Part shown: piece after piece, positions 1-64,000 of the stretch
Layout of the letters: each line of letters opens with the position of its first letter
Numbering within the stretch: the first letter of the stretch is position 1
Origin: Jiangella gansuensis DSM 44835
GTDB lineage: Bacteria; Actinomycetota; Actinomycetes; Jiangellales; Jiangellaceae
Assembly: GCF_000515395.1 (NCBI RefSeq)
Contig: NZ_KI911782.1
Coordinates: 1,713,090-1,777,089, forward strand
DNA: 64,000 nt
Reading direction: 5' to 3'
Position numbers and translations under genes: made by a program
Notes under the pieces: generated by a model
What the model was told of the DNA's origin: nothing
Databases searched by the model: none
Seen by the model: the letters and a program-made list of their open reading frames with translations, nothing else

Positions 1-142
1 TGATGGGCCCGCCGCCGGTGTCACCGGTCGAGCCGGCTCCGGTGGTCTCGTCGCCGTCGGAGGTGGCCTCGGTGGTTCCGCAGGCGGCGGCGAGCAGCAC
101 GAACGCCGTCGACAGCGCGGCGAATGCGCGCCTTGTGCTCAT
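1..142 (-). CDS. Substrate-binding lipoprotein of an iron-siderophore-type ABC transporter (5' end only)
   Basis: Only the first 47 codons lie in the window; the gene runs off the left edge. The translation starts MSTRRAFAALSTAF, followed by a hydrophobic stretch and a lipobox LAAAC with the modified Cys at residue 21, then a low-complexity Thr/Gly/Asp linker typical of actinobacterial solute-binding lipoproteins. It lies 10 bp downstream of an FecE-type ATPase gene on the same strand, with a GAGGT ribosome site before the ATG, so the two are one operon. The iron role is inferred from the ATPase type and the IdeR-like box upstream; the binding domain itself is not visible. Confidence 0.7.
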   Translation of the reverse strand, partial: MSTRRAFAALSTAFVLLAAACGTTEATSDGDETTGAGSTGDTGGGPI

Positions 143-152
143 GGTGACCTCG

Positions 153-989
153 TCATCTCGTGGTAGCGGTGGGCCGCTCGTTGTGGCGGCCGACGGCGCG
201 GGTGTGGATCCGGCCGTCCTGGGGGTCGACGTGGACGTCGACGCGGATCCCGTAGGCCCGGCTGAGGTGCTCGGGCGTCAGGACGTCAGCGGGCGCGCCG
301 TCGGCGGTGACGCGGCCGGCTTCGAGCAACAGGACCCGATCGGCCACGGCGGCCGCCTGGTCGAGGTCGTGCAGCACCAGCCCGACGCCGATGCCGTGGT
401 CGTCGGCGAGCTCCCGGACGACGTCGAGAATCTCGATCTGGTAGCGCAGGTCGAGGAACGTCGTCGGCTCGTCGAGCAGAAGGAGGCCGGTGTCCTGTGC
501 CAGGCAGCTGGCCAGCCACACGCGCTGCGCCTGACCGCCGGAGAGCGCCTGCACCGGCCGGTCGGCAAGGGTGTCGACACCGGTCAGCCGCATGGCGCGG
601 TCGATCGCGGCCGGCCCCTCCGGGTCGCGGCCGCTCCACCGGGCGCGGTGCGGGTGCCGGCCGAACTCGACCAGCTCGCGCACGGACAGCCCGCCCGGCG
701 TGGTGCGGCTCTGTGCCAGCAGGGTGATGCGCCGGGCGAGCTCGCGACCCTCGAGGGTGAGGACGTCCGCACCGTCGGCGAAGCTGATGGCGCCGGCCGT
801 CGGCAGGTGCAGCCGGGCCAGTGCCCGCAGCAGGGTGGACTTCCCGCTGCCGTTGGGTCCGATGAGCGCGGTCACCGTGCCGGCGCGCAGCGAGATCGAC
901 GCGGCGTGCACCACGACGTCCTGCCCATAGGCGAGGTCGACGTCGCGGGCGGCCAGGCCCGCTGGCGGCAAAGTCGGCGAAACGGTCAC
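153..989 (-). CDS. FecE/FepC-type ABC transporter ATP-binding protein, iron-siderophore uptake
   Basis: A 278-aa cytoplasmic ATPase that would power siderophore or haem import. Walker A GPNGSGKST, signature LSGGQAQR and Walker B LLLLDEP are all present, followed by the H-loop region (LVLHDLDQAA). Length and order fit the FepC/FhuC family. The GTG start at 989 is chosen because a TACATT -10 lies exactly 6 nt before it, making the transcript leaderless, and because an IdeR-like box overlaps that -10. A substrate-binding lipoprotein follows directly. No permease is visible in the window; it is probably beyond the left edge. The longer reading frame running upstream to about 2564 is an antisense shadow of the next gene. 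Confidence 0.88.
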   Translation of the reverse strand: MTVSPTLPPAGLAARDVDLAYGQDVVVHAASISLRAGTVTALIGPNGSGKSTLLRALARLHLPTAGAISFADGADVLTLEGRELARRITLLAQSRTTPGGLSVRELVEFGRHPHRARWSGRDPEGPAAIDRAMRLTGVDTLADRPVQALSGGQAQRVWLASCLAQDTGLLLLDEPTTFLDLRYQIEILDVVRELADDHGIGVGLVLHDLDQAAAVADRVLLLEAGRVTADGAPADVLTPEHLSRAYGIRVDVHVDPQDGRIHTRAVGRHNERPTATTR

Positions 990-995
990 GGCGAT

Positions 996-1018
996 AATGT
1001 AAGGACTGCCTAAGCTAA
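996..1018 (-). promoter_or_regulatory. IdeR/DtxR-like iron box overlapping the -10 of the iron ABC operon
   Basis: On the minus strand, positions 1018 to 1000 read TTAGCTTAGGCAGTCCTTA. This matches the IdeR/DtxR consensus TTAGGTTAGSCTAACCTAA at 14 of 19 positions. It overlaps by two bases the TACATT -10 (1001-996) of the ATPase gene, an ideal place for iron-dependent repression. The consensus is established for actinobacteria; control of this operon is inference. Confidence 0.6.
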
Positions 1019-1033
1019 TAAGCAAGCCGGCCC

Positions 1034-1039
1034 TAGGAT
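1034..1039 (+). promoter_or_regulatory. -10 box (TAGGAT) of a leaderless promoter
   Basis: TAGGAT is followed by 7 nt and then the ATG at 1047, so transcription should begin at the start codon. The same arrangement recurs before at least ten other genes here. It is divergent from the iron operon promoter. Confidence 0.55.
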
Positions 1040-1046
1040 GCGGGGC

Positions 1047-2600
1047 ATGGCTGGTGTGATCACCCGTGTCGGAGTCGTCGGACTGGGCACCATGGGCGCA
1101 GGCATCGCGGAGGTCTTCGCCCGCGCCGGCCTCGACGTCGTCGGGGTCGAACGTGACGACGCGGCGCTGAGCGCGGGCCAAGGACACCTGCGCTCGTCCA
1201 CCGACCGGGCGGTGCGCCGAGGCAAGCTCAGTCCGCAGGACCAGGCCGCGCTGATCGGGCGGATCACGTTCACCACCTCGATGGACGACCTCGCCGGCGC
1301 CGACCTGGTGGTCGAGGCCGTCCCGGAGCGGCTCGACCTCAAGCGCGAGCTGTTCAGCCGGCTCGACGCCGTCGTCGGGCCCGGCACCGTCCTGGCCACC
1401 AACACGTCGTCGCTGTCGGTCACGTCCATCAGCGCCGCGGTGTCGCGGCCGGAGCGCGTCGTAGGCCTGCACTTCTTCAACCCCGCGCCGGTCCAGGAAC
1501 TGGTCGAGGTGGTCCGTACCGTGGTGACGGCGCCGGATGTCGTCGCCGCCGCCACGGAGCTGGCCCGCCGGCTGGGCAAGACGCCGGTCGCGTGCGGCGA
1601 CCGCGCCGGCTTCGTCACCAACGCGCTGCTGTTCGGCTACCTCAACCGCGCCGCCGTCATGGTCGAGACCGGGCACGCCACCCGCGAGGACATCGACGCC
1701 GCGATGACCGCCGGCTGCGGTTACCCCATGGGCCCGCTGGCGCTGCTCGACCTGATCGGCCTCGACACCGCCCAGGAGATCCTCGAGACCATGTACCGGC
1801 AGGGCGGCGACCGCCTGCACGCCCCGGCGCCGGTGCTCGGCCAGCTGGTCGCGCTGGGCATGCTGGGCCGCAAGACCGGTCGCGGCTTCTACGGCGCCGA
1901 GGCCGCCGCCGCGCAGCCGCCGGCCGGGCGAGACGTCGGGCGGGTGGCCGTGCTCGACCCGGCGCTGGCCGACTCGCTCGGCGAGCCGCTGGCCGCGGCC
2001 GGCCTGGACGTGGTGTCCGACGAGGACGGTGCCGCCGCGGCGCAGCTGGTGGTCGCGCCCGCCGACCCGGCGCTGCTCGGCCGGCTGGACGGGCGCCTGG
2101 TGCCGGACGCCGTGGTCGCGGTCACCGGGACCGGTCCCGTCGTGGCCTCCGCCGCCGCGACCTCCCGTGCGGCCGACGTCGTCGGACTGCACCTGGCCGG
2201 GTATGCGCCGGGGGCCGGCGTCGCCGAAGTGGTCCGCTCCGCGGTGGCCGCACCGGACGCCGTCGCCACCGTCGCCGCCGTGTGCCGCGCCGCCGGCCTC
2301 ATCCCCGTCACGTGCGCGGACCGGGCCGGGTTCCTCGTCGACGCGCTGCTGTTCCCGTACCTGGGTGACGCGGTGCGCATGGTCGAGACGAACTACGCCC
2401 GCGTCGCCGACGTCGACACCGCGATGCGGCTGGGCTGCCGGCTGCCCGCGGGACCGTTCGAGCTGCTCGACGCGATCGGCCCGGGCGTGGTGCTGGAGAC
2501 CCTGCGCCGGATGCACGGCGAGGTGCGCGAACCCGGGCTGGCCCCGCCACCGCTCCTGGAGCACCTCGTCACCGCCGGCCTCACCTTCCGCGACCTGTAA
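1047..2600 (+). CDS. 3-hydroxyacyl-CoA dehydrogenase, long PaaH-like two-domain form
   Basis: A 517-aa NAD-dependent dehydrogenase that oxidises 3-hydroxyacyl-CoA to 3-oxoacyl-CoA in beta-oxidation or phenylacetate-type pathways. The N-terminal Rossmann fold carries VGLGTMGAGIAE (about 9-22). The catalytic His is H142 in LHFFNP, and the substrate contact NTSSL is at about 119. A 3HCDH C-terminal domain (about 185-285) is followed by a degenerate Rossmann-like part and a second C-terminal domain (about 400-510), as in PaaH rather than short FadB2. The ATG at 1047 is preferred over 1038 because the leaderless -10 TAGGAT sits 7 nt before it. Genes for thiolase, MeaB and mutase nearby suggest an acyl-CoA context. 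Confidence 0.85.
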   Translation: MAGVITRVGVVGLGTMGAGIAEVFARAGLDVVGVERDDAALSAGQGHLRSSTDRAVRRGKLSPQDQAALIGRITFTTSMDDLAGADLVVEAVPERLDLKRELFSRLDAVVGPGTVLATNTSSLSVTSISAAVSRPERVVGLHFFNPAPVQELVEVVRTVVTAPDVVAAATELARRLGKTPVACGDRAGFVTNALLFGYLNRAAVMVETGHATREDIDAAMTAGCGYPMGPLALLDLIGLDTAQEILETMYRQGGDRLHAPAPVLGQLVALGMLGRKTGRGFYGAEAAAAQPPAGRDVGRVAVLDPALADSLGEPLAAAGLDVVSDEDGAAAAQLVVAPADPALLGRLDGRLVPDAVVAVTGTGPVVASAAATSRAADVVGLHLAGYAPGAGVAEVVRSAVAAPDAVATVAAVCRAAGLIPVTCADRAGFLVDALLFPYLGDAVRMVETNYARVADVDTAMRLGCRLPAGPFELLDAIGPGVVLETLRRMHGEVREPGLAPPPLLEHLVTAGLTFRDL

Positions 2601-2677
2601 ATGATCACGTGGGGCGTGGGTGCTCCCGCCCCACCATGCATGCTTGCCCCGTGCAGCGGGAGAACGCCTACGGGTGT
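2601..2677 (+). repeat. Copy A of a ~75-bp stop-codon-proximal intergenic repeat
   Basis: Begins at the base after the TAA stop of the dehydrogenase gene. It shares with three other copies (39364-39435 minus, 47716-47791, 57749-57824) the blocks ATGATCACGT, GGGTGCTCCCGC, CACCATGCATGCTTGCC and AGCGGGAGAACGCC. CTCCCGC and GCGGGAG can pair across the element. It probably acts as a 3'-end or terminator structure. Confidence 0.75.
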
Positions 2678-2683
2678 CCGCGC

Positions 2684-2845
2684 AGCAGCTCGAAGGGCGA
2701 CAGCGACCCGTCGGAGTGGCGGCCCGAGAACCAGAACTGGTGGTGCTACCACGCCCGGCACTGCACCGACGTGAAATCCGACTGGGACCTCACCGTCACG
2801 TCGGCGGAGAAGACCGCACTGGAGGAGATGCTGGCCACCTGCTGA
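2684..2845 (+). pseudogene. 3' remnant of an HNH (DUF1524-type) endonuclease gene
   Basis: From about 2684 one frame reads SSSKGDSDPSEWRPEN, then CYHARHCTDVKSDWDLTVT and SAEKTALEEMLATC, ending in TGA. This is the characteristic C-terminal end of secreted actinobacterial DUF1524 HNH nucleases (SKGDxDPxEW ... LTV..AE...L..ML..C). The preceding catalytic part with the DxDHVVPL-type motif is absent, because the 75-bp repeat occupies that position. It is therefore a truncated remnant. The family match is from recognition of the motif, not from a search. Confidence 0.6.
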
Positions 2846-2857
2846 CACCATGGTGGT

Positions 2858-3094
2858 GTGCACGAAAGCATCGAGACCGGCCCGGACGGCGACTGGGTGG
2901 TCCGTCGCATCACCGGCAGCTCGTCCACCAAGGCGTACCGCTGCCCGGGCTGCGACCAGCTGATCCGCCCGGCCACGCCACACGTCGTGGCCTGGCCGGT
3001 GATCAGCACGTCCTTCACCGGCGACGGCATCGACGAGCGGCGGCACTGGCACACCGGCTGCTGGAACGCCCGGAGCCGCCGCGCCCGCCGCTGA
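2858..3094 (+). CDS. Small conserved actinobacterial zinc-ribbon-like protein
   Basis: A 78-aa cytoplasmic protein. It carries YRCPGCDQLI (CxxC, about residues 28-33) and a later HWHTGCWNA (HxxxC), a likely Cys/Cys/His/Cys zinc site. The GTG start follows a CACCAT -10-like box by 6 nt, a relaxed form of the leaderless arrangement seen elsewhere. Proteins of this type are widespread in actinobacteria and often carry a non-informative ATP/GTP-binding label; no nucleotide-binding motif is visible here and I do not assign a function. Confidence 0.7.
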   Translation: MHESIETGPDGDWVVRRITGSSSTKAYRCPGCDQLIRPATPHVVAWPVISTSFTGDGIDERRHWHTGCWNARSRRARR

Positions 3095-3123
3095 CGACGC
3101 CCGGACGCCGCCCGTGCCCCGGT

Positions 3124-3129
3124 TAGGGT
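3124..3129 (+). promoter_or_regulatory. -10 box (TAGGGT) of a leaderless promoter
   Basis: TAGGGT is followed by 6 nt and the GTG at 3136, which supports that start codon for the hydrolase. Confidence 0.5.
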
Positions 3130-3135
3130 CGCATC

Positions 3136-3903
3136 GTGACTCTTCCGTTGGTACTGCTGCACGCGTTCCCGATCACCTCGGAGCTGTTCGACGGCGTGGT
3201 GGACCGGCTGCCAGGGCTGCAGGTGATCCGCCCGGACCTGCGCGGCTTCGGCGCGGCACCGGATCCGGGCAACGACGAACCGGACGTCGACAGGTACGCC
3301 GACGACGTCGCCGCGGCGCTGGACCGCGCGGAGGTCGAGCGGGCCGTCGTCGCCGGACTGTCGCTGGGCGGGTACGTGACGATGGCGATGCTGCGCCGGC
3401 ATCCGGACCGGGTGGCCGGGGTGATCCTCATGGACACCAAGGCCAGCGCCGACTCCGGCGAAGCGCGGGCGAACCGCGAACGCATCGCCGCGGCCGTCCT
3501 GGAGCACGGCACCCGGGCGCTGCGGCCGATGCTCGACACACTGCTCGGCGACACGACGCGGCGGGAACGGCCCGACGTGGTGGCGCGCGTGACGGGGTGG
3601 CTCGATGCCGCCCGGCCGGCCGGCGTCGCCTGGGCGCAGCGCGCGATGGCCGCGCGGCCGGCGTCGTTCGACACCCTGCGCGCGGCCAGCGCCGCGGGCG
3701 TGCGGGGTGCCGTCGTCGTCGGTTCCGAGGACACCCTCACCGACCAGGACGACGCGACCGCGATGGCACGGGCGTTCCAGCCGGCCGCGCCGGTGCACGT
3801 GATCCCGGCGGCCGGGCACCTGAGCGCGGTGGAGAACCCGGAACCGGTGGCCACCGCCCTTCGAGCGATCACGAGCGCCTGGGAGGATCTGGGCCGTACC
3901 TGA
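3136..3903 (+). CDS. Alpha/beta-fold hydrolase
   Basis: A 255-aa cytoplasmic hydrolase of the esterase/lipase-like alpha/beta superfamily. The oxyanion region LLHAFP is at about 7-12. The nucleophile elbow GLSLGG places the catalytic Ser at S76. An acidic residue lies in VVGSEDTLTD (about 200-207) and the catalytic His in AAGHLSAVENP (about 233). All three triad members are present. The substrate cannot be told from sequence. It is transcribed from its own leaderless promoter, and the RidA-like gene follows after 34 bp, possibly co-transcribed. Confidence 0.8.
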   Translation: MTLPLVLLHAFPITSELFDGVVDRLPGLQVIRPDLRGFGAAPDPGNDEPDVDRYADDVAAALDRAEVERAVVAGLSLGGYVTMAMLRRHPDRVAGVILMDTKASADSGEARANRERIAAAVLEHGTRALRPMLDTLLGDTTRRERPDVVARVTGWLDAARPAGVAWAQRAMAARPASFDTLRAASAAGVRGAVVVGSEDTLTDQDDATAMARAFQPAAPVHVIPAAGHLSAVENPEPVATALRAITSAWEDLGRT

Positions 3904-3937
3904 CCGCTCGAACCCGCCCCGAACCCGAGGAGTTCGC

Positions 3938-4276
3938 GTGACCAGCGACGACCGGCACGCGTCTGCACCGGCCAGCCCGCCGCCCGCACCGCCCACCCGC
4001 GCCTGCGCGTGGCGGTGCACGGCCAACGTGGTCGAGGCCATCCGGGCCGAGCTGGGCAGCCCGGAGGCGGTGACCGCTGTCGTGAAGATCACCGTGTTCG
4101 TGGCCAGTGCGCCCGGTTTCATCGAGCAGCACCTGGTGGCCGACCCCGCCTCGGCCTACCTCAAACACGTCTTCGGCGACGAGATCGGGCAACACTCGCG
4201 CAGCGCGATCGGCGTCGCCGAACTGCCCACCGGCAGCCCGGTCGAGGTGGAGGCACTGGTCCGCGTCGCCGGCTAG
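3938..4276 (+). CDS. RidA/YjgF-family protein with an internal deletion
   Basis: 112 aa, against about 150 for full RidA-like proteins. The C-terminal two thirds (VEAIRAELGSPEAV onward, including VVKITVFVASAPGF, HSRSAIGVAELP and the final VEVEALVRVAG) are clear RidA. The N-terminal residues resemble the usual leader of this subfamily, but the first strands with the SGQ motif, about 50 residues, are missing between residues 19 and 20. A real RidA acts as a trimer that hydrolyses reactive enamines and imines; this version may not fold or function. The frame is open, so it may still be expressed. Start GTG 3938. Confidence 0.6.
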   Translation: MTSDDRHASAPASPPPAPPTRACAWRCTANVVEAIRAELGSPEAVTAVVKITVFVASAPGFIEQHLVADPASAYLKHVFGDEIGQHSRSAIGVAELPTGSPVEVEALVRVAG

Positions 4277-4312
4277 CCCTTCCAGAAATCGCGCTCGCGG
4301 GGCCCGTACACG

Positions 4313-4350
4313 AACGAGGGTGGGCACCGAGCCGGCGCCCACCCCTCGTG
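4313..4350. terminator. Bidirectional terminator hairpin between convergent genes
   Basis: CGAGGGTGGGC (4315-4325) pairs with GCCCACCCCTCG (4337-4348) with one bulged C and an 11-nt loop. It lies between the RidA-like gene (plus) and the DivIVA/FilP-like gene (minus). Confidence 0.65.
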
Positions 4351-4364
4351 CAGTGCGGTTCTGA

Positions 4365-5633
4365 CTACTTGTCCTGCGAGGGGTCGTCGACCAGCTCGGC
4401 GTCGACGACGTCGTCGGACTTGCCGGACTCGACCGCGGGTGCCGGGTCCGTTGGCGCCACGCCGCCCAGCAGGCTGCGCAGCTGGCTGAGGTGCGCGGTG
4501 ATGCTGTCGCGCTGCCGGTTGAGCTCGGCCACCTCGCGCTTGGCCGCGGTGAGCGTGGAGGACGCCTCACCCTTGGCGTCGGCGACCATGGACTCCGCGT
4601 GCGCCTTGGCCTCGGCCACCAGCTGCTCGGCGTTGCGCTTGGCACCGGCCACCAGGGCCTTCGCCTGCTCGTCGGCCTCCCGCCGGACCTTCTCGGCCCG
4701 CTCGTGGGCGGCCGCGGCGCGGGACTCGGCGTCGTTGGCGCGGTTCTCGGCGTCGTTGACCAGCTTCTGGGTCTCGGCGACGGAGGCCTCGTAGCGCTCG
4801 TTGATCTCACGCTCGAGCTCTTCGCGCTTGGAGACCAGGAGCAGTTCGTGCTCGGTGTTCTCCTTCTCGGCCTTGAGCTGCGCCTCGTCGAGGATGGCCT
4901 GCGCCTTGGCCCGCATGGCCTCGGCCTCGCGCTTGGCGGTGGTCCGCTGGTCGTCGACCTCGCGCTTGGCGGTGGCGCGCATCTCGGTGACCTCGCGCTC
5001 GGCAACCGCGCGCATACGGCTCAGCTCGCGCTCGGCCTGGGCCCGCCGCTCGCTGGTCTCGTGGTCGATCGAGGAGCGGACCTTGGCCGCCTCGCGCTTG
5101 GCGGTCTCGACCAGGTTGGATGCCTCGCGGTTGGCCGCGGAGCGGACCTCTTCGGCCTCGATCCGGGCCTCGTCGATGAGTTCGTCGGCGCTGCGCTTGG
5201 CGTTGGCCTGCAGCTCGCTCGCCTCGTTCTCGGCGGCGGTACGCAGCTCGGTGGCGAGCACCTGGGCCTCGGCGCGGGTCTCGCTGGCCTCGGCGTCGGC
5301 CTGGGCGATCAGCTCGCTCGCCTGCTCCTCGGCCAGCCGGAGCAGCTGCTCGATGCGGGCGCCCAGCCCGGAGTACGACGGACGCTCGACCTCGCGGAGC
5401 TCGGTACTGGCCTGGGCGAGCTCCTGACGGAGCCGGACGACCTGCTTGTCCAGCTCGTTGGCGCGGCTGCGCGTCTGCGCCAGCGTCGCCTCGAGTTGCC
5501 GCACGTGCTGCTCGACCTGGACCCGGTCGTAGCCACGCATCGCGATGGTGAACCCGCCCGTCGGCGAGCCGTCGAAGATCGACAGGCCGTCCGTGCCCGT
5601 CTCCCTGACCGCTACTTCTCTTACCTCGCTCAT
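4365..5633 (-). CDS. DivIVA/FilP-like long coiled-coil cytoskeletal protein
   Basis: A 422-aa protein. A short N-terminal DivIVA-like segment (AMRGYDRVQVEQHVRQLEA, about 31-49) is followed by an almost unbroken alpha-helical coiled coil rich in Ala, Glu, Arg and Lys (about 50-390) and an acidic tail. In Streptomyces, proteins with this architecture (FilP, Scy) form intermediate-filament-like scaffolds at growing poles; that role is inferred here. The ATG at 5633 is preferred over the upstream in-frame ATG at 5675 because GAGGGAGAAA gives a good ribosome site. The many overlapping open frames opposite are caused by the repetitive helical codon pattern. Confidence 0.75.
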   Translation of the reverse strand: MSEVREVAVRETGTDGLSIFDGSPTGGFTIAMRGYDRVQVEQHVRQLEATLAQTRSRANELDKQVVRLRQELAQASTELREVERPSYSGLGARIEQLLRLAEEQASELIAQADAEASETRAEAQVLATELRTAAENEASELQANAKRSADELIDEARIEAEEVRSAANREASNLVETAKREAAKVRSSIDHETSERRAQAERELSRMRAVAEREVTEMRATAKREVDDQRTTAKREAEAMRAKAQAILDEAQLKAEKENTEHELLLVSKREELEREINERYEASVAETQKLVNDAENRANDAESRAAAAHERAEKVRREADEQAKALVAGAKRNAEQLVAEAKAHAESMVADAKGEASSTLTAAKREVAELNRQRDSITAHLSQLRSLLGGVAPTDPAPAVESGKSDDVVDAELVDDPSQDK

Positions 5634-5988
5634 TTTCTCCCTCATCGGGGGTGCGACCACCGGTGGTGTCGGCACACGTCTCTCGGTTCAGTCGATTTCC
5701 GTCGAGGCGCTATGCCCGGGTCTTCCCCGTCACGGACGCCGAGCCCCTCGCGTGGAACGCAGAGTACTCCGGTTCCGCGCGACAGCCGATGGCGGTGGAC
5801 GTCCGCACACCGCGGGCTGGTGGCTTGATGGGGCTCGGTTGGTTCGGGGTCCGCCTGTCACGTCCTCAGGAGATCAACATCTGGCCTCCAAGGTCTTCAC
5901 GTTAGTTGCCCGAGTGCGAACTCACCACCGGTTGGGACACATCCGCCGATATCTCTTGCTCCGGACTCGTCCGCGTAATCTTCTGGGC
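5634..5988. other. Divergent intergenic region without a gene
   Basis: 355 bp between the coiled-coil gene (minus) and the epimerase gene (plus). The only elements I can support are the ribosome site of the former and the TAATCT -10 at 5976-5981, 7 nt before the epimerase ATG. Other open frames here have no family features. Confidence 0.5.
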
Positions 5989-6408
5989 ATGGCCGTGTTC
6001 ACGACGATCGACCACGTCGGCGTCGCCGTCGGGGATCTCGACACCGCCGTCGCCTGGTACCGCGAGCACTTCGGCATGGAGCTGGAGCACGAGGAGACCA
6101 ACGAGGACCAGGGCGTCCGCGAGGCGATGCTGCGCGTCTCCGACGGCGACGACGGGCCCAGGCTGCAGTTGCTCGCCCCCCTGCGGCCGGACTCGCCGAT
6201 CGCACGATTCCTCGACACCCGTGGCCCGGGCATCCAGCAGCTGGCCTATCGGGTCGACGACGTCGAGGCGGCGGCCGCGACGCTGCGGGCCCGGGGCCTG
6301 CGGCTGCTCTACGACACCGCGCGCCGGGGGACCGGTGGTTCGCTGGTCAACTTCGTGCACCCCAAGGACGCCGGGGGCGTGCTGGTCGAGCTGGTCCAAC
6401 CGGCCTGA
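5989..6408 (+). CDS. VOC-family methylmalonyl-CoA epimerase-like protein
   Basis: A 139-aa single-domain vicinal-oxygen-chelate protein. The N-terminal IDHVGVAVGDLD gives metal ligand H9, the NEDQGVREAML segment is typical of methylmalonyl-CoA epimerases, and the C-terminal ELVQPA gives ligand E134. The second metal His usually found in GxGIHHIA is replaced: the motif reads GPGIQQLAY, so metal binding or specificity may differ from a textbook epimerase. A thiolase, MeaB and an acyl-CoA mutase nearby support a role in epimerising a 2-methyl-branched acyl-CoA. The start is fixed by TAATCT 7 nt upstream of the ATG. Confidence 0.75.
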   Translation: MAVFTTIDHVGVAVGDLDTAVAWYREHFGMELEHEETNEDQGVREAMLRVSDGDDGPRLQLLAPLRPDSPIARFLDTRGPGIQQLAYRVDDVEAAAATLRARGLRLLYDTARRGTGGSLVNFVHPKDAGGVLVELVQPA

Positions 6409-6415
6409 GCGCCGT

Positions 6416-6469
6416 GTGATCGACAAAGCTCTGGTACCCCTTTGGGGACAGCAGCGTCCTGTCGATCAC
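6416..6469. terminator. Nested hairpin element, GTGATCGACA family
   Basis: Outer arms GTGATCGACA (6416-6425) and TGTCGATCAC (6460-6469) are perfectly complementary; an inner CCCC-TTT-GGGG hairpin sits at 6437-6447. The same outer arms occur at 15428/16914 (split by the IS) and, with one mismatch, at 38826-38879. It is just 3' of the epimerase gene and is a likely terminator. Confidence 0.65.
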
Positions 6470-6525
6470 GGGGGTGGGTGACGGCCGGGTTACCGTTGGG
6501 TGCAGGGACACGTCGAGGAGGACGC

Positions 6526-7701
6526 ATGGCCGTCATCGCCGGTGGGGCGCGCACCCCGATCGGAAAGCTGCTGGGCTCGCTGTCCGGCTTTTCCGCCACC
6601 GACCTGGGCGGCTTCGCCATCTCCGCCGCGCTCGGCCGGTCCGGCGTGGCGCCGGAGCAGGTCGACTACGTGATCATGGGCCAGGTGCTGCAGGCCGGCT
6701 GCGGGCAGATCCCGGCCAGGCAGGCCGCCGTCAAGGCCGGCGTCCCGATGACCGTCCCGGCGCTGACGGTGAACAAGGTGTGTCTGTCCGGCATCGACGC
6801 CATCGCGCTGGCGGCCCAGCTGGTCCGCGCGGGCGAGTTCGACGTCGTCGTCGCCGGCGGCATGGAGTCCATGACCAACGCGCCGCACCTGCTCCCGGGC
6901 TCGCGCGCCGGCCACAAGTTCGGCGACGTCACCCTGCTGGACCACATGTCCTACGACGGGCTGTACGACATCTTCACCGACCAGGCCATGGGCGCGCTGA
7001 CCGAGTCGGCCAACCGCACGCTCACCCGCGAGGAGCAGGACGAGTTCTCCGCCGCCTCGCACCAGCGGGCCGCCGCGGCCTGGAAGAACGGCCTGTTCAC
7101 GGAGGAGGTCGTGCCGGTGGAGGTGCCGCAACGCGGCAAATCGGACGCGTCGGCCACCGTTGACCATGACGAAGGCATCCGCGCCGACACCACTGCCGAG
7201 TCGCTGGCCCGGCTCAAGCCCAGCTTCCGCCCCGACGGCACCATCACCGCCGGCTCGGCCTCCCAGCTGTCCGACGGGGCCTGCGCGGTGGTCGTCATGA
7301 GCGAAGCCAAGGCGGCCGAGCTCGGCGTCATCCCGATCGCCCACGTCGGCGCACACGGCGTCGTCGCCGGGCCGGACTCCACGCTGCAGAGCCAGCCCGC
7401 GGCGGCCATCCGGGCCGCCTGCGCGAAGGAGGGCATCGAGCCCGGCGACCTCGACCTGGTGGAGATCAACGAGGCGTTCGCGGCCGTCGGCATCGCCAGC
7501 ACCCGCGAGCTTGGCCTCGACCCGAGCCGCGTCAACGTCAACGGCGGCGCCATCGCCGTCGGCCACCCGATCGGCATGTCCGGCGCGCGGCTGGTGCTGC
7601 ACCTGGCCCTCGAGCTGGGCCGGCGCGGCGGCGGTGTGGGTGCCGCGGCCCTGTGCGGTGGCGGCGGCCAGGGCGACGCCCTCGTGCTGCGAGTGCCGTG
7701 A
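6526..7701 (+). CDS. Acetyl-CoA C-acetyltransferase (thiolase)
   Basis: 391 aa, standard thiolase length. The enzyme condenses or cleaves acetoacetyl-CoA/3-oxoacyl-CoA. The active-site Cys is C86 in NKVCLSG; the second half carries NEAFA, the catalytic His H347 in GHPIGMSG and the acid/base Cys C377 in CGGGGQG. A strong ribosome site (GAGGAGGACGC) precedes the ATG at 6526. Its stop overlaps the GTG of meaB (GTGA), so the two are translationally coupled. This suggests that ketoacyl-CoA cleavage is linked to a B12-dependent acyl-CoA mutase pathway such as branched-chain or propionyl-CoA use. Confidence 0.9.
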
Positions 7702-8645
7702 CGTCCGTCGACCACCTCGTCACCCGGGCACTGGACGGCGACCCGCGCGCGGTGGCGCGGCTGGTGTCCTTGGTCGAGAACGGGGCGGACGAGCTGCGCG
7801 AGGTGGCGGCGCTGCTGACCCCGTACGCCGGCGGGTCCTTCGTCCTCGGCATCACCGGCGCGCCCGGCGTCGGCAAGTCCACCACCACCTCGGCACTGGT
7901 CAGCGCCTTCCGGGCGCGGGGCGACCGGGTCGGCGTGCTGGCCGTCGACCCGTCGTCGCCCTTCACCGGCGGCGCGTTGCTGGGCGACCGGGTCCGGATG
8001 CAGGAGCACGCCACCGACGCCGGGGTGTTCATCCGGTCCATGGCCACCCGCGGTCATCTCGGCGGGCTGTCCTGGGCCACCCCGCAGGCGGTCCGGGTGC
8101 TCGCCGCCGCCGGCTGCGACGTCGTGCTGGTCGAGACCGTCGGCGTCGGCCAGTCCGAGGTCGACGTCGCCGCGCTGGCCGACACCACCGTCGTGCTGCT
8201 CGCCCCGGGCCTCGGCGACGGCGTGCAGGCGGCCAAGGCCGGCATCCTCGAGGTGGGTGACGTCTTCGTCGTCAACAAGGCCGACCGCGAGGGCGCCGAC
8301 CAGGTGGTCCGCGACCTCCGCAGCATGGTGCGGATGACCGAGCACCCGCCTGGCGCCTGGCGACAGCCGATCATCCCCACCGTCGCCTCCCGCGGCGAGG
8401 GCCTCGAGGAGGTCGTCGACGCCATCGAGAAGCACCGCGCCTGGTCGACGCAGAGCGGTGCGGCCGAGCAGCGCCGGGTCCGCCGGGCCCGCGACGAGAT
8501 CGAGGCCATCGCCCTCACCGGGCTGCGGCGCCGGTTCGCCGGGCTGCACGGCGACGCCCGGCTGGACGAGCTGGCCGCCAGTGTCGTCGCCGGCGAGCAG
8601 GATCCCTACACGGCCGCCGAGAAGATCGTCGCCGCGTTGTCGTGA
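7698..8645 (+). CDS. meaB: MeaB/ArgK-family G-protein chaperone of acyl-CoA mutase
   Basis: A 315-aa GTPase that gates cobalamin loading and protects B12-dependent methylmalonyl- or isobutyryl-CoA mutases. Walker [10 protein letters not shown] (about 51-59), switch residues [18 protein letters not shown], Walker B region [11 protein letters not shown] and base-specificity motif NKAD are all visible. The GTG at 7698 overlaps the thiolase stop by the GTGA arrangement. The likely partner is the mutase at 12445-14130; its small cobalamin-binding subunit is not in this window. Confidence 0.9.
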
Positions 8646-8669
8646 TCCGGCGTGGCGTTATGGATCACG
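8641..8669. terminator. Short hairpin at the meaB stop codon
   Basis: CGTGATCC (8641-8648) pairs perfectly with GGATCACG (8662-8669). The TGA stop of meaB is inside the left arm. It is a small member of the TGATC-type hairpins of this window. Confidence 0.4.
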
Positions 8670-8748
8670 GCCCGATCTGGGGTACAAAGTCTTCAAGCAC
8701 CGCGCGCGGCGGACCCGTACGCGCGTCCCGGTACGAAAGGATGATGCA

Positions 8749-8901
8749 GTGAGGAAAGCGCTCATCATCCTGGGCATCGCGTTTCTGGTCTACTTCGTGC
8801 TCACCGAGCCGGAGGGTCTGGCCGATCTGCTCGGCGAGATCGGTGGCGGCATCGCCGACTTCTTCGAGGCCGTCATGACCTTCTTCACCGAGCTGTTCTA
8901 G
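8749..8901 (+). CDS. Small single-span membrane protein (50 aa)
   Basis: GTG start at 8749 after GAAAGGATGATGCA. The peptide begins MRKALIILGIAFLVYFVL, one transmembrane helix, followed by TEPEGLADLL and an amphipathic Phe-rich tail ending FFTELF. Short proteins with this layout are common in actinobacteria and usually unannotated. It lies 12 bp before a PH-domain membrane protein and is probably co-transcribed with it. The function is unknown. Confidence 0.65.
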   Translation: MRKALIILGIAFLVYFVLTEPEGLADLLGEIGGGIADFFEAVMTFFTELF

Positions 8902-8913
8902 CACTCGGCCACC

Positions 8914-9612
8914 ATGTGGACCCCGCGCAGGACGGTCGACGGTCTCACTGACGGTTTCGTTCGTTGGCTGGACCGGGTGGCCGAGGACGGCCTGCTGCGG
9001 ATGTTCTGGCGCAACTTCACGTCGTGGTTCGGGCATCGCCTGGTCAAGCGGAAGCTGGTGGCCGGCGAGGAGATCGTCGCCGAGTGCAAGCACAGCATGA
9101 TCCTGTACGCGCTGCCGGCGCTGGCCGCGCTGGGCGGTTTCGCCCTGCTGGTGGCCACGCCGTTCATCCAGGCGCGGCTGGCCTGGCTTCCGTTGGCCGC
9201 CGCGGCGGGGCTGCTCGGGTACGCGCTGATCAAATCGCTGTACGTTGCCCGTGACCGGTTCGTCGTCACCGACTCCCGGGTGTTCCGGGTGTGGGGGCTC
9301 TTCACCCTCAACGAGGCGGAGATGGAGATCGTCCGGCTGCTCGACATCACCGTTGAGCGGCCGTGGTGGCTGCGACCGTTCTTCTCCGGGCACATGGTGC
9401 TGGAGAACGCCGCCCAGGAGCAGGGCCTCCGCGAGATCCACTACATCCCGCGGCCGGCCGACGTGGCCCGGGTCATCCATGCCCTGCGCCGTGAGGCCAC
9501 GGGTGCGTCGGCGCCGGCGGCCGAGGAGCCGAAGAAGCCCAACCCACGCCGGCCGGACCACCCGCGCACTCCGGGCCCGGTCACGGCTCGCCGGCGGCAG
9601 GGCGTCCACTAG
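8914..9612 (+). CDS. PH-domain (DUF304/bPH2) membrane protein
   Basis: 232 aa. Two adjoining hydrophobic segments (about 66-85 and 90-108) form a hairpin membrane anchor. They are followed by a bacterial PH-like domain (SLYVARDRFVVTDSRVFRVWGLF to about residue 190) and a Pro/Arg-rich cytoplasmic tail. Proteins of this family occur widely in actinobacterial membranes without a proven role. The start ATG 8914 follows the small membrane-protein gene closely. The last codon and stop overlap the -10 of the next gene. Confidence 0.75.
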   Translation: MWTPRRTVDGLTDGFVRWLDRVAEDGLLRMFWRNFTSWFGHRLVKRKLVAGEEIVAECKHSMILYALPALAALGGFALLVATPFIQARLAWLPLAAAAGLLGYALIKSLYVARDRFVVTDSRVFRVWGLFTLNEAEMEIVRLLDITVERPWWLRPFFSGHMVLENAAQEQGLREIHYIPRPADVARVIHALRREATGASAPAAEEPKKPNPRRPDHPRTPGPVTARRRQGVH

Positions 9613-9615
9613 GGT
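9610..9615 (+). promoter_or_regulatory. -10 box (TAGGGT) overlapping the upstream stop codon
   Basis: TAGGGT includes the TAG stop of the PH-domain gene. Eight nt separate it from the ATG of the MarR gene at 9624, giving a leaderless transcript. Confidence 0.5.
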
Positions 9616-9623
9616 CGTTCTTC

Positions 9624-10130
9624 ATGGCGGAGCCATTGGACCTGGACTTCGACCCGATCGACCGTGCCGCGTCGATCTGGCGGGATCGCTTCGGCCCTTC
9701 CGGCGCGATGGCCGCGGCCACCTCGATCATGCGCGTGCAGCAGTTGCTGATCGGCGAGTTCGACCGCATCTGCCGGCCCTACGGCCTCACCTTCGCCCGA
9801 TACGAGGCGCTCGTCCTGCTCAGCTTCAGCCGCACCGGTGCGCTGCCGATGGCGAAGATCGGCGAGCGGCTGATGGTGCATCCCACCAGCGTCACCAACA
9901 CCATCCAGCGGCTGGAGACGGCGGGCTTCGTCACCCGCGAGCCCAACCCCCGCGACGGCCGGGGCACGCTCGCCCGCATCACCCAGTCCGGCCGCGACGC
10001 CGTCGACCGGGTGACGACGGAGCTGATGGAGGCCGAGTTCGGGCTACGCGCCCTCGGCGAGGACGAACGCAAGCTGGTGTTCGACCTGTTGCGCGGGCTA
10101 CGGGTGGCCGCCGGCGACTTCCGCGACTGA
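9624..10130 (+). CDS. MarR-family transcriptional regulator
   Basis: 168 aa with the winged-helix order of MarR. An N-terminal dimerisation helix (AATSIMRVQQLLIGEFDRIC) is followed by recognition helix region MAKIGERLMVHPTSVTNTIQRLETAGFV (about 76-103) and the wing with TREPNPRDGRGTLARIT. It binds DNA as a dimer and is usually ligand-released; the ligand is unknown. The gene has its own leaderless promoter. Its 3' end overlaps the convergent TetR gene by 33 bp, so the two transcripts are mutually antisense at their ends. Confidence 0.85.
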   Translation: MAEPLDLDFDPIDRAASIWRDRFGPSGAMAAATSIMRVQQLLIGEFDRICRPYGLTFARYEALVLLSFSRTGALPMAKIGERLMVHPTSVTNTIQRLETAGFVTREPNPRDGRGTLARITQSGRDAVDRVTTELMEAEFGLRALGEDERKLVFDLLRGLRVAAGDFRD

Positions 10131-10733
10131 CGCCGGCGTGGCGGGCGCGGTCAGCGCGCTGAAGCCGTCGGCGTAGTCGGCGACCTCGACACCGAAGAGA
10201 TGGTGCTGCGCCACGAAGCCGACCATGAGGCCGTACAGGGCGCGGGCGATCTTGTGCGGGTCGGCGTCGGCCGGGACATAGCCCACGTCGCGCCAGCGCT
10301 CGGCCAGCTGGACCCACCGGGCGATCAGCCGGTCGGCGATCACGGTGACGATCTGGTTGATCTCCGGATTGCGCAGGGCCTCCGACCACACGTGCAGGGC
10401 GACCTTGGTGCGGTCGGTCGCCCCTTGGGCGGCCATGCCGACGATGTGTCCGAGAGCGCTGCGCAGTGCCTGATCGGGCCGGGGGGGTGGGTCGGCCTCG
10501 AGCAGTTGCTGGAAGACGTCGTCGGCGATGCCCGCGATGCCCTCCGCCGTGGTGCGCACCAGGTCGGCCTTGCTGGGGAAGTACCGGTACACCGCCCCGG
10601 CCGACAACCCTGACTCGGCGAACACGTCCTGCATGGACGTGGCGTGGAAGCCTTGCTGGGAGAAGCAGCGCCAGGCCGCTTCGAGGATCTGCTGGCGGCG
10701 GGCCGCCAGATGGGCATCGGACACACGGGGCAT
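10098..10733 (-). CDS. TetR-family transcriptional repressor
   Basis: 211 aa. The N-terminal TetR HTH is clear: RRQQILEAAWRCFSQQGFH, then TSMQDVFAESGLSAGAVYRYFPSK (about 12-55). The helical ligand domain follows. ATG 10733 is preferred to a longer frame because the extra N-terminal residues would run into the operator region. It is divergent from the membrane-protein gene at 10829, and two GAAC/GTTC inverted repeats lie between them, so it probably represses itself and that gene. Confidence 0.85.
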   Translation of the reverse strand: MPRVSDAHLAARRQQILEAAWRCFSQQGFHATSMQDVFAESGLSAGAVYRYFPSKADLVRTTAEGIAGIADDVFQQLLEADPPPRPDQALRSALGHIVGMAAQGATDRTKVALHVWSEALRNPEINQIVTVIADRLIARWVQLAERWRDVGYVPADADPHKIARALYGLMVGFVAQHHLFGVEVADYADGFSALTAPATPASVAEVAGGHP

Positions 10734-10744
10734 AGGGGAATTGT

Positions 10745-10811
10745 AAAACGAACGCCCGTTCTTGACAGAACGGGACGCGGCGGCAACCATAAGAGAACGG
10801 TTGTTCGTTTT
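10745..10811. promoter_or_regulatory. TetR operator pair and divergent promoter
   Basis: Site 1, AAAACGAACGCCCGTTCT (10745-10762), and site 2, AGAACGGTTGTTCGTTTT (10794-10811), are near-perfect inverted copies of each other (16 of 18 positions), each containing GAACn4GTTC. A TTGACA -35 (10762-10767) lies between them and points to the plus-strand gene at 10829. The sites would cover both promoters. Confidence 0.65.
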
Positions 10812-10828
10812 GCGACGGAGGAAACATC

Positions 10829-11848
10829 ATGCGCAGGGTCATCGGCATCGCGCTGGGCCTGTCGGTCGTCATCGGCGTCCTGGTCACGGCATTCGTCTGG
10901 CCGAGTTCGGAGGTGGCTCCACGTGACGTGCCGATCGCCGTCGCCGGGCCGCCGGAAGCCGTCGCCCAGGTCGAGGAACAACTCGCGGAAGCCATGCCGG
11001 ACGCCTTCGACGTGTCGCAGCTGGCCGACGCCGACGCGGCCCGGGCGGCCATCGAGGACCGCGACGTCTACGGAGCCGTCGTCCTCGATCCGGCCGGGCC
11101 GCCGCGGGTGCTGACCGCGTCGGCGGCCGGGCCGGCCGTGGCGCAGTTGCTGCAGGGGCTGGCTGCCGAGCTGTCCGCGCAGGCCGGGGGTGCCGAAGCG
11201 GCGCCCGCGGTGGCCGTGGACGACGTGGCGCCGCTGCCGGACGGCGACCCCCGCGGCATCGGGTTCAACTCCGGTGCGCTCCCGATGGTCATGGGCGGGC
11301 TGGCCATCGGCGTGGCCATGGTGTTCACCGTCGCCGGCGTCTGGCGGCGGGTGGCCGGTGCGGCCCTGGCGGCGGCCGGTGGCGGCGCCGTCGCGATGCT
11401 GGTGATGCAGAGCTGGCTCGGCATCCTGGAGGGGAACTGGTGGGCCAACGCGGGCGTGTTCACGCTCACGGTTGCGGCCGTGGCGCTCACCGTCGTCGGA
11501 GTGCACTCCCTGGTCGGCGAGGCCGGCATCGGCCTGAGTGCGCTGGTCATGCTCATCGTGGGCAACCCGCTGTCCGGGGTGACCTCGGCGCCGGAGATGC
11601 TGCCGTCGGGCTGGGGCGCGTTCGGACAGCTCCTGCCGCCCGGCGCCGGCGGCAGCCTCCTGCGGTCGACCGCCTACTTCGACGGCGCGGCGGCCGGCCG
11701 TCCGCTGCTGGTCCTCGTGAGCTGGCTGGCGTTCGGCCTGCTGCTCGCGGCTCTGGGCACTCGGGTGGCAGCCCGCCGTTCCGCCGAGGGCGGCGCCTCC
11801 GACGCGGTGCGGGACGCGGATGAGCCGGCGGTGGGCGCCGGACGCTGA
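10829..11848 (+). CDS. Multi-span membrane protein under TetR control (ABC-2/YhgE-like)
   Basis: 339 aa. One N-terminal transmembrane helix (IGIALGLSVVIGVLVTAFVW) is followed by an extracytoplasmic domain of about 120 residues (VPIAVAGPPEAVAQVEEQL ...). At least five more helices follow from about residue 150 to 320, then a charged tail. This layout matches DUF3533/YhgE-Pip-like or ABC-2 permease-type proteins, often exporters or phage-receptor relatives. GGAGGAAAC precedes the ATG. Divergent TetR and two operators suggest inducible export, for example of a toxic compound. The exact family is uncertain. Confidence 0.65.
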   Translation: MRRVIGIALGLSVVIGVLVTAFVWPSSEVAPRDVPIAVAGPPEAVAQVEEQLAEAMPDAFDVSQLADADAARAAIEDRDVYGAVVLDPAGPPRVLTASAAGPAVAQLLQGLAAELSAQAGGAEAAPAVAVDDVAPLPDGDPRGIGFNSGALPMVMGGLAIGVAMVFTVAGVWRRVAGAALAAAGGGAVAMLVMQSWLGILEGNWWANAGVFTLTVAAVALTVVGVHSLVGEAGIGLSALVMLIVGNPLSGVTSAPEMLPSGWGAFGQLLPPGAGGSLLRSTAYFDGAAAGRPLLVLVSWLAFGLLLAALGTRVAARRSAEGGASDAVRDADEPAVGAGR

Positions 11849-11852
11849 CCCC

Positions 11853-11906
11853 CATGATCATCGGCGATCCACCCCGCCATGACGGGGTGGATCGCCGATG
11901 ATCATG
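11853..11906. terminator. 24-bp perfect hairpin between convergent genes
   Basis: 11853-11876 and 11883-11906 are perfectly complementary over 24 bp with a 6-nt loop. The arm begins CATGATCATCGGCGATCC. It starts 4 bp after the stop of the membrane-protein gene and ends 12 bp from the stop of the Rrf2 gene on the other strand. This is unusually long for an intrinsic terminator. No U-tract follows, as expected in high-GC actinobacteria. Confidence 0.7.
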
Positions 11907-11918
11907 AGAGGGGTCTGG

Positions 11919-12374
11919 TCAGCGGCGCGCCCAGGAGTCCGGGCGTGCCTGCAGGGCGGTGACGTGGTCGGGCAGGCGGTCGGCCATGACGTCGGCGACG
12001 GTTGTGGCCTCGAGCACGTCGCGCAAGCTGGCCCGGACCGCGACCCACACGCGGGTGAGCGGCGCCGCCGGGCCTGGATAGACGGTGTCCTCCGGTGGCA
12101 TGCCGCGAACCGCGGCCAGCGGGCCTTCGGTGGCCCGGACGATGTCGGCCAGAGTGATCTCGGCCGGTGACTTGGTGAGGCGGTAGCCGCCGGTGGCGCC
12201 GCGCTGGGCGTCGAGCATGCCGGCGCGTCGCAGGTCGCCCAGGATGGTTTCGAGGAACTTCCCCGGGATCTCCTGGGCCTCGGCGAGCTGCTGCCGGGTG
12301 GCCGAGGCCGGCTGGAGCGAAGCGAGCTGGACCACGGCCCGGACGGCGTAGTCGGCGCGAGCTGTGATGTGCAC
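11919..12374 (-). CDS. Rrf2-family regulator lacking Fe-S cysteines
   Basis: 151 aa. The Rrf2 winged helix is clear: MHITARADYAVRAVVQLA, QQLAEAQEIPGKFLETILGDLRRAGML and the wing GATGGYRLTKSPAEITLADIVRA. No cysteine occurs in the protein, so it cannot hold the [2Fe-2S] cluster of IscR or NsrR; it resembles CymR-type or uncharacterised Rrf2 repressors. It is divergent from the acyl-CoA mutase gene, with a TTGGACGTCCAA dyad between them, suggesting control of the mutase and itself. Confidence 0.85.
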   Translation of the reverse strand: MHITARADYAVRAVVQLASLQPASATRQQLAEAQEIPGKFLETILGDLRRAGMLDAQRGATGGYRLTKSPAEITLADIVRATEGPLAAVRGMPPEDTVYPGPAAPLTRVWVAVRASLRDVLEATTVADVMADRLPDHVTALQARPDSWARR

Positions 12375-12396
12375 GACCCGATCCTGCCACTGTGGG

Positions 12397-12426
12397 TAAG
12401 ATGGAGCCAGTTACTTGGACGTCCAA
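12397..12426 (+). promoter_or_regulatory. Mutase promoter with Rrf2-type dyad
   Basis: TAAGAT (12397-12402) is a plausible -10 for the mutase gene. Just downstream, TTGGACGTCCAA (12415-12426) is a perfect 12-bp palindrome in the untranslated leader, between the divergent Rrf2 and mutase genes. It is a candidate operator. Confidence 0.5.
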
Positions 12427-12444
12427 CTAAATGGAGACCCCATC

Positions 12445-14130
12445 ATGGACGCGCACGAGATCGATGCCGGACGCCGGCGCTGGCAGCAACGACTCGACGC
12501 GGCGGTGGCCGCCGGCCGGGTGCGCGACGCGGACTTCACCACCTTGTCCGGTGTCGGGGTGGACCCGGTGTACGGCCCGCCCGAGGGCACTGACGACCCG
12601 CGATTCGAGCGCATCGGCTGGCCGGGCGAGTTCCCCTTCACCCGCGGCCTGTACCCCACCGGCTACCGCGGCCGGCCCTGGACCATCCGGCAGTTCGCCG
12701 GCTTCGGCAACGCCACGCAGACCAACGAGCGCTACAAGATGATCCTGCGCTCGGGCGGCGGCGGGCTGTCGGTCGCCTTCGACATGCCCACCCTGATGGG
12801 CCGCGACTCCGACGACCCCCGCAGCCTCGGCGAGGTCGGGCACTGCGGTGTCGCCATCGACTCCGCGGCCGACATGGAGGAGCTGTTCGCCGGCATCCCC
12901 CTGGACGAGGTCACCACGTCCATGACCATCAGCGGCCCGGCCGTCCCGATCTTCTGCATGTACGTCGTGGCCGCTGAGAGGCAGGGCGCGACAGTCGGAT
13001 CGCTCAACGGCACGCTGCAGACGGACATCTTCAAGGAGTACATCGCCCAGAAGGAGTGGCTGTTCGAACCGGAGCCGCACCTGCGTCTCATCGGCGACCT
13101 GATGGAGTACTGCGTCCAGAACGTCCCGGCGTACAAGCCGCTGTCGGTGTCGGGCTACCACATCCGCGAGGCCGGCTCGACGGCCGCGCAGGAACTGGCG
13201 TTCACCCTGGCCGACGGGTTCGGCTACGTCGAACTGGGCCAGTCCCGCGGTCTCGACGTCGACGTGTTCGCGCCGGGGCTGTCGTTCTTCTTCGACGCGC
13301 ACGTCGACTTCTTCGAGGAGATCGCGAAGTTCCGCGCCGCCCGCCGCATCTGGGCCCGCTGGTTGCGCGACGTCTACGGCGCCACCACCGAGAAGGCGCA
13401 GTGGCTGCGGTTCCACACCCAGACCGCCGGGGTGTCACTCACCGGTCAGCAGCCGTACAACAACGTCGTCCGGACGGCGGTCGAGGCGCTGGCCGCGGTG
13501 CTGGGCGGCACCAACTCACTGCACACCAACGCCCTGGACGAGGTGCTGGCGCTCCCGACGGAGTCAGCGGCCGAGATCGCGCTACGCACCCAGCAGGTGC
13601 TGCTCGAGGAGACCGGCGTCGCGAACGTCGCCGACCCGCTCGGTGGCTCCTGGTACGTCGAGGCGCTCACCGACCGGCTGGAGGCCGAAGCGGAAGCGAT
13701 CTTCACGCGGATCCGCGAGATGGGCGACGGCACCAGCATGACGTCGGGCATCCTGCGCGGCATCGAGGACGGCTGGTTCACCGGCGAGATCGCCGACGCC
13801 GCCTTCCATCACCAGCAGCGGCTGGAGAAGGGCGACAAACGGGTCGTCGGCGTCAACGTCCACACCGACACCATCACCGGCGAGCTCGACATCCTGCGGG
13901 TCTCCCACGAGGTAGAGGGCGAACAGCGGCGGGTGCTGGCGGCGCGCCGCGCGGACCGCGACGACGACACCGTCCGGGCCGCGCTCGCGGCCATGGTCGA
14001 CGTGGCCCGCACCGACGAGAACCTGGTGCCGGCCATGCTCGACGCCGTCCGGGCGGAGGCCACGCTGGGCGAGATCTGCGACGTCCTGCGCGCGGAGTGG
14101 GGCGTCTACACCGAGCCCGCCCGCTTCTGA
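12445..14130 (+). CDS. B12-dependent acyl-CoA mutase large subunit, isobutyryl-CoA-mutase-like active site
   Basis: A 561-aa TIM-barrel large subunit without a cobalamin-binding domain. Such genes are usually labelled methylmalonyl-CoA mutase. Two substrate-determining positions differ from that enzyme: TIRQFAGF has F84 where methylmalonyl-CoA mutase has Tyr89, and KEYIAQKEW has Q202 where it has Arg207. Phe80 and Gln198 are the known pair in isobutyryl-CoA mutase (IcmA), and both are shifted by the same +4 here. The length also fits IcmA (566 aa). I infer an isobutyryl-CoA mutase-like or related branched acyl-CoA mutase. The small subunit is outside the window; MeaB is at 7698. GGAG precedes ATG 12445. 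Confidence 0.85.
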   Translation: MDAHEIDAGRRRWQQRLDAAVAAGRVRDADFTTLSGVGVDPVYGPPEGTDDPRFERIGWPGEFPFTRGLYPTGYRGRPWTIRQFAGFGNATQTNERYKMILRSGGGGLSVAFDMPTLMGRDSDDPRSLGEVGHCGVAIDSAADMEELFAGIPLDEVTTSMTISGPAVPIFCMYVVAAERQGATVGSLNGTLQTDIFKEYIAQKEWLFEPEPHLRLIGDLMEYCVQNVPAYKPLSVSGYHIREAGSTAAQELAFTLADGFGYVELGQSRGLDVDVFAPGLSFFFDAHVDFFEEIAKFRAARRIWARWLRDVYGATTEKAQWLRFHTQTAGVSLTGQQPYNNVVRTAVEALAAVLGGTNSLHTNALDEVLALPTESAAEIALRTQQVLLEETGVANVADPLGGSWYVEALTDRLEAEAEAIFTRIREMGDGTSMTSGILRGIEDGWFTGEIADAAFHHQQRLEKGDKRVVGVNVHTDTITGELDILRVSHEVEGEQRRVLAARRADRDDDTVRAALAAMVDVARTDENLVPAMLDAVRAEATLGEICDVLRAEWGVYTEPARF

Positions 14131-14210
14131 ACGATCACGTCGCCTCTGGTGGCGGGCTCGGCGATCTGTCACCATGCGTGCAACGGCGTCCGTGCGGACC
14201 GGGAGGCATC

Positions 14211-14426
14211 ATGATCGTGCCGATCCTGCTCGTGGCCATGGTGGCCATCCTCCTCGTGCACGGCTATGTCCTTCGCAAACGCACCAGCTACGACGAACAC
14301 GCCCTCTTCTTCGACGTGAACGGGTCGCACGACCAGACGTTCGTCGGCCTGCTGCAGGATTTCGCCCCGTCTCCGCGCAGCCGCGGCTTCGACACCAAGC
14401 ATTTCACCAGCATCTACTGGGGGTGA
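14211..14426 (+). CDS. Small membrane-anchored protein (71 aa)
   Basis: ATG 14211 after GGGAGGCATC. An N-terminal transmembrane helix (MIVPILLVAMVAILLVHGYV) is followed by a 50-aa cytosolic part with RKRTSYDEHALFFDVNGS and a Trp-Gly terminus. I do not recognise a family. The good ribosome site and the coding-like composition support it as a real gene. A thioredoxin-TPR gene follows after 57 bp. Confidence 0.6.
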   Translation: MIVPILLVAMVAILLVHGYVLRKRTSYDEHALFFDVNGSHDQTFVGLLQDFAPSPRSRGFDTKHFTSIYWG

Positions 14427-14483
14427 ACCGCACAGCGGGAACCCGTGTGGCACGCGGCGCGGTGATCGGGGGAGGATAGGCGC

Positions 14484-15410
14484 ATGAGCTCGCAGAGTTT
14501 CAGCCGCCCCGGCGCCGTCGACCTGTCCGCGCTGAGCGCTGGGCAGCCGCAGGCGTCGCGGCCCGCCGCCGGTGCAGGCGGCTTCGTCATCGACGTCACC
14601 GAGGCGACGTTCCAGTCCGAGGTCCTCACCCGGTCCATGTCGGTGCCCGTGGTCATCGACTTCTGGGCCACCTGGTGCGAGCCGTGCAAGACGCTGTCGC
14701 CCATCCTGGAGCGCCTCGCCGCCCAGTACGAGGGCCGGTTCGTGCTGGCCAAGATCGATGTCGACGCCAACCAGGCCATCGCGCAGGCCGCCCAGGTGCA
14801 GAGCATTCCCACCGTCGTCGCCGTGTTGCGCGGCCAGCTGGTGCCGCTGTTCCAGGGCGCCATCCCGGAGGCGCAGGCCCAGCAGGTCATCGAGCAGCTG
14901 CTGCAGATGGCCGTCGCCAACGGCGTGGCCGGCCGGGCCGACCCGATCCCGGGCGCCGGGCCGGAGCCCGTTGAGGACGAGGTGGCCGAGGAGCCGATCG
15001 ACCCTCGGTTCGAGGCCGCGTACGACGCCATCAACGCCGGCGACTTCGACAAGGCCGCGGCGGCGTACCAGGCGGTGCTCGCCGAGTCGCCGGCCGACGC
15101 CGACGCGAAGGCCGGCTTGGCCCAGGTCGAGCTGTTGCGCCGCACTGCCGGGGTCGACCAGGCGGCCGCTCGCACCCAGGCCGACGCCGAGCCGACCAAC
15201 GTCGACGCCCAGCTGCTGGTCGCCGACCTCGACCTCGCCACCGGCAACGCCGAGGCCGCGTTCGACCGGCTCATCGGTACCGTCCGGCGCGTCTTCGGCG
15301 ACGATCGCGAGCGGGTCCGCACCCGCGTGGTCGAGCTGTTCGAGGTGGTCGGCAGTGCTGACCCCCGGGTGGTCAAGGCCCGGTCGGCGCTGGCGAGCGC
15401 GCTGTTCTGA
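14484..15410 (+). CDS. Thioredoxin-TPR-like co-chaperone (CnoX/YbbN family)
   Basis: 308 aa. An Ala/Pro-rich N-terminus (1-32) is followed by a thioredoxin fold (about 34-145) with active site WCEPC (C65, C68) and cis-Pro segment IPTVV. The C-terminal half has TPR-like helical repeats (FEAAYDAINAGDFDKAAAAYQAVL ... ADADAKAGLAQVELL). This matches YbbN/CnoX, which binds unfolded proteins during oxidative stress; the Cys pair suggests redox activity. GGGGGAGGATAGGCGC precedes the ATG. Confidence 0.88.
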   Translation: MSSQSFSRPGAVDLSALSAGQPQASRPAAGAGGFVIDVTEATFQSEVLTRSMSVPVVIDFWATWCEPCKTLSPILERLAAQYEGRFVLAKIDVDANQAIAQAAQVQSIPTVVAVLRGQLVPLFQGAIPEAQAQQVIEQLLQMAVANGVAGRADPIPGAGPEPVEDEVAEEPIDPRFEAAYDAINAGDFDKAAAAYQAVLAESPADADAKAGLAQVELLRRTAGVDQAAARTQADAEPTNVDAQLLVADLDLATGNAEAAFDRLIGTVRRVFGDDRERVRTRVVELFEVVGSADPRVVKARSALASALF

Positions 15411-15427
15411 CCCCGCGACGCCGCCTC

Positions 15428-15463
15428 GGGTGATCGACAGGGAGCCGAATCCCTTCCAAGGGG
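15428..15463. repeat. Left half of a hairpin element interrupted by the IS, with target duplication
   Basis: The arm GGGTGATCGACAGGG (15428-15442) has its perfect 15-bp complement at 16900-16914, beyond the IS. Positions 15449-15463 (ATCCCTTCCAAGGGG) are the left target-site duplication. Removing the IS and one duplication restores one continuous nested hairpin, the same family as 6416-6469 and 38826-38879. Confidence 0.8.
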
Positions 15464-16877
15464 TGTGCGTTCCGGGGACATCGGTGACTATGTGTTCGGG
15501 GACATGGGCGACAGTTCGGGTGTTTGGCTTCCCCGTTGTTGAGTGTGCGCCTTGGTTCGCTGGTGTCAAGGTCGTTCGTCCTCGCTGCGCTGCGGGCGCT
15601 GCACCTTGACGCCTGCTCGCCGCGGCGCGTGCGGCGGTGACGGGGAACCGCCGGGGACGATGAAGGTGGTGATCTCGGCGGCGCCGTAGTAGACGTGCAG
15701 GCGGGCGCCGTGCTGGAGCAGGCCGACCTGGACGCCGGCGAATCGGCTGCCCAGCTCGTAGTGCCGGTTGCGGTAGCTGAACCCGCCGCCGTGGTTGGTG
15801 TGGCGCAGCACGGCGGCGGCGGGGAATGCCTCGGCGGGGTCGAGTTCGACGTGGGGCAGCAGCACCGGGGTGCCGCGGCGGTAGATCCGGGCGGGCACGT
15901 CACCGTCGAGTTCGTCGTGCGGGCGGGCGTGGTTGTACTCGTCGCGGTGCCGGTCCAGCAGGACCTGCAGCGCCGGTAGAGTGGCCGCGGGCGGTTGGTC
16001 TTGCAGCCATTCCCGCACGGTGGCGTGGCTGCGTTCGGCCTTGCCCTGGGTCTGCGGATGCCAGGCCCGGCCGTGACTCAACTCGATCCCGGCCGCCCGG
16101 GCCTGGCGTTCGAACTTCACCGTTGCGCCCTTCGTGCGGCCGGTGAAGGCCATGTCGTTGTCGGTCAGCAGCCGCGCCGGCAGCCCGACCGCGGCGACGG
16201 TGTCGGTCAGCAGGTGCCACGCCAGTTCGGTGCTCACCGTGTCCACCGCCCGGGACGCGATCAGGTACCGGGAGTGGTCGTCGAGGATGTCCAGCACCCA
16301 CGCCAGCCTCGCGTCATCCAGGACGTAGGCCCAGGCGTCGAGCTGCCACAGCAGGTTCGGCGCCCGGGCCCGGAACCGCCGCCACGCCTGCCCGGCGTTG
16401 CGCGCGGTGACGCCGGCGCCCAGCGCCTCGCCGTGGCGGACCAGCACCTGGTGGATCGTGGAGGCCGCAGGCAGCCGGCACCCGTCCAGCCGATCCGGTT
16501 CGGCCTGCAGTGCCCAGCGGATCTTCCGCGCGCCCCACCGCGGATGCTCCTTGCGCACCCGCAGGATCTCGTCTTCGACCCATTGCGGCAGCATCCACGG
16601 TGAGGACAACGGCCGACGCGAGCGCGGCACCAGCCCGGCCACCCCATCGTCGCGGTACCGCGACACATACCGTTGCATCGTCTGCCGGCACACCCCCAGA
16701 CAGGCCGCTGCTTCGGCACAGGTCAGCTCCCGCCGCAGCACCAAATCGACCAGATTCGCTCGAACGTCCACGACGTCCCACATCCCCACAGGTCCCATCC
16801 CTCCAGGATCGGACCATGATCAGGAACTGTCGCGTATGTCTCCGAACGTCCTGTCACACAAGTCCTCGGAACACACA
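15464..16877. mobile_element. IS481-family insertion sequence, complete, 1414 bp
   Basis: The left end starts TGTGCGTTCCGGGGACAT; the right end, read inward, starts TGTGTGTTCCGAGGACTT. The similarity of the two ends continues for about 55 bp, including the inner blocks GTTCGG-GACAT and GCGACAGTTC. The element is flanked on both sides by the 15-bp direct repeat ATCCCTTCCAAGGGG. It carries one intact transposase gene on the minus strand. Intact ends, an intact gene and an identical duplication point to recent insertion. Confidence 0.92.
15566..16798 (-). CDS. IS481-family transposase
   Basis: 410 aa, intact. The N-terminal HTH (LTCAEAAACLGVCRQTMQRYVSRY, about 25-48) is followed by a second HTH-like region (RWGARKIRWAL) and the rve/DDE integrase core: D154 in WQLDAW, D213 in TDNDMAF, and E255 in GKAERSH. 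The Mu-type C-terminal domain ends about residue 390, with a Pro/Arg-rich tail. It catalyses cut-and-paste or copy-out movement of its own IS. The second aspartate block reads TDND rather than the usual TDNG. The start ATG 16798 lies 80 bp inside the right IS end. Confidence 0.92.
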   Translation of the reverse strand: MGPVGMWDVVDVRANLVDLVLRRELTCAEAAACLGVCRQTMQRYVSRYRDDGVAGLVPRSRRPLSSPWMLPQWVEDEILRVRKEHPRWGARKIRWALQAEPDRLDGCRLPAASTIHQVLVRHGEALGAGVTARNAGQAWRRFRARAPNLLWQLDAWAYVLDDARLAWVLDILDDHSRYLIASRAVDTVSTELAWHLLTDTVAAVGLPARLLTDNDMAFTGRTKGATVKFERQARAAGIELSHGRAWHPQTQGKAERSHATVREWLQDQPPAATLPALQVLLDRHRDEYNHARPHDELDGDVPARIYRRGTPVLLPHVELDPAEAFPAAAVLRHTNHGGGFSYRNRHYELGSRFAGVQVGLLQHGARLHVYYGAAEITTFIVPGGSPSPPHAPRRAGVKVQRPQRSEDERP

Positions 16878-16914
16878 ATCCCTTCCAAGGGGTGTGGACC
16901 CCTGTCGATCACCC
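16878..16914. repeat. Right target duplication and right half of the interrupted hairpin
   Basis: 16878-16892 is the right copy of ATCCCTTCCAAGGGG. 16900-16914 (CCCTGTCGATCACCC) is the perfect complement of the arm at 15428-15442. Confidence 0.8.
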
Positions 16915-17192
16915 CGGGCGTCGGCTCACGACTCGTCCCACTCGTCGGCGCCGAACCGTCCCCGTCGCCCGGGCACTTCGATAGCCGAGCGCCACTTCGA
17001 TAGTGACAGTCGCGCCATCGCGTCGATCCTGTCGCCGCGGCACGCCCGCGGCTATTGAGGTCGCGTCACGCTATTCAGGAGGCCGTGCGGTGGCGTGGGC
17101 GGTGGCGGATCGGGAAGCGGTTGCCGGTCACGGGTTCGTATCGGCCACTTGACGGGGCCGTGTCGGGCGCGGTCCAATGGCAGCCACATCCC
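16915..17192. other. Intergenic region without a supported gene
   Basis: 278 bp between the IS and the LacI operators. A short direct repeat (two CACTTCGATAG-like blocks near 16975 and 16993) is visible. No open frame here has coding features or a ribosome site. Confidence 0.4.
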
Positions 17193-17240
17193 GGAAACGT
17201 TTCCCGCCGCGCGCCACGGGCTCGCTCGGAAACGGTTCCG
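17193..17240. promoter_or_regulatory. Two LacI-type operators upstream of the catabolic operon
   Basis: GGAAACGTTTCC (17193-17204) is a perfect 12-bp palindrome. CGGAAACGGTTCCG (17227-17240) is a near-perfect one. Both have the central CpG of LacI/GalR-family operators, and their centres are 35 bp apart, which would suit binding by two dimers. They lie 29-76 bp before the LacI gene, so autoregulation is expected. Confidence 0.75.
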
Positions 17241-17268
17241 CGCCACGCCGGGGAGGAGGTCCGAGCGC

Positions 17269-18273
17269 ATGAACCAGCGTCGTCGTCCGACGATCCACGA
17301 GGTCGCCAGGGTGGCCGGTGTGTCGATCTCCTCGGTCTCGCGCGCGCTGAACGGCAACACGTCCAACGCCGACATGGTGGCCCGGGTGAACGCGGCCGTT
17401 CAGGAAGTCGGCTACGCGCCCAGCGTGGTCGCCCAGTCGCTCAAGACGAAGCACACCGGTCAGGTCGCGTTCGCGATGGAGGACATCGGCAACGCCGCCT
17501 ACCTGGAGATGGTCCGGCGCATCCAGCCGACGCTGCGCGACGAGGGCTACCGGCTGTTGCTGCACAGCACCGGCGCCGACGTCGAGGACGAGCTCGGCGT
17601 GCTGGCCAGCCTCAGCCAGAACTACGTCGACGGGCTCATCCTCTGCCCGCTGCGGGTCACCGACCGGCACGTCGAGGCGCTGCGGGCCACCGCCGTGCCG
17701 GTGGTGGTCATCGGCCTGCTGCCCGACGACGTACCCGTCGACAACGTGCGGGCCGACTCCCGTGTGGGCGCGAGGGCCGCGGTCGAGCATCTGCACGAGA
17801 CCGGCGCCCGGCGCATCGCGTTCATCGACGGCCCACTCGACACCGTGCCCGGCCGGGCACGCTACGACGGCTACCGGATGGGCCTGGAGGCGTGCGGGCT
17901 GACGCCGGACGACCGGCTCATCCGGTTCGCCGACTTCCAGTTCGATGCGGGCCGGCACAGCGCCCGCGACCTCCTCACCGAGCACCCCGACGTCGACGCC
18001 GTCCTGGGCGCCAACGATCTGATCGCCATGGGCGTCCTGCACGCTCTGCGCGAGCTGGGCCGCGACGCCCCGGGCGACGTGCGCGTCGTCGGGATGGACG
18101 ACACCCCGCTCGCGGCCACCAGCTTCCCGCCACTGTCCAGCGTGTCGCTGGGCTCGGCCGACCGCGGCCGGATCGCTGCCGAGCTGCTGTTGCGGCGGAT
18201 GAACGGCGACGACGCGGCGCCGGAGCGGGTCACCGTCCCGCCGTCTCTGACCATCAGGGAGAGCAGCCGATGA
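17269..18273 (+). CDS. LacI/GalR-family repressor of the ARH/sugar operon
   Basis: 334 aa. The N-terminal HTH is PTIHEVARVAGVSISSVSRALNG (about 7-29) with a hinge helix near 50-60 (APSVVAQSLKTKHTG). A periplasmic-binding-protein-like sensor domain follows. GGGAGGAGG precedes ATG 17269. It is the first gene of the operon: its stop overlaps the permease start (ATGA). The effector is presumably the imported glycoside or a breakdown product. Confidence 0.9.
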   Translation: MNQRRRPTIHEVARVAGVSISSVSRALNGNTSNADMVARVNAAVQEVGYAPSVVAQSLKTKHTGQVAFAMEDIGNAAYLEMVRRIQPTLRDEGYRLLLHSTGADVEDELGVLASLSQNYVDGLILCPLRVTDRHVEALRATAVPVVVIGLLPDDVPVDNVRADSRVGARAAVEHLHETGARRIAFIDGPLDTVPGRARYDGYRMGLEACGLTPDDRLIRFADFQFDAGRHSARDLLTEHPDVDAVLGANDLIAMGVLHALRELGRDAPGDVRVVGMDDTPLAATSFPPLSSVSLGSADRGRIAAELLLRRMNGDDAAPERVTVPPSLTIRESSR

Positions 18274-19220
18274 GCGACACCGCCGTGGCTCCGGCGTCCA
18301 CGCAACCCCCTCCGGGCAAGCCTGCACCCGGCCGCCGGCGCGGCTGGCTCGGCCTCGACCGCGACGGGCTCATGCTCGCGGTCCCGGCGCTGATCCCGGT
18401 CGTGCTGTTCAGCGTCTACCCGCTGCTGCGCGGCATCTACCTGGGTTTCACCGACGCCCAGGCCGGCGCGAACGCCCAGACCAGCTTCACCGGGCTGGAG
18501 AACTACCGGAACCTGCTGGACGACTCGTACTTCTGGGAGTCGTTCCGGATCGGGCTGATCTGGGCGTTCTCGGTGACGATCCTGCAGTTCTTCGCCAGCC
18601 TCGGGCTGGCGCTCCTGCTCAACCAGCGGCTCCGGCTGCGCTGGCTGGCCCGCACACTGGCGCTGGTGCCGTGGGCGATGCCGCCGGTGGTCATCGGCAT
18701 CATGTGGCGGCTGGTGTACCACCCGAACGCCGGCATCCTCAACGACGTCCTGCTGGACCTGCGGATCATCGACGAGAACGTCGACTGGCTGTCGTCATTC
18801 TCGCTGGCGCTGCCCGCGGTGATCGTCGTCGGTGTCTGGGCCGGCATGCCGCAGACGACGGTGGTGCTGCTGGCCGGGCTGCAGAGCGTGCCGAAGGAAC
18901 TGCACGAGGCGGCGGCCATGGACGGCGCGAACGTCTGGCAGCGCTTCCGCAGTGTCACGTGGCCGGCCATCAAGCCCGTTGTCGTGGCCATGACGACGCT
19001 GGACTTCATCTGGAACTTCAACTCCTTCAGCTTGGTCTACGTGCTGACGGAGGGTGGTCCGGGCAGCGCGACCCGGCTGCCGTTGCTGTTCGCCTACGAG
19101 GAGGCGTTCCGGTACGGCAACTACGGCTACGCGGCGGCGCTGGGCAACGCGATGGTCATCGTGATCGCGGTCTTCGTCGTCTTCTATCTGCGCCAGCGGG
19201 TGAGGGAGGCGAACGACTAG
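18270..19220 (+). CDS. Sugar ABC transporter permease, MalF-type
   Basis: A 316-aa inner-membrane permease. After a Pro-rich cytoplasmic N-terminus there are six helices. The EAA loop that contacts the ATPase is visible as ELHEAAAMDGANVWQRFRSVTWP (about 213-235). The ATG overlaps the LacI stop, and its own TAG is followed at once by the next ATG, so the importer genes are tightly coupled. No dedicated ATPase gene is in the operon; a shared MsiK-like ATPase, as known in Streptomyces, is likely. Confidence 0.9.
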   Translation: MSDTAVAPASTQPPPGKPAPGRRRGWLGLDRDGLMLAVPALIPVVLFSVYPLLRGIYLGFTDAQAGANAQTSFTGLENYRNLLDDSYFWESFRIGLIWAFSVTILQFFASLGLALLLNQRLRLRWLARTLALVPWAMPPVVIGIMWRLVYHPNAGILNDVLLDLRIIDENVDWLSSFSLALPAVIVVGVWAGMPQTTVVLLAGLQSVPKELHEAAAMDGANVWQRFRSVTWPAIKPVVVAMTTLDFIWNFNSFSLVYVLTEGGPGSATRLPLLFAYEEAFRYGNYGYAAALGNAMVIVIAVFVVFYLRQRVREAND

Positions 19221-20057
19221 ATGAACCAGTCGAGACCCACGACGACGGCGCTGAAGTACGCCGCCCTCACGGCCTACCTGATCTTCCTGGCGTTTCCGCT
19301 GTTCTGGCTGATCTCGACGTCGCTGAAGACGCCGCAGGAGATCGCGCTGATCGAGCCGACGTGGATCCCGAACGAGATCACGTTCGACAACTTCCGGGCC
19401 GCGTTCGACGAGCAGCCCATCGTTCGGGCGATCCTCAACACGCTGCTGGTGGCCGGGGCGTCGTGTGCGATCACGGTGCTGTTGTCGATTCCGGCCGCCT
19501 ACGTCATGGCCCGGTACCGGTCGGTGCTGAGCCGGATGACGCTGGTGTGGGTGCTGCTCAGCCAGATCTTCCCGTTCATCCTGGTGATCATCCCGCTGTT
19601 CCTGCTGCTGCGGGACTTCGGCCTCTACGACACCTACATCGGGCTGATCATCGTCTACGTCGTCTGGAGCATGCCGTTCGCACTCTGGATGCTGCGCAGC
19701 TACGTCGCCACCATCCCGATCGAGCTGGAAGAGGCCGCGGCGATGGACGGTGCCTCGAAGGTGCGCACCCTGCGCAGCGTCATCGCGCCGCTGCTGGCAC
19801 CTGGGGTCGTCGCCGCCGGGCTGTTCGCGTTCGTGTCGGCGTGGAACGAGTTCCTGTTCGCCCTGGTCCTGATCCGCGACCCGGACCTGCAGACGCTGTC
19901 GTTGACCCTGGTGCGTTTCATCGGCGCGGAGGGCGTCGCCCGGCTCGGCCCGCTGGCGGCCGCGTCGCTCGTCGCCACCATTCCGAGCCTGATCTTCTTC
20001 GCCATCATGCAGCGCCGCCTGACCGGCGGGCTGCTGGGCGGAGCCGTCAAGTCATGA
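19221..20057 (+). CDS. Sugar ABC transporter permease, MalG-type
   Basis: A 278-aa permease with six predicted helices and an EAA loop IELEEAAAMDGASKVRTLRSVIAP (about 172-195). It pairs with the MalF-type protein directly upstream to form the transmembrane channel. Start ATG 19221 follows the previous stop with no gap. Confidence 0.9.
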   Translation: MNQSRPTTTALKYAALTAYLIFLAFPLFWLISTSLKTPQEIALIEPTWIPNEITFDNFRAAFDEQPIVRAILNTLLVAGASCAITVLLSIPAAYVMARYRSVLSRMTLVWVLLSQIFPFILVIIPLFLLLRDFGLYDTYIGLIIVYVVWSMPFALWMLRSYVATIPIELEEAAAMDGASKVRTLRSVIAPLLAPGVVAAGLFAFVSAWNEFLFALVLIRDPDLQTLSLTLVRFIGAEGVARLGPLAAASLVATIPSLIFFAIMQRRLTGGLLGGAVKS

Positions 20058-20095
20058 GCACGACCTCTCGCACGACCTCGAGGAGGAGGACACCC

Positions 20096-21406
20096 ATGCG
20101 TACCTTTCGAAGCGTCGCCGTCCTGGTGGCCGCGGGCTTGGTGCTCGCCGCCTGCGGCGACAGCGACGACGAGACCAGCTCCGGCGGCAACGGCGACGGT
20201 GGCGGTGGCGGCGAACCGGTCGACCTGACGTTCCAGACGCTGGCCTGGCAGACCGCGAGCGTCGAGGCGAACGAAGCCATCGTCGCGGCCTGGAACGAGG
20301 CCAACCCCGACATCCAGGTGGAACTGCTCCAGGGCGACTGGAACAACGTCCACGACCAGCTCATGACCTCCTTCGAGGGAGGCACCGCGCCGGACGTCTT
20401 CCACTACGAGTCCACGGTGCTGCAGGACTTCGGCGACCGCGGCAACGTCCTGGACCTGTCGGAGTACCTGTCCGACGAGATCCGCGACGACATCCGCGAG
20501 GGCGCCTGGGACACCGTCACGTTCGGCGACGCCGTCTACGGGGTGCCGTTCCTGCAGGAGTCGCAGGTGGTCTTCGCCAACCGGACGTTGCTGGAGGCGG
20601 CCGGGGTCCCACTGCCCACCGTTGACGACCCGTGGACGTGGGACGAGTTCGCCGACGTCGCCGCGCAGCTGACCACCGGCGGCCAGTACGGCGCCGTCGT
20701 CCCGCTGAGCGCCCCGGCCAACCGCATCCTCAACCTGGCGCGCAACTTCGGCGGCGACTACTTCACCGACCCGACCGGTGAGGCGCAGGCAGTGTTCGAG
20801 GAGGCCGACCAGGAGGTGCCGCGGCGCATCCACGAGATGCTCTACACCGACCAGTCCGCGTCGCCCGACGGCATCGGGATGTCGTCGGCGGATGCGCTGC
20901 CGGGCTTCTTCGCCGGGCAGTACGCGCTCCTCCCGGGCGCCATCTGGCTGCGTCAGCAGATCATCGAACAGGCGCCGGACGGGTTCGACTGGGTGACGTT
21001 GCCGGCGCTGGAGGGCGACAGCTCGGCGCAGGGCGCGGTCAGCCAGACGCTGTCGGTGTCGGCGGAGACCGAGCACCCGGAGGAGGCGGTGCAGTTCATC
21101 GAGTACTTCCTCAACGCCGAGAACCAGGTGCAGCTGGCGGCGGGTGACTGGCTGCTGCCGACGAGCCAGACCGCGGCGCAGAGCCCCGAGCTGAACGACC
21201 CGGCCACCGGCTGGGACGTCGCCGTCGCCACCGCCGACGACCTGGAGATGGCACCGTTCCAGCAGGTGAAGGGGTTCGAGGAGTGGAAGAGCCGGATCGC
21301 GAACCCGGCCTTCCAGGAGTACTTCAGCGACCAGATCTCCCTGGAGGAGCTCGGGACCAAACTGGTCGACGAAGGCAACGACATCCTCGAGCGCTACCAG
21401 CGCTGA
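20096..21406 (+). CDS. Extracellular sugar-binding lipoprotein of the ABC importer
   Basis: 436 aa. The signal peptide MRTFRSVAVLVAAGLVLAAC has a lipobox with Cys20, then a Gly/Asp/Ser linker, then a cluster-B (MalE-like) solute-binding fold (FQTLAWQTASVEANEAIVAAWNEANPDI ... FEGGTAPDVFHYEST). ATG 20096 is preferred over 20054 (which overlaps the previous stop) because AGGAGGAGGA lies 5 nt before it and because it gives a clean lipoprotein signal. The ligand is not predictable; the downstream ARH proteins and ribokinase suggest a riboside. Confidence 0.88.
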   Translation: MRTFRSVAVLVAAGLVLAACGDSDDETSSGGNGDGGGGGEPVDLTFQTLAWQTASVEANEAIVAAWNEANPDIQVELLQGDWNNVHDQLMTSFEGGTAPDVFHYESTVLQDFGDRGNVLDLSEYLSDEIRDDIREGAWDTVTFGDAVYGVPFLQESQVVFANRTLLEAAGVPLPTVDDPWTWDEFADVAAQLTTGGQYGAVVPLSAPANRILNLARNFGGDYFTDPTGEAQAVFEEADQEVPRRIHEMLYTDQSASPDGIGMSSADALPGFFAGQYALLPGAIWLRQQIIEQAPDGFDWVTLPALEGDSSAQGAVSQTLSVSAETEHPEEAVQFIEYFLNAENQVQLAAGDWLLPTSQTAAQSPELNDPATGWDVAVATADDLEMAPFQQVKGFEEWKSRIANPAFQEYFSDQISLEELGTKLVDEGNDILERYQR

Positions 21407-21415
21407 TCGCAGGCG

Positions 21416-21475
21416 ACTTCTGGAGACTTATGCACCCGTCCGGGACGGTTTCGGCGTGCATAAGTCTCCAGAAGT
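21416..21475. terminator. 20-bp perfect hairpin between the ABC genes and the ARH genes
   Basis: 21416-21435 and 21456-21475 are perfect inverted repeats (arm begins ACTTCTGGAGACTTATGCAC). The loop holds a second hairpin CCGTCC-G-GGACGG. It lies between the binding-protein stop and the ribosome site of the first ARH gene, so it probably attenuates the operon at this point. Confidence 0.7.
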
Positions 21476-21483
21476 GGAGGGAC

Positions 21484-22443
21484 ATGATGAGGGACAGGGC
21501 GCGGGGCTGCCTGGTGGGGTTGGCCGTCGGCGACGCCATGGGCGCGCCGGCGGAGAACATGACGGCAGAAGCGATCGCGCAGCGGTGGGGCGAGGTGACG
21601 AGGTTCCTCACCGACCGGCCGTCGGGCACCGACGACACCGAATACGCGGCCTTCAGCGCCCTGCTCCTGCTCGAGCACGGTGCCTCCGTGACCAGCGAAC
21701 AGGTCGCCGACGCGTGGGTGGAGCACCTGGCCGGCCGGGAGGGCGGGTTCCCCGGCGCCGGGTTCAGTGAGCTCGGCACCATCGAGAACCTCCGGGCCGG
21801 GCTGCGACCGCCGGAGAGCGGCCGGCACCTGCATTCATGGAGCGACGGGCTGGCGATGCGGGCCGCGGTGCACGGGGTGTTCGCCGCCGGCGACCCGGCC
21901 GAGGCGGCCCGGCTGGCCACGATCGACGGCGCGGTGAGCCACGACGGCGAAGGCGTCCACGCCGGGGTCGCGGTGGCCGCCGCGGTGGCCGTCGCCATGA
22001 CGGGAACGGCGACGCCGCCCGACCTCGCGGCCGCCGCGCTGGCCGCCGTCCCACCCGACTCGTGGACGGCGCGGTCGCTGCGCTCGGCGCTGGACCACGC
22101 CGACGACCGGACCGCGCTGCTCGACGCCGTCGTCGTCCGCGCATACCCGTGGACCGATCTCGGCCCGGAGGCGGTGGCGTTGGCGTTCGCGGCGTTCCTG
22201 GCCGCGGACGGCGAGTTCTCCCGGGCCGTCACCGGCGCGGTGTCGATGGGCCGCGACGCCGACACCACCGCGGCCATCGCCGGGGCGCTGGCCGGTGCCT
22301 GCGGCGGCATCGAGGCGGTCCCGGCGCAGTGGCGCGACCGGATCGGAGCGGTCACGGGACGGTGCCTGGGCGACGTCGTGGCCGGGCTGCACCCCGTCGA
22401 CCTCGCCGACCGGCTCGCCGACCACCTGGAGGGACGCTCGTGA
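21484..22443 (+). CDS. ADP-ribosylglycohydrolase-family protein 1
   Basis: A 319-aa all-helical ARH-fold hydrolase. All metal and active-site motifs of the DraG/ARH family are present: VGDAMGAPAE (about 15-24), SGTDDTEYA (about 47-55) and the C-terminal GRDADTTAAIAGALAGA (about 259-275), which supply the Asp/Thr ligands for two Mg ions. These enzymes cleave the bond between a ribose C1 and its aglycone. In this operon a small-molecule riboside is a more likely substrate than ADP-ribosyl-protein. GGAGGGAC precedes tandem ATG codons at 21484 and 21487. Confidence 0.85.
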   Translation: MMRDRARGCLVGLAVGDAMGAPAENMTAEAIAQRWGEVTRFLTDRPSGTDDTEYAAFSALLLLEHGASVTSEQVADAWVEHLAGREGGFPGAGFSELGTIENLRAGLRPPESGRHLHSWSDGLAMRAAVHGVFAAGDPAEAARLATIDGAVSHDGEGVHAGVAVAAAVAVAMTGTATPPDLAAAALAAVPPDSWTARSLRSALDHADDRTALLDAVVVRAYPWTDLGPEAVALAFAAFLAADGEFSRAVTGAVSMGRDADTTAAIAGALAGACGGIEAVPAQWRDRIGAVTGRCLGDVVAGLHPVDLADRLADHLEGRS

Positions 22444-23498
22444 CCAGCAGGCTCGATCGACGCGCCGGCGCCCTGGTGGGCCTGGCCATCGGCGACGCGG
22501 TCGGCTGGCCAGCCGTCCGGCACCGCTCGGGGCTGCTGCCGCCGTGGACGCGCCGGCTCCACCGCGAGCTGGACACCTTCGCCGAAGCTCAGGACGTGAC
22601 GACGCTGCCGGTGCCGTTCGCGCTCAACCAGTCCACGGCGCCGCTGCGGCTGGGCCCGAGCGACGACGCGGAGTGGGTGGCGTGGACGGTGACAGGGCTG
22701 CTCGGCGCCGGCTCGCCTGACGGCCCCATCGGCCGGTCCGACGTGCACGGACGCTGGCGCGACGCCGCGACCGCGGGAGCCGTGCCGCGCGGGCGCATCA
22801 GCGTCGCGACGGCCGTCGACGCGCTGCGCCGCGACATCGACCCGCCGCAGACCGGGCACGACAACCCGCATCACTTCGACGACGCCGCCGCGGTCCGGGC
22901 CGTCGGCATCGGGCTGGTCGCGACGGACCCGCCGCAGGCCGCACGGCTGGCGGCGTGGGACGCCGAAGTCACCAACGCCGGCGACGGCCTGGCCGCCGCG
23001 CGGGTGATGGCAGAGACGGTGTCGCGACTGGTCGCCGGGGAGTCGCTGGCCACCGCCTGGGCCTCGGCCGCGGCCGGGCTGCCGGCGGACGGACTGCTCG
23101 CCGCGACGGTGCGCCGGGCGCTGGCCGCCACCGCGGACGCACACTCGCCGGCCGACGCGATCCCGCTGCTGGACGAGTTGGTCGACCACGTCTACAGCTA
23201 CGGCGTGGCGGCCGCCCAGACGCTGCCGGTCGCCGTCGCGCTCGCGCACGTCGCCGAACGAACCGGCGGCCGGCCGGTCGACGCCGTCACCGCCGCCGCC
23301 TGCCTGCCGACGCTGGCCGACAGCGCACCCGCGCTCACCGGCGCGCTGACCGGTGCGTCCGGTGGCGTGATGTCGCTGCCGGCGGCCTGGGAAGAACGCT
23401 GCCGGGTGCTGGCCGGATGCTGTGCGCCCGGACTGGCCGGAACCGACCTGGTCGACCTGGCCAGCCGCATCGAGGAAAGGACGATCCGTGACCAGTGA
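22440..23498 (+). CDS. ADP-ribosylglycohydrolase-family protein 2, degenerate active site
   Basis: 352 aa. The ARH fold is recognisable: GLAIGDAVGWPA near the N-terminus, SDDAEW in the place of TDDTxx, and a long helical body. The C-terminal Mg-binding block GRDxDTxA is replaced by TLADSAPALTGALTGASGG, so at least one ligand pair is lost. It may be a non-catalytic partner or have a shifted chemistry. GTG 22440 overlaps the previous stop (GTGA). It lies between two canonical relatives in the same operon. Confidence 0.75.
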   Translation: MTSRLDRRAGALVGLAIGDAVGWPAVRHRSGLLPPWTRRLHRELDTFAEAQDVTTLPVPFALNQSTAPLRLGPSDDAEWVAWTVTGLLGAGSPDGPIGRSDVHGRWRDAATAGAVPRGRISVATAVDALRRDIDPPQTGHDNPHHFDDAAAVRAVGIGLVATDPPQAARLAAWDAEVTNAGDGLAAARVMAETVSRLVAGESLATAWASAAAGLPADGLLAATVRRALAATADAHSPADAIPLLDELVDHVYSYGVAAAQTLPVAVALAHVAERTGGRPVDAVTAAACLPTLADSAPALTGALTGASGGVMSLPAAWEERCRVLAGCCAPGLAGTDLVDLASRIEERTIRDQ

Positions 23499-24660
23499 CG
23501 CGCTCGTGGACACCGCTGTCGGGTGCCTGACGGGGGCCGCCGTCGGCGACGCGCTCGGCGGGGCGACGGAGGGCTGGTCACCGCAGCAGATCCGGCAGCG
23601 CTGGGGCGGCTGGGTCGAGGGGATCGTCCCGCCGTACTACGACGACTGGCGCACCGCGCGGCCCATCGCGCCGTACCACAAGGGCGACGGCCACGTCACC
23701 GACGACACGTTGATGACGCACCTGATCGTCGAGGTGTACGAGCAGGCCGAAGCCCACCTGACCGCGTACGACATGGCCGAGCGGCTGGTGCCGCTGATGA
23801 TCGGCAAGCAGGTCTGGATCCCGGAGCTGGAGGCCGAGGCGCTGCCCTTGCAGCGGGTGTTCCTGGCCGAGAAGTACATCGCGCTGCGGTTGCACTGGGG
23901 GCACGCCGACCCGCGGGAGGCCGGCGTGGGCAACGCCGTCAACTGCGGCGCCGCCATGTACGTCGCACCGGTCGGCATCGTCAACGCCGCCGACCCGGAC
24001 GGCGCCTACGCCGAGGCCATCGACCTGGCCGGCGCCCACCAGTCGTCGTACGGCCGGGAAGCGGCCGGCGTCATGGCCGCCTGTGTGGCCGCGGCCGCCC
24101 GGCCCGGTGCCACCGTCGACGACGTGCTGGCCGCGGCGGTGCGGCTGGCGAAGGACGGGACGAAGGCCGGCATCGAGGCGGTCCTGGAGACCGCGGCCTC
24201 CATCGGGCATTGGACCGAGGCGGTCGAGTCCGGGAAGCTGCGCGCCGCGGTCGCGCCGTACGACACCGTCGGCGAGGACTACCGCGACCAGGGCCTGGGC
24301 GCGCGCCGGCCCAGCCGCATCCACACCATCGAGGAGCTGCCGGTCGCGCTGGGCATGCTGGCCATCGCCGGCGGAGACTGGCGGGAGGCGGTGCTCGGCG
24401 GCGTCAACTACGGCCGCGACTCCGACTCCATCGCGTCGATGGCCGGGGCGATCGCCGGCGCGCTCGGCGGGCGTCCGGCGGTGCCGGCGGACCTGGTGGA
24501 GGCGGTGGCGTCGGCCAGCCGGGTCGATCTGGTCGGGCCGGGGGAGCGGCTGGCCGCGGTGACGGCGCGGGTGCGGGCGGCGGACGCGGCCCGGCGGGCG
24601 GCGGCGGAGGCCGCATTCACTGAGCTGGCCCGTGATCATCAACCGTTGGACGAGCCGTGA
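23488..24660 (+). CDS. ADP-ribosylglycohydrolase-family protein 3
   Basis: 390 aa. Canonical motifs: AAVGDALGGATE (about 16-27), VTDDTLMTH (about 71-79) and NYGRDSDSIASMAGAIAGALGG (about 311-332). Both Mg-binding blocks are intact, so it should be active. The Trp/Tyr-rich segment PPYYDDWRTARPIAPYHKGDGH between the first two motifs marks a subfamily often found in sugar operons. GTG 23488 overlaps the upstream gene by 11 bp and follows GGAAAGG. The last codons are formed by the left arm of a hairpin. Confidence 0.85.
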   Translation: MTSDALVDTAVGCLTGAAVGDALGGATEGWSPQQIRQRWGGWVEGIVPPYYDDWRTARPIAPYHKGDGHVTDDTLMTHLIVEVYEQAEAHLTAYDMAERLVPLMIGKQVWIPELEAEALPLQRVFLAEKYIALRLHWGHADPREAGVGNAVNCGAAMYVAPVGIVNAADPDGAYAEAIDLAGAHQSSYGREAAGVMAACVAAAARPGATVDDVLAAAVRLAKDGTKAGIEAVLETAASIGHWTEAVESGKLRAAVAPYDTVGEDYRDQGLGARRPSRIHTIEELPVALGMLAIAGGDWREAVLGGVNYGRDSDSIASMAGAIAGALGGRPAVPADLVEAVASASRVDLVGPGERLAAVTARVRAADAARRAAAEAAFTELARDHQPLDEP

Positions 24661-24682
24661 CAGCCCCAACCGTTGATGATCA
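24633..24682. terminator. 17-bp hairpin overlapping the 3' end of ARH gene 3
   Basis: 24633-24649 (TGATCATCAACCGTTGG) and 24666-24682 match as inverted repeats at 16 of 17 positions. The left arm is inside the coding sequence. It is a partial terminator inside the operon. Confidence 0.6.
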
Positions 24683-24700
24683 TGGAGAAGGGGGACTGAC

Positions 24701-26053
24701 ATGAGGCTGACGTGGGTTCAGCCGGAGGATCTGGTCGGGCACGCGCTCGCCCAGGCGGCGGAGGACGGCGTCGACGTCGCCGACCTACGGGAGCGCTGGG
24801 TCGAGGCCGGTGGCGATCCGGCACCGGCACCGTCCGGCGCATCGGACCGGCCAGCCCCGCCGCCGCTGCGGGCACTGGCCGGACAGGTGCTCGACGAGAT
24901 CGACGCCCGCCCTTCACGCTACGACGAGACCGAACCGACCGACCTGGCCGCCATCACCGCGCTGACCGGCGCCGCACCGGGCCCGGCCGCCGGGACGCCA
25001 CCGTCGTTCGACCGCGTGCACGGCGCCTGGCTCGGCCGCGCCGCCGGGTGCCTGCTCGGCAAGCCGGTCGAGAAGATCCCGCGCCGAGGCATCCGCGAGA
25101 TCCTGGAGGCCACCGGCCGCTGGCCGCTCGCCGGCTGGTTCACCGCGCGCGGCCTGCCCGACGACGTCGCCGCCCGTTGGCCGTGGAACCGGCGCAGCGC
25201 ACCGACCAGCCTGGCCGAGAACATCGACGGGATGCCCGAGGACGACGACCTCAACTTCCCGCTGCTGAACCTCGCGCTCCTCGAGGACCGCGGCGCCGCC
25301 TTCGCCACCGACGACGTCGCGCAGAGCTGGCTGTCCGCGCTGCCGGCCGGCCGCGTGTTCACCGCCGAGCGGGTCGCGTACCGCAATCTCCTGCTCGGCC
25401 ACCTGCCGCCGGTCACCGCGCGGGTGCGCAACCCGTTCCGCGACTGGATCGGCGCGCAGATCCGCGGCGACGTGTTCGGCTGGGTCAGCCCCGGCGATCC
25501 CGCCCGGGCGGCGGAGCTGGCCTGGCGCGACGCCGTGCTCAGCCACACCCGCAACGGCGTCTACGGTGAGATGTTCGTGGCCGCGGCCTGTTCGGCGGCG
25601 CTGGTGGCGTCGTCCGTGGACGAGGTTCTCGACGCCGGGCTCTCGGTGGTGCCGCGGGCGTCGCGGTACGCCGAGGCGGTCCGGTTCGCGCGCTCCGCGG
25701 CCTCCGGCGAACCCGACTGGGAAGCCGTCGTCGACCGGATCGAGCAGCGCTACGGGCACCTGCACTGGGTGCACGTGCTGAACAACGCGGCCCTGGTGGT
25801 CGCCGCGCTGGTGTACGGCGACGGCGACCTCGAACGCACCATCACCGCGGTCGTCGCCGGCGGCTGGGACACCGACTCCAACGGCGCCACCGCCGGGTCA
25901 GTCGCCGGCGCGCTGACCGGAGCCGCGGCGCTGCCGGCTCGCTGGGTCGAACCCCTGCACAACCGGCTCACCACCTCTCTCAGCGGCTTCGACGGCATCG
26001 GCTTCGACGAGCTGGCCCGCCGCACGGTGAAGGTCGCGGAGGTTCTCGCATGA
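24701..26053 (+). CDS. ADP-ribosylglycohydrolase-family protein 4 with N-terminal extension
   Basis: 450 aa, about 100 residues longer than the others. An N-terminal part (1-100), starting RLTWVQPEDLVGHALAQAAEDG, precedes the ARH-like domain. The first motif reads GRAAGCLLGKPVE (Cys replaces the Asp of GDxxG), the second is PEDDDLNF, and the third is GGWDTDSNGATAGSVAGALTGA. It belongs to the divergent ARH branch with WDTDSN in place of GRDADT. The chemistry is therefore uncertain, but the conserved Asp cluster suggests an enzyme. The stop overlaps the ribokinase start. Confidence 0.8.
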   Translation: MRLTWVQPEDLVGHALAQAAEDGVDVADLRERWVEAGGDPAPAPSGASDRPAPPPLRALAGQVLDEIDARPSRYDETEPTDLAAITALTGAAPGPAAGTPPSFDRVHGAWLGRAAGCLLGKPVEKIPRRGIREILEATGRWPLAGWFTARGLPDDVAARWPWNRRSAPTSLAENIDGMPEDDDLNFPLLNLALLEDRGAAFATDDVAQSWLSALPAGRVFTAERVAYRNLLLGHLPPVTARVRNPFRDWIGAQIRGDVFGWVSPGDPARAAELAWRDAVLSHTRNGVYGEMFVAAACSAALVASSVDEVLDAGLSVVPRASRYAEAVRFARSAASGEPDWEAVVDRIEQRYGHLHWVHVLNNAALVVAALVYGDGDLERTITAVVAGGWDTDSNGATAGSVAGALTGAAALPARWVEPLHNRLTTSLSGFDGIGFDELARRTVKVAEVLA

Positions 26054-26943
26054 TCGCGATCCTGGGCAGCGCCAACATGGATCTCGTCGTCACCGTCGAA
26101 CGGGCGCCCGGTCGCGGCGAGACCGTCACCGGCCGCACGTTCGACACCGTCCCCGGCGGCAAGGGCGCCAACCAGGCGCTCGCCGCGGCCCGTGCCGGGG
26201 GCGACGTGGCCTTCCTCGGCGCCGTCGGCGACGACGACTTCGGGCGCCGCATCACCGGCCTGCTCACCGAGGCCGGCATCGACGTGTCCGGCCTGGCGGT
26301 GAGCGACCAGCCCACCGGGACCGCCCACATCACCGTCGACGCGACCGGCGACAACTCCATCGTCGTCGTGCCGGGCGCCAACGGTACGGTGGCCGCGCTC
26401 ACCGACGCGCACCGCGCCGGGATCGACGCTGCCGACCTGCTGCTGCTCCAGCTGGAGCTGCCGCTGCCGCTGGTGCTCGACGCGGCGGGGTACGCCCGCT
26501 CGCGCGGTGTGCGGGTCGTGCTGACGCCGGCGCCGGCGGTTCCGCTGCCGGACGAACTGCTCGACGCCGTCGACGTGCTGGTGCCGAACGAGCACGAGGC
26601 CGCGTTGCTGGCCGGGGTCGACGACCCGGTCGCTGCAGCCCGCGCCCTCGCGGCGCGCGGCGGCGACGTCGTCGTGACACTCGGAGCGAAGGGTGCGCTG
26701 CGGCTGCACGACGGTGACGAATGGCGGGTGCCGGCGTTCCCTGTCGACGCCGTGGACACGACGGCGGCCGGTGACACGTTCGTCGGGGTGCTGGCCGTCG
26801 GCCTGGCCGAAGGCTCCGCGTGGGCAGAGGCCCTGCGCCGGGCCGCCGCGGCCGCAGCGCTGTCCGTCCAGCGGCCGGGAGCGTCGTCGTCGATGCCGCA
26901 CCGGGCCGAGATCGACACGTTCCTGACGGAGGTTCCGGCATGA
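26050..26943 (+). CDS. Ribokinase-like PfkB sugar kinase
   Basis: 297 aa. The PfkB signatures are complete: PGGKGANQALAAARAGG (about 35-51), VPNEHEA (N180, E183) and DTTAAGDTF with the catalytic base D242. Length and motifs fit ribokinase, which phosphorylates D-ribose to ribose-5-phosphate. The ATG overlaps the stop of ARH protein 4, so the product released by an ARH could be phosphorylated at once. Related sugars or nucleosides remain possible. Confidence 0.85.
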   Translation: MIAILGSANMDLVVTVERAPGRGETVTGRTFDTVPGGKGANQALAAARAGGDVAFLGAVGDDDFGRRITGLLTEAGIDVSGLAVSDQPTGTAHITVDATGDNSIVVVPGANGTVAALTDAHRAGIDAADLLLLQLELPLPLVLDAAGYARSRGVRVVLTPAPAVPLPDELLDAVDVLVPNEHEAALLAGVDDPVAAARALAARGGDVVVTLGAKGALRLHDGDEWRVPAFPVDAVDTTAAGDTFVGVLAVGLAEGSAWAEALRRAAAAAALSVQRPGASSSMPHRAEIDTFLTEVPA

Positions 26944-28943
26944 TCGACCCGCGCTTCACCCCGTACGTGCCGCGGCCCATCGACCGGCCGGCCACCGTCC
27001 CGCTCGAGCCGGACGCCGACCTGAGCGTGCTGGACGAGGCGAAGATCTTCGCCGCACCCGACGACCCCGCGGACTGGCCGGCCTGGCGGGCCGCGTTGAC
27101 CCGGTGGCGCGCGGAGGCGCGGGCCCGCGTCGGCTACGACGGCTCGCGCTACCAGGTGGAGCCCGCGGACGGGTTCGTCGTCGCACTCACCTGGCTGTGG
27201 GACGAACTGCTCTACGACCACGACGCCGGCCGGTTCGACGTCGACGGCTACCTGGCCGCCGCCGAGCGGGACTTCGGCGGCTTCGACGGCGTCGTCCTGT
27301 GGCACGCCTACCCGAACGAGGGCATCGACCAGCGCGACCAGTTCGCGTTCTTCGACGTGCCGGAGCTGCCCGACGTGGTGGCCCGGTTCCACGAGCACGG
27401 CGTGCGGGTGTTCGTCTCGTACTACCCGTGGGAAGACCGGCCGAGACACAGTTCTACGTCGGGGACGCAGGTGTCCAGTGCCGACGTCCTTGTCGAGCTG
27501 GTCGATCGGCTCGGTGCCGACGGCGTCTTCCTGGACAGCTCCAAGGAGGGCTCCACGCAGATCCGGGCCGCCCTGGACGCGCTGCGGCCGGGTCTGGCGA
27601 TGGAGGGGGAGTCCCGGCTGCCGCTGGCCCGCATCCACGACCACACGATGTCGTGGGCGCAGTGGTTCGCCGACTCCACGGTCCCCGGTGTACTCCGGGC
27701 CACCTGGTTCGAGCGCCGGCACATCCTGCACCACACTCGCCGCTGGAACCACGGTCACGTCCACGAGCTGCAGTCGGCCTGGCTGAACGGCTCCGGCGTG
27801 CTGGTGTGGGAGACGGTGTTCGGCGTGTGGGTCGGCTGGAGCGCCCGCGACCGGGCCCTGCTGCGCTCGATGCGCCGGGTGCAGCGGGAGTACCGGGCCT
27901 GGCTGCAGAGCGAGGACTGGACGCCGCTGGCCGACCACCCCGGCGGCGACGTGCCGGTGTACGCCTCACGGTGGGAGCACGACGGCGTCGCGCTGTGGAC
28001 CGTGGTCAACCGCGGCGGCGAGTACGACGGTCCGTGGCTCGCGACCTCGGTGCCGGCGGGCACGACGTTCACGGAGCTGACCACCGGTGTCGCGCTCTCG
28101 GTGAGCAAGGACGACGAGGGCCGGACGGTGATCGGCGGCCCGTTGCCGGCCGGCGGGGTCGCGGCGGTCGTCGCGGCGAACGTGGCACCGGGCACGGCCG
28201 GGACGGACGACGACGCGACGTTCCCGCTGCGGGTGGCGTCGCGGGTCCCACCCCGCCCGGCACCCGTGCTGCCGTCGGCGGCGGTTCCGGCCGAGCTGGC
28301 CGTGGTCGACGGTGGCCGGCACGACCTCGTCGTCCGGTTCCGGGTCCGCGAGACCGGGTTGTACGGCGAGGCTCCCTACGTCGACGAATGGAAGCCGCTG
28401 CCGCCACGCCTGCACGCTGCCGGCACCGCGCACCGGCGGGTTCATCTCGGGCCGTTCGCGATCGGCCGCGCCGAGGTCACCAACGACGAGTTCGCCGCGT
28501 TCCTCGCCGCCACCGGCTACCGGCCGGCGCGGCCGGAGCGGTTCCTGGCGCACTGGGTCGACGGCGCCCCGCCGGCCGGCCGCGGAGCCGAACCCGTCAC
28601 GTACGTCGACCTCGCCGACGCCCGCGCCTACGCTCGCTGGGCCGCTGCCCGGCTGCCCACCGAGGACGAGTGGCAGGTGGCCGGCGAGGCCGGGCTGCTC
28701 GACCGCGGCCGGCCGGTGGTCTGGAACCTCACCGAGAGCGAGCACACGGACGGGCGGACCCGCTTCGTCATCCTCAAGGGCGGCAGCGACTTCCGCTCGA
28801 CCGGCTCGCACTGGTACTTCGACGGCGGCGTCCGCGAGCCCGAGTTCTCCGCCAAGTACCTGCTCATGGGCGCGGGCCTGGACCGCTCGCCGTCCATCGG
28901 GTTCCGCTGCGCCGTCGATCTCGGCGAGGAGGCTTCGCAATGA
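26940..28943 (+). CDS. Glycosidase-like TIM-barrel fused to an FGE-like (SUMF1) domain
   Basis: 667 aa. Residues about 50-330 look like a (beta/alpha)8 glycoside-hydrolase barrel: FDGVVLWHAYPNEGIDQRDQ, VRVFVSYYPWE, GADGVFLDSSKEGSTQI and GLAMEGES, which could supply catalytic Asp and Glu. A beta-sandwich-like middle (about 345-430) follows. Residues about 500-660 are a formylglycine-generating-enzyme-like C-type-lectin fold (IGRAEVTNDEFAAFLAATGY, RLPTEDEW, VILKGGSDFR, SIGFRCAVD). The paired copper-binding cysteines of true FGE are absent, so it should not make formylglycine. No signal peptide, so cytoplasmic. The ATG overlaps the ribokinase stop. Function unknown. Confidence 0.7.
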   Translation: MIDPRFTPYVPRPIDRPATVPLEPDADLSVLDEAKIFAAPDDPADWPAWRAALTRWRAEARARVGYDGSRYQVEPADGFVVALTWLWDELLYDHDAGRFDVDGYLAAAERDFGGFDGVVLWHAYPNEGIDQRDQFAFFDVPELPDVVARFHEHGVRVFVSYYPWEDRPRHSSTSGTQVSSADVLVELVDRLGADGVFLDSSKEGSTQIRAALDALRPGLAMEGESRLPLARIHDHTMSWAQWFADSTVPGVLRATWFERRHILHHTRRWNHGHVHELQSAWLNGSGVLVWETVFGVWVGWSARDRALLRSMRRVQREYRAWLQSEDWTPLADHPGGDVPVYASRWEHDGVALWTVVNRGGEYDGPWLATSVPAGTTFTELTTGVALSVSKDDEGRTVIGGPLPAGGVAAVVAANVAPGTAGTDDDATFPLRVASRVPPRPAPVLPSAAVPAELAVVDGGRHDLVVRFRVRETGLYGEAPYVDEWKPLPPRLHAAGTAHRRVHLGPFAIGRAEVTNDEFAAFLAATGYRPARPERFLAHWVDGAPPAGRGAEPVTYVDLADARAYARWAAARLPTEDEWQVAGEAGLLDRGRPVVWNLTESEHTDGRTRFVILKGGSDFRSTGSHWYFDGGVREPEFSAKYLLMGAGLDRSPSIGFRCAVDLGEEASQ

Positions 28944-28975
28944 GCACCCATACGCACCGCCGGTGGGCCGCGTGA
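28940..28975 (+). CDS. Possible 11-codon coupling ORF
   Basis: ATG at 28940 overlaps the previous stop (ATGA) and encodes MSTHTHRRWAA. Its TGA (28973-28975) overlaps the ATG of the CoA transferase (TGATG). Such a relay would carry ribosomes from one gene to the next. It may be fortuitous; no product is claimed. Confidence 0.3.
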   Translation: MSTHTHRRWAA

Positions 28976-30162
28976 TGAGCGGGCCGCTGACCGGGTTGCG
29001 GGTCGTCGACGCCGCGACGCTGTTCGCCGGGCCGATCGCCGCGATGCACCTGGGCGACCTGGGTGCCGACGTCGTCAAGGTCGAGCACCCACGCCGGCCG
29101 GACCCGTCCCGCGGCCACGGTCCGGCGAAGGACGGGCACAACCTGTGGTGGAAGACGCTGGGGCGCAACAAGCGAACGATGACGCTGGACCTGTCCCAGG
29201 AGCGCGGCCAGGACGTGTTCCGGCGACTGGCTCGCGAGTCCGACGTCGTCATCGAGAACTTCCGGCCGGACACCCTGGAACGGTGGAACCTCGGCTACGA
29301 CCGGCTGGCGGCGGACAACCCCGGGCTGATCCTGGCCCGCGTCACCGGGTTCGGGCAGGTCGGCCCGTACCGTCGCCGGCCCGGGTTCGGCACCCTGGCG
29401 GAGGCGATGAGCGGGTTCGCCGCCATGACCGGTGAGCCGGACGGACCACCGACGCTGCCCCCGTTCGGGCTGGCCGACGGCATCACGGCGCTGGCCACCG
29501 CGTTCGCCGTCACCTCGGCGCTGCACGCTCGAGTGGCGAGCGGCGTCGGTCAGGTGGTCGATCTCGCCATCATCGAGCCGATGCTGTCGGTGCTGGGGCC
29601 GCAGATCACCCGGTGGGACCAGCTCGGCACGGTGCAGCCGCGCACCGGCAACCGCTCGGCCAACAACGCCCCGCGCAACACCTACCGCACCGCCGACGGC
29701 CGGTGGGTCGCCGTGTCCACCAGCTCGCAGAGCATCGCCGAGCGGGTGATGCGGCTGGTCGGGCGGCCGGACGTGGTGGACGAGCCGTGGTTCGCCACCG
29801 GCGCCGGCCGGGCCGAGCACGTCGACGAGCTCGACGCCGCCGTCGGTGCCTGGGTCGCCGCGCGCAGCCGCGACGAGGTCGTGGCCGCCTTCGAGAAGGC
29901 CGAGGCAGCGGTCGCGCCGGTGTACGACGCGTCGGACATCGTGGCCGACCCGCAGCTGGCAGCGCTGGGCACCGTCCTGGAGGTCGAGGACGACGACCTG
30001 GGACCGGTCGCGATGCAGAACGTGCTGTTCCGGCTGTCCGAGACGCCGGGGGCGGTGCGCTGGCCGGGCCGGGCCCACGGCGCGGACACCGAGCTCGTTC
30101 TCGCGGAGCTGGGATACGGCGAGGCCGAGATCGCGGCGCTGCGGTCGGACGGTGTCGTGTGA
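28975..30162 (+). CDS. Family III (CaiB/BaiF) CoA transferase
   Basis: 395 aa. Typical family III sequence: LRVVDAATLFAGPIAAMHLGDLGADVVKVEHP, IENFRPDTLERW, and the catalytic Asp D168 in FGLADGI. These dimers move CoA between carboxylic acids through an aspartyl-CoA intermediate. The ATG overlaps the stop of the 11-codon ORF. A CitE-type lyase follows at once, which suggests a two-step sequence: activation of an organic acid, then carbon-carbon cleavage. The link to the upstream ARH and ribokinase steps is by operon position only. Confidence 0.85.
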   Translation: MSGPLTGLRVVDAATLFAGPIAAMHLGDLGADVVKVEHPRRPDPSRGHGPAKDGHNLWWKTLGRNKRTMTLDLSQERGQDVFRRLARESDVVIENFRPDTLERWNLGYDRLAADNPGLILARVTGFGQVGPYRRRPGFGTLAEAMSGFAAMTGEPDGPPTLPPFGLADGITALATAFAVTSALHARVASGVGQVVDLAIIEPMLSVLGPQITRWDQLGTVQPRTGNRSANNAPRNTYRTADGRWVAVSTSSQSIAERVMRLVGRPDVVDEPWFATGAGRAEHVDELDAAVGAWVAARSRDEVVAAFEKAEAAVAPVYDASDIVADPQLAALGTVLEVEDDDLGPVAMQNVLFRLSETPGAVRWPGRAHGADTELVLAELGYGEAEIAALRSDGVV

Positions 30163-31001
30163 GCCCGCCCGTGTTGACCTTGCTCTACGTGCCGGCCGAC
30201 CGGCCCGATCGGGCCCGCAAGGCGCTGGCCTCGCGCGCGGACGTCGTGATCCTTGACCTGGAGGACGCGGTGGCGCCGGCGGCCAAGGAGGCGGCCCGCG
30301 CGGGCCTTGCCGGCCTGCTGGAGTCCGCGACCGGCCGGCCGGTGCAGGTGCGGGTCAACGCGGTCTCGACGCCGTGGGGAGCCGCCGATCTGGCGACGGT
30401 GACCGAGCTGCCGCCGTCGGTGTCGGTGCGGGTGCCGAAGGTGCAGACACCGGCGGACGTGGCGGCCGTGCGGGACGCGGCCGGCGACCGGCCCGTGCAC
30501 GTGCTGCTGGAGACAGCTGCCGGGGTCGAGGCGGCCTTCGCAATCGCCTCCGCGCCCGGCGTCGCGTCCATCGGGCTGGGTGAGGCCGACCTCGCCTCCG
30601 ACCTGGGCGTCGTCGACGACGGTGACGGCTTGGCCTGGTGTCGGCAACGGCTGGTGGTCGCGGCCCGCGCGGCCGGGCTGCCGCCCCCGGCGATGGCGGT
30701 GTGGACCGACCTTGGCGACCCCGATGGTCTCGCGGCGTCCTGCCGGCAGGGACGGCGGCTGGGCTTCGTCGGCCGGGCCGCGATCCACCCCAAGCAGCTG
30801 CCTGTCATCGAGGCCGCGTTCCAGCCGTCCGACGCCGACGTCCGGCGCGCTACCGAGGTGGTCGAGGCCGTGGCCTCGGCGGCCGAGGCGGGTTCGGGCA
30901 CCGCTGTGTTGCCGAGCGGCCGCTTCGTCGACGTCGCCATGGTGGAGCAGGCCCGGCGGGTCCTCGCCCTCGCCTCCCGCACCGCCGCCCACTCCAGTTG
31001 A
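30159..31001 (+). CDS. HpcH/HpaI (CitE-like) CoA-ester lyase
   Basis: 280 aa. The CitE/malyl-CoA lyase fold is marked by LLYVPADRPDRARKALAS, VVILDLEDAVAP, the metal-binding Glu in VLLETAAGV and Asp in GLGEADLASDLG, and the C-terminal GFVGRAAIHPKQLPVI. These enzymes cleave 3-hydroxyacyl-CoA such as malyl-, citramalyl- or methylmalyl-CoA to acetyl- or propionyl-CoA plus an oxoacid. GTG 30159 overlaps the CoA transferase stop. It is the last gene of the LacI-controlled operon; a hairpin begins inside its final codons. Confidence 0.85.
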   Translation: MSPPVLTLLYVPADRPDRARKALASRADVVILDLEDAVAPAAKEAARAGLAGLLESATGRPVQVRVNAVSTPWGAADLATVTELPPSVSVRVPKVQTPADVAAVRDAAGDRPVHVLLETAAGVEAAFAIASAPGVASIGLGEADLASDLGVVDDGDGLAWCRQRLVVAARAAGLPPPAMAVWTDLGDPDGLAASCRQGRRLGFVGRAAIHPKQLPVIEAAFQPSDADVRRATEVVEAVASAAEAGSGTAVLPSGRFVDVAMVEQARRVLALASRTAAHSS

Positions 31002-31068
31002 TCTTGGAGTAATGGCAGAATTGCCGGGCGGAATGTCCGTTTGATCCCGCGGTTACTCCAAGATCAAC
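30997..31068. terminator. 16-bp perfect hairpin at the operon end
   Basis: GTTGATCTTGGAGTAA (30997-31012) is perfectly complementary to 31053-31068, with a 40-nt loop. The TGA stop of the lyase lies inside the left arm. It closes the ARH operon and lies just before the PrmC-like promoter. Confidence 0.65.
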
Positions 31069-31076
31069 CCGCTGGG

Positions 31077-31082
31077 TAGGGT
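31077..31082 (+). promoter_or_regulatory. -10 box (TAGGGT) of a leaderless promoter
   Basis: TAGGGT is followed by 6 nt and the GTG at 31089. Confidence 0.5.
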
Positions 31083-31088
31083 AGCGGT

Positions 31089-31868
31089 GTGCTGGACGAG
31101 GGGGTCGTCGCGCGGTTGCGGGCCGCCGGCTGCGTGTTCGCCGAGGACGAGGCGCGGCTGATCCTCGAGACCGCCGGCTCAGCCGCCGAGGTGGAGTCGA
31201 TGGTGCGGCGCCGCGTCGACGGGTTGCCGCTGGAGCACGTGCTCGGCTGGGCGGAGTTCGCCGGCCTGCGGGTCGCGGTCGATCCGGGCGTCTTCGTGCC
31301 CCGGCACCGCAGCGAGTTCCTCGTCGCATCGGCCCGCCCGAACGTGCGGCCGGGCAGCGTGGTGGTCGACCTGTGCTGCGGCACCGGAGCCATCGGGCTG
31401 GCCCTGGTGGAGGGAATCGACGGGGTCGAGTTACATGCCGCGGACTCCGACCCGGCGGCTGTCGCCTGCGCCCGGCGCAACCTCGACGCCGTCGGCGGGC
31501 GGGTGTACCTGGGCGACCTGGACACGGCGCTGCCCGCGACTCTGCGGGGTCGGGTCGACCTGCTGGTGGCCAGCCCGCCGTACGTGCCGACGACGGCGAT
31601 CGCCCTGATGCCGCCGGAGGCCCGGATGTACGAACCGCGACAGGCCCTGGACGGCGGCGCCGACGGGCTCGACCTGGTTCGCCGGGTGGCCGCGGCCGCG
31701 CCGGAGTGGCTCGCGGCGAACGGCGTGCTGATGATCGAGCTGAGTGCGGCGCAGGCGTTGGCCGCCGTCGACGCGGTGACGGCCCCCGGGCTGCGCGTCA
31801 CCGCCGAACACGACGACGAGCGAGACGCCACCGTCGTCGTCGGCCGCCCGTCCACCGGCACCGGCTAG
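31089..31868 (+). CDS. PrmC/HemK-related protein N5-glutamine methyltransferase
   Basis: A 259-aa class I SAM methyltransferase. The N-terminal helical substrate-binding part is followed by RRVDGLPLEHVLGWAEF, the SAM site VVDLCCGTGAIGL (about 92-104) and LLVASPPYVPT. In true HemK/PrmC the last motif is NPPY, where Asn contacts the glutamine of release factors. Here it is SPPY, as in a related actinobacterial subfamily whose substrate is unproven. The stop TAG shares the palindrome CTAG with the stop of the convergent MFS gene. Confidence 0.8.
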   Translation: MLDEGVVARLRAAGCVFAEDEARLILETAGSAAEVESMVRRRVDGLPLEHVLGWAEFAGLRVAVDPGVFVPRHRSEFLVASARPNVRPGSVVVDLCCGTGAIGLALVEGIDGVELHAADSDPAAVACARRNLDAVGGRVYLGDLDTALPATLRGRVDLLVASPPYVPTTAIALMPPEARMYEPRQALDGGADGLDLVRRVAAAAPEWLAANGVLMIELSAAQALAAVDAVTAPGLRVTAEHDDERDATVVVGRPSTGTG

Positions 31869-33097
31869 ATGCGGGCGTGGCGGAACGGCGATACCAGCAG
31901 CATCAGCACAACAGCGGCGAAGATCACCACCGCCGTCACCAGCATGGGCGCCAGCCCCATTCGGTCGGCGAGCACTCCCGCGAGCGGCGAGACCACCACG
32001 ACCACGGCCCGGTTGAACGAACGCATCGTCGTGTTCGTCCGCGCCTGCAGGGAGTCCGGGGTCAGCGCCTGCCGGTAGCTCATCTCGTGGGAGTTGCTGA
32101 GCCCGATCGCGAAGCCGTACAACCCCTGGCCGACCCCGAGCAGAACCGGTGCGAGGAGGGTCGCGGTGCCCGCTCCGGCGCTCGCCGTCGCGACGACGGC
32201 GACGGTGGTGACCGCGTGTGCGGCGATGATCGCCCCGCCCGCGCCGAGCCGGCGGCCGACGGCGGTGCTCACCGATGCGCCGAGCAGACCGCCCACGCCG
32301 GCCGCGGCGGTCGTGAGGCCGAAGACCGCCGGCGACAGCCCGAGCTCCCGCAGCGCCCAGACCGGCAGCACCACGGACACCACCGCGTTCGCGGCGAACC
32401 ACACATGGGTTGCGACGGCCAGCCGCGCCAGCCCAGACGGGCCGTATACCCAGCGGACCCCCTCGGCGATCTCACGCCGCAGGCTCGGCACCGGGCCGCC
32501 GGCTCTGGCACGAGGTTCGTCCAGCCGGGTCGTCGCGACCATGACCGCCGAGAACACGTAGGTGACCGCGTCGGCGAGGACCGCCATCGGCGCCCCGATC
32601 AACCGGACCAGCAGGCCGCCGAGTGCCGGACCGGCCGTCTGCGCCACGGCATCGGCGCCGTCGATGCGGGCGTGTGCCCGTTGCAGGTGAACGCGCGGCA
32701 CCAGCCGCGGCAGGAACGCCATCGAGGCGGCGTCGTTCACCAGCGACGCGGCGCCGAAACACGTCACCAGGGCCACCAGCAGTGGGAACGTCAGCACGTC
32801 GGTCGCCCACGCGGCCGGGATCGCCAGCAGCAGCGCCGCCCGGACCAGATCGCTGGTGATCATGACCGGCCGCCGTCGGACCCGGTCCACGAGCGCGCCC
32901 ACCGCCAGCCCGGCCACGAGGTACGGCAGCCAGCGCGCCGAGTTGATCCATCCCACCTGCGTGGCGTCGCCGCCCAGGTCGAGCACGACAAGCGTCTGCA
33001 GCGCCAGCAGCGTGACGTAGTTGCCGAGCCCCGAGACGGCCTCGCCGGCCCAGAACCGCCGAAACCCGGGCGGCGGGAACGGCGGCTCGGCACTCAC
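31865..33097 (-). CDS. MFS transporter, DHA-type exporter
   Basis: About 410 aa with 12 hydrophobic helices. The cytoplasmic loop 2-3 motif GALVDRVRRRPVMITSDLVRA is the MFS motif A, typical of actinobacterial drug/proton antiporters related to EntS or MdfA. The GTG at 33097 is chosen because a CAGAGT -10-like box lies 6 nt before it, and because residues from VSAEPPFPPPGFRRFWAGEAVS give a normal N-terminus; ATG codons at 33115 and 33127 remain possible. Substrate unknown. It overlaps the convergent PrmC-like gene by 4 bp. Confidence 0.82.
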   Translation of the reverse strand: MSAEPPFPPPGFRRFWAGEAVSGLGNYVTLLALQTLVVLDLGGDATQVGWINSARWLPYLVAGLAVGALVDRVRRRPVMITSDLVRAALLLAIPAAWATDVLTFPLLVALVTCFGAASLVNDAASMAFLPRLVPRVHLQRAHARIDGADAVAQTAGPALGGLLVRLIGAPMAVLADAVTYVFSAVMVATTRLDEPRARAGGPVPSLRREIAEGVRWVYGPSGLARLAVATHVWFAANAVVSVVLPVWALRELGLSPAVFGLTTAAAGVGGLLGASVSTAVGRRLGAGGAIIAAHAVTTVAVVATASAGAGTATLLAPVLLGVGQGLYGFAIGLSNSHEMSYRQALTPDSLQARTNTTMRSFNRAVVVVVSPLAGVLADRMGLAPMLVTAVVIFAAVVLMLLVSPFRHARI

Positions 33098-33247
33098 ACG
33101 CCCACTCTGCCGCATGGCGTCAGGCATCGCCGGCCCACGCCGACCTGCGCTCGCTCGGCGCGGGTGGTGCGTATAGGCGCCCATTGCACAAGGCGGCGCG
33201 AACCGTCCTCCGCCAGGAGCGATCCCGCGCAGAATCGGCCCGCGGCG

Positions 33248-35797
33248 CTACTGCCAGAGCGCGTTGGCGACCTGCTCGAACAGGCCCTCCGGGTGTGAGC
33301 GGTACAGCGGCTCGGTGCCGAACAGGGTCACGTCGGCCCCGCCGGACACGCCGCTCACCACCACCGGTTGGCCGGCCGCGGCTTCGTGGCCCAGCCAGTG
33401 GCCGGCGAGGAAGAAGCCCTCACCGCCGTAGCGCTGGTCGACCCGGACGCCGTCGCCGACGGTGAAGACTTGCGGCGCGCTGACGAACGACGACGGCAGC
33501 GCGTCGCCGGTGACAGGGGAGGCCGGGTCGTTCACGACGGCGACGATGCCGTTGGCCCGGCCTGGCCCGGTAGTCGCCGTGACCGGCAGTAGACCGGCTT
33601 CCCGGTTGAACGTCACGCCGCCGCTGCCCCGTCCGACGATGGTGCCGCCGGCCGCCCGCCACGCCGTGAACGCCGCCTGCTGCGTCGCGTCCAGCAGCCG
33701 CGGGTTGAACCCGGTGGTCGAGACGTACAGGGCGTCGAAGTCGTCGAACGCGTACTCCCCGGCGTTGAACCCGAGGTGTGTGACGTTGGTGGTGGTGAAG
33801 CCCATCCGGGCCAGGGCGTGCCGTTCGTCGCCGGGAGCGCTGGTACCGATGCGCGTGACGTCGACCGGTACCGCGCCGCGCACCGCTCCCGCGCCGAGGG
33901 CGTCGAACGCGATGCCGTACGCCGCTGCTGCCGCCTCGACGGCCGAACGCGCCGAACCGGGAACCGTGAACGTCCCGTCGGCCGTCCGCCGCACCGCGAT
34001 CCCGTCCGCCACCAGCTGGTTGACCGCCTGAATGCCGGCCAGCGAGTCGGCCCGGAAGCCGTAGTGCGCCGGCCGTCCGGGAGCCACCCAGCCGGTCGGT
34101 GCCACCGACTCCAGCGGCGACAACGCCCGCACGTCCAACGAGGCACCTGCCGGCACCGTCGCCACCGGCGCGCCCCACAGGTGGCCTTGGCTCCAGGCGG
34201 AGATGTCGTACATGGTCGGGAAGTTCGTCGTCACGTCCCGCCCGACGTCGAGGATCGTGTTGGCCAGGCCACGCTTGGCCTGGTGCAGGTCGACGATGTA
34301 CGAGCCGGCCGGGTACACCTCGCCGCCGGCCTGGACCGGACGCCGTGCCTGGTGCACCTCGACGTCGTTGTCGAGCAGGAACTGAGCCAGCCGGGCCGCC
34401 GCGGCATCGCCACGACGCGCTGCCTGGATGACGTAGGCACGCGGGTAGTCCTGCAGGAACGTCTTCGCGTTGTCGCCGGCGGCCAGCGACAGCGCCAGCT
34501 CGTCGTCGATCGGCCGCGACGCCTCGCCGGCCTGGCCGCGACGGAAGATCTCCAGCTGGTCGGCGAGCAGGCTCAGCCGGTTCTCGTTCGCCCAGCTGAA
34601 GTTGGCCTCGATGGTCGCCCGGGCGACGGCGGTGTTGATGCGGGTGTACTCGTGCCGGATCGCCGGATCCGGTTCGTCGCGCGGGTTGTGCGGGACCTCC
34701 ACCGTGTGCCCCACGGCGCCGTGGTACATCGCGTACATGGGTGTGAAGATCGGCGGCCAGTCGTCCCAGCCGGTGGTCTGGTTGCGGAACGGGATGTTGA
34801 CTTCCGTGACGCTCGGCTCGCCCAGTGCCAGCACCGCCTCCTCCATCGCGAGGCCGTTGCGAATGGCCTGCCGGATGTAGAGGTCGTACTCGTAGTTCTC
34901 GCCGTGCGGTCCGGTGGTGGGCTCAATCAGCGTCCTGCCGGTGTAGCCGTGCTCGTCGAGCATGGTCAGCGGGTTGTACCGGATGAGCTGGTCGCGAACG
35001 GCACGGGACTCCGGCTGCGACTGGGTGAGGTAGTCGCGGTTGACGTCGAAGCCGTTGCCGTTCGCGCGGGTGCCGGCGACGCGGCCGTCCGGGTTGTTCG
35101 TGACCACCATGGCGATGACGTGCTCGTCGAGCAGGTCGATGACCTCGGCGTCGGACGAGAACGCCAGCTCGTCGAGGACCTGAAGGGTGGCGTCGGTCCC
35201 CTCCCACTCGTTGCCGTGGATGTTGCTGTTGACGAACAGCGGCGCCTTCCAGTCGTCGTACTCACCGGCCTCGAACGCCGCGACCGCGGCGGCAGGGTCG
35301 TCGGTGCGCAGGTCCGACAGGCGCTGCCAGTCCACCCACTCCGCGTCGGTCATCGGTGAGGTGACGACGACGAGGTGCAGATCGCGACCGCGGGTGGACT
35401 GGCCGATGATCTCGACGCTGACCCGATCGCTCTCCTGCAACGCTCGCAGCGCCGGCGGAATGGCGTGGTACGGCGTCAGGTTCAGCGGGATCGACGCGTC
35501 GTTCGGGTCGACCGGAACGTCCTCGATGACGTCGTCGTGCGGCTGACCGGGCAGCCCGGACGTGGACGGGACGGAGAAGGGCGCGAACGGCGTGGCCGGG
35601 GAGTCCGGTGCCGCCGGTCCGACCCCCGCCGGGGGAGCGGTCGCCGGCGCGGAGCGGTCCTCCGGGGTGCGGACGGCCGGCTGGGCACTCCCGGACGGGT
35701 CGTCAGGCCCGGCGGGCTCAGCGGTGGCGCCCAGCGCCGTCGTCAGCGTGATCATCGCGCCGGCGAGCGCAGCGGCGGACAAGGTGCGAGCCGTCAT
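33248..35797 (-). CDS. Secreted M14-family zinc carboxypeptidase
   Basis: 849 aa. A signal peptide (AALAGAMITLTTALGATAEPA, cleavage about residue 27) is followed by a Pro/Ala-rich linker (to about 85) and a peptidase M14 domain. HGNEWEG supplies zinc ligands H194 and E197. NPDGRVAGTRANGNGFDVNRDY is the substrate-binding segment, and DEHGY is a probable third-ligand region. The long C-terminal half, with glycine-rich strands resembling a type-1 glutamine-amidotransferase-like fold, is common in large actinobacterial M14 proteins. GAGGGGG precedes the ATG at 35797. It should degrade peptides outside the cell. Confidence 0.82.
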   Translation of the reverse strand: MTARTLSAAALAGAMITLTTALGATAEPAGPDDPSGSAQPAVRTPEDRSAPATAPPAGVGPAAPDSPATPFAPFSVPSTSGLPGQPHDDVIEDVPVDPNDASIPLNLTPYHAIPPALRALQESDRVSVEIIGQSTRGRDLHLVVVTSPMTDAEWVDWQRLSDLRTDDPAAAVAAFEAGEYDDWKAPLFVNSNIHGNEWEGTDATLQVLDELAFSSDAEVIDLLDEHVIAMVVTNNPDGRVAGTRANGNGFDVNRDYLTQSQPESRAVRDQLIRYNPLTMLDEHGYTGRTLIEPTTGPHGENYEYDLYIRQAIRNGLAMEEAVLALGEPSVTEVNIPFRNQTTGWDDWPPIFTPMYAMYHGAVGHTVEVPHNPRDEPDPAIRHEYTRINTAVARATIEANFSWANENRLSLLADQLEIFRRGQAGEASRPIDDELALSLAAGDNAKTFLQDYPRAYVIQAARRGDAAAARLAQFLLDNDVEVHQARRPVQAGGEVYPAGSYIVDLHQAKRGLANTILDVGRDVTTNFPTMYDISAWSQGHLWGAPVATVPAGASLDVRALSPLESVAPTGWVAPGRPAHYGFRADSLAGIQAVNQLVADGIAVRRTADGTFTVPGSARSAVEAAAAAYGIAFDALGAGAVRGAVPVDVTRIGTSAPGDERHALARMGFTTTNVTHLGFNAGEYAFDDFDALYVSTTGFNPRLLDATQQAAFTAWRAAGGTIVGRGSGGVTFNREAGLLPVTATTGPGRANGIVAVVNDPASPVTGDALPSSFVSAPQVFTVGDGVRVDQRYGGEGFFLAGHWLGHEAAAGQPVVVSGVSGGADVTLFGTEPLYRSHPEGLFEQVANALWQ

Positions 35798-36054
35798 GAC
35801 GACCCCCTCATGATCGCGGGCGCGAGTGGAGGTCATCTTGTCGTGTCCGGCGGGACGTGACAAGGGTCGCTGGCAAGGTTTGTGTCCGATATGCGGTGAT
35901 CGAGTCTCGACCACATCGCCTGATTCCGGACGACACAAGGTGTCAAGTTGGTGTCATCGCTTCCAATCCGGGTGAAGCGGGCCATAGGTTACGGCTCAGC
36001 CCCCGTCTGACCGACGGGGCCTTGTCACGCCTAACGACTTCACGAGGAGTGTCG
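35798..36054. promoter_or_regulatory. Divergent promoter region of two secreted peptidase genes
   Basis: 257 bp. GTGTC and TGTCG blocks recur several times, and CCCCGTC-TGACC-GACGGGG (36001-36019) forms a hairpin in the likely 5' untranslated region of the subtilase gene. No gene is supported. Shared control of both peptidases is possible. Confidence 0.35.
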
Positions 36055-38808
36055 ATGACACGACCATCGAGAGCACCCCGCAGGCGGGCCGTCACCCGGC
36101 GCGCCGGGCTGGCTGCCGCCGCCGGCATCGCGCTGGCCGCCGGCACCCTGGCACCCCTCGGCACCGTCTCCGCCGACCCGACTCCCGACGGGTACCTCGG
36201 GTCGGCCGCGGAGCTGACCGGCGCTCCTACCGACACCAGAGAACTCGTGCCGTCGCCCACCGGGTCCTGGTTCGTCGAGCTCACGAGCGACTCGGCGGCC
36301 GAGGGCGGCAGCCGCACCACGGCGCGCCGCCAGCAGGACCGCCTCCTCGCCGAAGCCGCGACGCTCCAGGCCGACCTCGACGTCCGGTACCGCTACGACC
36401 GGCTGTGGAACGGGCTGTCGGTCACCGCGTCGCAGGCCGACATCTCGCGCATCGCCGGTTCCCGCGAGGTCGCCGCCGTCTACCCCGTCGTGGCCGTGCA
36501 GGCACCCGATCCGGTGCAGACCGAACCGGCCATGGACTCCGCGCTGGGCATGACCGGAGCTGACATCGCGCAGAGCGAGCTGGGCCTGACCGGCGACGGG
36601 CTCAAGGTCGGCATCATCGACACCGGCATCGACATCGACCACCCCGACCTCGGCGGGGACGGTACGGCCGGCGGGACGGCCTTCCCGAGCGACCGCGTCG
36701 TCGCCGGGTACGACTTCGTCGGCGACGACTACAACGCCGACGACACATCGGCGGCCTACCAGCCGATCCCGCGGCCCGACGACAACCCGGACGACTGCAA
36801 TGGACACGGCAGTCACGTCGCCGGCATCGTCGGCGCCGACGGTGACAGCGCCGCCGGCGGTGTGCTCGGAGTGGCCCCCGGCGTGCAGTTCGGCGGCTAC
36901 CGGGTGTTCGGCTGCGGCGGCTCCACCACCTCCGACATCATCCTGGCCGCGCTGGAGCGCGCGCACGCCGACGGCATGGACGTCGTGAACATGAGCCTCG
37001 GCGCCGGTTTCGTCACCTGGCCGGAGTACCCGACCGCCGTCGCCAGCGACGCGCTGGTCGACGCCGGCGTCGTCGTGGTGGCCTCCATCGGCAACAACGG
37101 CGCCGCCGGCACCTGGTCGGCCGGCGCACCCGGCGTCGGTGACAAGGTCATCGGCGTCGCGTCGTTCGACAACACCGAGTACGACGCCCAGATGTTCACC
37201 GCCTCCCCGGACGACCGCGAGTTCGGCTACAGTCCGGCCGAAGGCGCACCGGACGCCCCGACCGAGGGCGATCTGCCGCTGTCGCGCACCGGCACCCCCG
37301 AGGCCACCGCCGACGCGTGCACCGCCACCGGACCACTGCCCGACCTGACCGGCACCGCGGCGCTGATCGAGCGCGGCACCTGCTCGTTCTACGAGAAGGC
37401 CATCAACGCGCAGAACGCCGGCGCCGCGGCCGTGGTCCTGTACAACAACGTCGCCGGCGCGTTCGCGCCGACGGTCGCGCCGACGACCCCGGCCGACCCG
37501 CCGGTCACCATCCCCGTCGTCGCGGTCTCGCAGGCCGACGGCGTCGAGCTGGACAGCCGGATCGCCGCCGGCGCCACCACGCTGACCTGGACCGGCGAGA
37601 CCACCACCGTCGAGAACGTGACCGGCGGGCTGATCTCGTCGTTCAGCTCCTACGGCATGGCCGCCGACCTGACGCTCAAGCCGGATCTGGGCGCCCCGGG
37701 TGGACTGATCCGCTCCACCTACCCACTGGAGAGGGACGGCTACGCCGTCGTCTCCGGCACGTCGATGGCGTCACCGCACGTGGCCGGCGCGGTCGCGCTC
37801 CTGCTGGAGGCGCACCCGTCGCTCGGGCCGGAGGCCGTCCGCGACGTGCTGCAGAACCACGCCGACCCGGCCGACTGGTCGCTCATCCCGGACCAGGGCT
37901 ACATCGAACCGGCACACCGGCAGGGCGCGGGCCTGCTCGACATCGACGCCGCCATCCTGGCCGACACCGCTGTGACGCCGGGCAAGCTCTCGCTCGGCGA
38001 GAGTGAGGCCGGTCCGGCGACGCGGACGCTCACCCTCACCAACGACGGCGACGCCGACGTCACGTACGAGCTGTCGCACATTGACGCGGTCAGCACCGCC
38101 GACGAGCCCAACAACCCCGGGTTCTACCTCGGCGGCGCCGCCGTCGACTTCGGCGCCTCGTCGGTCACGGTGCCGGCCGGCGGCTCGGTGACGGTGGACG
38201 TCACCGTCACCGCGCCGGACGGTCCGGCCCTCGGCCAGTACGGCGGGTACGTCGTCCTGACGCCGCCCGACGGCGAACCGCTGAGCGTGCCGTTCGCCGG
38301 CTTCGTCGGCGACTACCAGGACCTGCCGATCCTGACCAGCGCCGGGTTCGGCCTGCCGGCGCTCGGCGACGTCACCGCCTGCGATCGGTACCTCGGCGTC
38401 AACTGCACGATGGGCGGCCAGTACGCGCTGCTACCCGACGGTGGCACTTTCACGATGACCGAAGGCGACCATCCGGTGATCATCGCGCACCTGGAGCACC
38501 AGGCGCAGAACGTCTCCGTCCAGCTGTTCCACGCGAAGGACGACGGCACCGCCGGGCGCCCGTACGCGGGCCGCCTCAACACTGTGCTGTCCGAGGACTT
38601 CGTCGGCCGCAGCGGCGCGGCGACCGGTTTCACCCCGTACGTCTGGGACGGCACGCGCCCGCGAGGCGCCGGCACCGACAAGCGGGTCGACGTCCCCGAC
38701 GGCCGCTATGTCCTGCGGCTGACCGCCACCAAGCCGCTGGGCGACCCGTCCAACCCCGACCACGTGGAGACGTGGGACTCCCCGGTCATCACCGTGGATC
38801 GCAGCTGA
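36055..38808 (+). CDS. Secreted subtilisin-like (S8) serine protease with PA domain
   Basis: 917 aa. A twin-Arg-rich N-terminus (RAPRRRAVTRRAGLA) and hydrophobic segment to about residue 40 form the export signal. An I9-like propeptide (about 60-150) follows. The triad is D189 (GIIDTGIDIDHPDL), H251 (NGHGSHVAG) and S570 (SGTSMASPHVAG), with a protease-associated domain inserted between His and Ser (about 385-510). C-terminal Fn3-like beta domains end at ITVDRS without a wall anchor, so it is free or loosely bound. CGAGGAG precedes the ATG. It is divergent from the M14 gene. Confidence 0.9.
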   Translation: MTRPSRAPRRRAVTRRAGLAAAAGIALAAGTLAPLGTVSADPTPDGYLGSAAELTGAPTDTRELVPSPTGSWFVELTSDSAAEGGSRTTARRQQDRLLAEAATLQADLDVRYRYDRLWNGLSVTASQADISRIAGSREVAAVYPVVAVQAPDPVQTEPAMDSALGMTGADIAQSELGLTGDGLKVGIIDTGIDIDHPDLGGDGTAGGTAFPSDRVVAGYDFVGDDYNADDTSAAYQPIPRPDDNPDDCNGHGSHVAGIVGADGDSAAGGVLGVAPGVQFGGYRVFGCGGSTTSDIILAALERAHADGMDVVNMSLGAGFVTWPEYPTAVASDALVDAGVVVVASIGNNGAAGTWSAGAPGVGDKVIGVASFDNTEYDAQMFTASPDDREFGYSPAEGAPDAPTEGDLPLSRTGTPEATADACTATGPLPDLTGTAALIERGTCSFYEKAINAQNAGAAAVVLYNNVAGAFAPTVAPTTPADPPVTIPVVAVSQADGVELDSRIAAGATTLTWTGETTTVENVTGGLISSFSSYGMAADLTLKPDLGAPGGLIRSTYPLERDGYAVVSGTSMASPHVAGAVALLLEAHPSLGPEAVRDVLQNHADPADWSLIPDQGYIEPAHRQGAGLLDIDAAILADTAVTPGKLSLGESEAGPATRTLTLTNDGDADVTYELSHIDAVSTADEPNNPGFYLGGAAVDFGASSVTVPAGGSVTVDVTVTAPDGPALGQYGGYVVLTPPDGEPLSVPFAGFVGDYQDLPILTSAGFGLPALGDVTACDRYLGVNCTMGGQYALLPDGGTFTMTEGDHPVIIAHLEHQAQNVSVQLFHAKDDGTAGRPYAGRLNTVLSEDFVGRSGAATGFTPYVWDGTRPRGAGTDKRVDVPDGRYVLRLTATKPLGDPSNPDHVETWDSPVITVDRS

Positions 38809-38825
38809 CGCAAGGTCCACGATGA

Positions 38826-38879
38826 GGTGCTCGACAGGGCGCTGCTGTCGCTATGGCGATAGTGACGCCCTGTCGATCA
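38826..38879. terminator. Hairpin element, GTGATCGACAGGG family
   Basis: 38826-38840 and 38865-38879 are inverted repeats at 14 of 15 positions, ending CTGTCGATCAC like the elements at 6416-6469 and 15428-16914. The loop has an inner CTAT-GGCG-ATAG. It lies 17 bp after the subtilase stop. Confidence 0.65.
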
Positions 38880-38990
38880 CCCGGATCAGACCGGGTACCG
38901 CGTGGTCGGCAGGGCGGCGGCGGATGGGAAGACTTCATGACGTGGGTGGCGAACCAGGTCCGCGCAGCTCCTGCGTCTGCGAGCTGTCGT

Positions 38991-38996
38991 TAGGCT
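38991..38996 (+). promoter_or_regulatory. -10 box (TAGGCT) of a leaderless promoter
   Basis: TAGGCT is followed by 8 nt and the ATG at 39005. Confidence 0.45.
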
Positions 38997-39004
38997 CCGG
39001 TTTC

Positions 39005-39325
39005 ATGGACTCTGATCGCACAGAGTTGTTGAGGCGCTTGCGTCTTGGCGACGACCAGATCGACGAGACGGATCGCCCAGACGTCCTCCTCTGGACGCCG
39101 AAGGGCCACGACGTCGCCGTTGAGCTCGTGACAAGTGAGCGTGATCTGTCGGCGCGGATAGCCGCACTCGTCGCTGACGATGCGGGCGGGGTGTTCGGTC
39201 CGGACGTCAGCGCGATCGACGGAGCGTGGCGCCTGCTGACGATTCACCTCATGGAGGAGTACGAGACGATGCCTGCCGGGCATGGTCGCCTCACGATCAC
39301 TCCGTCCGGCATCGTCAGTTCCTGA
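39005..39325 (+). CDS. Hypothetical protein (106 aa)
   Basis: A small acidic soluble protein, beginning MDSDRTELLRRLRLGDDQID. A mixed alpha/beta pattern with no signal peptide or membrane helix. I do not recognise a family; the size and acidic nature resemble immunity-type or regulatory proteins, but that is only a guess. It has a leaderless-type promoter, and its codon use is slightly less GC-biased than its neighbours. The 3' end is 38 bp from copy B of the 75-bp repeat. Confidence 0.55.
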   Translation: MDSDRTELLRRLRLGDDQIDETDRPDVLLWTPKGHDVAVELVTSERDLSARIAALVADDAGGVFGPDVSAIDGAWRLLTIHLMEEYETMPAGHGRLTITPSGIVSS

Positions 39326-39363
39326 ACAGCCCGCGCCACCTCGGCAGCCGGATGCGGGCCATC

Positions 39364-39435
39364 GCCAGGCGTCTTACCGCTGCGGCAGGCAAGCATGCAT
39401 GGTGCGGCGGGAGCACCCATGCCGAACGTGATCAT
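39364..39435 (-). repeat. Copy B of the ~75-bp stop-codon-proximal repeat
   Basis: On the minus strand it begins with ATGATCACGTTCGGCATGG directly after the TAA stop of glgB, followed by GGTGCTCCCGCC, CACCATGCATGCTTGCC and a degenerate AGCGGTAAGACGCCTGG. Orientation relative to the gene is the same as for copies A, C and D. Confidence 0.75.
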
Positions 39436-41310
39436 TTACGGACGTGCAGGGCGGAGCCAGAGGGTGCCCAGCGGGGGCAGGCGTAGCCGGGCGGACGCGG
39501 GGCGGCCGTGCCAAGGCTCGTCGACGGCGACAACGGCGCCGAGGTTGCCGACGCCGGAGCCGCCGTAGACGTCGGCGTCGGTGTTGACCACCTCGTTCCA
39601 GGCGCCGGCGACCGGCAGCCCGAGCCGGTAGCCCTGGTGCGGCCGCGCGGAGAAGTTCGCCACGCACACCAGGAGCTCGCCGTCCGGGTCGCGCCGGAGG
39701 AACGAGAAGACGTTGCCGGCGGCGTCGTTGGCGTCGATCCACTCGAAGCCGGCCGGGTCGGAGTCGCGGGTCCACAGCACCGGCGCGGCCCGGTAGGCGC
39801 GGTTGAGGTCGGCCACCAGTTGCCGCAGGCCGGCATGGTCGGGCCGGTCGAGCAGGTGCCACTCCAGCTCGCGGGACTCCGCCCACTCTGACTCCTGGCC
39901 GAACTCGCCGCCCATGAAGAGCAGTTGCTTGCCCGGGTGCGCCCACATGAAGGCGTAGAAGGCGCGCAGATTGGCCAGCTGCTGCCAATGGTCCCCGGGC
40001 ATCTTGCGCAGCATCGACCCCTTGCCGTGCACCACCTCGTCGTGCGACAACGGCAGCACGAAGTTCTCACTGAACGCGTACATCATCGAGAACGTCATCT
40101 GGTGATGGTGGTACTGCCGGTGGATCGGGTCGCGGGTCAGGTAGCTGAGGGAATCGTGCATCCAGCCCATGTTCCATTTGAGCCCGAAACCCAGCCCGCC
40201 CAGATGGGTCGGCCGGGTCACGCCGGGCCAGGCGGTGGACTCCTCGGCGATGGTGACGATGCCGGGCACCGAGCGGTAGGCGGTGGCGTTGGTCTCCTGC
40301 AGGAACGCGATGGCGTCGAGGTTCTCGCGCCCGCCGTGCACGTTGGGCAGCCAGGCGCCGTCGGCGCGGGAGTAGTCGAGGTAGAGCATGGAGGCGACGG
40401 CGTCCACGCGCAGCCCGTCGATGTGGTACTCGGTCAGCCAGTACAGGGCGTTGGCGACCAGGAAGTTGCGTACCTCCGGCCGGCCGAAGTCGAACACGTA
40501 AGTGCCCCAGTCGGGGTGCTCGCCGCGGCGCGGGTCGGGGTGCTCGTACAGCGGCGTGCCGTCGAAGCGGGCCAGCGCCCAGTCGTCGCGGGGGAAGTGC
40601 GCCGGCACCCAGTCCAGGATGACCCCGAGCCCGGCTTGATGCAGGGTGTCGACCAGGAACTTGAAGTCGTCGGGGGTGCCGAACCGGGCCGTCGGCGCGT
40701 AGTACGACGTCACCTGGTAGCCCCATGAGCCGCCGAACGGGTGCTCGGCCACCGGCAGCAGCTCGACGTGGGTGAATCCGAGCTCGGTGACGTACGACGC
40801 CAGCTCGACGGCGGCCTGCCGGTACGAGCGGCCGCGCCGCCACGACCCGAGATGCACCTCGTAGACCGACATCGGCGCGTCGTGGGCCGTGCGTGCCCGG
40901 TCAGCCATCCAGACGTGGTCGTTCCACTCGTAGCTCGACCGGTGCACGACCGAAGCCCGCGCCGGCGGCACCTCGGTGCGGAACGCCATCGGGTCGGCCT
41001 TGTCGCGCCACACGCCGTCGGCGCCGTGCACCTTGTACTGGTAGAGCGCACCGTCACCGAGGCCGGGCACGAACGCACCCCACACGCCGCCACCGAGCCG
41101 CGTCATCGGGGTGTGGCCGCCGTCCCAGTCGTTGAAGTCGCCGGCCACCTCGACCGTGCGGGCGTTGGGCGCCCACACCGTGAACGCCGTTCCGTCGACT
41201 CCGCCGACGCTGGTCACGCGCGCGCCGAGGACGTCCCAGAGGCGCTCGTGCCGGCCCTCGCCGATGAGGTGGAGGTCGACCTCGCCCAGCAGGTGCTGCG
41301 CATCGATCAT
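39436..41310 (-). CDS. glgB: 1,4-alpha-glucan branching enzyme
   Basis: 624 aa. An N-terminal CBM48 (about 45-130, [22 protein letters not shown]) is followed by a GH13_9 catalytic barrel with YEVHLGSW, nucleophile Asp in DGLRVDAV, acid/base Glu in IAEEST and third acid Asp in [12 protein letters not shown], then a C-terminal beta domain. It makes alpha-1,6 branches in glycogen. About 100 residues shorter than long GlgB forms: the extra N-terminal N1 domain is absent. ATG 41310 is fixed by TAAGCT 7 nt upstream. It is the last gene of the treS-mak-glgB group but has its own promoter. Confidence 0.92.
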
Positions 41311-41317
41311 TCGGACG

Positions 41318-41323
41318 AGCTTA
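41318..41323 (-). promoter_or_regulatory. -10 box (TAAGCT) of glgB, leaderless type
   Basis: Minus strand TAAGCT, then CGTCCGA, then ATG at 41310. Confidence 0.5.
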
Positions 41324-41435
41324 GCGGCCCGGCGAGCCGTCGCGCCCTCGTGCCCGGCAGCGGACAGTAACGTGTGTTCTCGCACGGCCGCCGCGGCCGC
41401 CGGTTCCGGTCCCGGCAGGAAGGCGAGCGACGGGC

Positions 41436-41606
41436 ATGGTGAACGACCACCACACCGGCCGCGAGTTCGAGCGCATGGAACTGTCCGGCGCCCGCTTCGA
41501 CGCAGTGGACCTCACCGGCGCGACCATCCGGCACTCCGCGCTGAGCCGGGTGGTGATGCGCCGGTACGCCGAGCGCGACCTGGCCGTCCTCGAAGGACGC
41601 TCCTGA
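41436..41606 (+). CDS. Short pentapeptide-repeat protein or fragment (56 aa)
   Basis: ATG 41436 to TGA 41604-41606. It starts [28 protein letters not shown] and continues with three to four A(D/N)LxX-type pentapeptides, then [14 protein letters not shown]. Longer actinobacterial pentapeptide-DinB proteins start the same way, so this may be the truncated 5' part of such a gene, or a small protein in its own right. It is the only plus-strand gene inside the minus-strand glucan cluster. Confidence 0.4.
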
Positions 41607-41615
41607 CCGCAGACG

Positions 41616-43018
41616 TCAGCGAATCTGCGCCAGCCGCTCGACCGCCGCGAGCGGGATGGGCAGCCAGCTCGGCCGCCGCCGCGCCTCGTAGCGGACCTCG
41701 TACACGGCCTTGTCGGCCTCGTAGGCGGTGAGCAATTCCAGGTCGGCGCGCGGGTCGGTGACCGAGGCGGAGGCGTAACCGCTGCAGAACGCGTCGCTGT
41801 TGCGCTGCGTCCACTCCTGGGCGCGGTACTCGATCTGGTCGTGCGACGGGTCTTCCGGCGGGTGATCGGTGATGAGCAGATGCCGCGCGGCGTAGTCGAA
41901 CGACCGCAGCATCTGCGCGACGTCGCGCAGCGGTGAATGCGGTGCCCGCCGCTCCGGTAACGACGCCAGGACCTCGCCTTCGAAGTCGACCAGCTTCCAC
42001 CCGACGACGGTGCGCAGCACCTGCCCGAGGTGGTAACTGCCGTGGATGCGCTGGACGGGCACCGGTTCGGTGCGATGCCGCAGGACGTCGAAGTGCGCTC
42101 GCAGCCCGGGAGCGAACGGTTCGAGCTCCGGGACGGCGACGACGGCGGCGTCAAGCCGGTGGTTCATGGCCGCGCCCAGTTCGGCGAGCTCGGCCGGTGA
42201 CATGGTGGACGTCGGCAGCACCTCGGCGAGGGTCTCGTGCACCCGCGCGGTGGACATGCCCAGCCGGTAGGCCTCGGCCGCGAAGTCGCCGCCGACCTCG
42301 TCGGCGTGCAGGTCACCCTCCGCGTACAGGTCGCGGACGCTCGCGGTGGCCAGCGCCCACCCGTCCGAGGCGGTGGTGAGGTAGCCGCGCAACATGGCGA
42401 GGTTGGCCGTCGCCATGTCGGCGTCGCCGTCCGGCTCACGCCAGGAGCCGTCGACCCAGCCCAGGAGCGGCGCCACCAGCTCGCAGCCGGCGTCGGTGAG
42501 CGCTTCGTGGATCTCGACGTCGGGGTTGCGGCCGGGCTCGATGCGGCGGAAGACCTTGAGGATCGCGGCGTCGCCGTACAGCAGGCTGGTGTTGTGGTGC
42601 TCACCCGGCATCACCAGGGACGTCTGCCCGAACGGGACGGTGGCGCCCTTCTGCACGTGGAAGGTCAGCCCGTCCGCCGTCGACACGCCGTCGGCGAACC
42701 GGCCCAGCAGGATCGCGGTGGCGTCCTTGTCGTGCAGCGCGTCGTACACGTGGCCCTGGCTGGTGTGGCCCAGGTGCACATGGTCGAGCCGGTCGGCCCG
42801 GTGGGCATGCACCGACAACGGCACCTGGTAGATCTGGGTACCCTCGGCGTGCCGTACCTCGGCCAGCACGTGCCACAGCCGCGGCTCCGCCTCGTTCAGC
42901 AGCGTCGCCGAAACCGTCCGGGCCTCGATCGGGCCGGTGCGGCTGCCCGTGTACCAGTTCTGGTGGCGCAGCCACTCCGGCAGCAGCGCCACCGCCTCGT
43001 TCAGACCTGCGTCGTCCG

Positions 43019-43022
<4 letters not shown>
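41616..43022 (-). CDS. mak: Maltokinase of the GlgE pathway, catalytic Asp replaced
   Basis: 468 aa, the usual size of Mak/Pep2, which phosphorylates maltose to maltose-1-phosphate with ATP. The N-terminal cap domain ([26 protein letters not shown]) and the kinase core with ILKVFRR and LVDFEGE (Mg ligand D346) are well conserved. The catalytic loop, expected as HGD-x-H-LGQ, reads HGSYHLGQ: the base Asp is Ser329, encoded by AGT. This substitution would be expected to cripple phosphoryl transfer. GTG 43022 overlaps the treS stop (GTGA). Confidence 0.88.
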
Positions 43023-44752
<1,730 letters not shown>

Positions 44753-44755
44753 CAT

Positions 44756-45280
44756 TCGATGGTAAGCGGGCTGCGGTCGGTCGCCACGGTGCCGGGTTGC
44801 ACCGGAAGGAAGACGGGCGCGATCGAATCGGTGAGCACGTCCTGACCTCTCATGAACGCGTGGGCCTGCTGGATGGAGTGTGCGGCGGCGTGATCTGCCG
44901 CCTCCCGATGCCCGGTGGTGCGGATCACGGGTGGTGCTGAATTGATCAATGACGTACGCCTGCCTGTGCAACGCGGAGGTTACGCAGACGTTTCCGGGCG
45001 GGGTGTGCCCGGCGAATAGTAATCACACGAATCAGGCCACCGCCAAGCGCTTTGGGTGTGTCATCGGCGTGGTTGCTGGCCGTACTCGGCTTCGAGGCGC
45101 TGACCTGGGGGAACATGAGAGTCTGGGGCACGGTGTTCGCTATGGGAGAGCGCCCTTGTCCGGGCGCGAGGCGGGCATAATTCTCCCCATTCTCTACAGC
45201 CCGCCGGGACATGCGCAATTAGGGCGCTGAGATTCCTTCAGGTGGTGTTCGAAATCACGCCTCGACCCCACCGTGCCGCC
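44756..45280. other. 525-bp gene-free region upstream of treS
   Basis: This is the position normally held by glgE. Composition is less GC-rich than flanking genes (for example 44985-45060 and 45160-45260). The TACCAT -10 of treS is at 44764-44759. The open frames here (about 90 codons on each strand) show no family features or ribosome sites. No glgE remnant is recognisable. Confidence 0.45.
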
Positions 45281-45961
45281 TCACAGACCGTCAAGCAGTT
45301 CGCGCATGCGGACGATCTCGGCCGACTGGGTGACGTCGACGTCGACGGCCATCTCGACCGCGAGCTGGTCGGTGCCGTTCGCCACCGCGGCCGCGGCCAT
45401 GTCCAGGGCACCCTGGTGGTGCTGGCTCATGTAGGTGAGGAACAACTCGTCGAACTCGGCCCCCGAGGCGTCACGCAGCTGGTCGAGCTGGAACGGGGTG
45501 ATCATGCCCGGCAGGCTGTGGTCGTGCTCGGCGTTCTCGGGCGGCACCGGCAGGCCGCGCTGGGTCAGCCACGCCTCGAGGGCGATGATCTCCGGACCCT
45601 GGCCGGCGGCGATGCGTTCCGCGAGCAGACGCACCTGCTCGTCGCCGGCGCGTTCGAGCGCGAGTTCAGCCATCTCGACCGCCTGCCGGTGGTGCGGGAT
45701 CATCTGTTCGACGAACCGGACGTCGGTCTCGCTGTAGCCGCCTTCGACGATCTCGAACGGTTCGCCCGGCTCGATGACCTCCGCCGTCTCGCCCGGGCGG
45801 CCGGGTGCGATGACCCGGGAGTCGGAGGTCGCGGTGGACGTGGCCGCGGCCACTCCGCGGTCGGTCCCGGTGTCCGAACCGCTGCAGCCGGCGAGCGTCG
45901 CGAGGATGCCGGCCGTGGCCAGCCAGGCGACCCGCGGGGTGGTCCGTCGAGACGTCGTCAT
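45281..45961 (-). CDS. DUF305-family secreted lipoprotein
   Basis: 226 aa. The signal peptide ends in lipobox LAGC (Cys26). Two ferritin-like helical DUF305 motifs follow: VEQMIPHHRQAVEMAELAL and LFLTYMSQHHQGALDMAAAA. The paired His-His dipeptides are typical and may bind copper or other metals; the function of the family is not established. GAGGAGGAACG precedes the ATG. It is divergent from an LVIVD-repeat protein gene, with which DUF305 genes often occur. Confidence 0.88.
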   Translation of the reverse strand: MTTSRRTTPRVAWLATAGILATLAGCSGSDTGTDRGVAAATSTATSDSRVIAPGRPGETAEVIEPGEPFEIVEGGYSETDVRFVEQMIPHHRQAVEMAELALERAGDEQVRLLAERIAAGQGPEIIALEAWLTQRGLPVPPENAEHDHSLPGMITPFQLDQLRDASGAEFDELFLTYMSQHHQGALDMAAAAVANGTDQLAVEMAVDVDVTQSAEIVRMRELLDGL

Positions 45962-46173
45962 CGTTCCTCCTCGGGCGGGCGATGCGGACCGGCGCGCGGA
46001 CCGCCGGGTCACAGCAGGGTACGGCCCAACGCGCTCGGAGCGAACCAGGACATCGACGCGACACCCAGATGTTTCAACGGAATCCGTGGAAAGTATGGCT
46101 ATGTGTGACGCGGGAGGTTATTGTCCAATTTGACCTTGACCGGGGTCATCCCAGCGATCGCTGTGAGGTGCAC

Positions 46174-47703
<1,530 letters not shown>

Positions 47704-47715
47704 CCCCTGGACCCA

Positions 47716-47791
47716 ATTGATCACGTTCGGCATGGGTGCTCCCGCTCCACCAGGAATGCTTGCCTGGGGGAGCGGGAGCTCGCCTGGTGTG
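47716..47791 (+). repeat. Copy C of the ~75-bp stop-codon-proximal repeat
   Basis: Starts 12 bp after the stop of the LVIVD gene with TTGATCACGTTCGGCATGGG, followed by TGCTCCCGCTCCACCA, ATGCTTGCCTGG and GGAGCGGGAGCTCGCCTGG. Here GCTCCCGCTCC and GGAGCGGGAGC are perfectly complementary, the clearest stem of the family. Confidence 0.75.
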
Positions 47792-47860
47792 ACGGGGCCG
47801 GGCCGCGCGGGAGTTCGCCCGGTGGCCGGGCCGGGGCGGAGCGGGAGTTACGCCGGTAGA
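47771..47860 (+). repeat. Degenerate tandem repeat continuing copy C
   Basis: The block GAGCGGGAGCTCGCCTGGTG recurs about every 35-40 bp in degenerate form (near 47771, 47807 and 47838), separated by CCGGGCC-rich spacers. This looks like local expansion of the 3' end of the repeat. Confidence 0.45.
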
Positions 47861-47913
47861 GGAGAGTCGCCGTCCGCTCGCCCGCGAGTAAGCGGCTGGT
47901 AACAGTCATTGGT

Positions 47914-47919
47914 TACCGT
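47914..47919 (+). promoter_or_regulatory. -10 box (TACCGT) of glgP, leaderless type
   Basis: TACCGT is followed by 7 nt and the GTG at 47927. Confidence 0.5.
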
Positions 47920-47926
47920 GGTCGCC

Positions 47927-50476
47927 GTGCGCGCGATCCGACGACTCATGGTCCGTACCGTCCTCCCCGAGCCGCTGGCGGCGCTCGGCGATCTGGTCAC
48001 GAACCTGCGCTGGTCCTGGCACCAGCCCACCCAGGAACTCTTCTCCGCCGTCGACCCGGGCCTGTGGGAGGAGGTCGGCCACGACCCCGTCCGGCTGCTC
48101 GGCGAGGTCACCCAGGACCGGCTGGCCGAGCTGGCCGCCGACCCGGCCTTTCTCGGCCTGGTCCGTGCCACCCACGACGACCTGCAGAACTACCTGAGCG
48201 AAGCGCGCTGGTATCAGGACAACGACGGCGCCGCTCCGGCCGGCATCGCCTATTTCTCCCCGGAGTTCGGCATCACCCACGTGCTGCCGCAGTACTCCGG
48301 CGGCCTCGGCATCCTGGCCGGCGACCACCTCAAGACCGCCAGCGACCTGGGCGTCCCGATCATCGGCGTCGGGCTGCTGTACCGGCACGGCTACTTCGTC
48401 CAGTCGCTGTCCCGCGAGGGCTGGCAGCAGGAGCGCTACCCGGTCGTCGACCCGGACAACCTCCCGCTGGTGCGGCTGCGCGAGTCCGACGGGCGGCCGG
48501 CGCAGATCACCGTCGGGATGCCCGGCGGGCGGACCCTCGCCGCGGCCATCTGGGTGGCGAACGTCGGCCGGGTGCCGCTGCTGCTGCTCGACTCGTTCGT
48601 CGAGGACAACGGCCCGATCGAGCGCGATGTCACCGACCGCCTCTACGGCGGCAGCCGCGAGCACCGGCTGTTGCAGGAGATGCTGCTCGGCGTCGGCGGG
48701 GTGCGCGCGGTGCGCACGTACTGCAGGATCACCGGTGCCGCGGCCCCCGAGGTTTTCCACACCAACGAGGGCCACGCCGGCTTCCTCGGCCTGGAACGCA
48801 TCCGCGAGCTGGTCGAGGAGCGCGGGCTGACGTACGAGGCGGCGTTGGAGTTCACCCGCGCCGGCACGGTCTTCACCACGCACACGCCGGTGCCGGCGGG
48901 CATCGACCGGTTCCCCGTCGACCTCGTCGAGCGTCACTTCGGTGGCGACAACGCCAGCCCGGGCCTGCCGGTCGAGCACATCCTGGCGCTCGGCGCCGAG
49001 GACTACGAGGGCGGCGACCCGTCCATGTTCAACATGGCGGTCATGGGTTTGCGGCTGGCCGCCCGGGCGAACGGCGTCAGCACCCTGCACGGCGAGGTCA
49101 GCCGCGGCATGTTCGCTGGTCTGTGGCCGTCGTTCGACGAGCGCGAGGTTCCGATCGGCTCCATCACCAACGGCGTGCATGCGCCCACCTGGGTGGCGCC
49201 GGAGATCTTGCGGTTGGAGGAGAAGGCCGTCGCCGGCGGCGGCTGGAAGTCGGCCACCACCACGGTCGCCGACCACGACATCTGGGCTACGAAGCGACAG
49301 TTGCGTGAGCGGCTGGTCGCCGACGCCCGCGCTCGGCTGCGCACGTCGTGGCGCGGCCGCGGCGCCAGCGATGCCGAGCTGGGCTGGGTCGACGACGCCC
49401 TCGACCCGGACGTGCTGACCGTCGGGTTCGCCCGCCGCGTGCCGTCGTACAAGCGGCTGACGCTCATGTTGCGCGACCCGCAGCGGCTCAAGGCCCTGTT
49501 GCTGCACCCCGAGCGGCCCGTCCAGATCGTCATCGCCGGCAAGGCGCACCCGGCCGACGACGGCGGCAAGCGGCTCATCCAGGAAATGGTCCGCTTCGCC
49601 GACGACCCCGACGTGCGGCACCGCATCGTGTTCCTGCCCGACTACGGCATCGGGATGGCGCAGGCGCTGTACCCGGGCTGCGACGTGTGGCTCAACAACC
49701 CGCTGCGCCCGTACGAGGCCTGCGGCACGTCGGGCATGAAGGCGGCGCTGAACGCCGGGCTGAACCTGTCCATCCGCGACGGCTGGTGGGACGAGTGGTT
49801 CGACGGCTCGAACGGCTGGGACATCCCGTCGGCCGAGGGTGTCGACGACCCCGACCACCGCGACGACCTCGAAGCCATCGCGATGTACGAGCTGTTCGAG
49901 AACGAGGTCGCGCCGCGCTTCTACGACGTGGACACCGACGGCATCCCGCGCCGCTGGGTGGAAATGCTGCGGCACACGCTCACGTCGCTCGGCCCGAAGG
50001 TGCAGGCCACCCGGATGGTCCGCGAGTACGTCGACCAGCTGTACCGGCCGGCGGCTGCGTCCAGCCGGGCGCTCAACGCCGACTTCGACGGCGCGGCGGC
50101 GCTGGCGGACTGGAAGGAACGGGTCCGAGCCGCGTGGTCCAGCGTCGCCGTCGACCACGTCGAGAGCACCACCGTCGACACGTTCGAGCGCGGCCAGACG
50201 CTGCGTCTGCACGCGTTCGTCTCCCTTGGGCCGCTCACCCCCGACGACGTCGACGTGCAGGTGGTGCACGGGGGAGTCGACGACAACGACACCCTGCGCG
50301 AGCCCGCGGCCACCGCGATGTCGATGAGCGAGCAGCACGGCGACGGCCGGTACCGCTTCGACGGCGAGGTGCACCTGGACCGCGCCGGCCCGTTCGGTTA
50401 CACGGTCCGCATCGTTCCACGCCACGCCCTGCTCGGCGACGGCACGGAGCTCGGCCTGGCCGCCCTCCCCGGCTGA
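47927..50476 (+). CDS. glgP: Glycogen/alpha-glucan phosphorylase (GT35)
   Basis: 849 aa of the actinobacterial-archaeal alpha-glucan phosphorylase subfamily. It starts with the DUF3417 domain (RTVLPEPLAALGDLVTNLRWSWH, about 10-110). The core shows YFSPEFGI, GGLGILAGDHLKTASDLGVP, HTNEGHAGF, RRVPSYKRL and the pyridoxal-phosphate lysine K605 in CGTSGMKAALNAGLN. It releases glucose-1-phosphate from glycogen ends. The GTG 47927 start follows from the -10 spacing. A hairpin starts at the last base of the TGA stop. Confidence 0.93.
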   Translation: MRAIRRLMVRTVLPEPLAALGDLVTNLRWSWHQPTQELFSAVDPGLWEEVGHDPVRLLGEVTQDRLAELAADPAFLGLVRATHDDLQNYLSEARWYQDNDGAAPAGIAYFSPEFGITHVLPQYSGGLGILAGDHLKTASDLGVPIIGVGLLYRHGYFVQSLSREGWQQERYPVVDPDNLPLVRLRESDGRPAQITVGMPGGRTLAAAIWVANVGRVPLLLLDSFVEDNGPIERDVTDRLYGGSREHRLLQEMLLGVGGVRAVRTYCRITGAAAPEVFHTNEGHAGFLGLERIRELVEERGLTYEAALEFTRAGTVFTTHTPVPAGIDRFPVDLVERHFGGDNASPGLPVEHILALGAEDYEGGDPSMFNMAVMGLRLAARANGVSTLHGEVSRGMFAGLWPSFDEREVPIGSITNGVHAPTWVAPEILRLEEKAVAGGGWKSATTTVADHDIWATKRQLRERLVADARARLRTSWRGRGASDAELGWVDDALDPDVLTVGFARRVPSYKRLTLMLRDPQRLKALLLHPERPVQIVIAGKAHPADDGGKRLIQEMVRFADDPDVRHRIVFLPDYGIGMAQALYPGCDVWLNNPLRPYEACGTSGMKAALNAGLNLSIRDGWWDEWFDGSNGWDIPSAEGVDDPDHRDDLEAIAMYELFENEVAPRFYDVDTDGIPRRWVEMLRHTLTSLGPKVQATRMVREYVDQLYRPAAASSRALNADFDGAAALADWKERVRAAWSSVAVDHVESTTVDTFERGQTLRLHAFVSLGPLTPDDVDVQVVHGGVDDNDTLREPAATAMSMSEQHGDGRYRFDGEVHLDRAGPFGYTVRIVPRHALLGDGTELGLAALPG

Positions 50477-50523
50477 TGGTTGCGGGATTCGGGTCGCTAT
50501 AGCAGCGCGGATTCCGCAACCAT
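50475..50523. repeat. Hairpin direct repeat, copy 1, at the glgP stop
   Basis: Arms 50476-50490 and 50509-50523 pair at 13 of 15 positions around a perfect inner palindrome GCTATAGC. It is nearly identical to 51665-51713 (GATGGTTGCGGGAT, CGCTATAGCAGC shared). The two copies bracket the AbiEi-DUF559 gene. Confidence 0.7.
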
Positions 50524-50592
50524 TCGGCGACGTTGTCCACAGATTTCGATCGGGCCTTCCATCTGCGCCGCTGGTGGCCACACGATCGGCGG

Positions 50593-51666
50593 ATGGCACG
50601 GATCGACACGTTGCGGCTGGCTGCCCTCCAGGACGGCTTGATCACGCGCTCCCAGGCGTTGGCGACCGGACTCACGGCGTCGGCGCTGCGGTACAGCGCT
50701 CGCCCCGGTGGGCGCTGGCAGCGCTTGCTCCCCGGCGTCTACGCGACGTTCAGCGGGCCGGTGCAGGACATCCACAAGCTGCGCGCCGCGGTCCTCGCCG
50801 CAGGGGAGGGCAGCATGGTGACGGGGCCATGGGCGTGCCGAGCGGCGGGGTTGCGCTATGGACCTGATCCGGGGGAGTGGGTCGATGCCTTGATCGGATG
50901 GCGGCACGACCGCGGGAACATCGGCTTCGTGCGCGTCACCCGCACGAAACGGCTTCCGGAGCCGCTCTGGTGGATCGACGAGCACCGGCTGGAGGAGCTC
51001 AGGCATGGCGAACGCCCGCTGAGCGTCGTCATGGAGCAGCTCGGGCACGTGCCGGTTCCGGGCATCATCCCGATGGCTCCGGCGGCACGAGCAGTCGTGG
51101 ACACCGTTGTCCGCCCGCATCGGCTGCCGGGAGGCTGGCAGCCGGCCTGCACAAGTCCGGCGGGCTGCCCGGACTGCAGGGACGATGGCCACCGAGCGGG
51201 CGCACTGCGCAATGTGCGGGCGCTGATGTGCGAGGTGGTGCAGCGCCGGCTGACGTCGGTGTCCGCCCTACGCGACGAGGTGGCTGCGGCGCCGCGCCGC
51301 GGCGCCGCACTGGCCCGGCAGGCGATGCGGGATGTCGAGGCCGGTTGTCGTTCGGCCCCCGAGTGCGAGCTGCGTGACCTCGTTCGCACCAGCCGGGTCT
51401 TGCCCGAGCCGCGGTGGAACCGAGTCCTTCCGGGCCAACGTGACATCTACCCGGACGCGTGCTGGCCCGACGCCCGACTCGTCGCGGAGGTGGACTCGCG
51501 CAGCTACCATGGCTTCGGCGACGCTCCTAGGCGAACCGAGGAGCGCCGGGCGCGGTACGCGGCGCTTGGCTGGCGGGTGTTGCCGGTTGCGCCGGCGCGG
51601 CTGCGGACTGAGCCACACGTCGTCCTGGGCGAGCTCGAGGCGGCGTACCTGGTGCGCGGCGCGTGA
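50593..51666 (+). CDS. AbiEi-like antitoxin domain fused to a DUF559 (Vsr-like) nuclease domain
   Basis: 357 aa. The N-terminal winged helix and AbiEi domain are clear: RLAALQDGLITRSQALATGLTASALRYSARPGGRWQRLLPGVYATF. The C-terminal part (about 270-350) is a DUF559 PD-(D/E)XK-like fold: CELRDLVRTSRVLPEPRWN, WPDARLVAEVDSRSYHG, RRARYAALGWRVL. Actinobacteria have many such solitary genes; no AbiEii toxin partner is present. Roles in defence or DNA repair are proposed for the family but not proven. The ATG at 50593 follows a weak GGCGG; a TTG at 50533 would lengthen it by 20 residues. Confidence 0.75.
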   Translation: MARIDTLRLAALQDGLITRSQALATGLTASALRYSARPGGRWQRLLPGVYATFSGPVQDIHKLRAAVLAAGEGSMVTGPWACRAAGLRYGPDPGEWVDALIGWRHDRGNIGFVRVTRTKRLPEPLWWIDEHRLEELRHGERPLSVVMEQLGHVPVPGIIPMAPAARAVVDTVVRPHRLPGGWQPACTSPAGCPDCRDDGHRAGALRNVRALMCEVVQRRLTSVSALRDEVAAAPRRGAALARQAMRDVEAGCRSAPECELRDLVRTSRVLPEPRWNRVLPGQRDIYPDACWPDARLVAEVDSRSYHGFGDAPRRTEERRARYAALGWRVLPVAPARLRTEPHVVLGELEAAYLVRGA

Positions 51667-51713
51667 TGGTTGCGGGATCCGGGACGCTATAGCAGCCCAG
51701 ATCCCGCAACCAT
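51665..51713. repeat. Hairpin direct repeat, copy 2, at the AbiEi-DUF559 stop
   Basis: Arms 51666-51679 and 51700-51713 are a perfect 14-bp inverted repeat (ATGGTTGCGGGATC) around GCTATAGC. The TGA stop of the gene (51664-51666) reads into the arm. Confidence 0.7.
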
Positions 51714-51735
51714 GACAAATGCGTGCGGGGCTCGG

Positions 51736-52962
51736 TCAGTTCGCGGTCAGGTCGACCAGGGTGCCCTTGCGGGTGAACACCGCCACAGTGTCGCCGCCGT
51801 TGTTGAGGACGGCGCGGCCGAGGTCGTTGTAGTAGCGGTCCTTGGTGTTGGTGCCGGCCGCGGTGTAGACGCGCAGTTCGGCGCCGGGGTGCAGCAGGTA
51901 GCCGCGGCCGATGACGAGCCGGTTGATGGCCGCGTCCTGGATGACGTAGCCGCCCACGTTGACCGGCCGGGATCCGGTGTTGGTGAGCACGACGTGTTCG
52001 CCGTTCTCGGGCTGGATGTCGTCGCCGGGGACGTTGGCGTTGATCTGGCTGACGACGATGCCGTTGGCGTCGGGGACGGGCGGCTTGCCGGCCACGACGT
52101 TCACCAGCATGCCGGGATAGTCGGACGTGATGGTGTCGATGCCCAGGTCGAGCAGTTCCCGCGTCTGGACCGGGCCGTTCACGGTGTAGACGCCGATGAG
52201 CATGCCGGTGTCTTGGACGCGGGCGATGTCGGCCGGGTCCAGTGAGCGGTAGTTGGTGCCGAGCGCGTCGGCCCAGCCGGCCAGCTCGGTCAGGGCGGCG
52301 TCGTCGGCGGGGATCGCGCCGAGAGCCATGACGGGGATGTCCGGCCGCAGGTCATGGAACTGTCGCAGAGCGCCGTGGTCGAACGAGATCGTCATGAGCT
52401 GGCCGGCGTCGGCGAGCGCGGCCCAGCGCGGGTCGGCGGCCAGTTCGTCGACCACCACGTCCACGACGCCGGGGGAGTTGGCCGGTTCCTTCAACTCGAT
52501 CAGCACGCCGACGCCGTCGGGGAGGGCGTCGAGGGTCTGGGAGAAGGTGGGCATCCGCTGGCCGGCGAAGTCCGGGCCGAACCACGAGCCGGCGTCGAGC
52601 TGTTGCAGCTCTGCGTAGGTGAACGCGCCGACCGGGGCGCTCGCGCGGTCCGGGAAGACCGTCTCGACGTCCGTGGTGCGGGCCGGCGTCGCGTCGTGCA
52701 GGAGGACGGGAACGCCGTCGGCGGACAGCTGGACGTCGATCTCGACGAAGTCCGGCCCCGCCGCCGCGCCCGCGGCGATGCCGGCGAGCGTGTTCTCCGG
52801 CGCCAGTCCGGCCGCTCCCCGGTGCCCAATGGTGACGACGTCGCCGGCCGCGGTGCCCGCCGGCTCGTCCGCGGTGGCACCTGCCGGGGTCAGTGCGGCC
52901 AGCACGGCGACTCCGACGCCGGTCCCCAGGACACGCATCCGTACCGGATGACCTGCCTTCAT
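51736..52962 (-). CDS. Secreted glycerophosphodiester phosphodiesterase with lamin-tail-like domain
   Basis: 408 aa. A signal peptide (VRMRVLGTGVGVAVLAALTPAGATA) is followed by a GDPD barrel (about 45-300) with GHRGAAGLAPENTLAG, EIDVQLSADGVPVLLHD, LIELKEP and the terminal TSDYPGMLV, which supply the His, Glu and Asp active-site residues. Residues about 310-405 form a lamin-tail-like Ig fold (ENGEHVVLTNTGSRPVNVGGYVIQD ... YYNDLGRAVLNNGGDTVAVF). It should hydrolyse glycerophosphodiesters to glycerol-3-phosphate outside the cell. GGAGGAAGCGCGC precedes the ATG. Confidence 0.88.
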   Translation of the reverse strand: MKAGHPVRMRVLGTGVGVAVLAALTPAGATADEPAGTAAGDVVTIGHRGAAGLAPENTLAGIAAGAAAGPDFVEIDVQLSADGVPVLLHDATPARTTDVETVFPDRASAPVGAFTYAELQQLDAGSWFGPDFAGQRMPTFSQTLDALPDGVGVLIELKEPANSPGVVDVVVDELAADPRWAALADAGQLMTISFDHGALRQFHDLRPDIPVMALGAIPADDAALTELAGWADALGTNYRSLDPADIARVQDTGMLIGVYTVNGPVQTRELLDLGIDTITSDYPGMLVNVVAGKPPVPDANGIVVSQINANVPGDDIQPENGEHVVLTNTGSRPVNVGGYVIQDAAINRLVIGRGYLLHPGAELRVYTAAGTNTKDRYYNDLGRAVLNNGGDTVAVFTRKGTLVDLTAN

Positions 52963-53144
52963 GCGCGCTTCCTCCGTCCCTGCCGGCATCGGCGCACACC
53001 GGACGCGGGTCGCCCGGAGCCGGCCGGCGTCACGAACCGTACAGAGGGGGCGAGCGGGACATGTGGCGCGGGCCTGAACCGGAGCCGAAGGCTGGATGAC
53101 GCTTGATCGACGGGCATAGATGCGGGCCCGGCCGCGGGCGTCGC

Positions 53145-53690
53145 TCAGTAGCCGTAGCCGCCGTTGCCGTCGTCCTCCGCCGGGCTGTCGCCGGAGCCGT
53201 CGCCCTCGACGGTGACGGCGTGCCACACGAAGTGGGTGCCCTGGAAGTCGTCCTCGACACCGTCGCCGGCGACGGAGCCCGGGCCGGAGTCGTCGGCGAA
53301 CGTGTACAGGGGATTGCCGTCCAGCGTGAGCTGCTCGGACCCGTCCGGCCGGTCGACCACGCCGAACTCGCCGTCCACGCCCTCGACTTCGGACGGCAAA
53401 TCCTCGGCGGTGGCGGCCAGCGGTGGCCAGAAGTCGGCGCAGCCGTCGACGCAGCGGACGGTGCCGTCGTCCTCGGCCGCGGTCGTGTAGAGCGTGTTGC
53501 CGTCGGTGTCGACCAGGACGGAACCGAACCCGTCGACGTCCCTGGTGCCGACGATCCCGCTCGACGTCGTGCCCGCGGCGGTGTCGTCGCCGTTGCCTCC
53601 GTCGTCGCCGCAGGCGGCGAGGACGAGCACGAGCGCGGCGCCGCCGCTGAGCAGGGCGCGGCGGATCCCCATGGAGGTGGAACCGTTCAT
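53145..53690 (-). CDS. Secreted lipoprotein of the COG4315 type
   Basis: 181 aa. Lipobox VLAAC (Cys27), a Gly/Asp-rich linker, then two copies of a short motif: GSVLVDTDGNTLYTTAAEDDG with CVDGCADFWPPL, and LDGNPLYTFADDSGPG followed by GTHFVWHAVTVEG. This matches the family of small lipoproteins with YxFxxD-type repeats (COG4315), often near respiratory or copper genes; function unknown. An acidic Gly-rich tail ends the protein. ATG 53690 is used; ATG 53672 is possible. Confidence 0.8.
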   Translation of the reverse strand: MNGSTSMGIRRALLSGGAALVLVLAACGDDGGNGDDTAAGTTSSGIVGTRDVDGFGSVLVDTDGNTLYTTAAEDDGTVRCVDGCADFWPPLAATAEDLPSEVEGVDGEFGVVDRPDGSEQLTLDGNPLYTFADDSGPGSVAGDGVEDDFQGTHFVWHAVTVEGDGSGDSPAEDDGNGGYGY

Positions 53691-53752
53691 ACAGGTGGTA
53701 CGGGTTCGGCCGCTCCAGGGATTGTCCGCGCCGCCGCTCTTGCTGACGACCG

Positions 53753-55894
<2,142 letters not shown>

Positions 55895-55963
55895 TCTGGC
55901 TCATGTGACCGACAACGGCCTCTTTGGGCAGGTCGCGGGGGTGTCCCAGGGCGGGCCGCACGG

Positions 55964-55969
55964 TACGGT
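55964..55969 (+). promoter_or_regulatory. -10 box (TACGGT) of a leaderless promoter
   Basis: TACGGT is followed by 7 nt and the ATG at 55977. Confidence 0.5.
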
Positions 55970-55976
55970 GCTCTGG

Positions 55977-56765
55977 ATGAGCGAACCAGATCTCGTGCGG
56001 CTCGAGGTCGCCGACGGCGTCGGCACCATCCGGCTGGACCGGCCGCCCATGAATGCCCTCGACGCACGCATGCAGGACGCGCTGCTGGCCGTCGCCACCG
56101 AGACCACCGAACGGCCCGATGTCCGCGCCGTCATCGTCTACGGCGGTGAGAAGGTCTTCGCGGCCGGCGCCGACATCAAGGAGATGGCCGGCTGGTCCTA
56201 CACCGACATGGTCGACCGCTCGGTGGCGCTGCAGGCGGCGTTCACCGCGGTCGCGCGCATCCCCAAGCCCACCGTCGCCGCGGTGACGGGGTACGCGCTG
56301 GGCGGTGGCTGCGAGCTGGCCCTCGCCTGCGACGTGCGCTTCGCCGCCGCTGACGCCAAGTTGGGGCAGCCGGAGATCCTGCTCGGCCTGATCCCGGGCG
56401 CCGGCGGCACCCAGCGGCTGGCGCGGTTGGTCGGCCCGTCGCGCGCCAAGGACCTCATCTACACCGGCCGCATGGTCACAGCGGCCGAGGCCTTCGACAT
56501 CGGGCTGGTCGACCAGATCGTGCCGGACGCCGCCGACGTCTATGGCGCGGCCGTCGAGTGGGCGGCCCGCTTCGCTTCCGGCCCGGCGTACGCGCTGCGG
56601 GCGGCGAAGGAAGCGATCGACCGGGGGCTGGAGACCGACCTGGTCACCGGGCTGGAGATCGAGCGGCAGCAGTTCGCAGCCCTGTTCGCCACCGAGGACC
56701 GCAGCACCGGAATGCAGTCGTTCCTGGAGAACGGCCCCGGCAAAGCCCGCTTCAAGGGCCGCTGA
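55977..56765 (+). CDS. Enoyl-CoA hydratase/isomerase (crotonase family)
   Basis: 262 aa. The oxyanion hole segments FAAGADIKEM (about 61-70) and ALGGGCELAL (about 107-116) are present. Both catalytic glutamates are kept at the crotonase spacing: E113 in GGGCEL and E133 in QPEILLGLIPGAGGTQRL. It should hydrate trans-2-enoyl-CoA in beta-oxidation. The start is set by TACGGT 7 nt before the ATG. A methyltransferase gene begins at the base after its stop. Confidence 0.9.
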   Translation: MSEPDLVRLEVADGVGTIRLDRPPMNALDARMQDALLAVATETTERPDVRAVIVYGGEKVFAAGADIKEMAGWSYTDMVDRSVALQAAFTAVARIPKPTVAAVTGYALGGGCELALACDVRFAAADAKLGQPEILLGLIPGAGGTQRLARLVGPSRAKDLIYTGRMVTAAEAFDIGLVDQIVPDAADVYGAAVEWAARFASGPAYALRAAKEAIDRGLETDLVTGLEIERQQFAALFATEDRSTGMQSFLENGPGKARFKGR

Positions 56766-57752
56766 ATGGCCGGTCAGCAGGCGGAGGAGCGGCCGGCGGA
56801 CGGGCAGCCGGAAGACGGGCGGCCGGCCGCGTCCGCGGAGGACGTCGAACGTGCCTGGAACGACACCAAACTGGCCCAGGTGCTCTACCACGACTGGGAA
56901 GCCGGCAGCTACGACGACAAGTGGTCCATCTCGTTCGACGAGCGCTGCATCACCTATGCCCGCGATCGCTTCACCGCCGTCGCCGGGACCGACGGATGGC
57001 CCTACGGCCGGGCACTCGAGATCGGCGCCGGCACCGGCTTCTTCTCGCTCAACCTGCGCCAGGCGGGCGTGCTGTCCGACATCACCGTCACCGACATCTC
57101 GCCCGGCATGGTCGAGGCGGCGCGACGCAACGCCCGGCAACTCGGCTTCGAGATCGCCGGTGAGGTCGCCGACGCCGAGCGGCTCCCGTTCGACGACGCC
57201 AGCTTCGACGTCGTCGTCGGGCACGCGGTCATCCACCACATCCCGGACGTGGCACTGGCCTTCCGCGAGATGCTGCGCGTGCTGAAGCCCGGCGGCCGGG
57301 TCGTCATCTGCGGGGAGCCGACGCGGTACGGCGACAAGATCGCCCGGGCGCTGTCGCGGGCCACCTGGTGGGCGACGACGCGCGCCACCCGGCTGCCCGG
57401 GCTGTCCGGGTGGGCGCGGCCGCAGGAGGAGCTGGACGAGTCGTCGCGTGCGGCCGCTCTCGAGGCCGTCGTCGACCTGCACACGTTCGACCCCGGGGAG
57501 CTGACCCGAATGGTCCGCCGGGCCGGTTTCGACGACGTCGACGCGGTCACCGAGGAGCTCACCGCGGCCTGGTTCGGCTGGCCGGTGCGCACGTTCGAGC
57601 ACGCCGTCAACCCCGAGCGGCTGGGCTGGGGGTGGGCGATGTTCGCGTACTCGAGCTGGCAGCGGCTGTCCGCCGCCGACCGCCTGCTTGGCCGCGTCGT
57701 CCCGCGCGAGCTGTTCTACAACGTATCCGTCACCGCCGTCCGCCCGAAATGA
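56766..57752 (+). CDS. Class I SAM-dependent methyltransferase
   Basis: 328 aa. A disordered acidic N-terminus (1-28) precedes a methyltransferase domain with the SAM motif ALEIGAGTGFFSLNL (about 83-97), TVTDISPGM, DAERLPFDDASFDVVVGHAVIHHIPD and LRVLKPGGRVVICGEPTR, plus a C-terminal helical part. The fold is UbiE/Methyltransf_11-like; the substrate is not evident. It is co-transcribed with the enoyl-CoA hydratase. Its TGA stop is part of the first bases of repeat copy D. Confidence 0.82.
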   Translation: MAGQQAEERPADGQPEDGRPAASAEDVERAWNDTKLAQVLYHDWEAGSYDDKWSISFDERCITYARDRFTAVAGTDGWPYGRALEIGAGTGFFSLNLRQAGVLSDITVTDISPGMVEAARRNARQLGFEIAGEVADAERLPFDDASFDVVVGHAVIHHIPDVALAFREMLRVLKPGGRVVICGEPTRYGDKIARALSRATWWATTRATRLPGLSGWARPQEELDESSRAAALEAVVDLHTFDPGELTRMVRRAGFDDVDAVTEELTAAWFGWPVRTFEHAVNPERLGWGWAMFAYSSWQRLSAADRLLGRVVPRELFYNVSVTAVRPK

Positions 57753-57824
57753 TCACGTGGACCATGCGTACTCCCGCATCACCAGGCATGTACGCATAGT
57801 GGAGCGGGAGAACGCCTGGGGTGG
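57749..57824 (+). repeat. Copy D of the ~75-bp stop-codon-proximal repeat
   Basis: ATGATCACGTGGACCATGCG overlaps the TGA stop of the methyltransferase gene. CTCCCGCATCACCAGGCATG and GGAGCGGGAGAACGCCTGGG follow. It is the most diverged copy, with TACGCATAG in place of CTTGCC. Confidence 0.7.
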
Positions 57825-57841
57825 CGCCGGGTCGGGACCCA

Positions 57842-57896
57842 GCGACCGGCGCGGGACTCGGCGACCGGCGCGGGACTCGGCGGCCGGCGCGGTCAG
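57842..57896 (+). repeat. 19-bp tandem repeat after copy D
   Basis: GCGACCGGCGCGGGACTCG occurs twice in exact tandem (57842-57860, 57861-57879), followed by a diverged partial copy that reaches the stop codon of the GNAT gene. Confidence 0.6.
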
Positions 57897-58459
57897 GCGG
57901 CCGTGGTGCCGAGCTCGGCGGGCAACCGGGCCAGCGTCGGGCGCAGCGGCAACCGGGTCGCGTCGTAGCCACCGGCCTGCTCCACCTGCACGGCGCCGAT
58001 GCGGGCCAGCGCGCGACGGAACCAGTCGTCCCCGGTGAGGCAGACAGTGTAGACCTCGCCGTACCCGACGAGCCGCGCCATGCTGACCAGGTGGTCCAGC
58101 ATGATCGTGCCCAGGCCGCGGCGCTGCCAGTCGTCCTCGACGAGCACGGCCAGCTCGCCGTCGTTGCCGGCATCGCGGCCGAGATTGGCCATGGCCACGA
58201 TCGTGTGGTTGGGTGCCTCGGCCACCAGCGCGATGTCGGTGCCGAGCAGGCATGACAAGAACCGTCCGGTCATGGACGGAACGGAGTGGTAGCGGTGGCG
58301 CACGGTTTCGGTGGAGCAGCGTACGTGCATCGCGCTGACGTCACCGGCGTCCTGCGGCAGGGCGGTTCGGATGATGACCGACCGTCCGTCGCGGAGCCGG
58401 GTGGTGACGCCCGAGCCGGCGAACAGGTGGGCCGAGTCGGCGAGTCGTGTCTTCTTCAT
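57893..58459 (-). CDS. GNAT-family N-acetyltransferase
   Basis: 188 aa. The GNAT core is seen in VIIRTALPQDAGDVSAMHVRCS, AMANLGRDAGNDGELAVLVEDDWQRRGLGTIMLDHLVSMARLVGYGEVY. The acetyl-CoA pyrophosphate loop is QRRGLG (about 122-127). The arrangement resembles the C-terminal part of Pat-type protein acetyltransferases, but no cAMP domain is present. Substrate unknown. Divergent from the acyltransferase gene at 58551. Confidence 0.8.
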   Translation of the reverse strand: MKKTRLADSAHLFAGSGVTTRLRDGRSVIIRTALPQDAGDVSAMHVRCSTETVRHRYHSVPSMTGRFLSCLLGTDIALVAEAPNHTIVAMANLGRDAGNDGELAVLVEDDWQRRGLGTIMLDHLVSMARLVGYGEVYTVCLTGDDWFRRALARIGAVQVEQAGGYDATRLPLRPTLARLPAELGTTAA

Positions 58460-58537
58460 GGCCTCAGGTTCCGTCGGGACTGTTACTGACCGGTCTCGTG
58501 GCCGTAACGGGCCGGTCAGTGATGCCGCCCGATGCCT

Positions 58538-58543
58538 TACGGT
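58538..58543 (+). promoter_or_regulatory. -10 box (TACGGT) of a leaderless promoter
   Basis: TACGGT is followed by 7 nt and the GTG at 58551. Confidence 0.5.
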
Positions 58544-58550
58544 GACGGCT

Positions 58551-59225
58551 GTGTTCCGCCGACGTCGCGACCCCCGCCAGGTGCGCTACGTCACGCTCGC
58601 GAACTTGCGCTGGGTCGTCCGGAACCGTGCCTTCACCCCGTGGTACCTGTTGCGCTATGCCCGGCTGGCGAAGCTGCGGCTGACGCACCCCGAGGTGGTC
58701 ACCGAGGGCATGGTCTTCCTCGGCCGGCGAGTCACGGCCATGGGCCGCCCGGGCTACGGCCGGGTCGTGCTCGGCCGGTGGGTGCACGTCGGTGACCAGA
58801 CCCGGCTGTGCGCTCACGAGGGCACACTGCGGGTGGGCGACAAAGTCGTCTTCGGCCGTGATGCCACGGTCACCTGCTACCTGGACGTCGAGATCGGCGC
58901 CCGGACCCTGCTGGCCGACTGGGCGTACATCACCGACTTCGACCATCGTTTCGACGACACCGCCGTCGCCATCAAGGATCAGGGAATCGTCAAGGAGCCG
59001 GTCCGCATCGGCCCGGACTGCTGGCTGGGTGTCCGAGTCAGCGTGCTGCGTGGGACCGTCGTGGGGCGCGGCTGCGTGCTGGCCGCACACGCCGTCGTCC
59101 GCGGCCAGGTGCCCGACTTCGCCGTCGTCGGTGGTGTTCCGGCGCGAATCCTCAAACGCCGGATCCCCATTCCGGAGGCGATGCCGGTTTTGCCCGAAAA
59201 GGGAACGGGTGCATTGCCTGAATAG
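58551..59225 (+). CDS. Left-handed beta-helix (hexapeptide) acyltransferase
   Basis: 224 aa. An Arg-rich N-terminal helix region (1-50) precedes hexapeptide-repeat coils: VVLGRWVHVGDQTRLCAHEGTLRVGDKVVFGRDATVTCYLDVEIGARTLLADWAYITDFDH, then IGPDCWLGVRVSVLRGTVVGRGCVLAAHAVVRG and the typical VVGGVPARILKRR end. This is the WcaF/LacA/NodL-like O-acetyltransferase type that modifies sugars or polysaccharides. The His in TDFDH is the usual catalytic base. The GTG start is placed by the -10 spacing. Confidence 0.8.
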   Translation: MFRRRRDPRQVRYVTLANLRWVVRNRAFTPWYLLRYARLAKLRLTHPEVVTEGMVFLGRRVTAMGRPGYGRVVLGRWVHVGDQTRLCAHEGTLRVGDKVVFGRDATVTCYLDVEIGARTLLADWAYITDFDHRFDDTAVAIKDQGIVKEPVRIGPDCWLGVRVSVLRGTVVGRGCVLAAHAVVRGQVPDFAVVGGVPARILKRRIPIPEAMPVLPEKGTGALPE

Positions 59226-59457
59226 GGCGCTTTTCCCGCCCTAGTTCAGCGGCATGTGGCCGGAATCGTGACTCAACGCCTTCTTGCGGCACATTTTCGA
59301 AGGCACGACAGTCAATAGTCGAATTCTCTATGTCAAGAGAGTGGTCGCACTAGTAACATCACACCCGTCCAATGTCACCCACTTCTCGCGCGGGCCGAAC
59401 CCTGGCGACCTGCCGGGCAGCGCGAAACGTCACATCCCCTGAAATGAGGAAAAGGGC

Positions 59458-61632
59458 ATGACAGGCACGGCTGTCCATCGCCGTCGGCGCCGAGTAGCCG
59501 GAACGCTGCTCGCTGCCGGGCTGGCTCCGGTCGTCGTGGTCGGGGCCTGGTTGGTCCCCGCATCGGCGGCCGAAGGTGACGAATCCCGCGCGGCAGCGCG
59601 CTTCCTCGACGGAGAGGTACTGGGAGTCGACCTCGACACGGTCGCCGAGCTGGCCGGCGTCGAGGTGGAGAACCTCGGCACGCCCGAGCCGGTCACCGAG
59701 GCCAACCCGGTCGACCTGACAGCACTCGAGGCCATCAACCTCCAGATCCCCGGTGGGGTGCAGCTTCCGCTGAGCGACGTCCTGCAGTTGGGCGCCGTCA
59801 ACCAGTGGGCTAGCGCCGAGGACGGCGGCACGTCCCATGCGGCGACCGGCGCGGTCGCCGACAACGGCGGCATCGGAACCGGCGTCGAGGCCGGCTTCCC
59901 CGGCAACGCGACCTTCGACCTCACGGACCTGGTCGGCGGGGCGCTGACCGACCTGATCGCCGATCTCGAGCTGGAACTCGGGGCGATCTCCTCCGAAATG
60001 CACCTGGAAGTCACCGACGGGGCGTTCGAGGTCACCCGCGACTACGAGATTGCCGGTGGCGAGCTGCGGCTCACCGTGCCGCTTCTCGCGGACCTCACTC
60101 CGCAGATCGAAGAACTGGTCGGCACCCTCGACGAGACCGTCAACGGCCTCGTCGGGCCCGACGGTGCGGTCACGGGCGCGGTGGAGACGCTGGACGCACT
60201 GCTCAACCTGCTGGAGGTGGTCGGGGCCGAGGACGTCACCGTCGCCGCGACCCTCGAGACCGACCCTCAGGGTGCGGTGCAGGAGTTCCTGGCCACCCCG
60301 CTCGGCGAGGGCACGGGCGTGGAGCTCAACCTCGCCGAAGGCACCCTGGTCATCGACCTGGACACGCTGCTCGGCGGACTGAACGAGCAGGCGCCGAACA
60401 CCCAGGTGCTGAGCAATGCGGTCATCGACCAGCTGGCCACGACGATCGGTGAGCTGCTGGACACTCTCGTCACCGACCTCGTGACGACGATCGAGGACGC
60501 GCTGCAGGCGGCCATGCTCAACCTCACCATCCAGGCGACGGTGACCGATCCGCTGCTGGGTATCGAGCTCGGCACGCTGGACCTGGTGCTGAACGACACG
60601 CTCGGCAACATCATCACCGGTGAGGCCGAGATCGTTAACAACAGCACGGGCGTGGTCCCGGGGCTGATCGGCGCGCTGCTCGACCCGCTCCTGGCGACGC
60701 TGCTCGACGTGGTCGGCGGCCTCATCGACGACACCCTCTTCGCCGAGGGCGGCGCCGTGACCACCTTGGGCGAGGCGGCGGCCGGCCTGGTGGACGGCCT
60801 GACCGACGCGCTGACGCCGGTCGGTGAGCTGCTCGCGTCGATCCTGTCGATCAAGCTCAACGTGCAGCCGGACCAGCCGGACGCCCCGGTCGGCGAGGCC
60901 GCGGCGCGCGCCAGCGACGGTCCGTACAGCGTCGCCGCGGTGGAGATCGCGGTGTTGCCGGACACCCCGGCGGCCGTGCTGACGCTCGCCCAGTCGACGG
61001 TCGGCCCGAACGTCACCGGCGAGGGCGACGCCGAGACCGAGGTCGATGGCACTGAGGTGGACGGCATTGAGGTGGACGGCACTGAGGTGGACGGCACTGA
61101 GGTGGACGGCACTGAGGTGGACGGCACTGAGGTGGACGGCACTGAGGTGGACGGCACTGAGGTGGACGGCACTGAGGTGGACGGCACTGAGGTGGACGGC
61201 ACTGAGGTGGACGGCACTGAGGTGGACGGCACTGAGGTGGACGGCACTGAGGTGGACGGCACTGAGGTGGACGGCACTGAGGTGGACGGCACTGAGGTGG
61301 ACGGCACTGAGGTGGACGGCACTGAGGTGGACGGCACCGAGGTGGACGGCACCGAGGTGGACGGCACCGAGGTGGACGGCACCGAGGTGGACGGCACCGA
61401 GGTCGACGGGACCGAGGTCGACGGCGTCGAGACCATGGGGAGTCCGGAGCCTCAGCCGGAGCCGGCCGGTCATGACGACACCGACGACAGCAACAAGGAC
61501 AAGGACGACGAGCACCTTCCCAACACGGGTGCCGAGTCCAACCAGCTCCTGATCCTCGGGCTCGGCATGTTGCTCGCTGGGGGCATCGCGGCCTACGCCG
61601 TGAGCCGCAGGAGCGACATGCACCAGGGCTGA
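59458..61632 (+). CDS. LPXTG-anchored choice-of-anchor-G-family surface protein 1 with 26 EVDG repeats
   Basis: 724 aa. A long signal peptide (RRRRRVAGTLLAAGLAPVV to AWLVPASAA, about 38 residues) is followed by the choice-of-anchor-G domain starting AEGDESRAAARFLDGEVLGVDLD and reaching about residue 520. Next come 26 pentapeptides (T/I)EVDG (residues about 527-656), a short acidic linker, the sortase signal LPNTG (61516-61530), a hydrophobic helix and basic tail SRRSDMHQG. Sortase would join it to the peptidoglycan; the acidic repeat is a wall-spanning stalk. The function of the head domain is unknown. No sortase gene is in the window. Confidence 0.85.
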   Translation: MTGTAVHRRRRRVAGTLLAAGLAPVVVVGAWLVPASAAEGDESRAAARFLDGEVLGVDLDTVAELAGVEVENLGTPEPVTEANPVDLTALEAINLQIPGGVQLPLSDVLQLGAVNQWASAEDGGTSHAATGAVADNGGIGTGVEAGFPGNATFDLTDLVGGALTDLIADLELELGAISSEMHLEVTDGAFEVTRDYEIAGGELRLTVPLLADLTPQIEELVGTLDETVNGLVGPDGAVTGAVETLDALLNLLEVVGAEDVTVAATLETDPQGAVQEFLATPLGEGTGVELNLAEGTLVIDLDTLLGGLNEQAPNTQVLSNAVIDQLATTIGELLDTLVTDLVTTIEDALQAAMLNLTIQATVTDPLLGIELGTLDLVLNDTLGNIITGEAEIVNNSTGVVPGLIGALLDPLLATLLDVVGGLIDDTLFAEGGAVTTLGEAAAGLVDGLTDALTPVGELLASILSIKLNVQPDQPDAPVGEAAARASDGPYSVAAVEIAVLPDTPAAVLTLAQSTVGPNVTGEGDAETEVDGTEVDGIEVDGTEVDGTEVDGTEVDGTEVDGTEVDGTEVDGTEVDGTEVDGTEVDGTEVDGTEVDGTEVDGTEVDGTEVDGTEVDGTEVDGTEVDGTEVDGTEVDGTEVDGTEVDGTEVDGTEVDGVETMGSPEPQPEPAGHDDTDDSNKDKDDEHLPNTGAESNQLLILGLGMLLAGGIAAYAVSRRSDMHQG
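61036..61425 (+). repeat. 26 tandem 15-bp repeats encoding (T/I)EVDG
   Basis: 390 bp = 26 units. From 61081 to 61335 there are 17 consecutive identical units of ACTGAGGTGGACGGC; flanking units use ACC, GTC or GAT synonyms. The uniform core indicates recent expansion by slippage or unequal crossover. All six frames stay open here, which creates false long ORFs. Confidence 0.95.
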
Positions 61633-61660
61633 GCTGAGCCCGGTCGGCCGAGTGGTTGCC

Positions 61661-61697
61661 GGCGGCTGCGTATCCGAATGATGGATGCGCAGCCGCC
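61661..61697. terminator. Terminator hairpin after surface protein 1
   Basis: GGCGGCTGCGTATCC (61661-61675) pairs with 61683-61697 at 14 of 15 positions, loop 7 nt. It lies 29 bp after the stop. Confidence 0.7.
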
Positions 61698-62212
61698 GTC
61701 ATATCGGCCGGCTCGCCAGATGGCATATTCGGCACCCCCGTGGCTATCAGCCGAATGGATGAGGAGACCTCCACTCAATGGCGTTCTGACCTGGACATAG
61801 GGGCGAAAGAATTGCCGCGGCAAAGTGTCCCGCGTGTCGTTCCGACGTAACGATTAGGTCACGAGCACGAACCGTCCGGTTTAGACCAGTGGTCCTTGTC
61901 CGGACCAGTCGAAGATCTCTTTTGTCCCGATATGTCCGGGGTGATACGTCCGTTACATCCGCGTATGCCCGATTCGGAGCTTCTGGGCGCTTCGTGACGT
62001 TCATCGGCATTGGTCGTGAATAGCTGGAAAGAGCGTTTCGGGGCTTAGGCACCGGGCCGCGGTGAATGGGCGGTCGATGGCGTCGGGGTCAAATTCACCA
62101 AGTACGAGACACGTCCTCGGAGCGGCTGTAGGTTCATGATCACGCTCCGCGGGCCAATGCACATCTGATGGCTGCGGAGGAGCCCGCCATGTAAATGCCA
62201 AGAGGAGAAGGC
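61698..62212. other. Intergenic region between the two surface-protein genes
   Basis: 515 bp, lower in GC than the genes. No open frame with coding character. The inverted blocks GGTCCTTGTCCGGACC (about 61891) and CGTCCGTTACATCC hint at a structured leader or regulatory site. A ribosome site AGAGGAGAAGGC precedes the next ATG. Confidence 0.45.
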
Positions 62213-63736
62213 ATGCCTGCAACACCTGTTATGCGCCGGCGCCGCGCAGCGACAACGCTGCTCGCCGCTGGGCTTGCCCCCGTCTTCGCTGTGGGCGCGT
62301 GGCTGACGCCCGCCGCAGCGGCCGAGGGCGATGAATCGCGCGCTGGCGCGCGGTTCCTGGATGGCGTGGTCCTGGGCACTGACCTGGACCAGATCGCCGA
62401 GCTGGCCGGGGTCGAGGTCGAGAACCTCGGCGACCCCGAGCCGGTCACCGAGGCCAACCCGCTGGATGTCACCCTGCTCGACTCCATCAACATCGACATC
62501 GAGGGTGGCGTTCAGCTTCCGCTGAGCGACATCATCGAGCTCGGCGCGGTCAACCAGTGGGCAACCGCTGAGGACGGGGCCACCTCCCACGCGGCCACCG
62601 GTGCGGTGGCCGACAACGGCGGCGTGGGGACCGGCGTGGACGCCGGCTTCCCGGGTAACGCCACGTTCGACCTGACCGACCTTCTGGGCGAGGGCCTCAC
62701 CGACCTCATCGCCGACGTCGAGCTCGAGCTCGGCGCCGTGTCGTCCGAGGCTCATCTGCAGCCGGTGGGCGACGACTTCGAGGTCGTCCGCGATTACGAG
62801 ATCGCCGGTGGCCGCCTGGTCATCACCGTGCCGCTGCTGTCGGGCCTGAACCTGGAGCTCGGCGACGACGCCGCCGTCTGGATCGAGAACGGCTCCATCG
62901 TCATCGACCTCGACGCCGTGTTCGAGAGCCTGAACGACCTGCCGCCGAACAGTGAGCTGATCGGCCCGGGCCTGTTCAACATCCTCGACAGCCTGCTCGC
63001 CGAGCTGCTCGGTGAGCTGGGCTCGGGGCTGGGCGACCTGCTGGGCAACCTGGGTCTTGACGGCCTGCTCGACGGCCTGGGCGAGGCCCTGGCCGACATC
63101 CTGTCGGTCAAGGTGAACGTCCAGCCGGACATCGCTGAGACCACCGCGGCCACTCCGGCTACGGCGCGCGTCGCCAACGACGTCCAGGCGGCGTCCACGT
63201 CCGAGACCTACAGCGTCGCGGCCGTGCAGGTCACCCTGCTGGGCGGCCTGGACAACGGCGGCGTCGAGCTGACGCTGGCCGAGTCGCACGTCGGCCCGAA
63301 CACGCTCGACGAGGGCCAGGAGACCGAGGTCGACGGCACCGAGACCGAGGTCGACGGCGTTGAGGTTGACGGCGTGGAGGTTGACGGCGTCGAGGTTGAC
63401 GGCGTCGAGGTTGACGGCACCGAGGTTGACGGCGTTGAGGTCGACGGCGTTGAGGTCGATGGCACCGAGGTCGATGGCACCGAGGTCGACGGCACCGAGG
63501 TCGACGGCACCGAGGTCGACGGCACCGAGGTCGATGGCACCGAGGTCGACGGCACCGAGGTCGACGGCACGGAGACCGACGGCACCGAGACCGACGGCAC
63601 GGAGACCGACGGTGAGGAGCTGCCCGACACCGGTGCTGGCTCCAGCCAGCTCCTGATCCTGGGCCTGGGCCTGATGTTCGCCGGTGGGATCGCGGCCTAC
63701 GCCGTGACCCGTCGTCGTGGCCTCGTGCAGGAGTAA
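62213..63736 (+). CDS. LPXTG-anchored choice-of-anchor-G-family surface protein 2
   Basis: 507 aa, a paralogue of the preceding gene. A signal peptide to about residue 37 is followed by AEGDESRAGARFLDGVVLGTDLD and a head domain about 165 residues shorter than in protein 1 (the central part rich in GLLDP and TLLD segments is missing). Then 19 pentapeptides of V/T-E-V-D-G and TETDG, the sorting signal LPDTG (63620-63634), a membrane helix and TRRRGLVQE. The ATG at 62213 follows AGAGGAGAAGGC; an upstream in-frame ATG at 62195 would include the ribosome site. It should be sortase-anchored like its neighbour. Confidence 0.85.
   Translation: MPATPVMRRRRAATTLLAAGLAPVFAVGAWLTPAAAAEGDESRAGARFLDGVVLGTDLDQIAELAGVEVENLGDPEPVTEANPLDVTLLDSINIDIEGGVQLPLSDIIELGAVNQWATAEDGATSHAATGAVADNGGVGTGVDAGFPGNATFDLTDLLGEGLTDLIADVELELGAVSSEAHLQPVGDDFEVVRDYEIAGGRLVITVPLLSGLNLELGDDAAVWIENGSIVIDLDAVFESLNDLPPNSELIGPGLFNILDSLLAELLGELGSGLGDLLGNLGLDGLLDGLGEALADILSVKVNVQPDIAETTAATPATARVANDVQAASTSETYSVAAVQVTLLGGLDNGGVELTLAESHVGPNTLDEGQETEVDGTETEVDGVEVDGVEVDGVEVDGVEVDGTEVDGVEVDGVEVDGTEVDGTEVDGTEVDGTEVDGTEVDGTEVDGTEVDGTETDGTETDGTETDGEELPDTGAGSSQLLILGLGLMFAGGIAAYAVTRRRGLVQE
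63323..63613 (+). repeat. Degenerate tandem 15-bp repeat in surface protein 2
   Basis: 19 pentamer units plus one extra TE dipeptide, in the order T, (TE), T, V x4, T, V x2, T x7, then TETDG x3. Synonymous codons vary (GTT/GTC, GAC/GAT), so the array is older or less homogenised than that of protein 1. Confidence 0.9.
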
Positions 63737-63786
63737 TACCGCGTAACACCACTGCACCACCAGCATCACGGTTCGGTGGTCGATCA

Positions 63787-63826
63787 CCGGTGGGTCCGCG
63801 TCCATACCAGGGCGCGGACCCACCGG
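63787..63826. terminator. 14-bp perfect terminator hairpin after surface protein 2
   Basis: CCGGTGGGTCCGCG (63787-63800) and its exact complement (63813-63826), with a 12-nt loop and GATC near both outer ends. Positions 63827-64000 hold no gene I can support. Confidence 0.8.
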
Positions 63827-64000
63827 ATCGGCGTTTCCGGACCACAGCCGCGGCGCTCCAGCCGCGAGGCCGCGGACTGACGCGAGACTGCGGTCCAGCC
63901 GCGGCATCGCGGCACACGGAGCAGGACCTGACGCCACGGCCGGTCAGGCGGTCGGCCGGGCTACCGAGCACACACAGTGCACTCTCGAGGGCAGGGCAGG

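Follow-up and report, generated by a model that had tools for sequence, protein, structure and literature searches.

A glycosidase-type barrel joined to an FGE-like domain without the copper cysteines in a riboside-type operon of Jiangella gansuensis

The window, a stretch of 64,000 nt from Jiangella gansuensis DSM 44835, contains a gene whose product appears to join a hydrolase-like barrel to an FGE/SUMF1-like domain that lacks the copper cysteines. This raises the question of what an FGE fold without these residues contributes to a putative sugar-cleaving protein, and in which pathway. The preferred reading, with a probability of roughly 0.55, is that the protein would be a cytosolic enzyme from an unclassified glycoside hydrolase family, with the FGE-like domain as a non-oxidative accessory, in a pathway for an imported riboside-type conjugate. 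Features and positions are in Table 1.

Architecture of the fusion gene and its relatives

The 667 aa open reading frame reported in the initial annotation is borne out, and the fusion of a hydrolase barrel with an FGE fold is supported for both halves by fold search, profile search and modeling. The AF2 model of the whole protein has a mean pLDDT of 88.5 and a pTM of 0.90. There is one cysteine in the entire protein, within the segment GFRC. Two annotated homologues are listed as 'SUMF1/EgtB/PvdO family nonheme iron enzyme'. The domain search proposed with the initial annotation finds the FGE domain but no Pfam family on the window barrel; the proposed structure prediction and comparison with GH and SUMF1-like proteins show a glycosidase-type barrel and an FGE fold.

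A search for proteins of the same architecture gave 127 pattern matches, 107 of them confirmed, and 80 of these were fetched. All 80 are colinear and match at least 633 of the 667 residues, with the match in one (L076) split over two frames. The barrel and this type of FGE-like domain are present in the same 16 of 40 related genomes, in some of which not every first-look candidate was scored. An artefact of a single genome is rejected because of the near full-length relatives and this co-occurrence; the fusion is a fixed architecture. Across the phylum, profile A2 matched only the window's own genome (1 of 396), but this probably understates the spread, since four candidates were scored per genome listed and the set of 80 relatives shows more. 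Literature searches revealed no earlier characterization of the architecture, and neither the fusion nor the operon is the subject of a paper among the results listed, judging by titles and abstract openings.

Table 1. Positions in the window of the fusion gene, its parts and the surrounding operon
Feature	Position	Strand	Basis or remark
LacI-family regulator	17281..18273	+	best NCBIfam model RbsR, below its cut-off; start approximate
Sugar ABC importer permease 1	18303..19220	+	start approximate
Sugar ABC importer permease 2	19221..20057	+	
ABC solute-binding protein	20117..21406	+	start approximate
ADP-ribosylglycohydrolase-family protein a	21463..22443	+	9/80 loci; start approximate
ADP-ribosylglycohydrolase-family protein b	22443..23498	+	without second metal motif; 10/80 loci; start approximate
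ADP-ribosylglycohydrolase-family protein c	23488..24660	+	75/80 loci; start approximate
ADP-ribosylglycohydrolase-family protein d	24701..26053	+	76/80 loci
Ribokinase	26050..26943	+	NCBIfam TIGR02152, 312.4 vs cut-off 299.65; overlaps fusion gene by ATGA
Fusion protein (glycosidase-like barrel, beta-sandwich, linker, cysteine-less FGE-like domain)	26940..28943	+	ATG start, 667 aa, 80 colinear relatives
(beta/alpha)8 barrel	27021..27914	+	residues ~28-325; AF2 secondary structure, fold matches
D199 codon, candidate nucleophile, end of beta-4	27534..27536	+	41/41 and 15/15; model position
E224 codon, candidate acid/base, end of beta-5	27609..27611	+	41/41 and 15/15; model position
Beta-sandwich C-terminal to barrel, glycosidase part	27915..28175	+	residues ~326-412; model strands 326-411, fold matches to ~415
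Fast-evolving linker	28176..28304	+	residues 413-455; 1/43 columns conserved at >=95%
Conserved motif RETGLYGEAPYVDEWKPLPPRLH and flanks, just ahead of FGE-like domain	28332..28418	+	residues 465-493
FGE/SUMF1-like domain without copper cysteines and without GLYDMxGNVW segment	28419..28922	+	residues 494-661
Class III CoA-transferase (CaiB type)	28975..30162	+	PF02515 E 1.1e-119; 76/80 loci
CitE/HpcH-type lyase	30156..31001	+	best NCBIfam RipC, below cut-off; 76/80 loci; start approximate

The barrel half

The (beta/alpha)8 hydrolase-like barrel with the segments FLDSSKE and MEGES, as originally proposed, is found with canonical strand order in the confident predicted model. FLDSSKE, which contains D199, is at the C-terminal end of beta-4, and MEGES, with E224, is at that of beta-5. 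Both acids are present in 41 of 41 relatives and in 15 of 15 sequences when two distant relatives at 33–37% identity are included. This position and invariance make D199 the likely nucleophile and E224 the likely acid/base.

The best 50 VIA-align matches listed extend over residues ~28–415, with Z of 16.6–19.5, 294–353 aligned residues and rmsd of 3.5–5.0. These listed matches are mostly GH13 enzymes, some GH129 or GH36, and identities to the solved glycosidases among them are 9–16%; a common fold does not by itself establish function. GH29 is found among the Foldseek matches. Comparison of the barrel profile by hhalign gives weak similarity to GHL6 (41.6%) and GH13 (26.0%); five control families from the operon give 0.1–0.3%, and similarity to GH36 and GH29 is nil (0.1% each).

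Pfam, NCBIfam and PDB sequence searches show no credible match of the barrel to a known family, so that a well-known N-terminal family, which could have overturned the initial annotation, was not found. The Pfam alpha-amylase profile PF00128 has no match in the fusion protein or in any of 36 barrel sequences, nor do GH36, GH29 or GH129. GHL6 (PF14871) appears in two of the 36, with a best E of 0.047, below the family cut-off; weak Pfam matches in this set are spread over seven families, six of which match one of the 36 sequences each. Matches of the barrel to a designed protein (E 0.0004) and a MarR regulator (E 0.32) in the PDB sequence searches are taken as chance.

GH13 enzymes have an Arg two residues ahead of the beta-4 nucleophile and a third catalytic Asp at beta-7. 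All 41 relatives have F197 in place of the Arg, and no conserved Asp is seen among them at residues 262–269, the stretch examined for it. The GH13 mechanism is thus not simply transferable. The barrel and beta-sandwich, which resemble those of GH13, most likely represent an unclassified glycosidase-type family, with D199 and E224 as candidate catalytic residues.

Without the GH13 arginine, the barrel may follow an altered mechanism and could be that of a transglycosidase, isomerase, phosphorylase or lyase with the same fold. GH13-like barrels include transferases and isomerases, and branching enzymes and GlgE are among the listed fold matches. This is considered rather unlikely, in that the operon, with its importer, kinase, CoA-transferase and lyase, has a catabolic appearance and the distant homologues are located among hydrolases.

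The FGE-like domain and the segment ahead of it

The proposed FGE/SUMF1 fold is confirmed by three lines of evidence: a Pfam match to PF03781 (FGE-sulfatase) on residues 498–596 (E 3.3e-20; 73.2 bits, cut-off 23.3), a model of the domain alone that displays the FGE fold with a pLDDT of 87.4, and VIA-align matches to FGE, SUMF2 and CalU17 with Z of 15–16. The best PDB profile match of this part is SUMF2, with E 1.7e-24. The CD98 heavy chain (CD98hc), whose barrel is non-enzymatic, is likewise among the listed barrel fold matches, and the two together could point to a fusion protein that is wholly a non-catalytic binder, as are the CD98 heavy chain barrel and pFGE/SUMF2. The invariance of the acids that end beta-4 and beta-5 over a large divergence makes this very unlikely; for the FGE-like domain alone, this reading overlaps with the preferred one.

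The cysteine pair is part of a motif, GGSx[LM]CxxxYC, that is present in seven of nine FGE-like proteins compared; GGSDFRSTGSHWY stands at this place in the window protein. Residues 612–632 contain two cysteines in 0 of 41 relatives, one in 8 and none in 33, and the absence of the copper cysteines noted at the outset, seen in the alignment with FGE-like proteins, therefore extends to the relatives. A cysteine at the GFRC position is found in 32 of the 41. A segment of ~30 residues with GLYDMxGNVW(EW), which in FGE holds calcium ligands, is absent from the window protein and its clade; it is present in L118 and partly in L117. The FGE-like domain cannot perform FGE copper chemistry. A role in sulfatase maturation is rejected because the GLYDMxGNVW segment is lost along with the cysteine pair and because the Jiangella gansuensis genome separately encodes an FGE-like protein that has both cysteines (G000:C1:3252390-3253241).

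The protein could be bifunctional, with the FGE-like domain as a PvdO-like oxidase or dehydrogenase that works without the cysteines, or with a new kind of metal site, and with the barrel's product as its substrate. PvdO, a dihydropyoverdine dehydrogenase by its NCBIfam name, is in the list of FGE-like folds (Z 14.8, 172 residues, rmsd 2.9), and four residues, D604, R608, S623 and W625, are present in 41 of 41 relatives and invariant in 15 sequences that include distant homologues, as expected of an active site. Redox genes are found near some relatives: in L106 and L111, where the ribokinase alone is found beside the fusion, the next scanned gene encodes an FAD-type oxidoreductase; L079 has an aldo/keto reductase and a GFO/IDH/MocA protein nearby, and L117 has dehydrogenases. 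Sequence similarity to PvdO is weak, however (E 0.0048, 16 bits against an NCBIfam equivalog cut-off of 500), Pfam finds no DinB-type iron-ligand domain like that of EgtB in the fusion protein, the GLYDMxGNVW segment is missing from the clade, and no redox enzyme is present among the identified operon genes of the window. Such an enzyme is thus improbable, and the evidence leans toward a non-oxidative module.

Decay of the domain to an FGE remnant was also considered and rejected. Columns conserved at 95% or more number 48 of 168 in the FGE-like domain and 82 of 385 in the barrel part. Between the window and L034, dN and dS are 0.113 and 0.461 for the FGE-like domain and 0.095 and 0.429 for the barrel; in some of 21 pairs the FGE-like dN is somewhat above that of the barrel, e.g., 0.247 vs 0.176. 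Purifying selection is similar on both domains, and the FGE-like domain is therefore not decaying. In the linker, residues 413–455, dN approaches or exceeds dS in some pairs. The conserved motif ahead of the domain, RETGxYxxAPYVDEWKPLPPRLH, lies in residues 465–493, where 12 of 29 columns are conserved at 95% or more and dN is lower than in the other three regions in all 21 pairs; pLDDT is partly low here in the models. This selection and conservation suggest an accessory role for the FGE-like domain together with the RETG motif.

The operon, a possible pathway and comparison with known systems

The designation of the operon as riboside-type is upheld by a LacI regulator closest to RbsR, a sugar ABC importer, four ADP-ribosylglycohydrolase-family genes and a ribokinase. 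The operon enzymes are conserved in 74–76 of 80 loci; the CoA-transferase is missing in four, and the adjacent ribokinase, which is at most 150 nt upstream of the fusion gene in 73, is missing in seven. RipC, the closest model of the CitE-type lyase, is an itaconate-degradation lyase in NCBIfam. There are 22 inserts between the fusion gene and the CoA-transferase gene, and the five scanned all encode an esterase. Neighbors of the distant homologues are GH127 with ribokinase and CoA-transferase, GH28 with GH36, GH116 with uronate enzymes, and GH3. L110 is located among uronate genes; subfamilies may therefore act on different sugars.

From the fold, the invariant acids and the operon we infer that the fusion protein hydrolyzes a glycosidic bond. 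According to the preferred reading, the ABC importer would bring a conjugate, probably acylated and of riboside type, into the cell, where the barrel would remove a sugar from it in the cytosol with D199 as nucleophile and E224 as acid/base. The FGE-like domain and the RETG motif would most likely contribute to substrate binding or complete the active site. ADP-ribosylglycohydrolase-type proteins would then cut the (ribo)furanosyl bond, the ribokinase would phosphorylate the freed ribose, and the hydroxy-acid part, in some relatives possibly released by the neighboring esterase, would be broken down by the CoA-transferase and the CitE-type lyase. The analysis shows the folds as models, the gene order, the conservation and the loss of the cysteines, whereas the catalysis, its mechanism, the substrate and the sequence of steps are inferred. 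Ribosides with citramalate, malate or 3-hydroxy-3-methylglutarate are possible substrates. Furanosides of D-arabinan or rhamnogalacturonan II are further leads, suggested by GH127, a sub-threshold DUF4185 and GH28 near distant relatives.

A bolder proposal is more tentative: the protein might be the founding member of a new GH family with the FGE-like domain and the RETG...PPRLH motif in the active site, and the operon might represent an undescribed catabolism of acylated ribosyl conjugates. The fusion protein would take the outer sugar, and ADP-ribosylglycohydrolase-family enzymes would cut the ribofuranoside in small molecules. A glycoside hydrolase of this kind would add an unclassified glycosidase family hidden under a generic annotation, and would give the FGE fold a part in sugar breakdown that does not involve its redox chemistry. 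The operon is also a tractable setting in which to ask about ADP-ribosylglycohydrolase-family action on small molecules, a question that is likewise open for E. coli yegTUV (PMC10819704).

The yegTUV genes similarly have a transporter, an ADP-ribosylglycohydrolase-family protein and a sugar kinase in a row. According to the same source, no clear function is assigned to any of them, and the transporter is predicted to be MFS-type, as opposed to ABC in the Jiangella operon (PMC10819704). Within the 16 kb of the yegTUV region examined, the annotation lists neither a fusion protein nor a CoA-transferase or CitE lyase.

GH13 (clan GH-H) and its fold neighbors GH129, GH36 and GH29 also have a (beta/alpha)8 barrel followed by a beta-sandwich. 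As in GH13, beta-4 of the fusion barrel ends in an acidic residue and beta-5 in a Glu; the low identity in the listed matches (9–16%), the lack of a Pfam match, the F in place of Arg and the FGE-like domain set the fusion protein apart. To FGE/SUMF1 the fusion protein is similar in fold (Z ~15–16) and in the signatures RLPTExEW, GGS and GFR seen in the alignment, but it differs in having neither both copper cysteines nor the GLYDMxGNVW segment. SUMF2/pFGE, an animal secretory-pathway protein, shares the FGE fold and is also without the cysteines, but has no barrel. PvdO, ToxD, CalU17 and CarF are FGE-like folds (Z 13.6–16.2) from other pathways; their chains of 261–316 residues are too short for an added barrel. 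The sulfoxide/selenoxide synthases EgtB, SenA and OvsA likewise combine an FGE-like domain with a second domain. The top Foldseek matches are EgtB chains, and the NCBIfam EgtB model scores 48 bits on the fusion protein against a cut-off of 360. The partner domain in these synthases is of the iron-binding DinB type, whereas in the fusion protein it is a glycosidase-like barrel.

The fusion gene and its distribution

The ribokinase gene overlaps the fusion gene by ATGA, and an in-frame ATG of the class III CoA-transferase gene lies 31 nt past the fusion ORF. Pfam recognizes FGE-sulfatase alone in the encoded protein (residues 498–596, E 3.3e-20). The initial annotation described a glycosidase-like barrel joined to an FGE-like domain. 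The observation is correct and its interpretation holds.

A scan of a genome collection gave 127 matched stretches, of which 107 are confirmed relatives and 80 were retained, from Actinomycetota, Alphaproteobacteria and one Anaerolineales assembly. Each of the 80 aligns along 633 or more of the 667 residues. A near full-length relative is present in 16 of 60 related genomes, the window's included. Profiles of the barrel and of the FGE-like part match the same 16 of 40 related genomes in identical places (first-look candidates were partly scored in some genomes), with E values of at most 1.1e-163 and 1.4e-94, respectively; the next-best matches outside these in the 40 genomes have E values of 0.047 and 6.6e-18. 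Among 396 sampled genomes of the phylum, with few candidates scored, the window's own is the sole match.

A second fusion subfamily is found in a same-genus genome (locus L115). It adjoins a GH3 gene and a DUF4185 match that is below cut-off and in another frame; none of the other called genes is similar to those of the window operon. At locus L116, one frame matches ribokinase (residues 316–614) and then the fusion protein (626–1284), possibly a natural further fusion.

Coordinates of the fusion gene, its modelled barrel strands and other features
Feature	Position	Strand	Description
Fusion protein ORF, window	26940-28943	+	667 aa, ATG start
Barrel strands (model), residues	80-85, 117-121, 156-161, 195-198, 220-224, 237-241, 262-266, 286-289		
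Second subfamily, L115 (G005)	8817-11471	-	~46% identical
Ribokinase-fusion frame, L116 (G035)	1724-5635		1304 aa, single open frame
FGE-like protein, window genome	G000:C1:3252390-3253241		both cysteines
ARHb, window	22443-23498		
Transposase-like ORF, window	15566-16798	-	
Inserted esterase, L041	9938-12088		
Inserted esterase, L050	9931-12291		
Inserted esterase, L076	9931-11928		
Oxidoreductase-type gene, L106	10754-12418		Kribbella
Oxidoreductase-type gene, L111	10033-11622		Kribbella
ADP-ribosylglycohydrolase-domain protein, L072	1774-3867		698 aa

The barrel and its candidate active site

The AlphaFold2 model, built on an alignment of 41 relatives (mean pLDDT 88.5, pTM 0.90), displays a (beta/alpha)8 barrel, a beta-sandwich at 326–411, a linker and the FGE-like domain. 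The window barrel matches no Pfam family; a GHL6 hint is present in two of 36 family members (best E 0.047). With VIA-align, residues ~28–415 are closest, among the matches listed, to GH13 enzymes of the alpha-amylase type; the first row aligns 331 residues at Z 19.5, with an rmsd of 3.9 and 14% identity. Also listed are 3,6-anhydro-D-galactosidase (GH129, Z 18.8) and galactosaminidase/SpAga enzymes (GH36, Z 16.6–18.2); GH29 fucosidases are among the matches listed by Foldseek. Profile-profile comparison gives 41.6% for GHL6 (7 sequences), 26.0% for GH13 (15 sequences) and 0.1% each for GH36 and GH29, with 0.1–0.3% for five control families of the same operon.

In the model, D199 and E224 are at the ends of beta-4 and beta-5. 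Both are kept in all 41 sequences, and in a set of 15 sequences, among them two relatives at 33–37% identity, one from Spirosoma and one from a Sphingopyxis plasmid. GH13 enzymes have the nucleophile at the end of beta-4 and the acid/base at the end of beta-5, a placement that the candidate residues D199 and E224 share. However, the Arg found two residues ahead of the GH13 nucleophile is replaced by F197 in all 41 sequences. The barrel is read as a remote glycosidase TIM-barrel relative outside GH13.

The FGE-like domain and selection along the protein

Modelled separately (pLDDT 87.4), the FGE-like part superposes on CalU17, SUMF2 and FGE with Z 15.1–16.2 across 178–187 residues. SUMF2 ranks first when a profile of this part is compared with the PDB (E 1.7e-24); the NCBIfam matches in this part, to SenA, EgtB, PvdO and OvoA, are all below cut-off. 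The window protein was aligned with nine FGE-like proteins, drawn from its own genome and from related ones: seven of the nine have the cysteine pair GGSx[LM]CxxxYC, and the window counterpart is GGSDFRSTGSHWY. At residues 612–632, none of 41 relatives has two cysteines, eight have one and 33 have none. Elsewhere in the window genome, another FGE-like protein does have both cysteines. Where FGE-like proteins have an NGYGLYDMxGNVWEW-like stretch, the window protein aligns just VWNLT. The GLYDMxGNVW-type stretch was probably lost inside the fusion family, since the Spirosoma homologue keeps it whole and the Sphingopyxis homologue in part.

Between the window and the relative at L034, the barrel with its sandwich shows a dN of 0.095 at a dS of 0.429. 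The FGE-like part has similar values (0.113 at 0.461), dN is lower in the RETG motif (0.050 at 0.429) and higher in the linker (0.519 at 0.468). Throughout 21 pairs from seven relatives, the dN and dS values of barrel and FGE-like part are alike and dN is lowest in the RETG motif (21/21); in the linker, dN exceeds dS in two pairs and is below it in 19. Columns conserved at 95% or more make up 82 of 385 in the barrel and sandwich, 48 of 168 in the FGE-like part, 12 of 29 in the RETG motif and 1 of 43 in the linker. Selection thus says that the FGE-like domain is in use. The RETG motif is highly conserved yet has partly low pLDDT in both models, as might be seen in a loop that becomes ordered on contact with substrate or a partner chain.

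Operon context and proposed function

The neighbourhood survey covers 80 loci with flanks of up to 8 kb, some shortened by contig ends. Relatives of the window genes are found for CoA-transferase, CitE-type lyase and ARHd, an ADP-ribosylglycohydrolase-family gene (76 loci each), ARHc (75), ribokinase (74; opposite strand in L075), permease 2 (73), binding protein (72), permease 1 (59), LacI (54), ARHb (10) and ARHa (9). Positions extrapolated from alignments put ribokinase upstream of the fusion, within 150 nt, in 73 of 80 loci. By the same extrapolation, CoA-transferase is downstream within 200 nt in 51 and at 787–2,502 nt in 22, upstream in three, and not found in four. All five scanned inserts of these 22 contain a putative esterase (PF00756), and in L072 an esterase gene is ahead of the fusion.

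In three inserted esterases (L041, L050, L076), ~375–415 additional residues give weak matches to SBBP beta-propeller repeats. ARHb has SDDAEW and lacks the GxDxDS/T motif of the other three ARH proteins; it may be catalytically dead. A protein at L072 has an ADP-ribosylglycohydrolase domain at residues 14–300, while the C-terminal 398 residues have no Pfam match at E 0.01. Upstream of the window's LacI regulator, inspection of the translation reveals an IS transposase-like ORF with an integrase core.

At L106 and L111, ribokinase alone is found beside the fusion, with no CoA-transferase found at either locus; these contexts argue against one uniform pathway. The next scanned gene at both encodes an FAD-dependent oxidoreductase-type protein. 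Distant relatives have other neighbours. At L110 these are GH116, glucuronate isomerase and tagaturonate epimerase; the Sphingopyxis relative lies near ribokinase, GH127 and CoA-transferase, and the Spirosoma one near GH28, with GH36 further away.

None of the papers listed in literature searches describes the operon. We infer the following functional steps. A hydroxy-acid attached to the sugar would be handled by the CoA-transferase and CitE-type lyase, as suggested by these two genes and by the esterase in part of the family. The fusion protein would act inside the cell as one glycosidase among those of the pathway, because no signal peptide is obvious by eye in the window protein (MIDPRF...), and the FGE-like domain most likely holds the substrate or completes the active site. 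The fusion is built from known folds, includes a barrel of no classified family, and has a chemistry that is readily testable. A substrate of the riboside type is suggested by the importer, ADP-ribosylglycohydrolase family and ribokinase together. A trio comparable to these is present in the E. coli yegTUV operon, whose three genes all lack a clear function according to PMC10819704.
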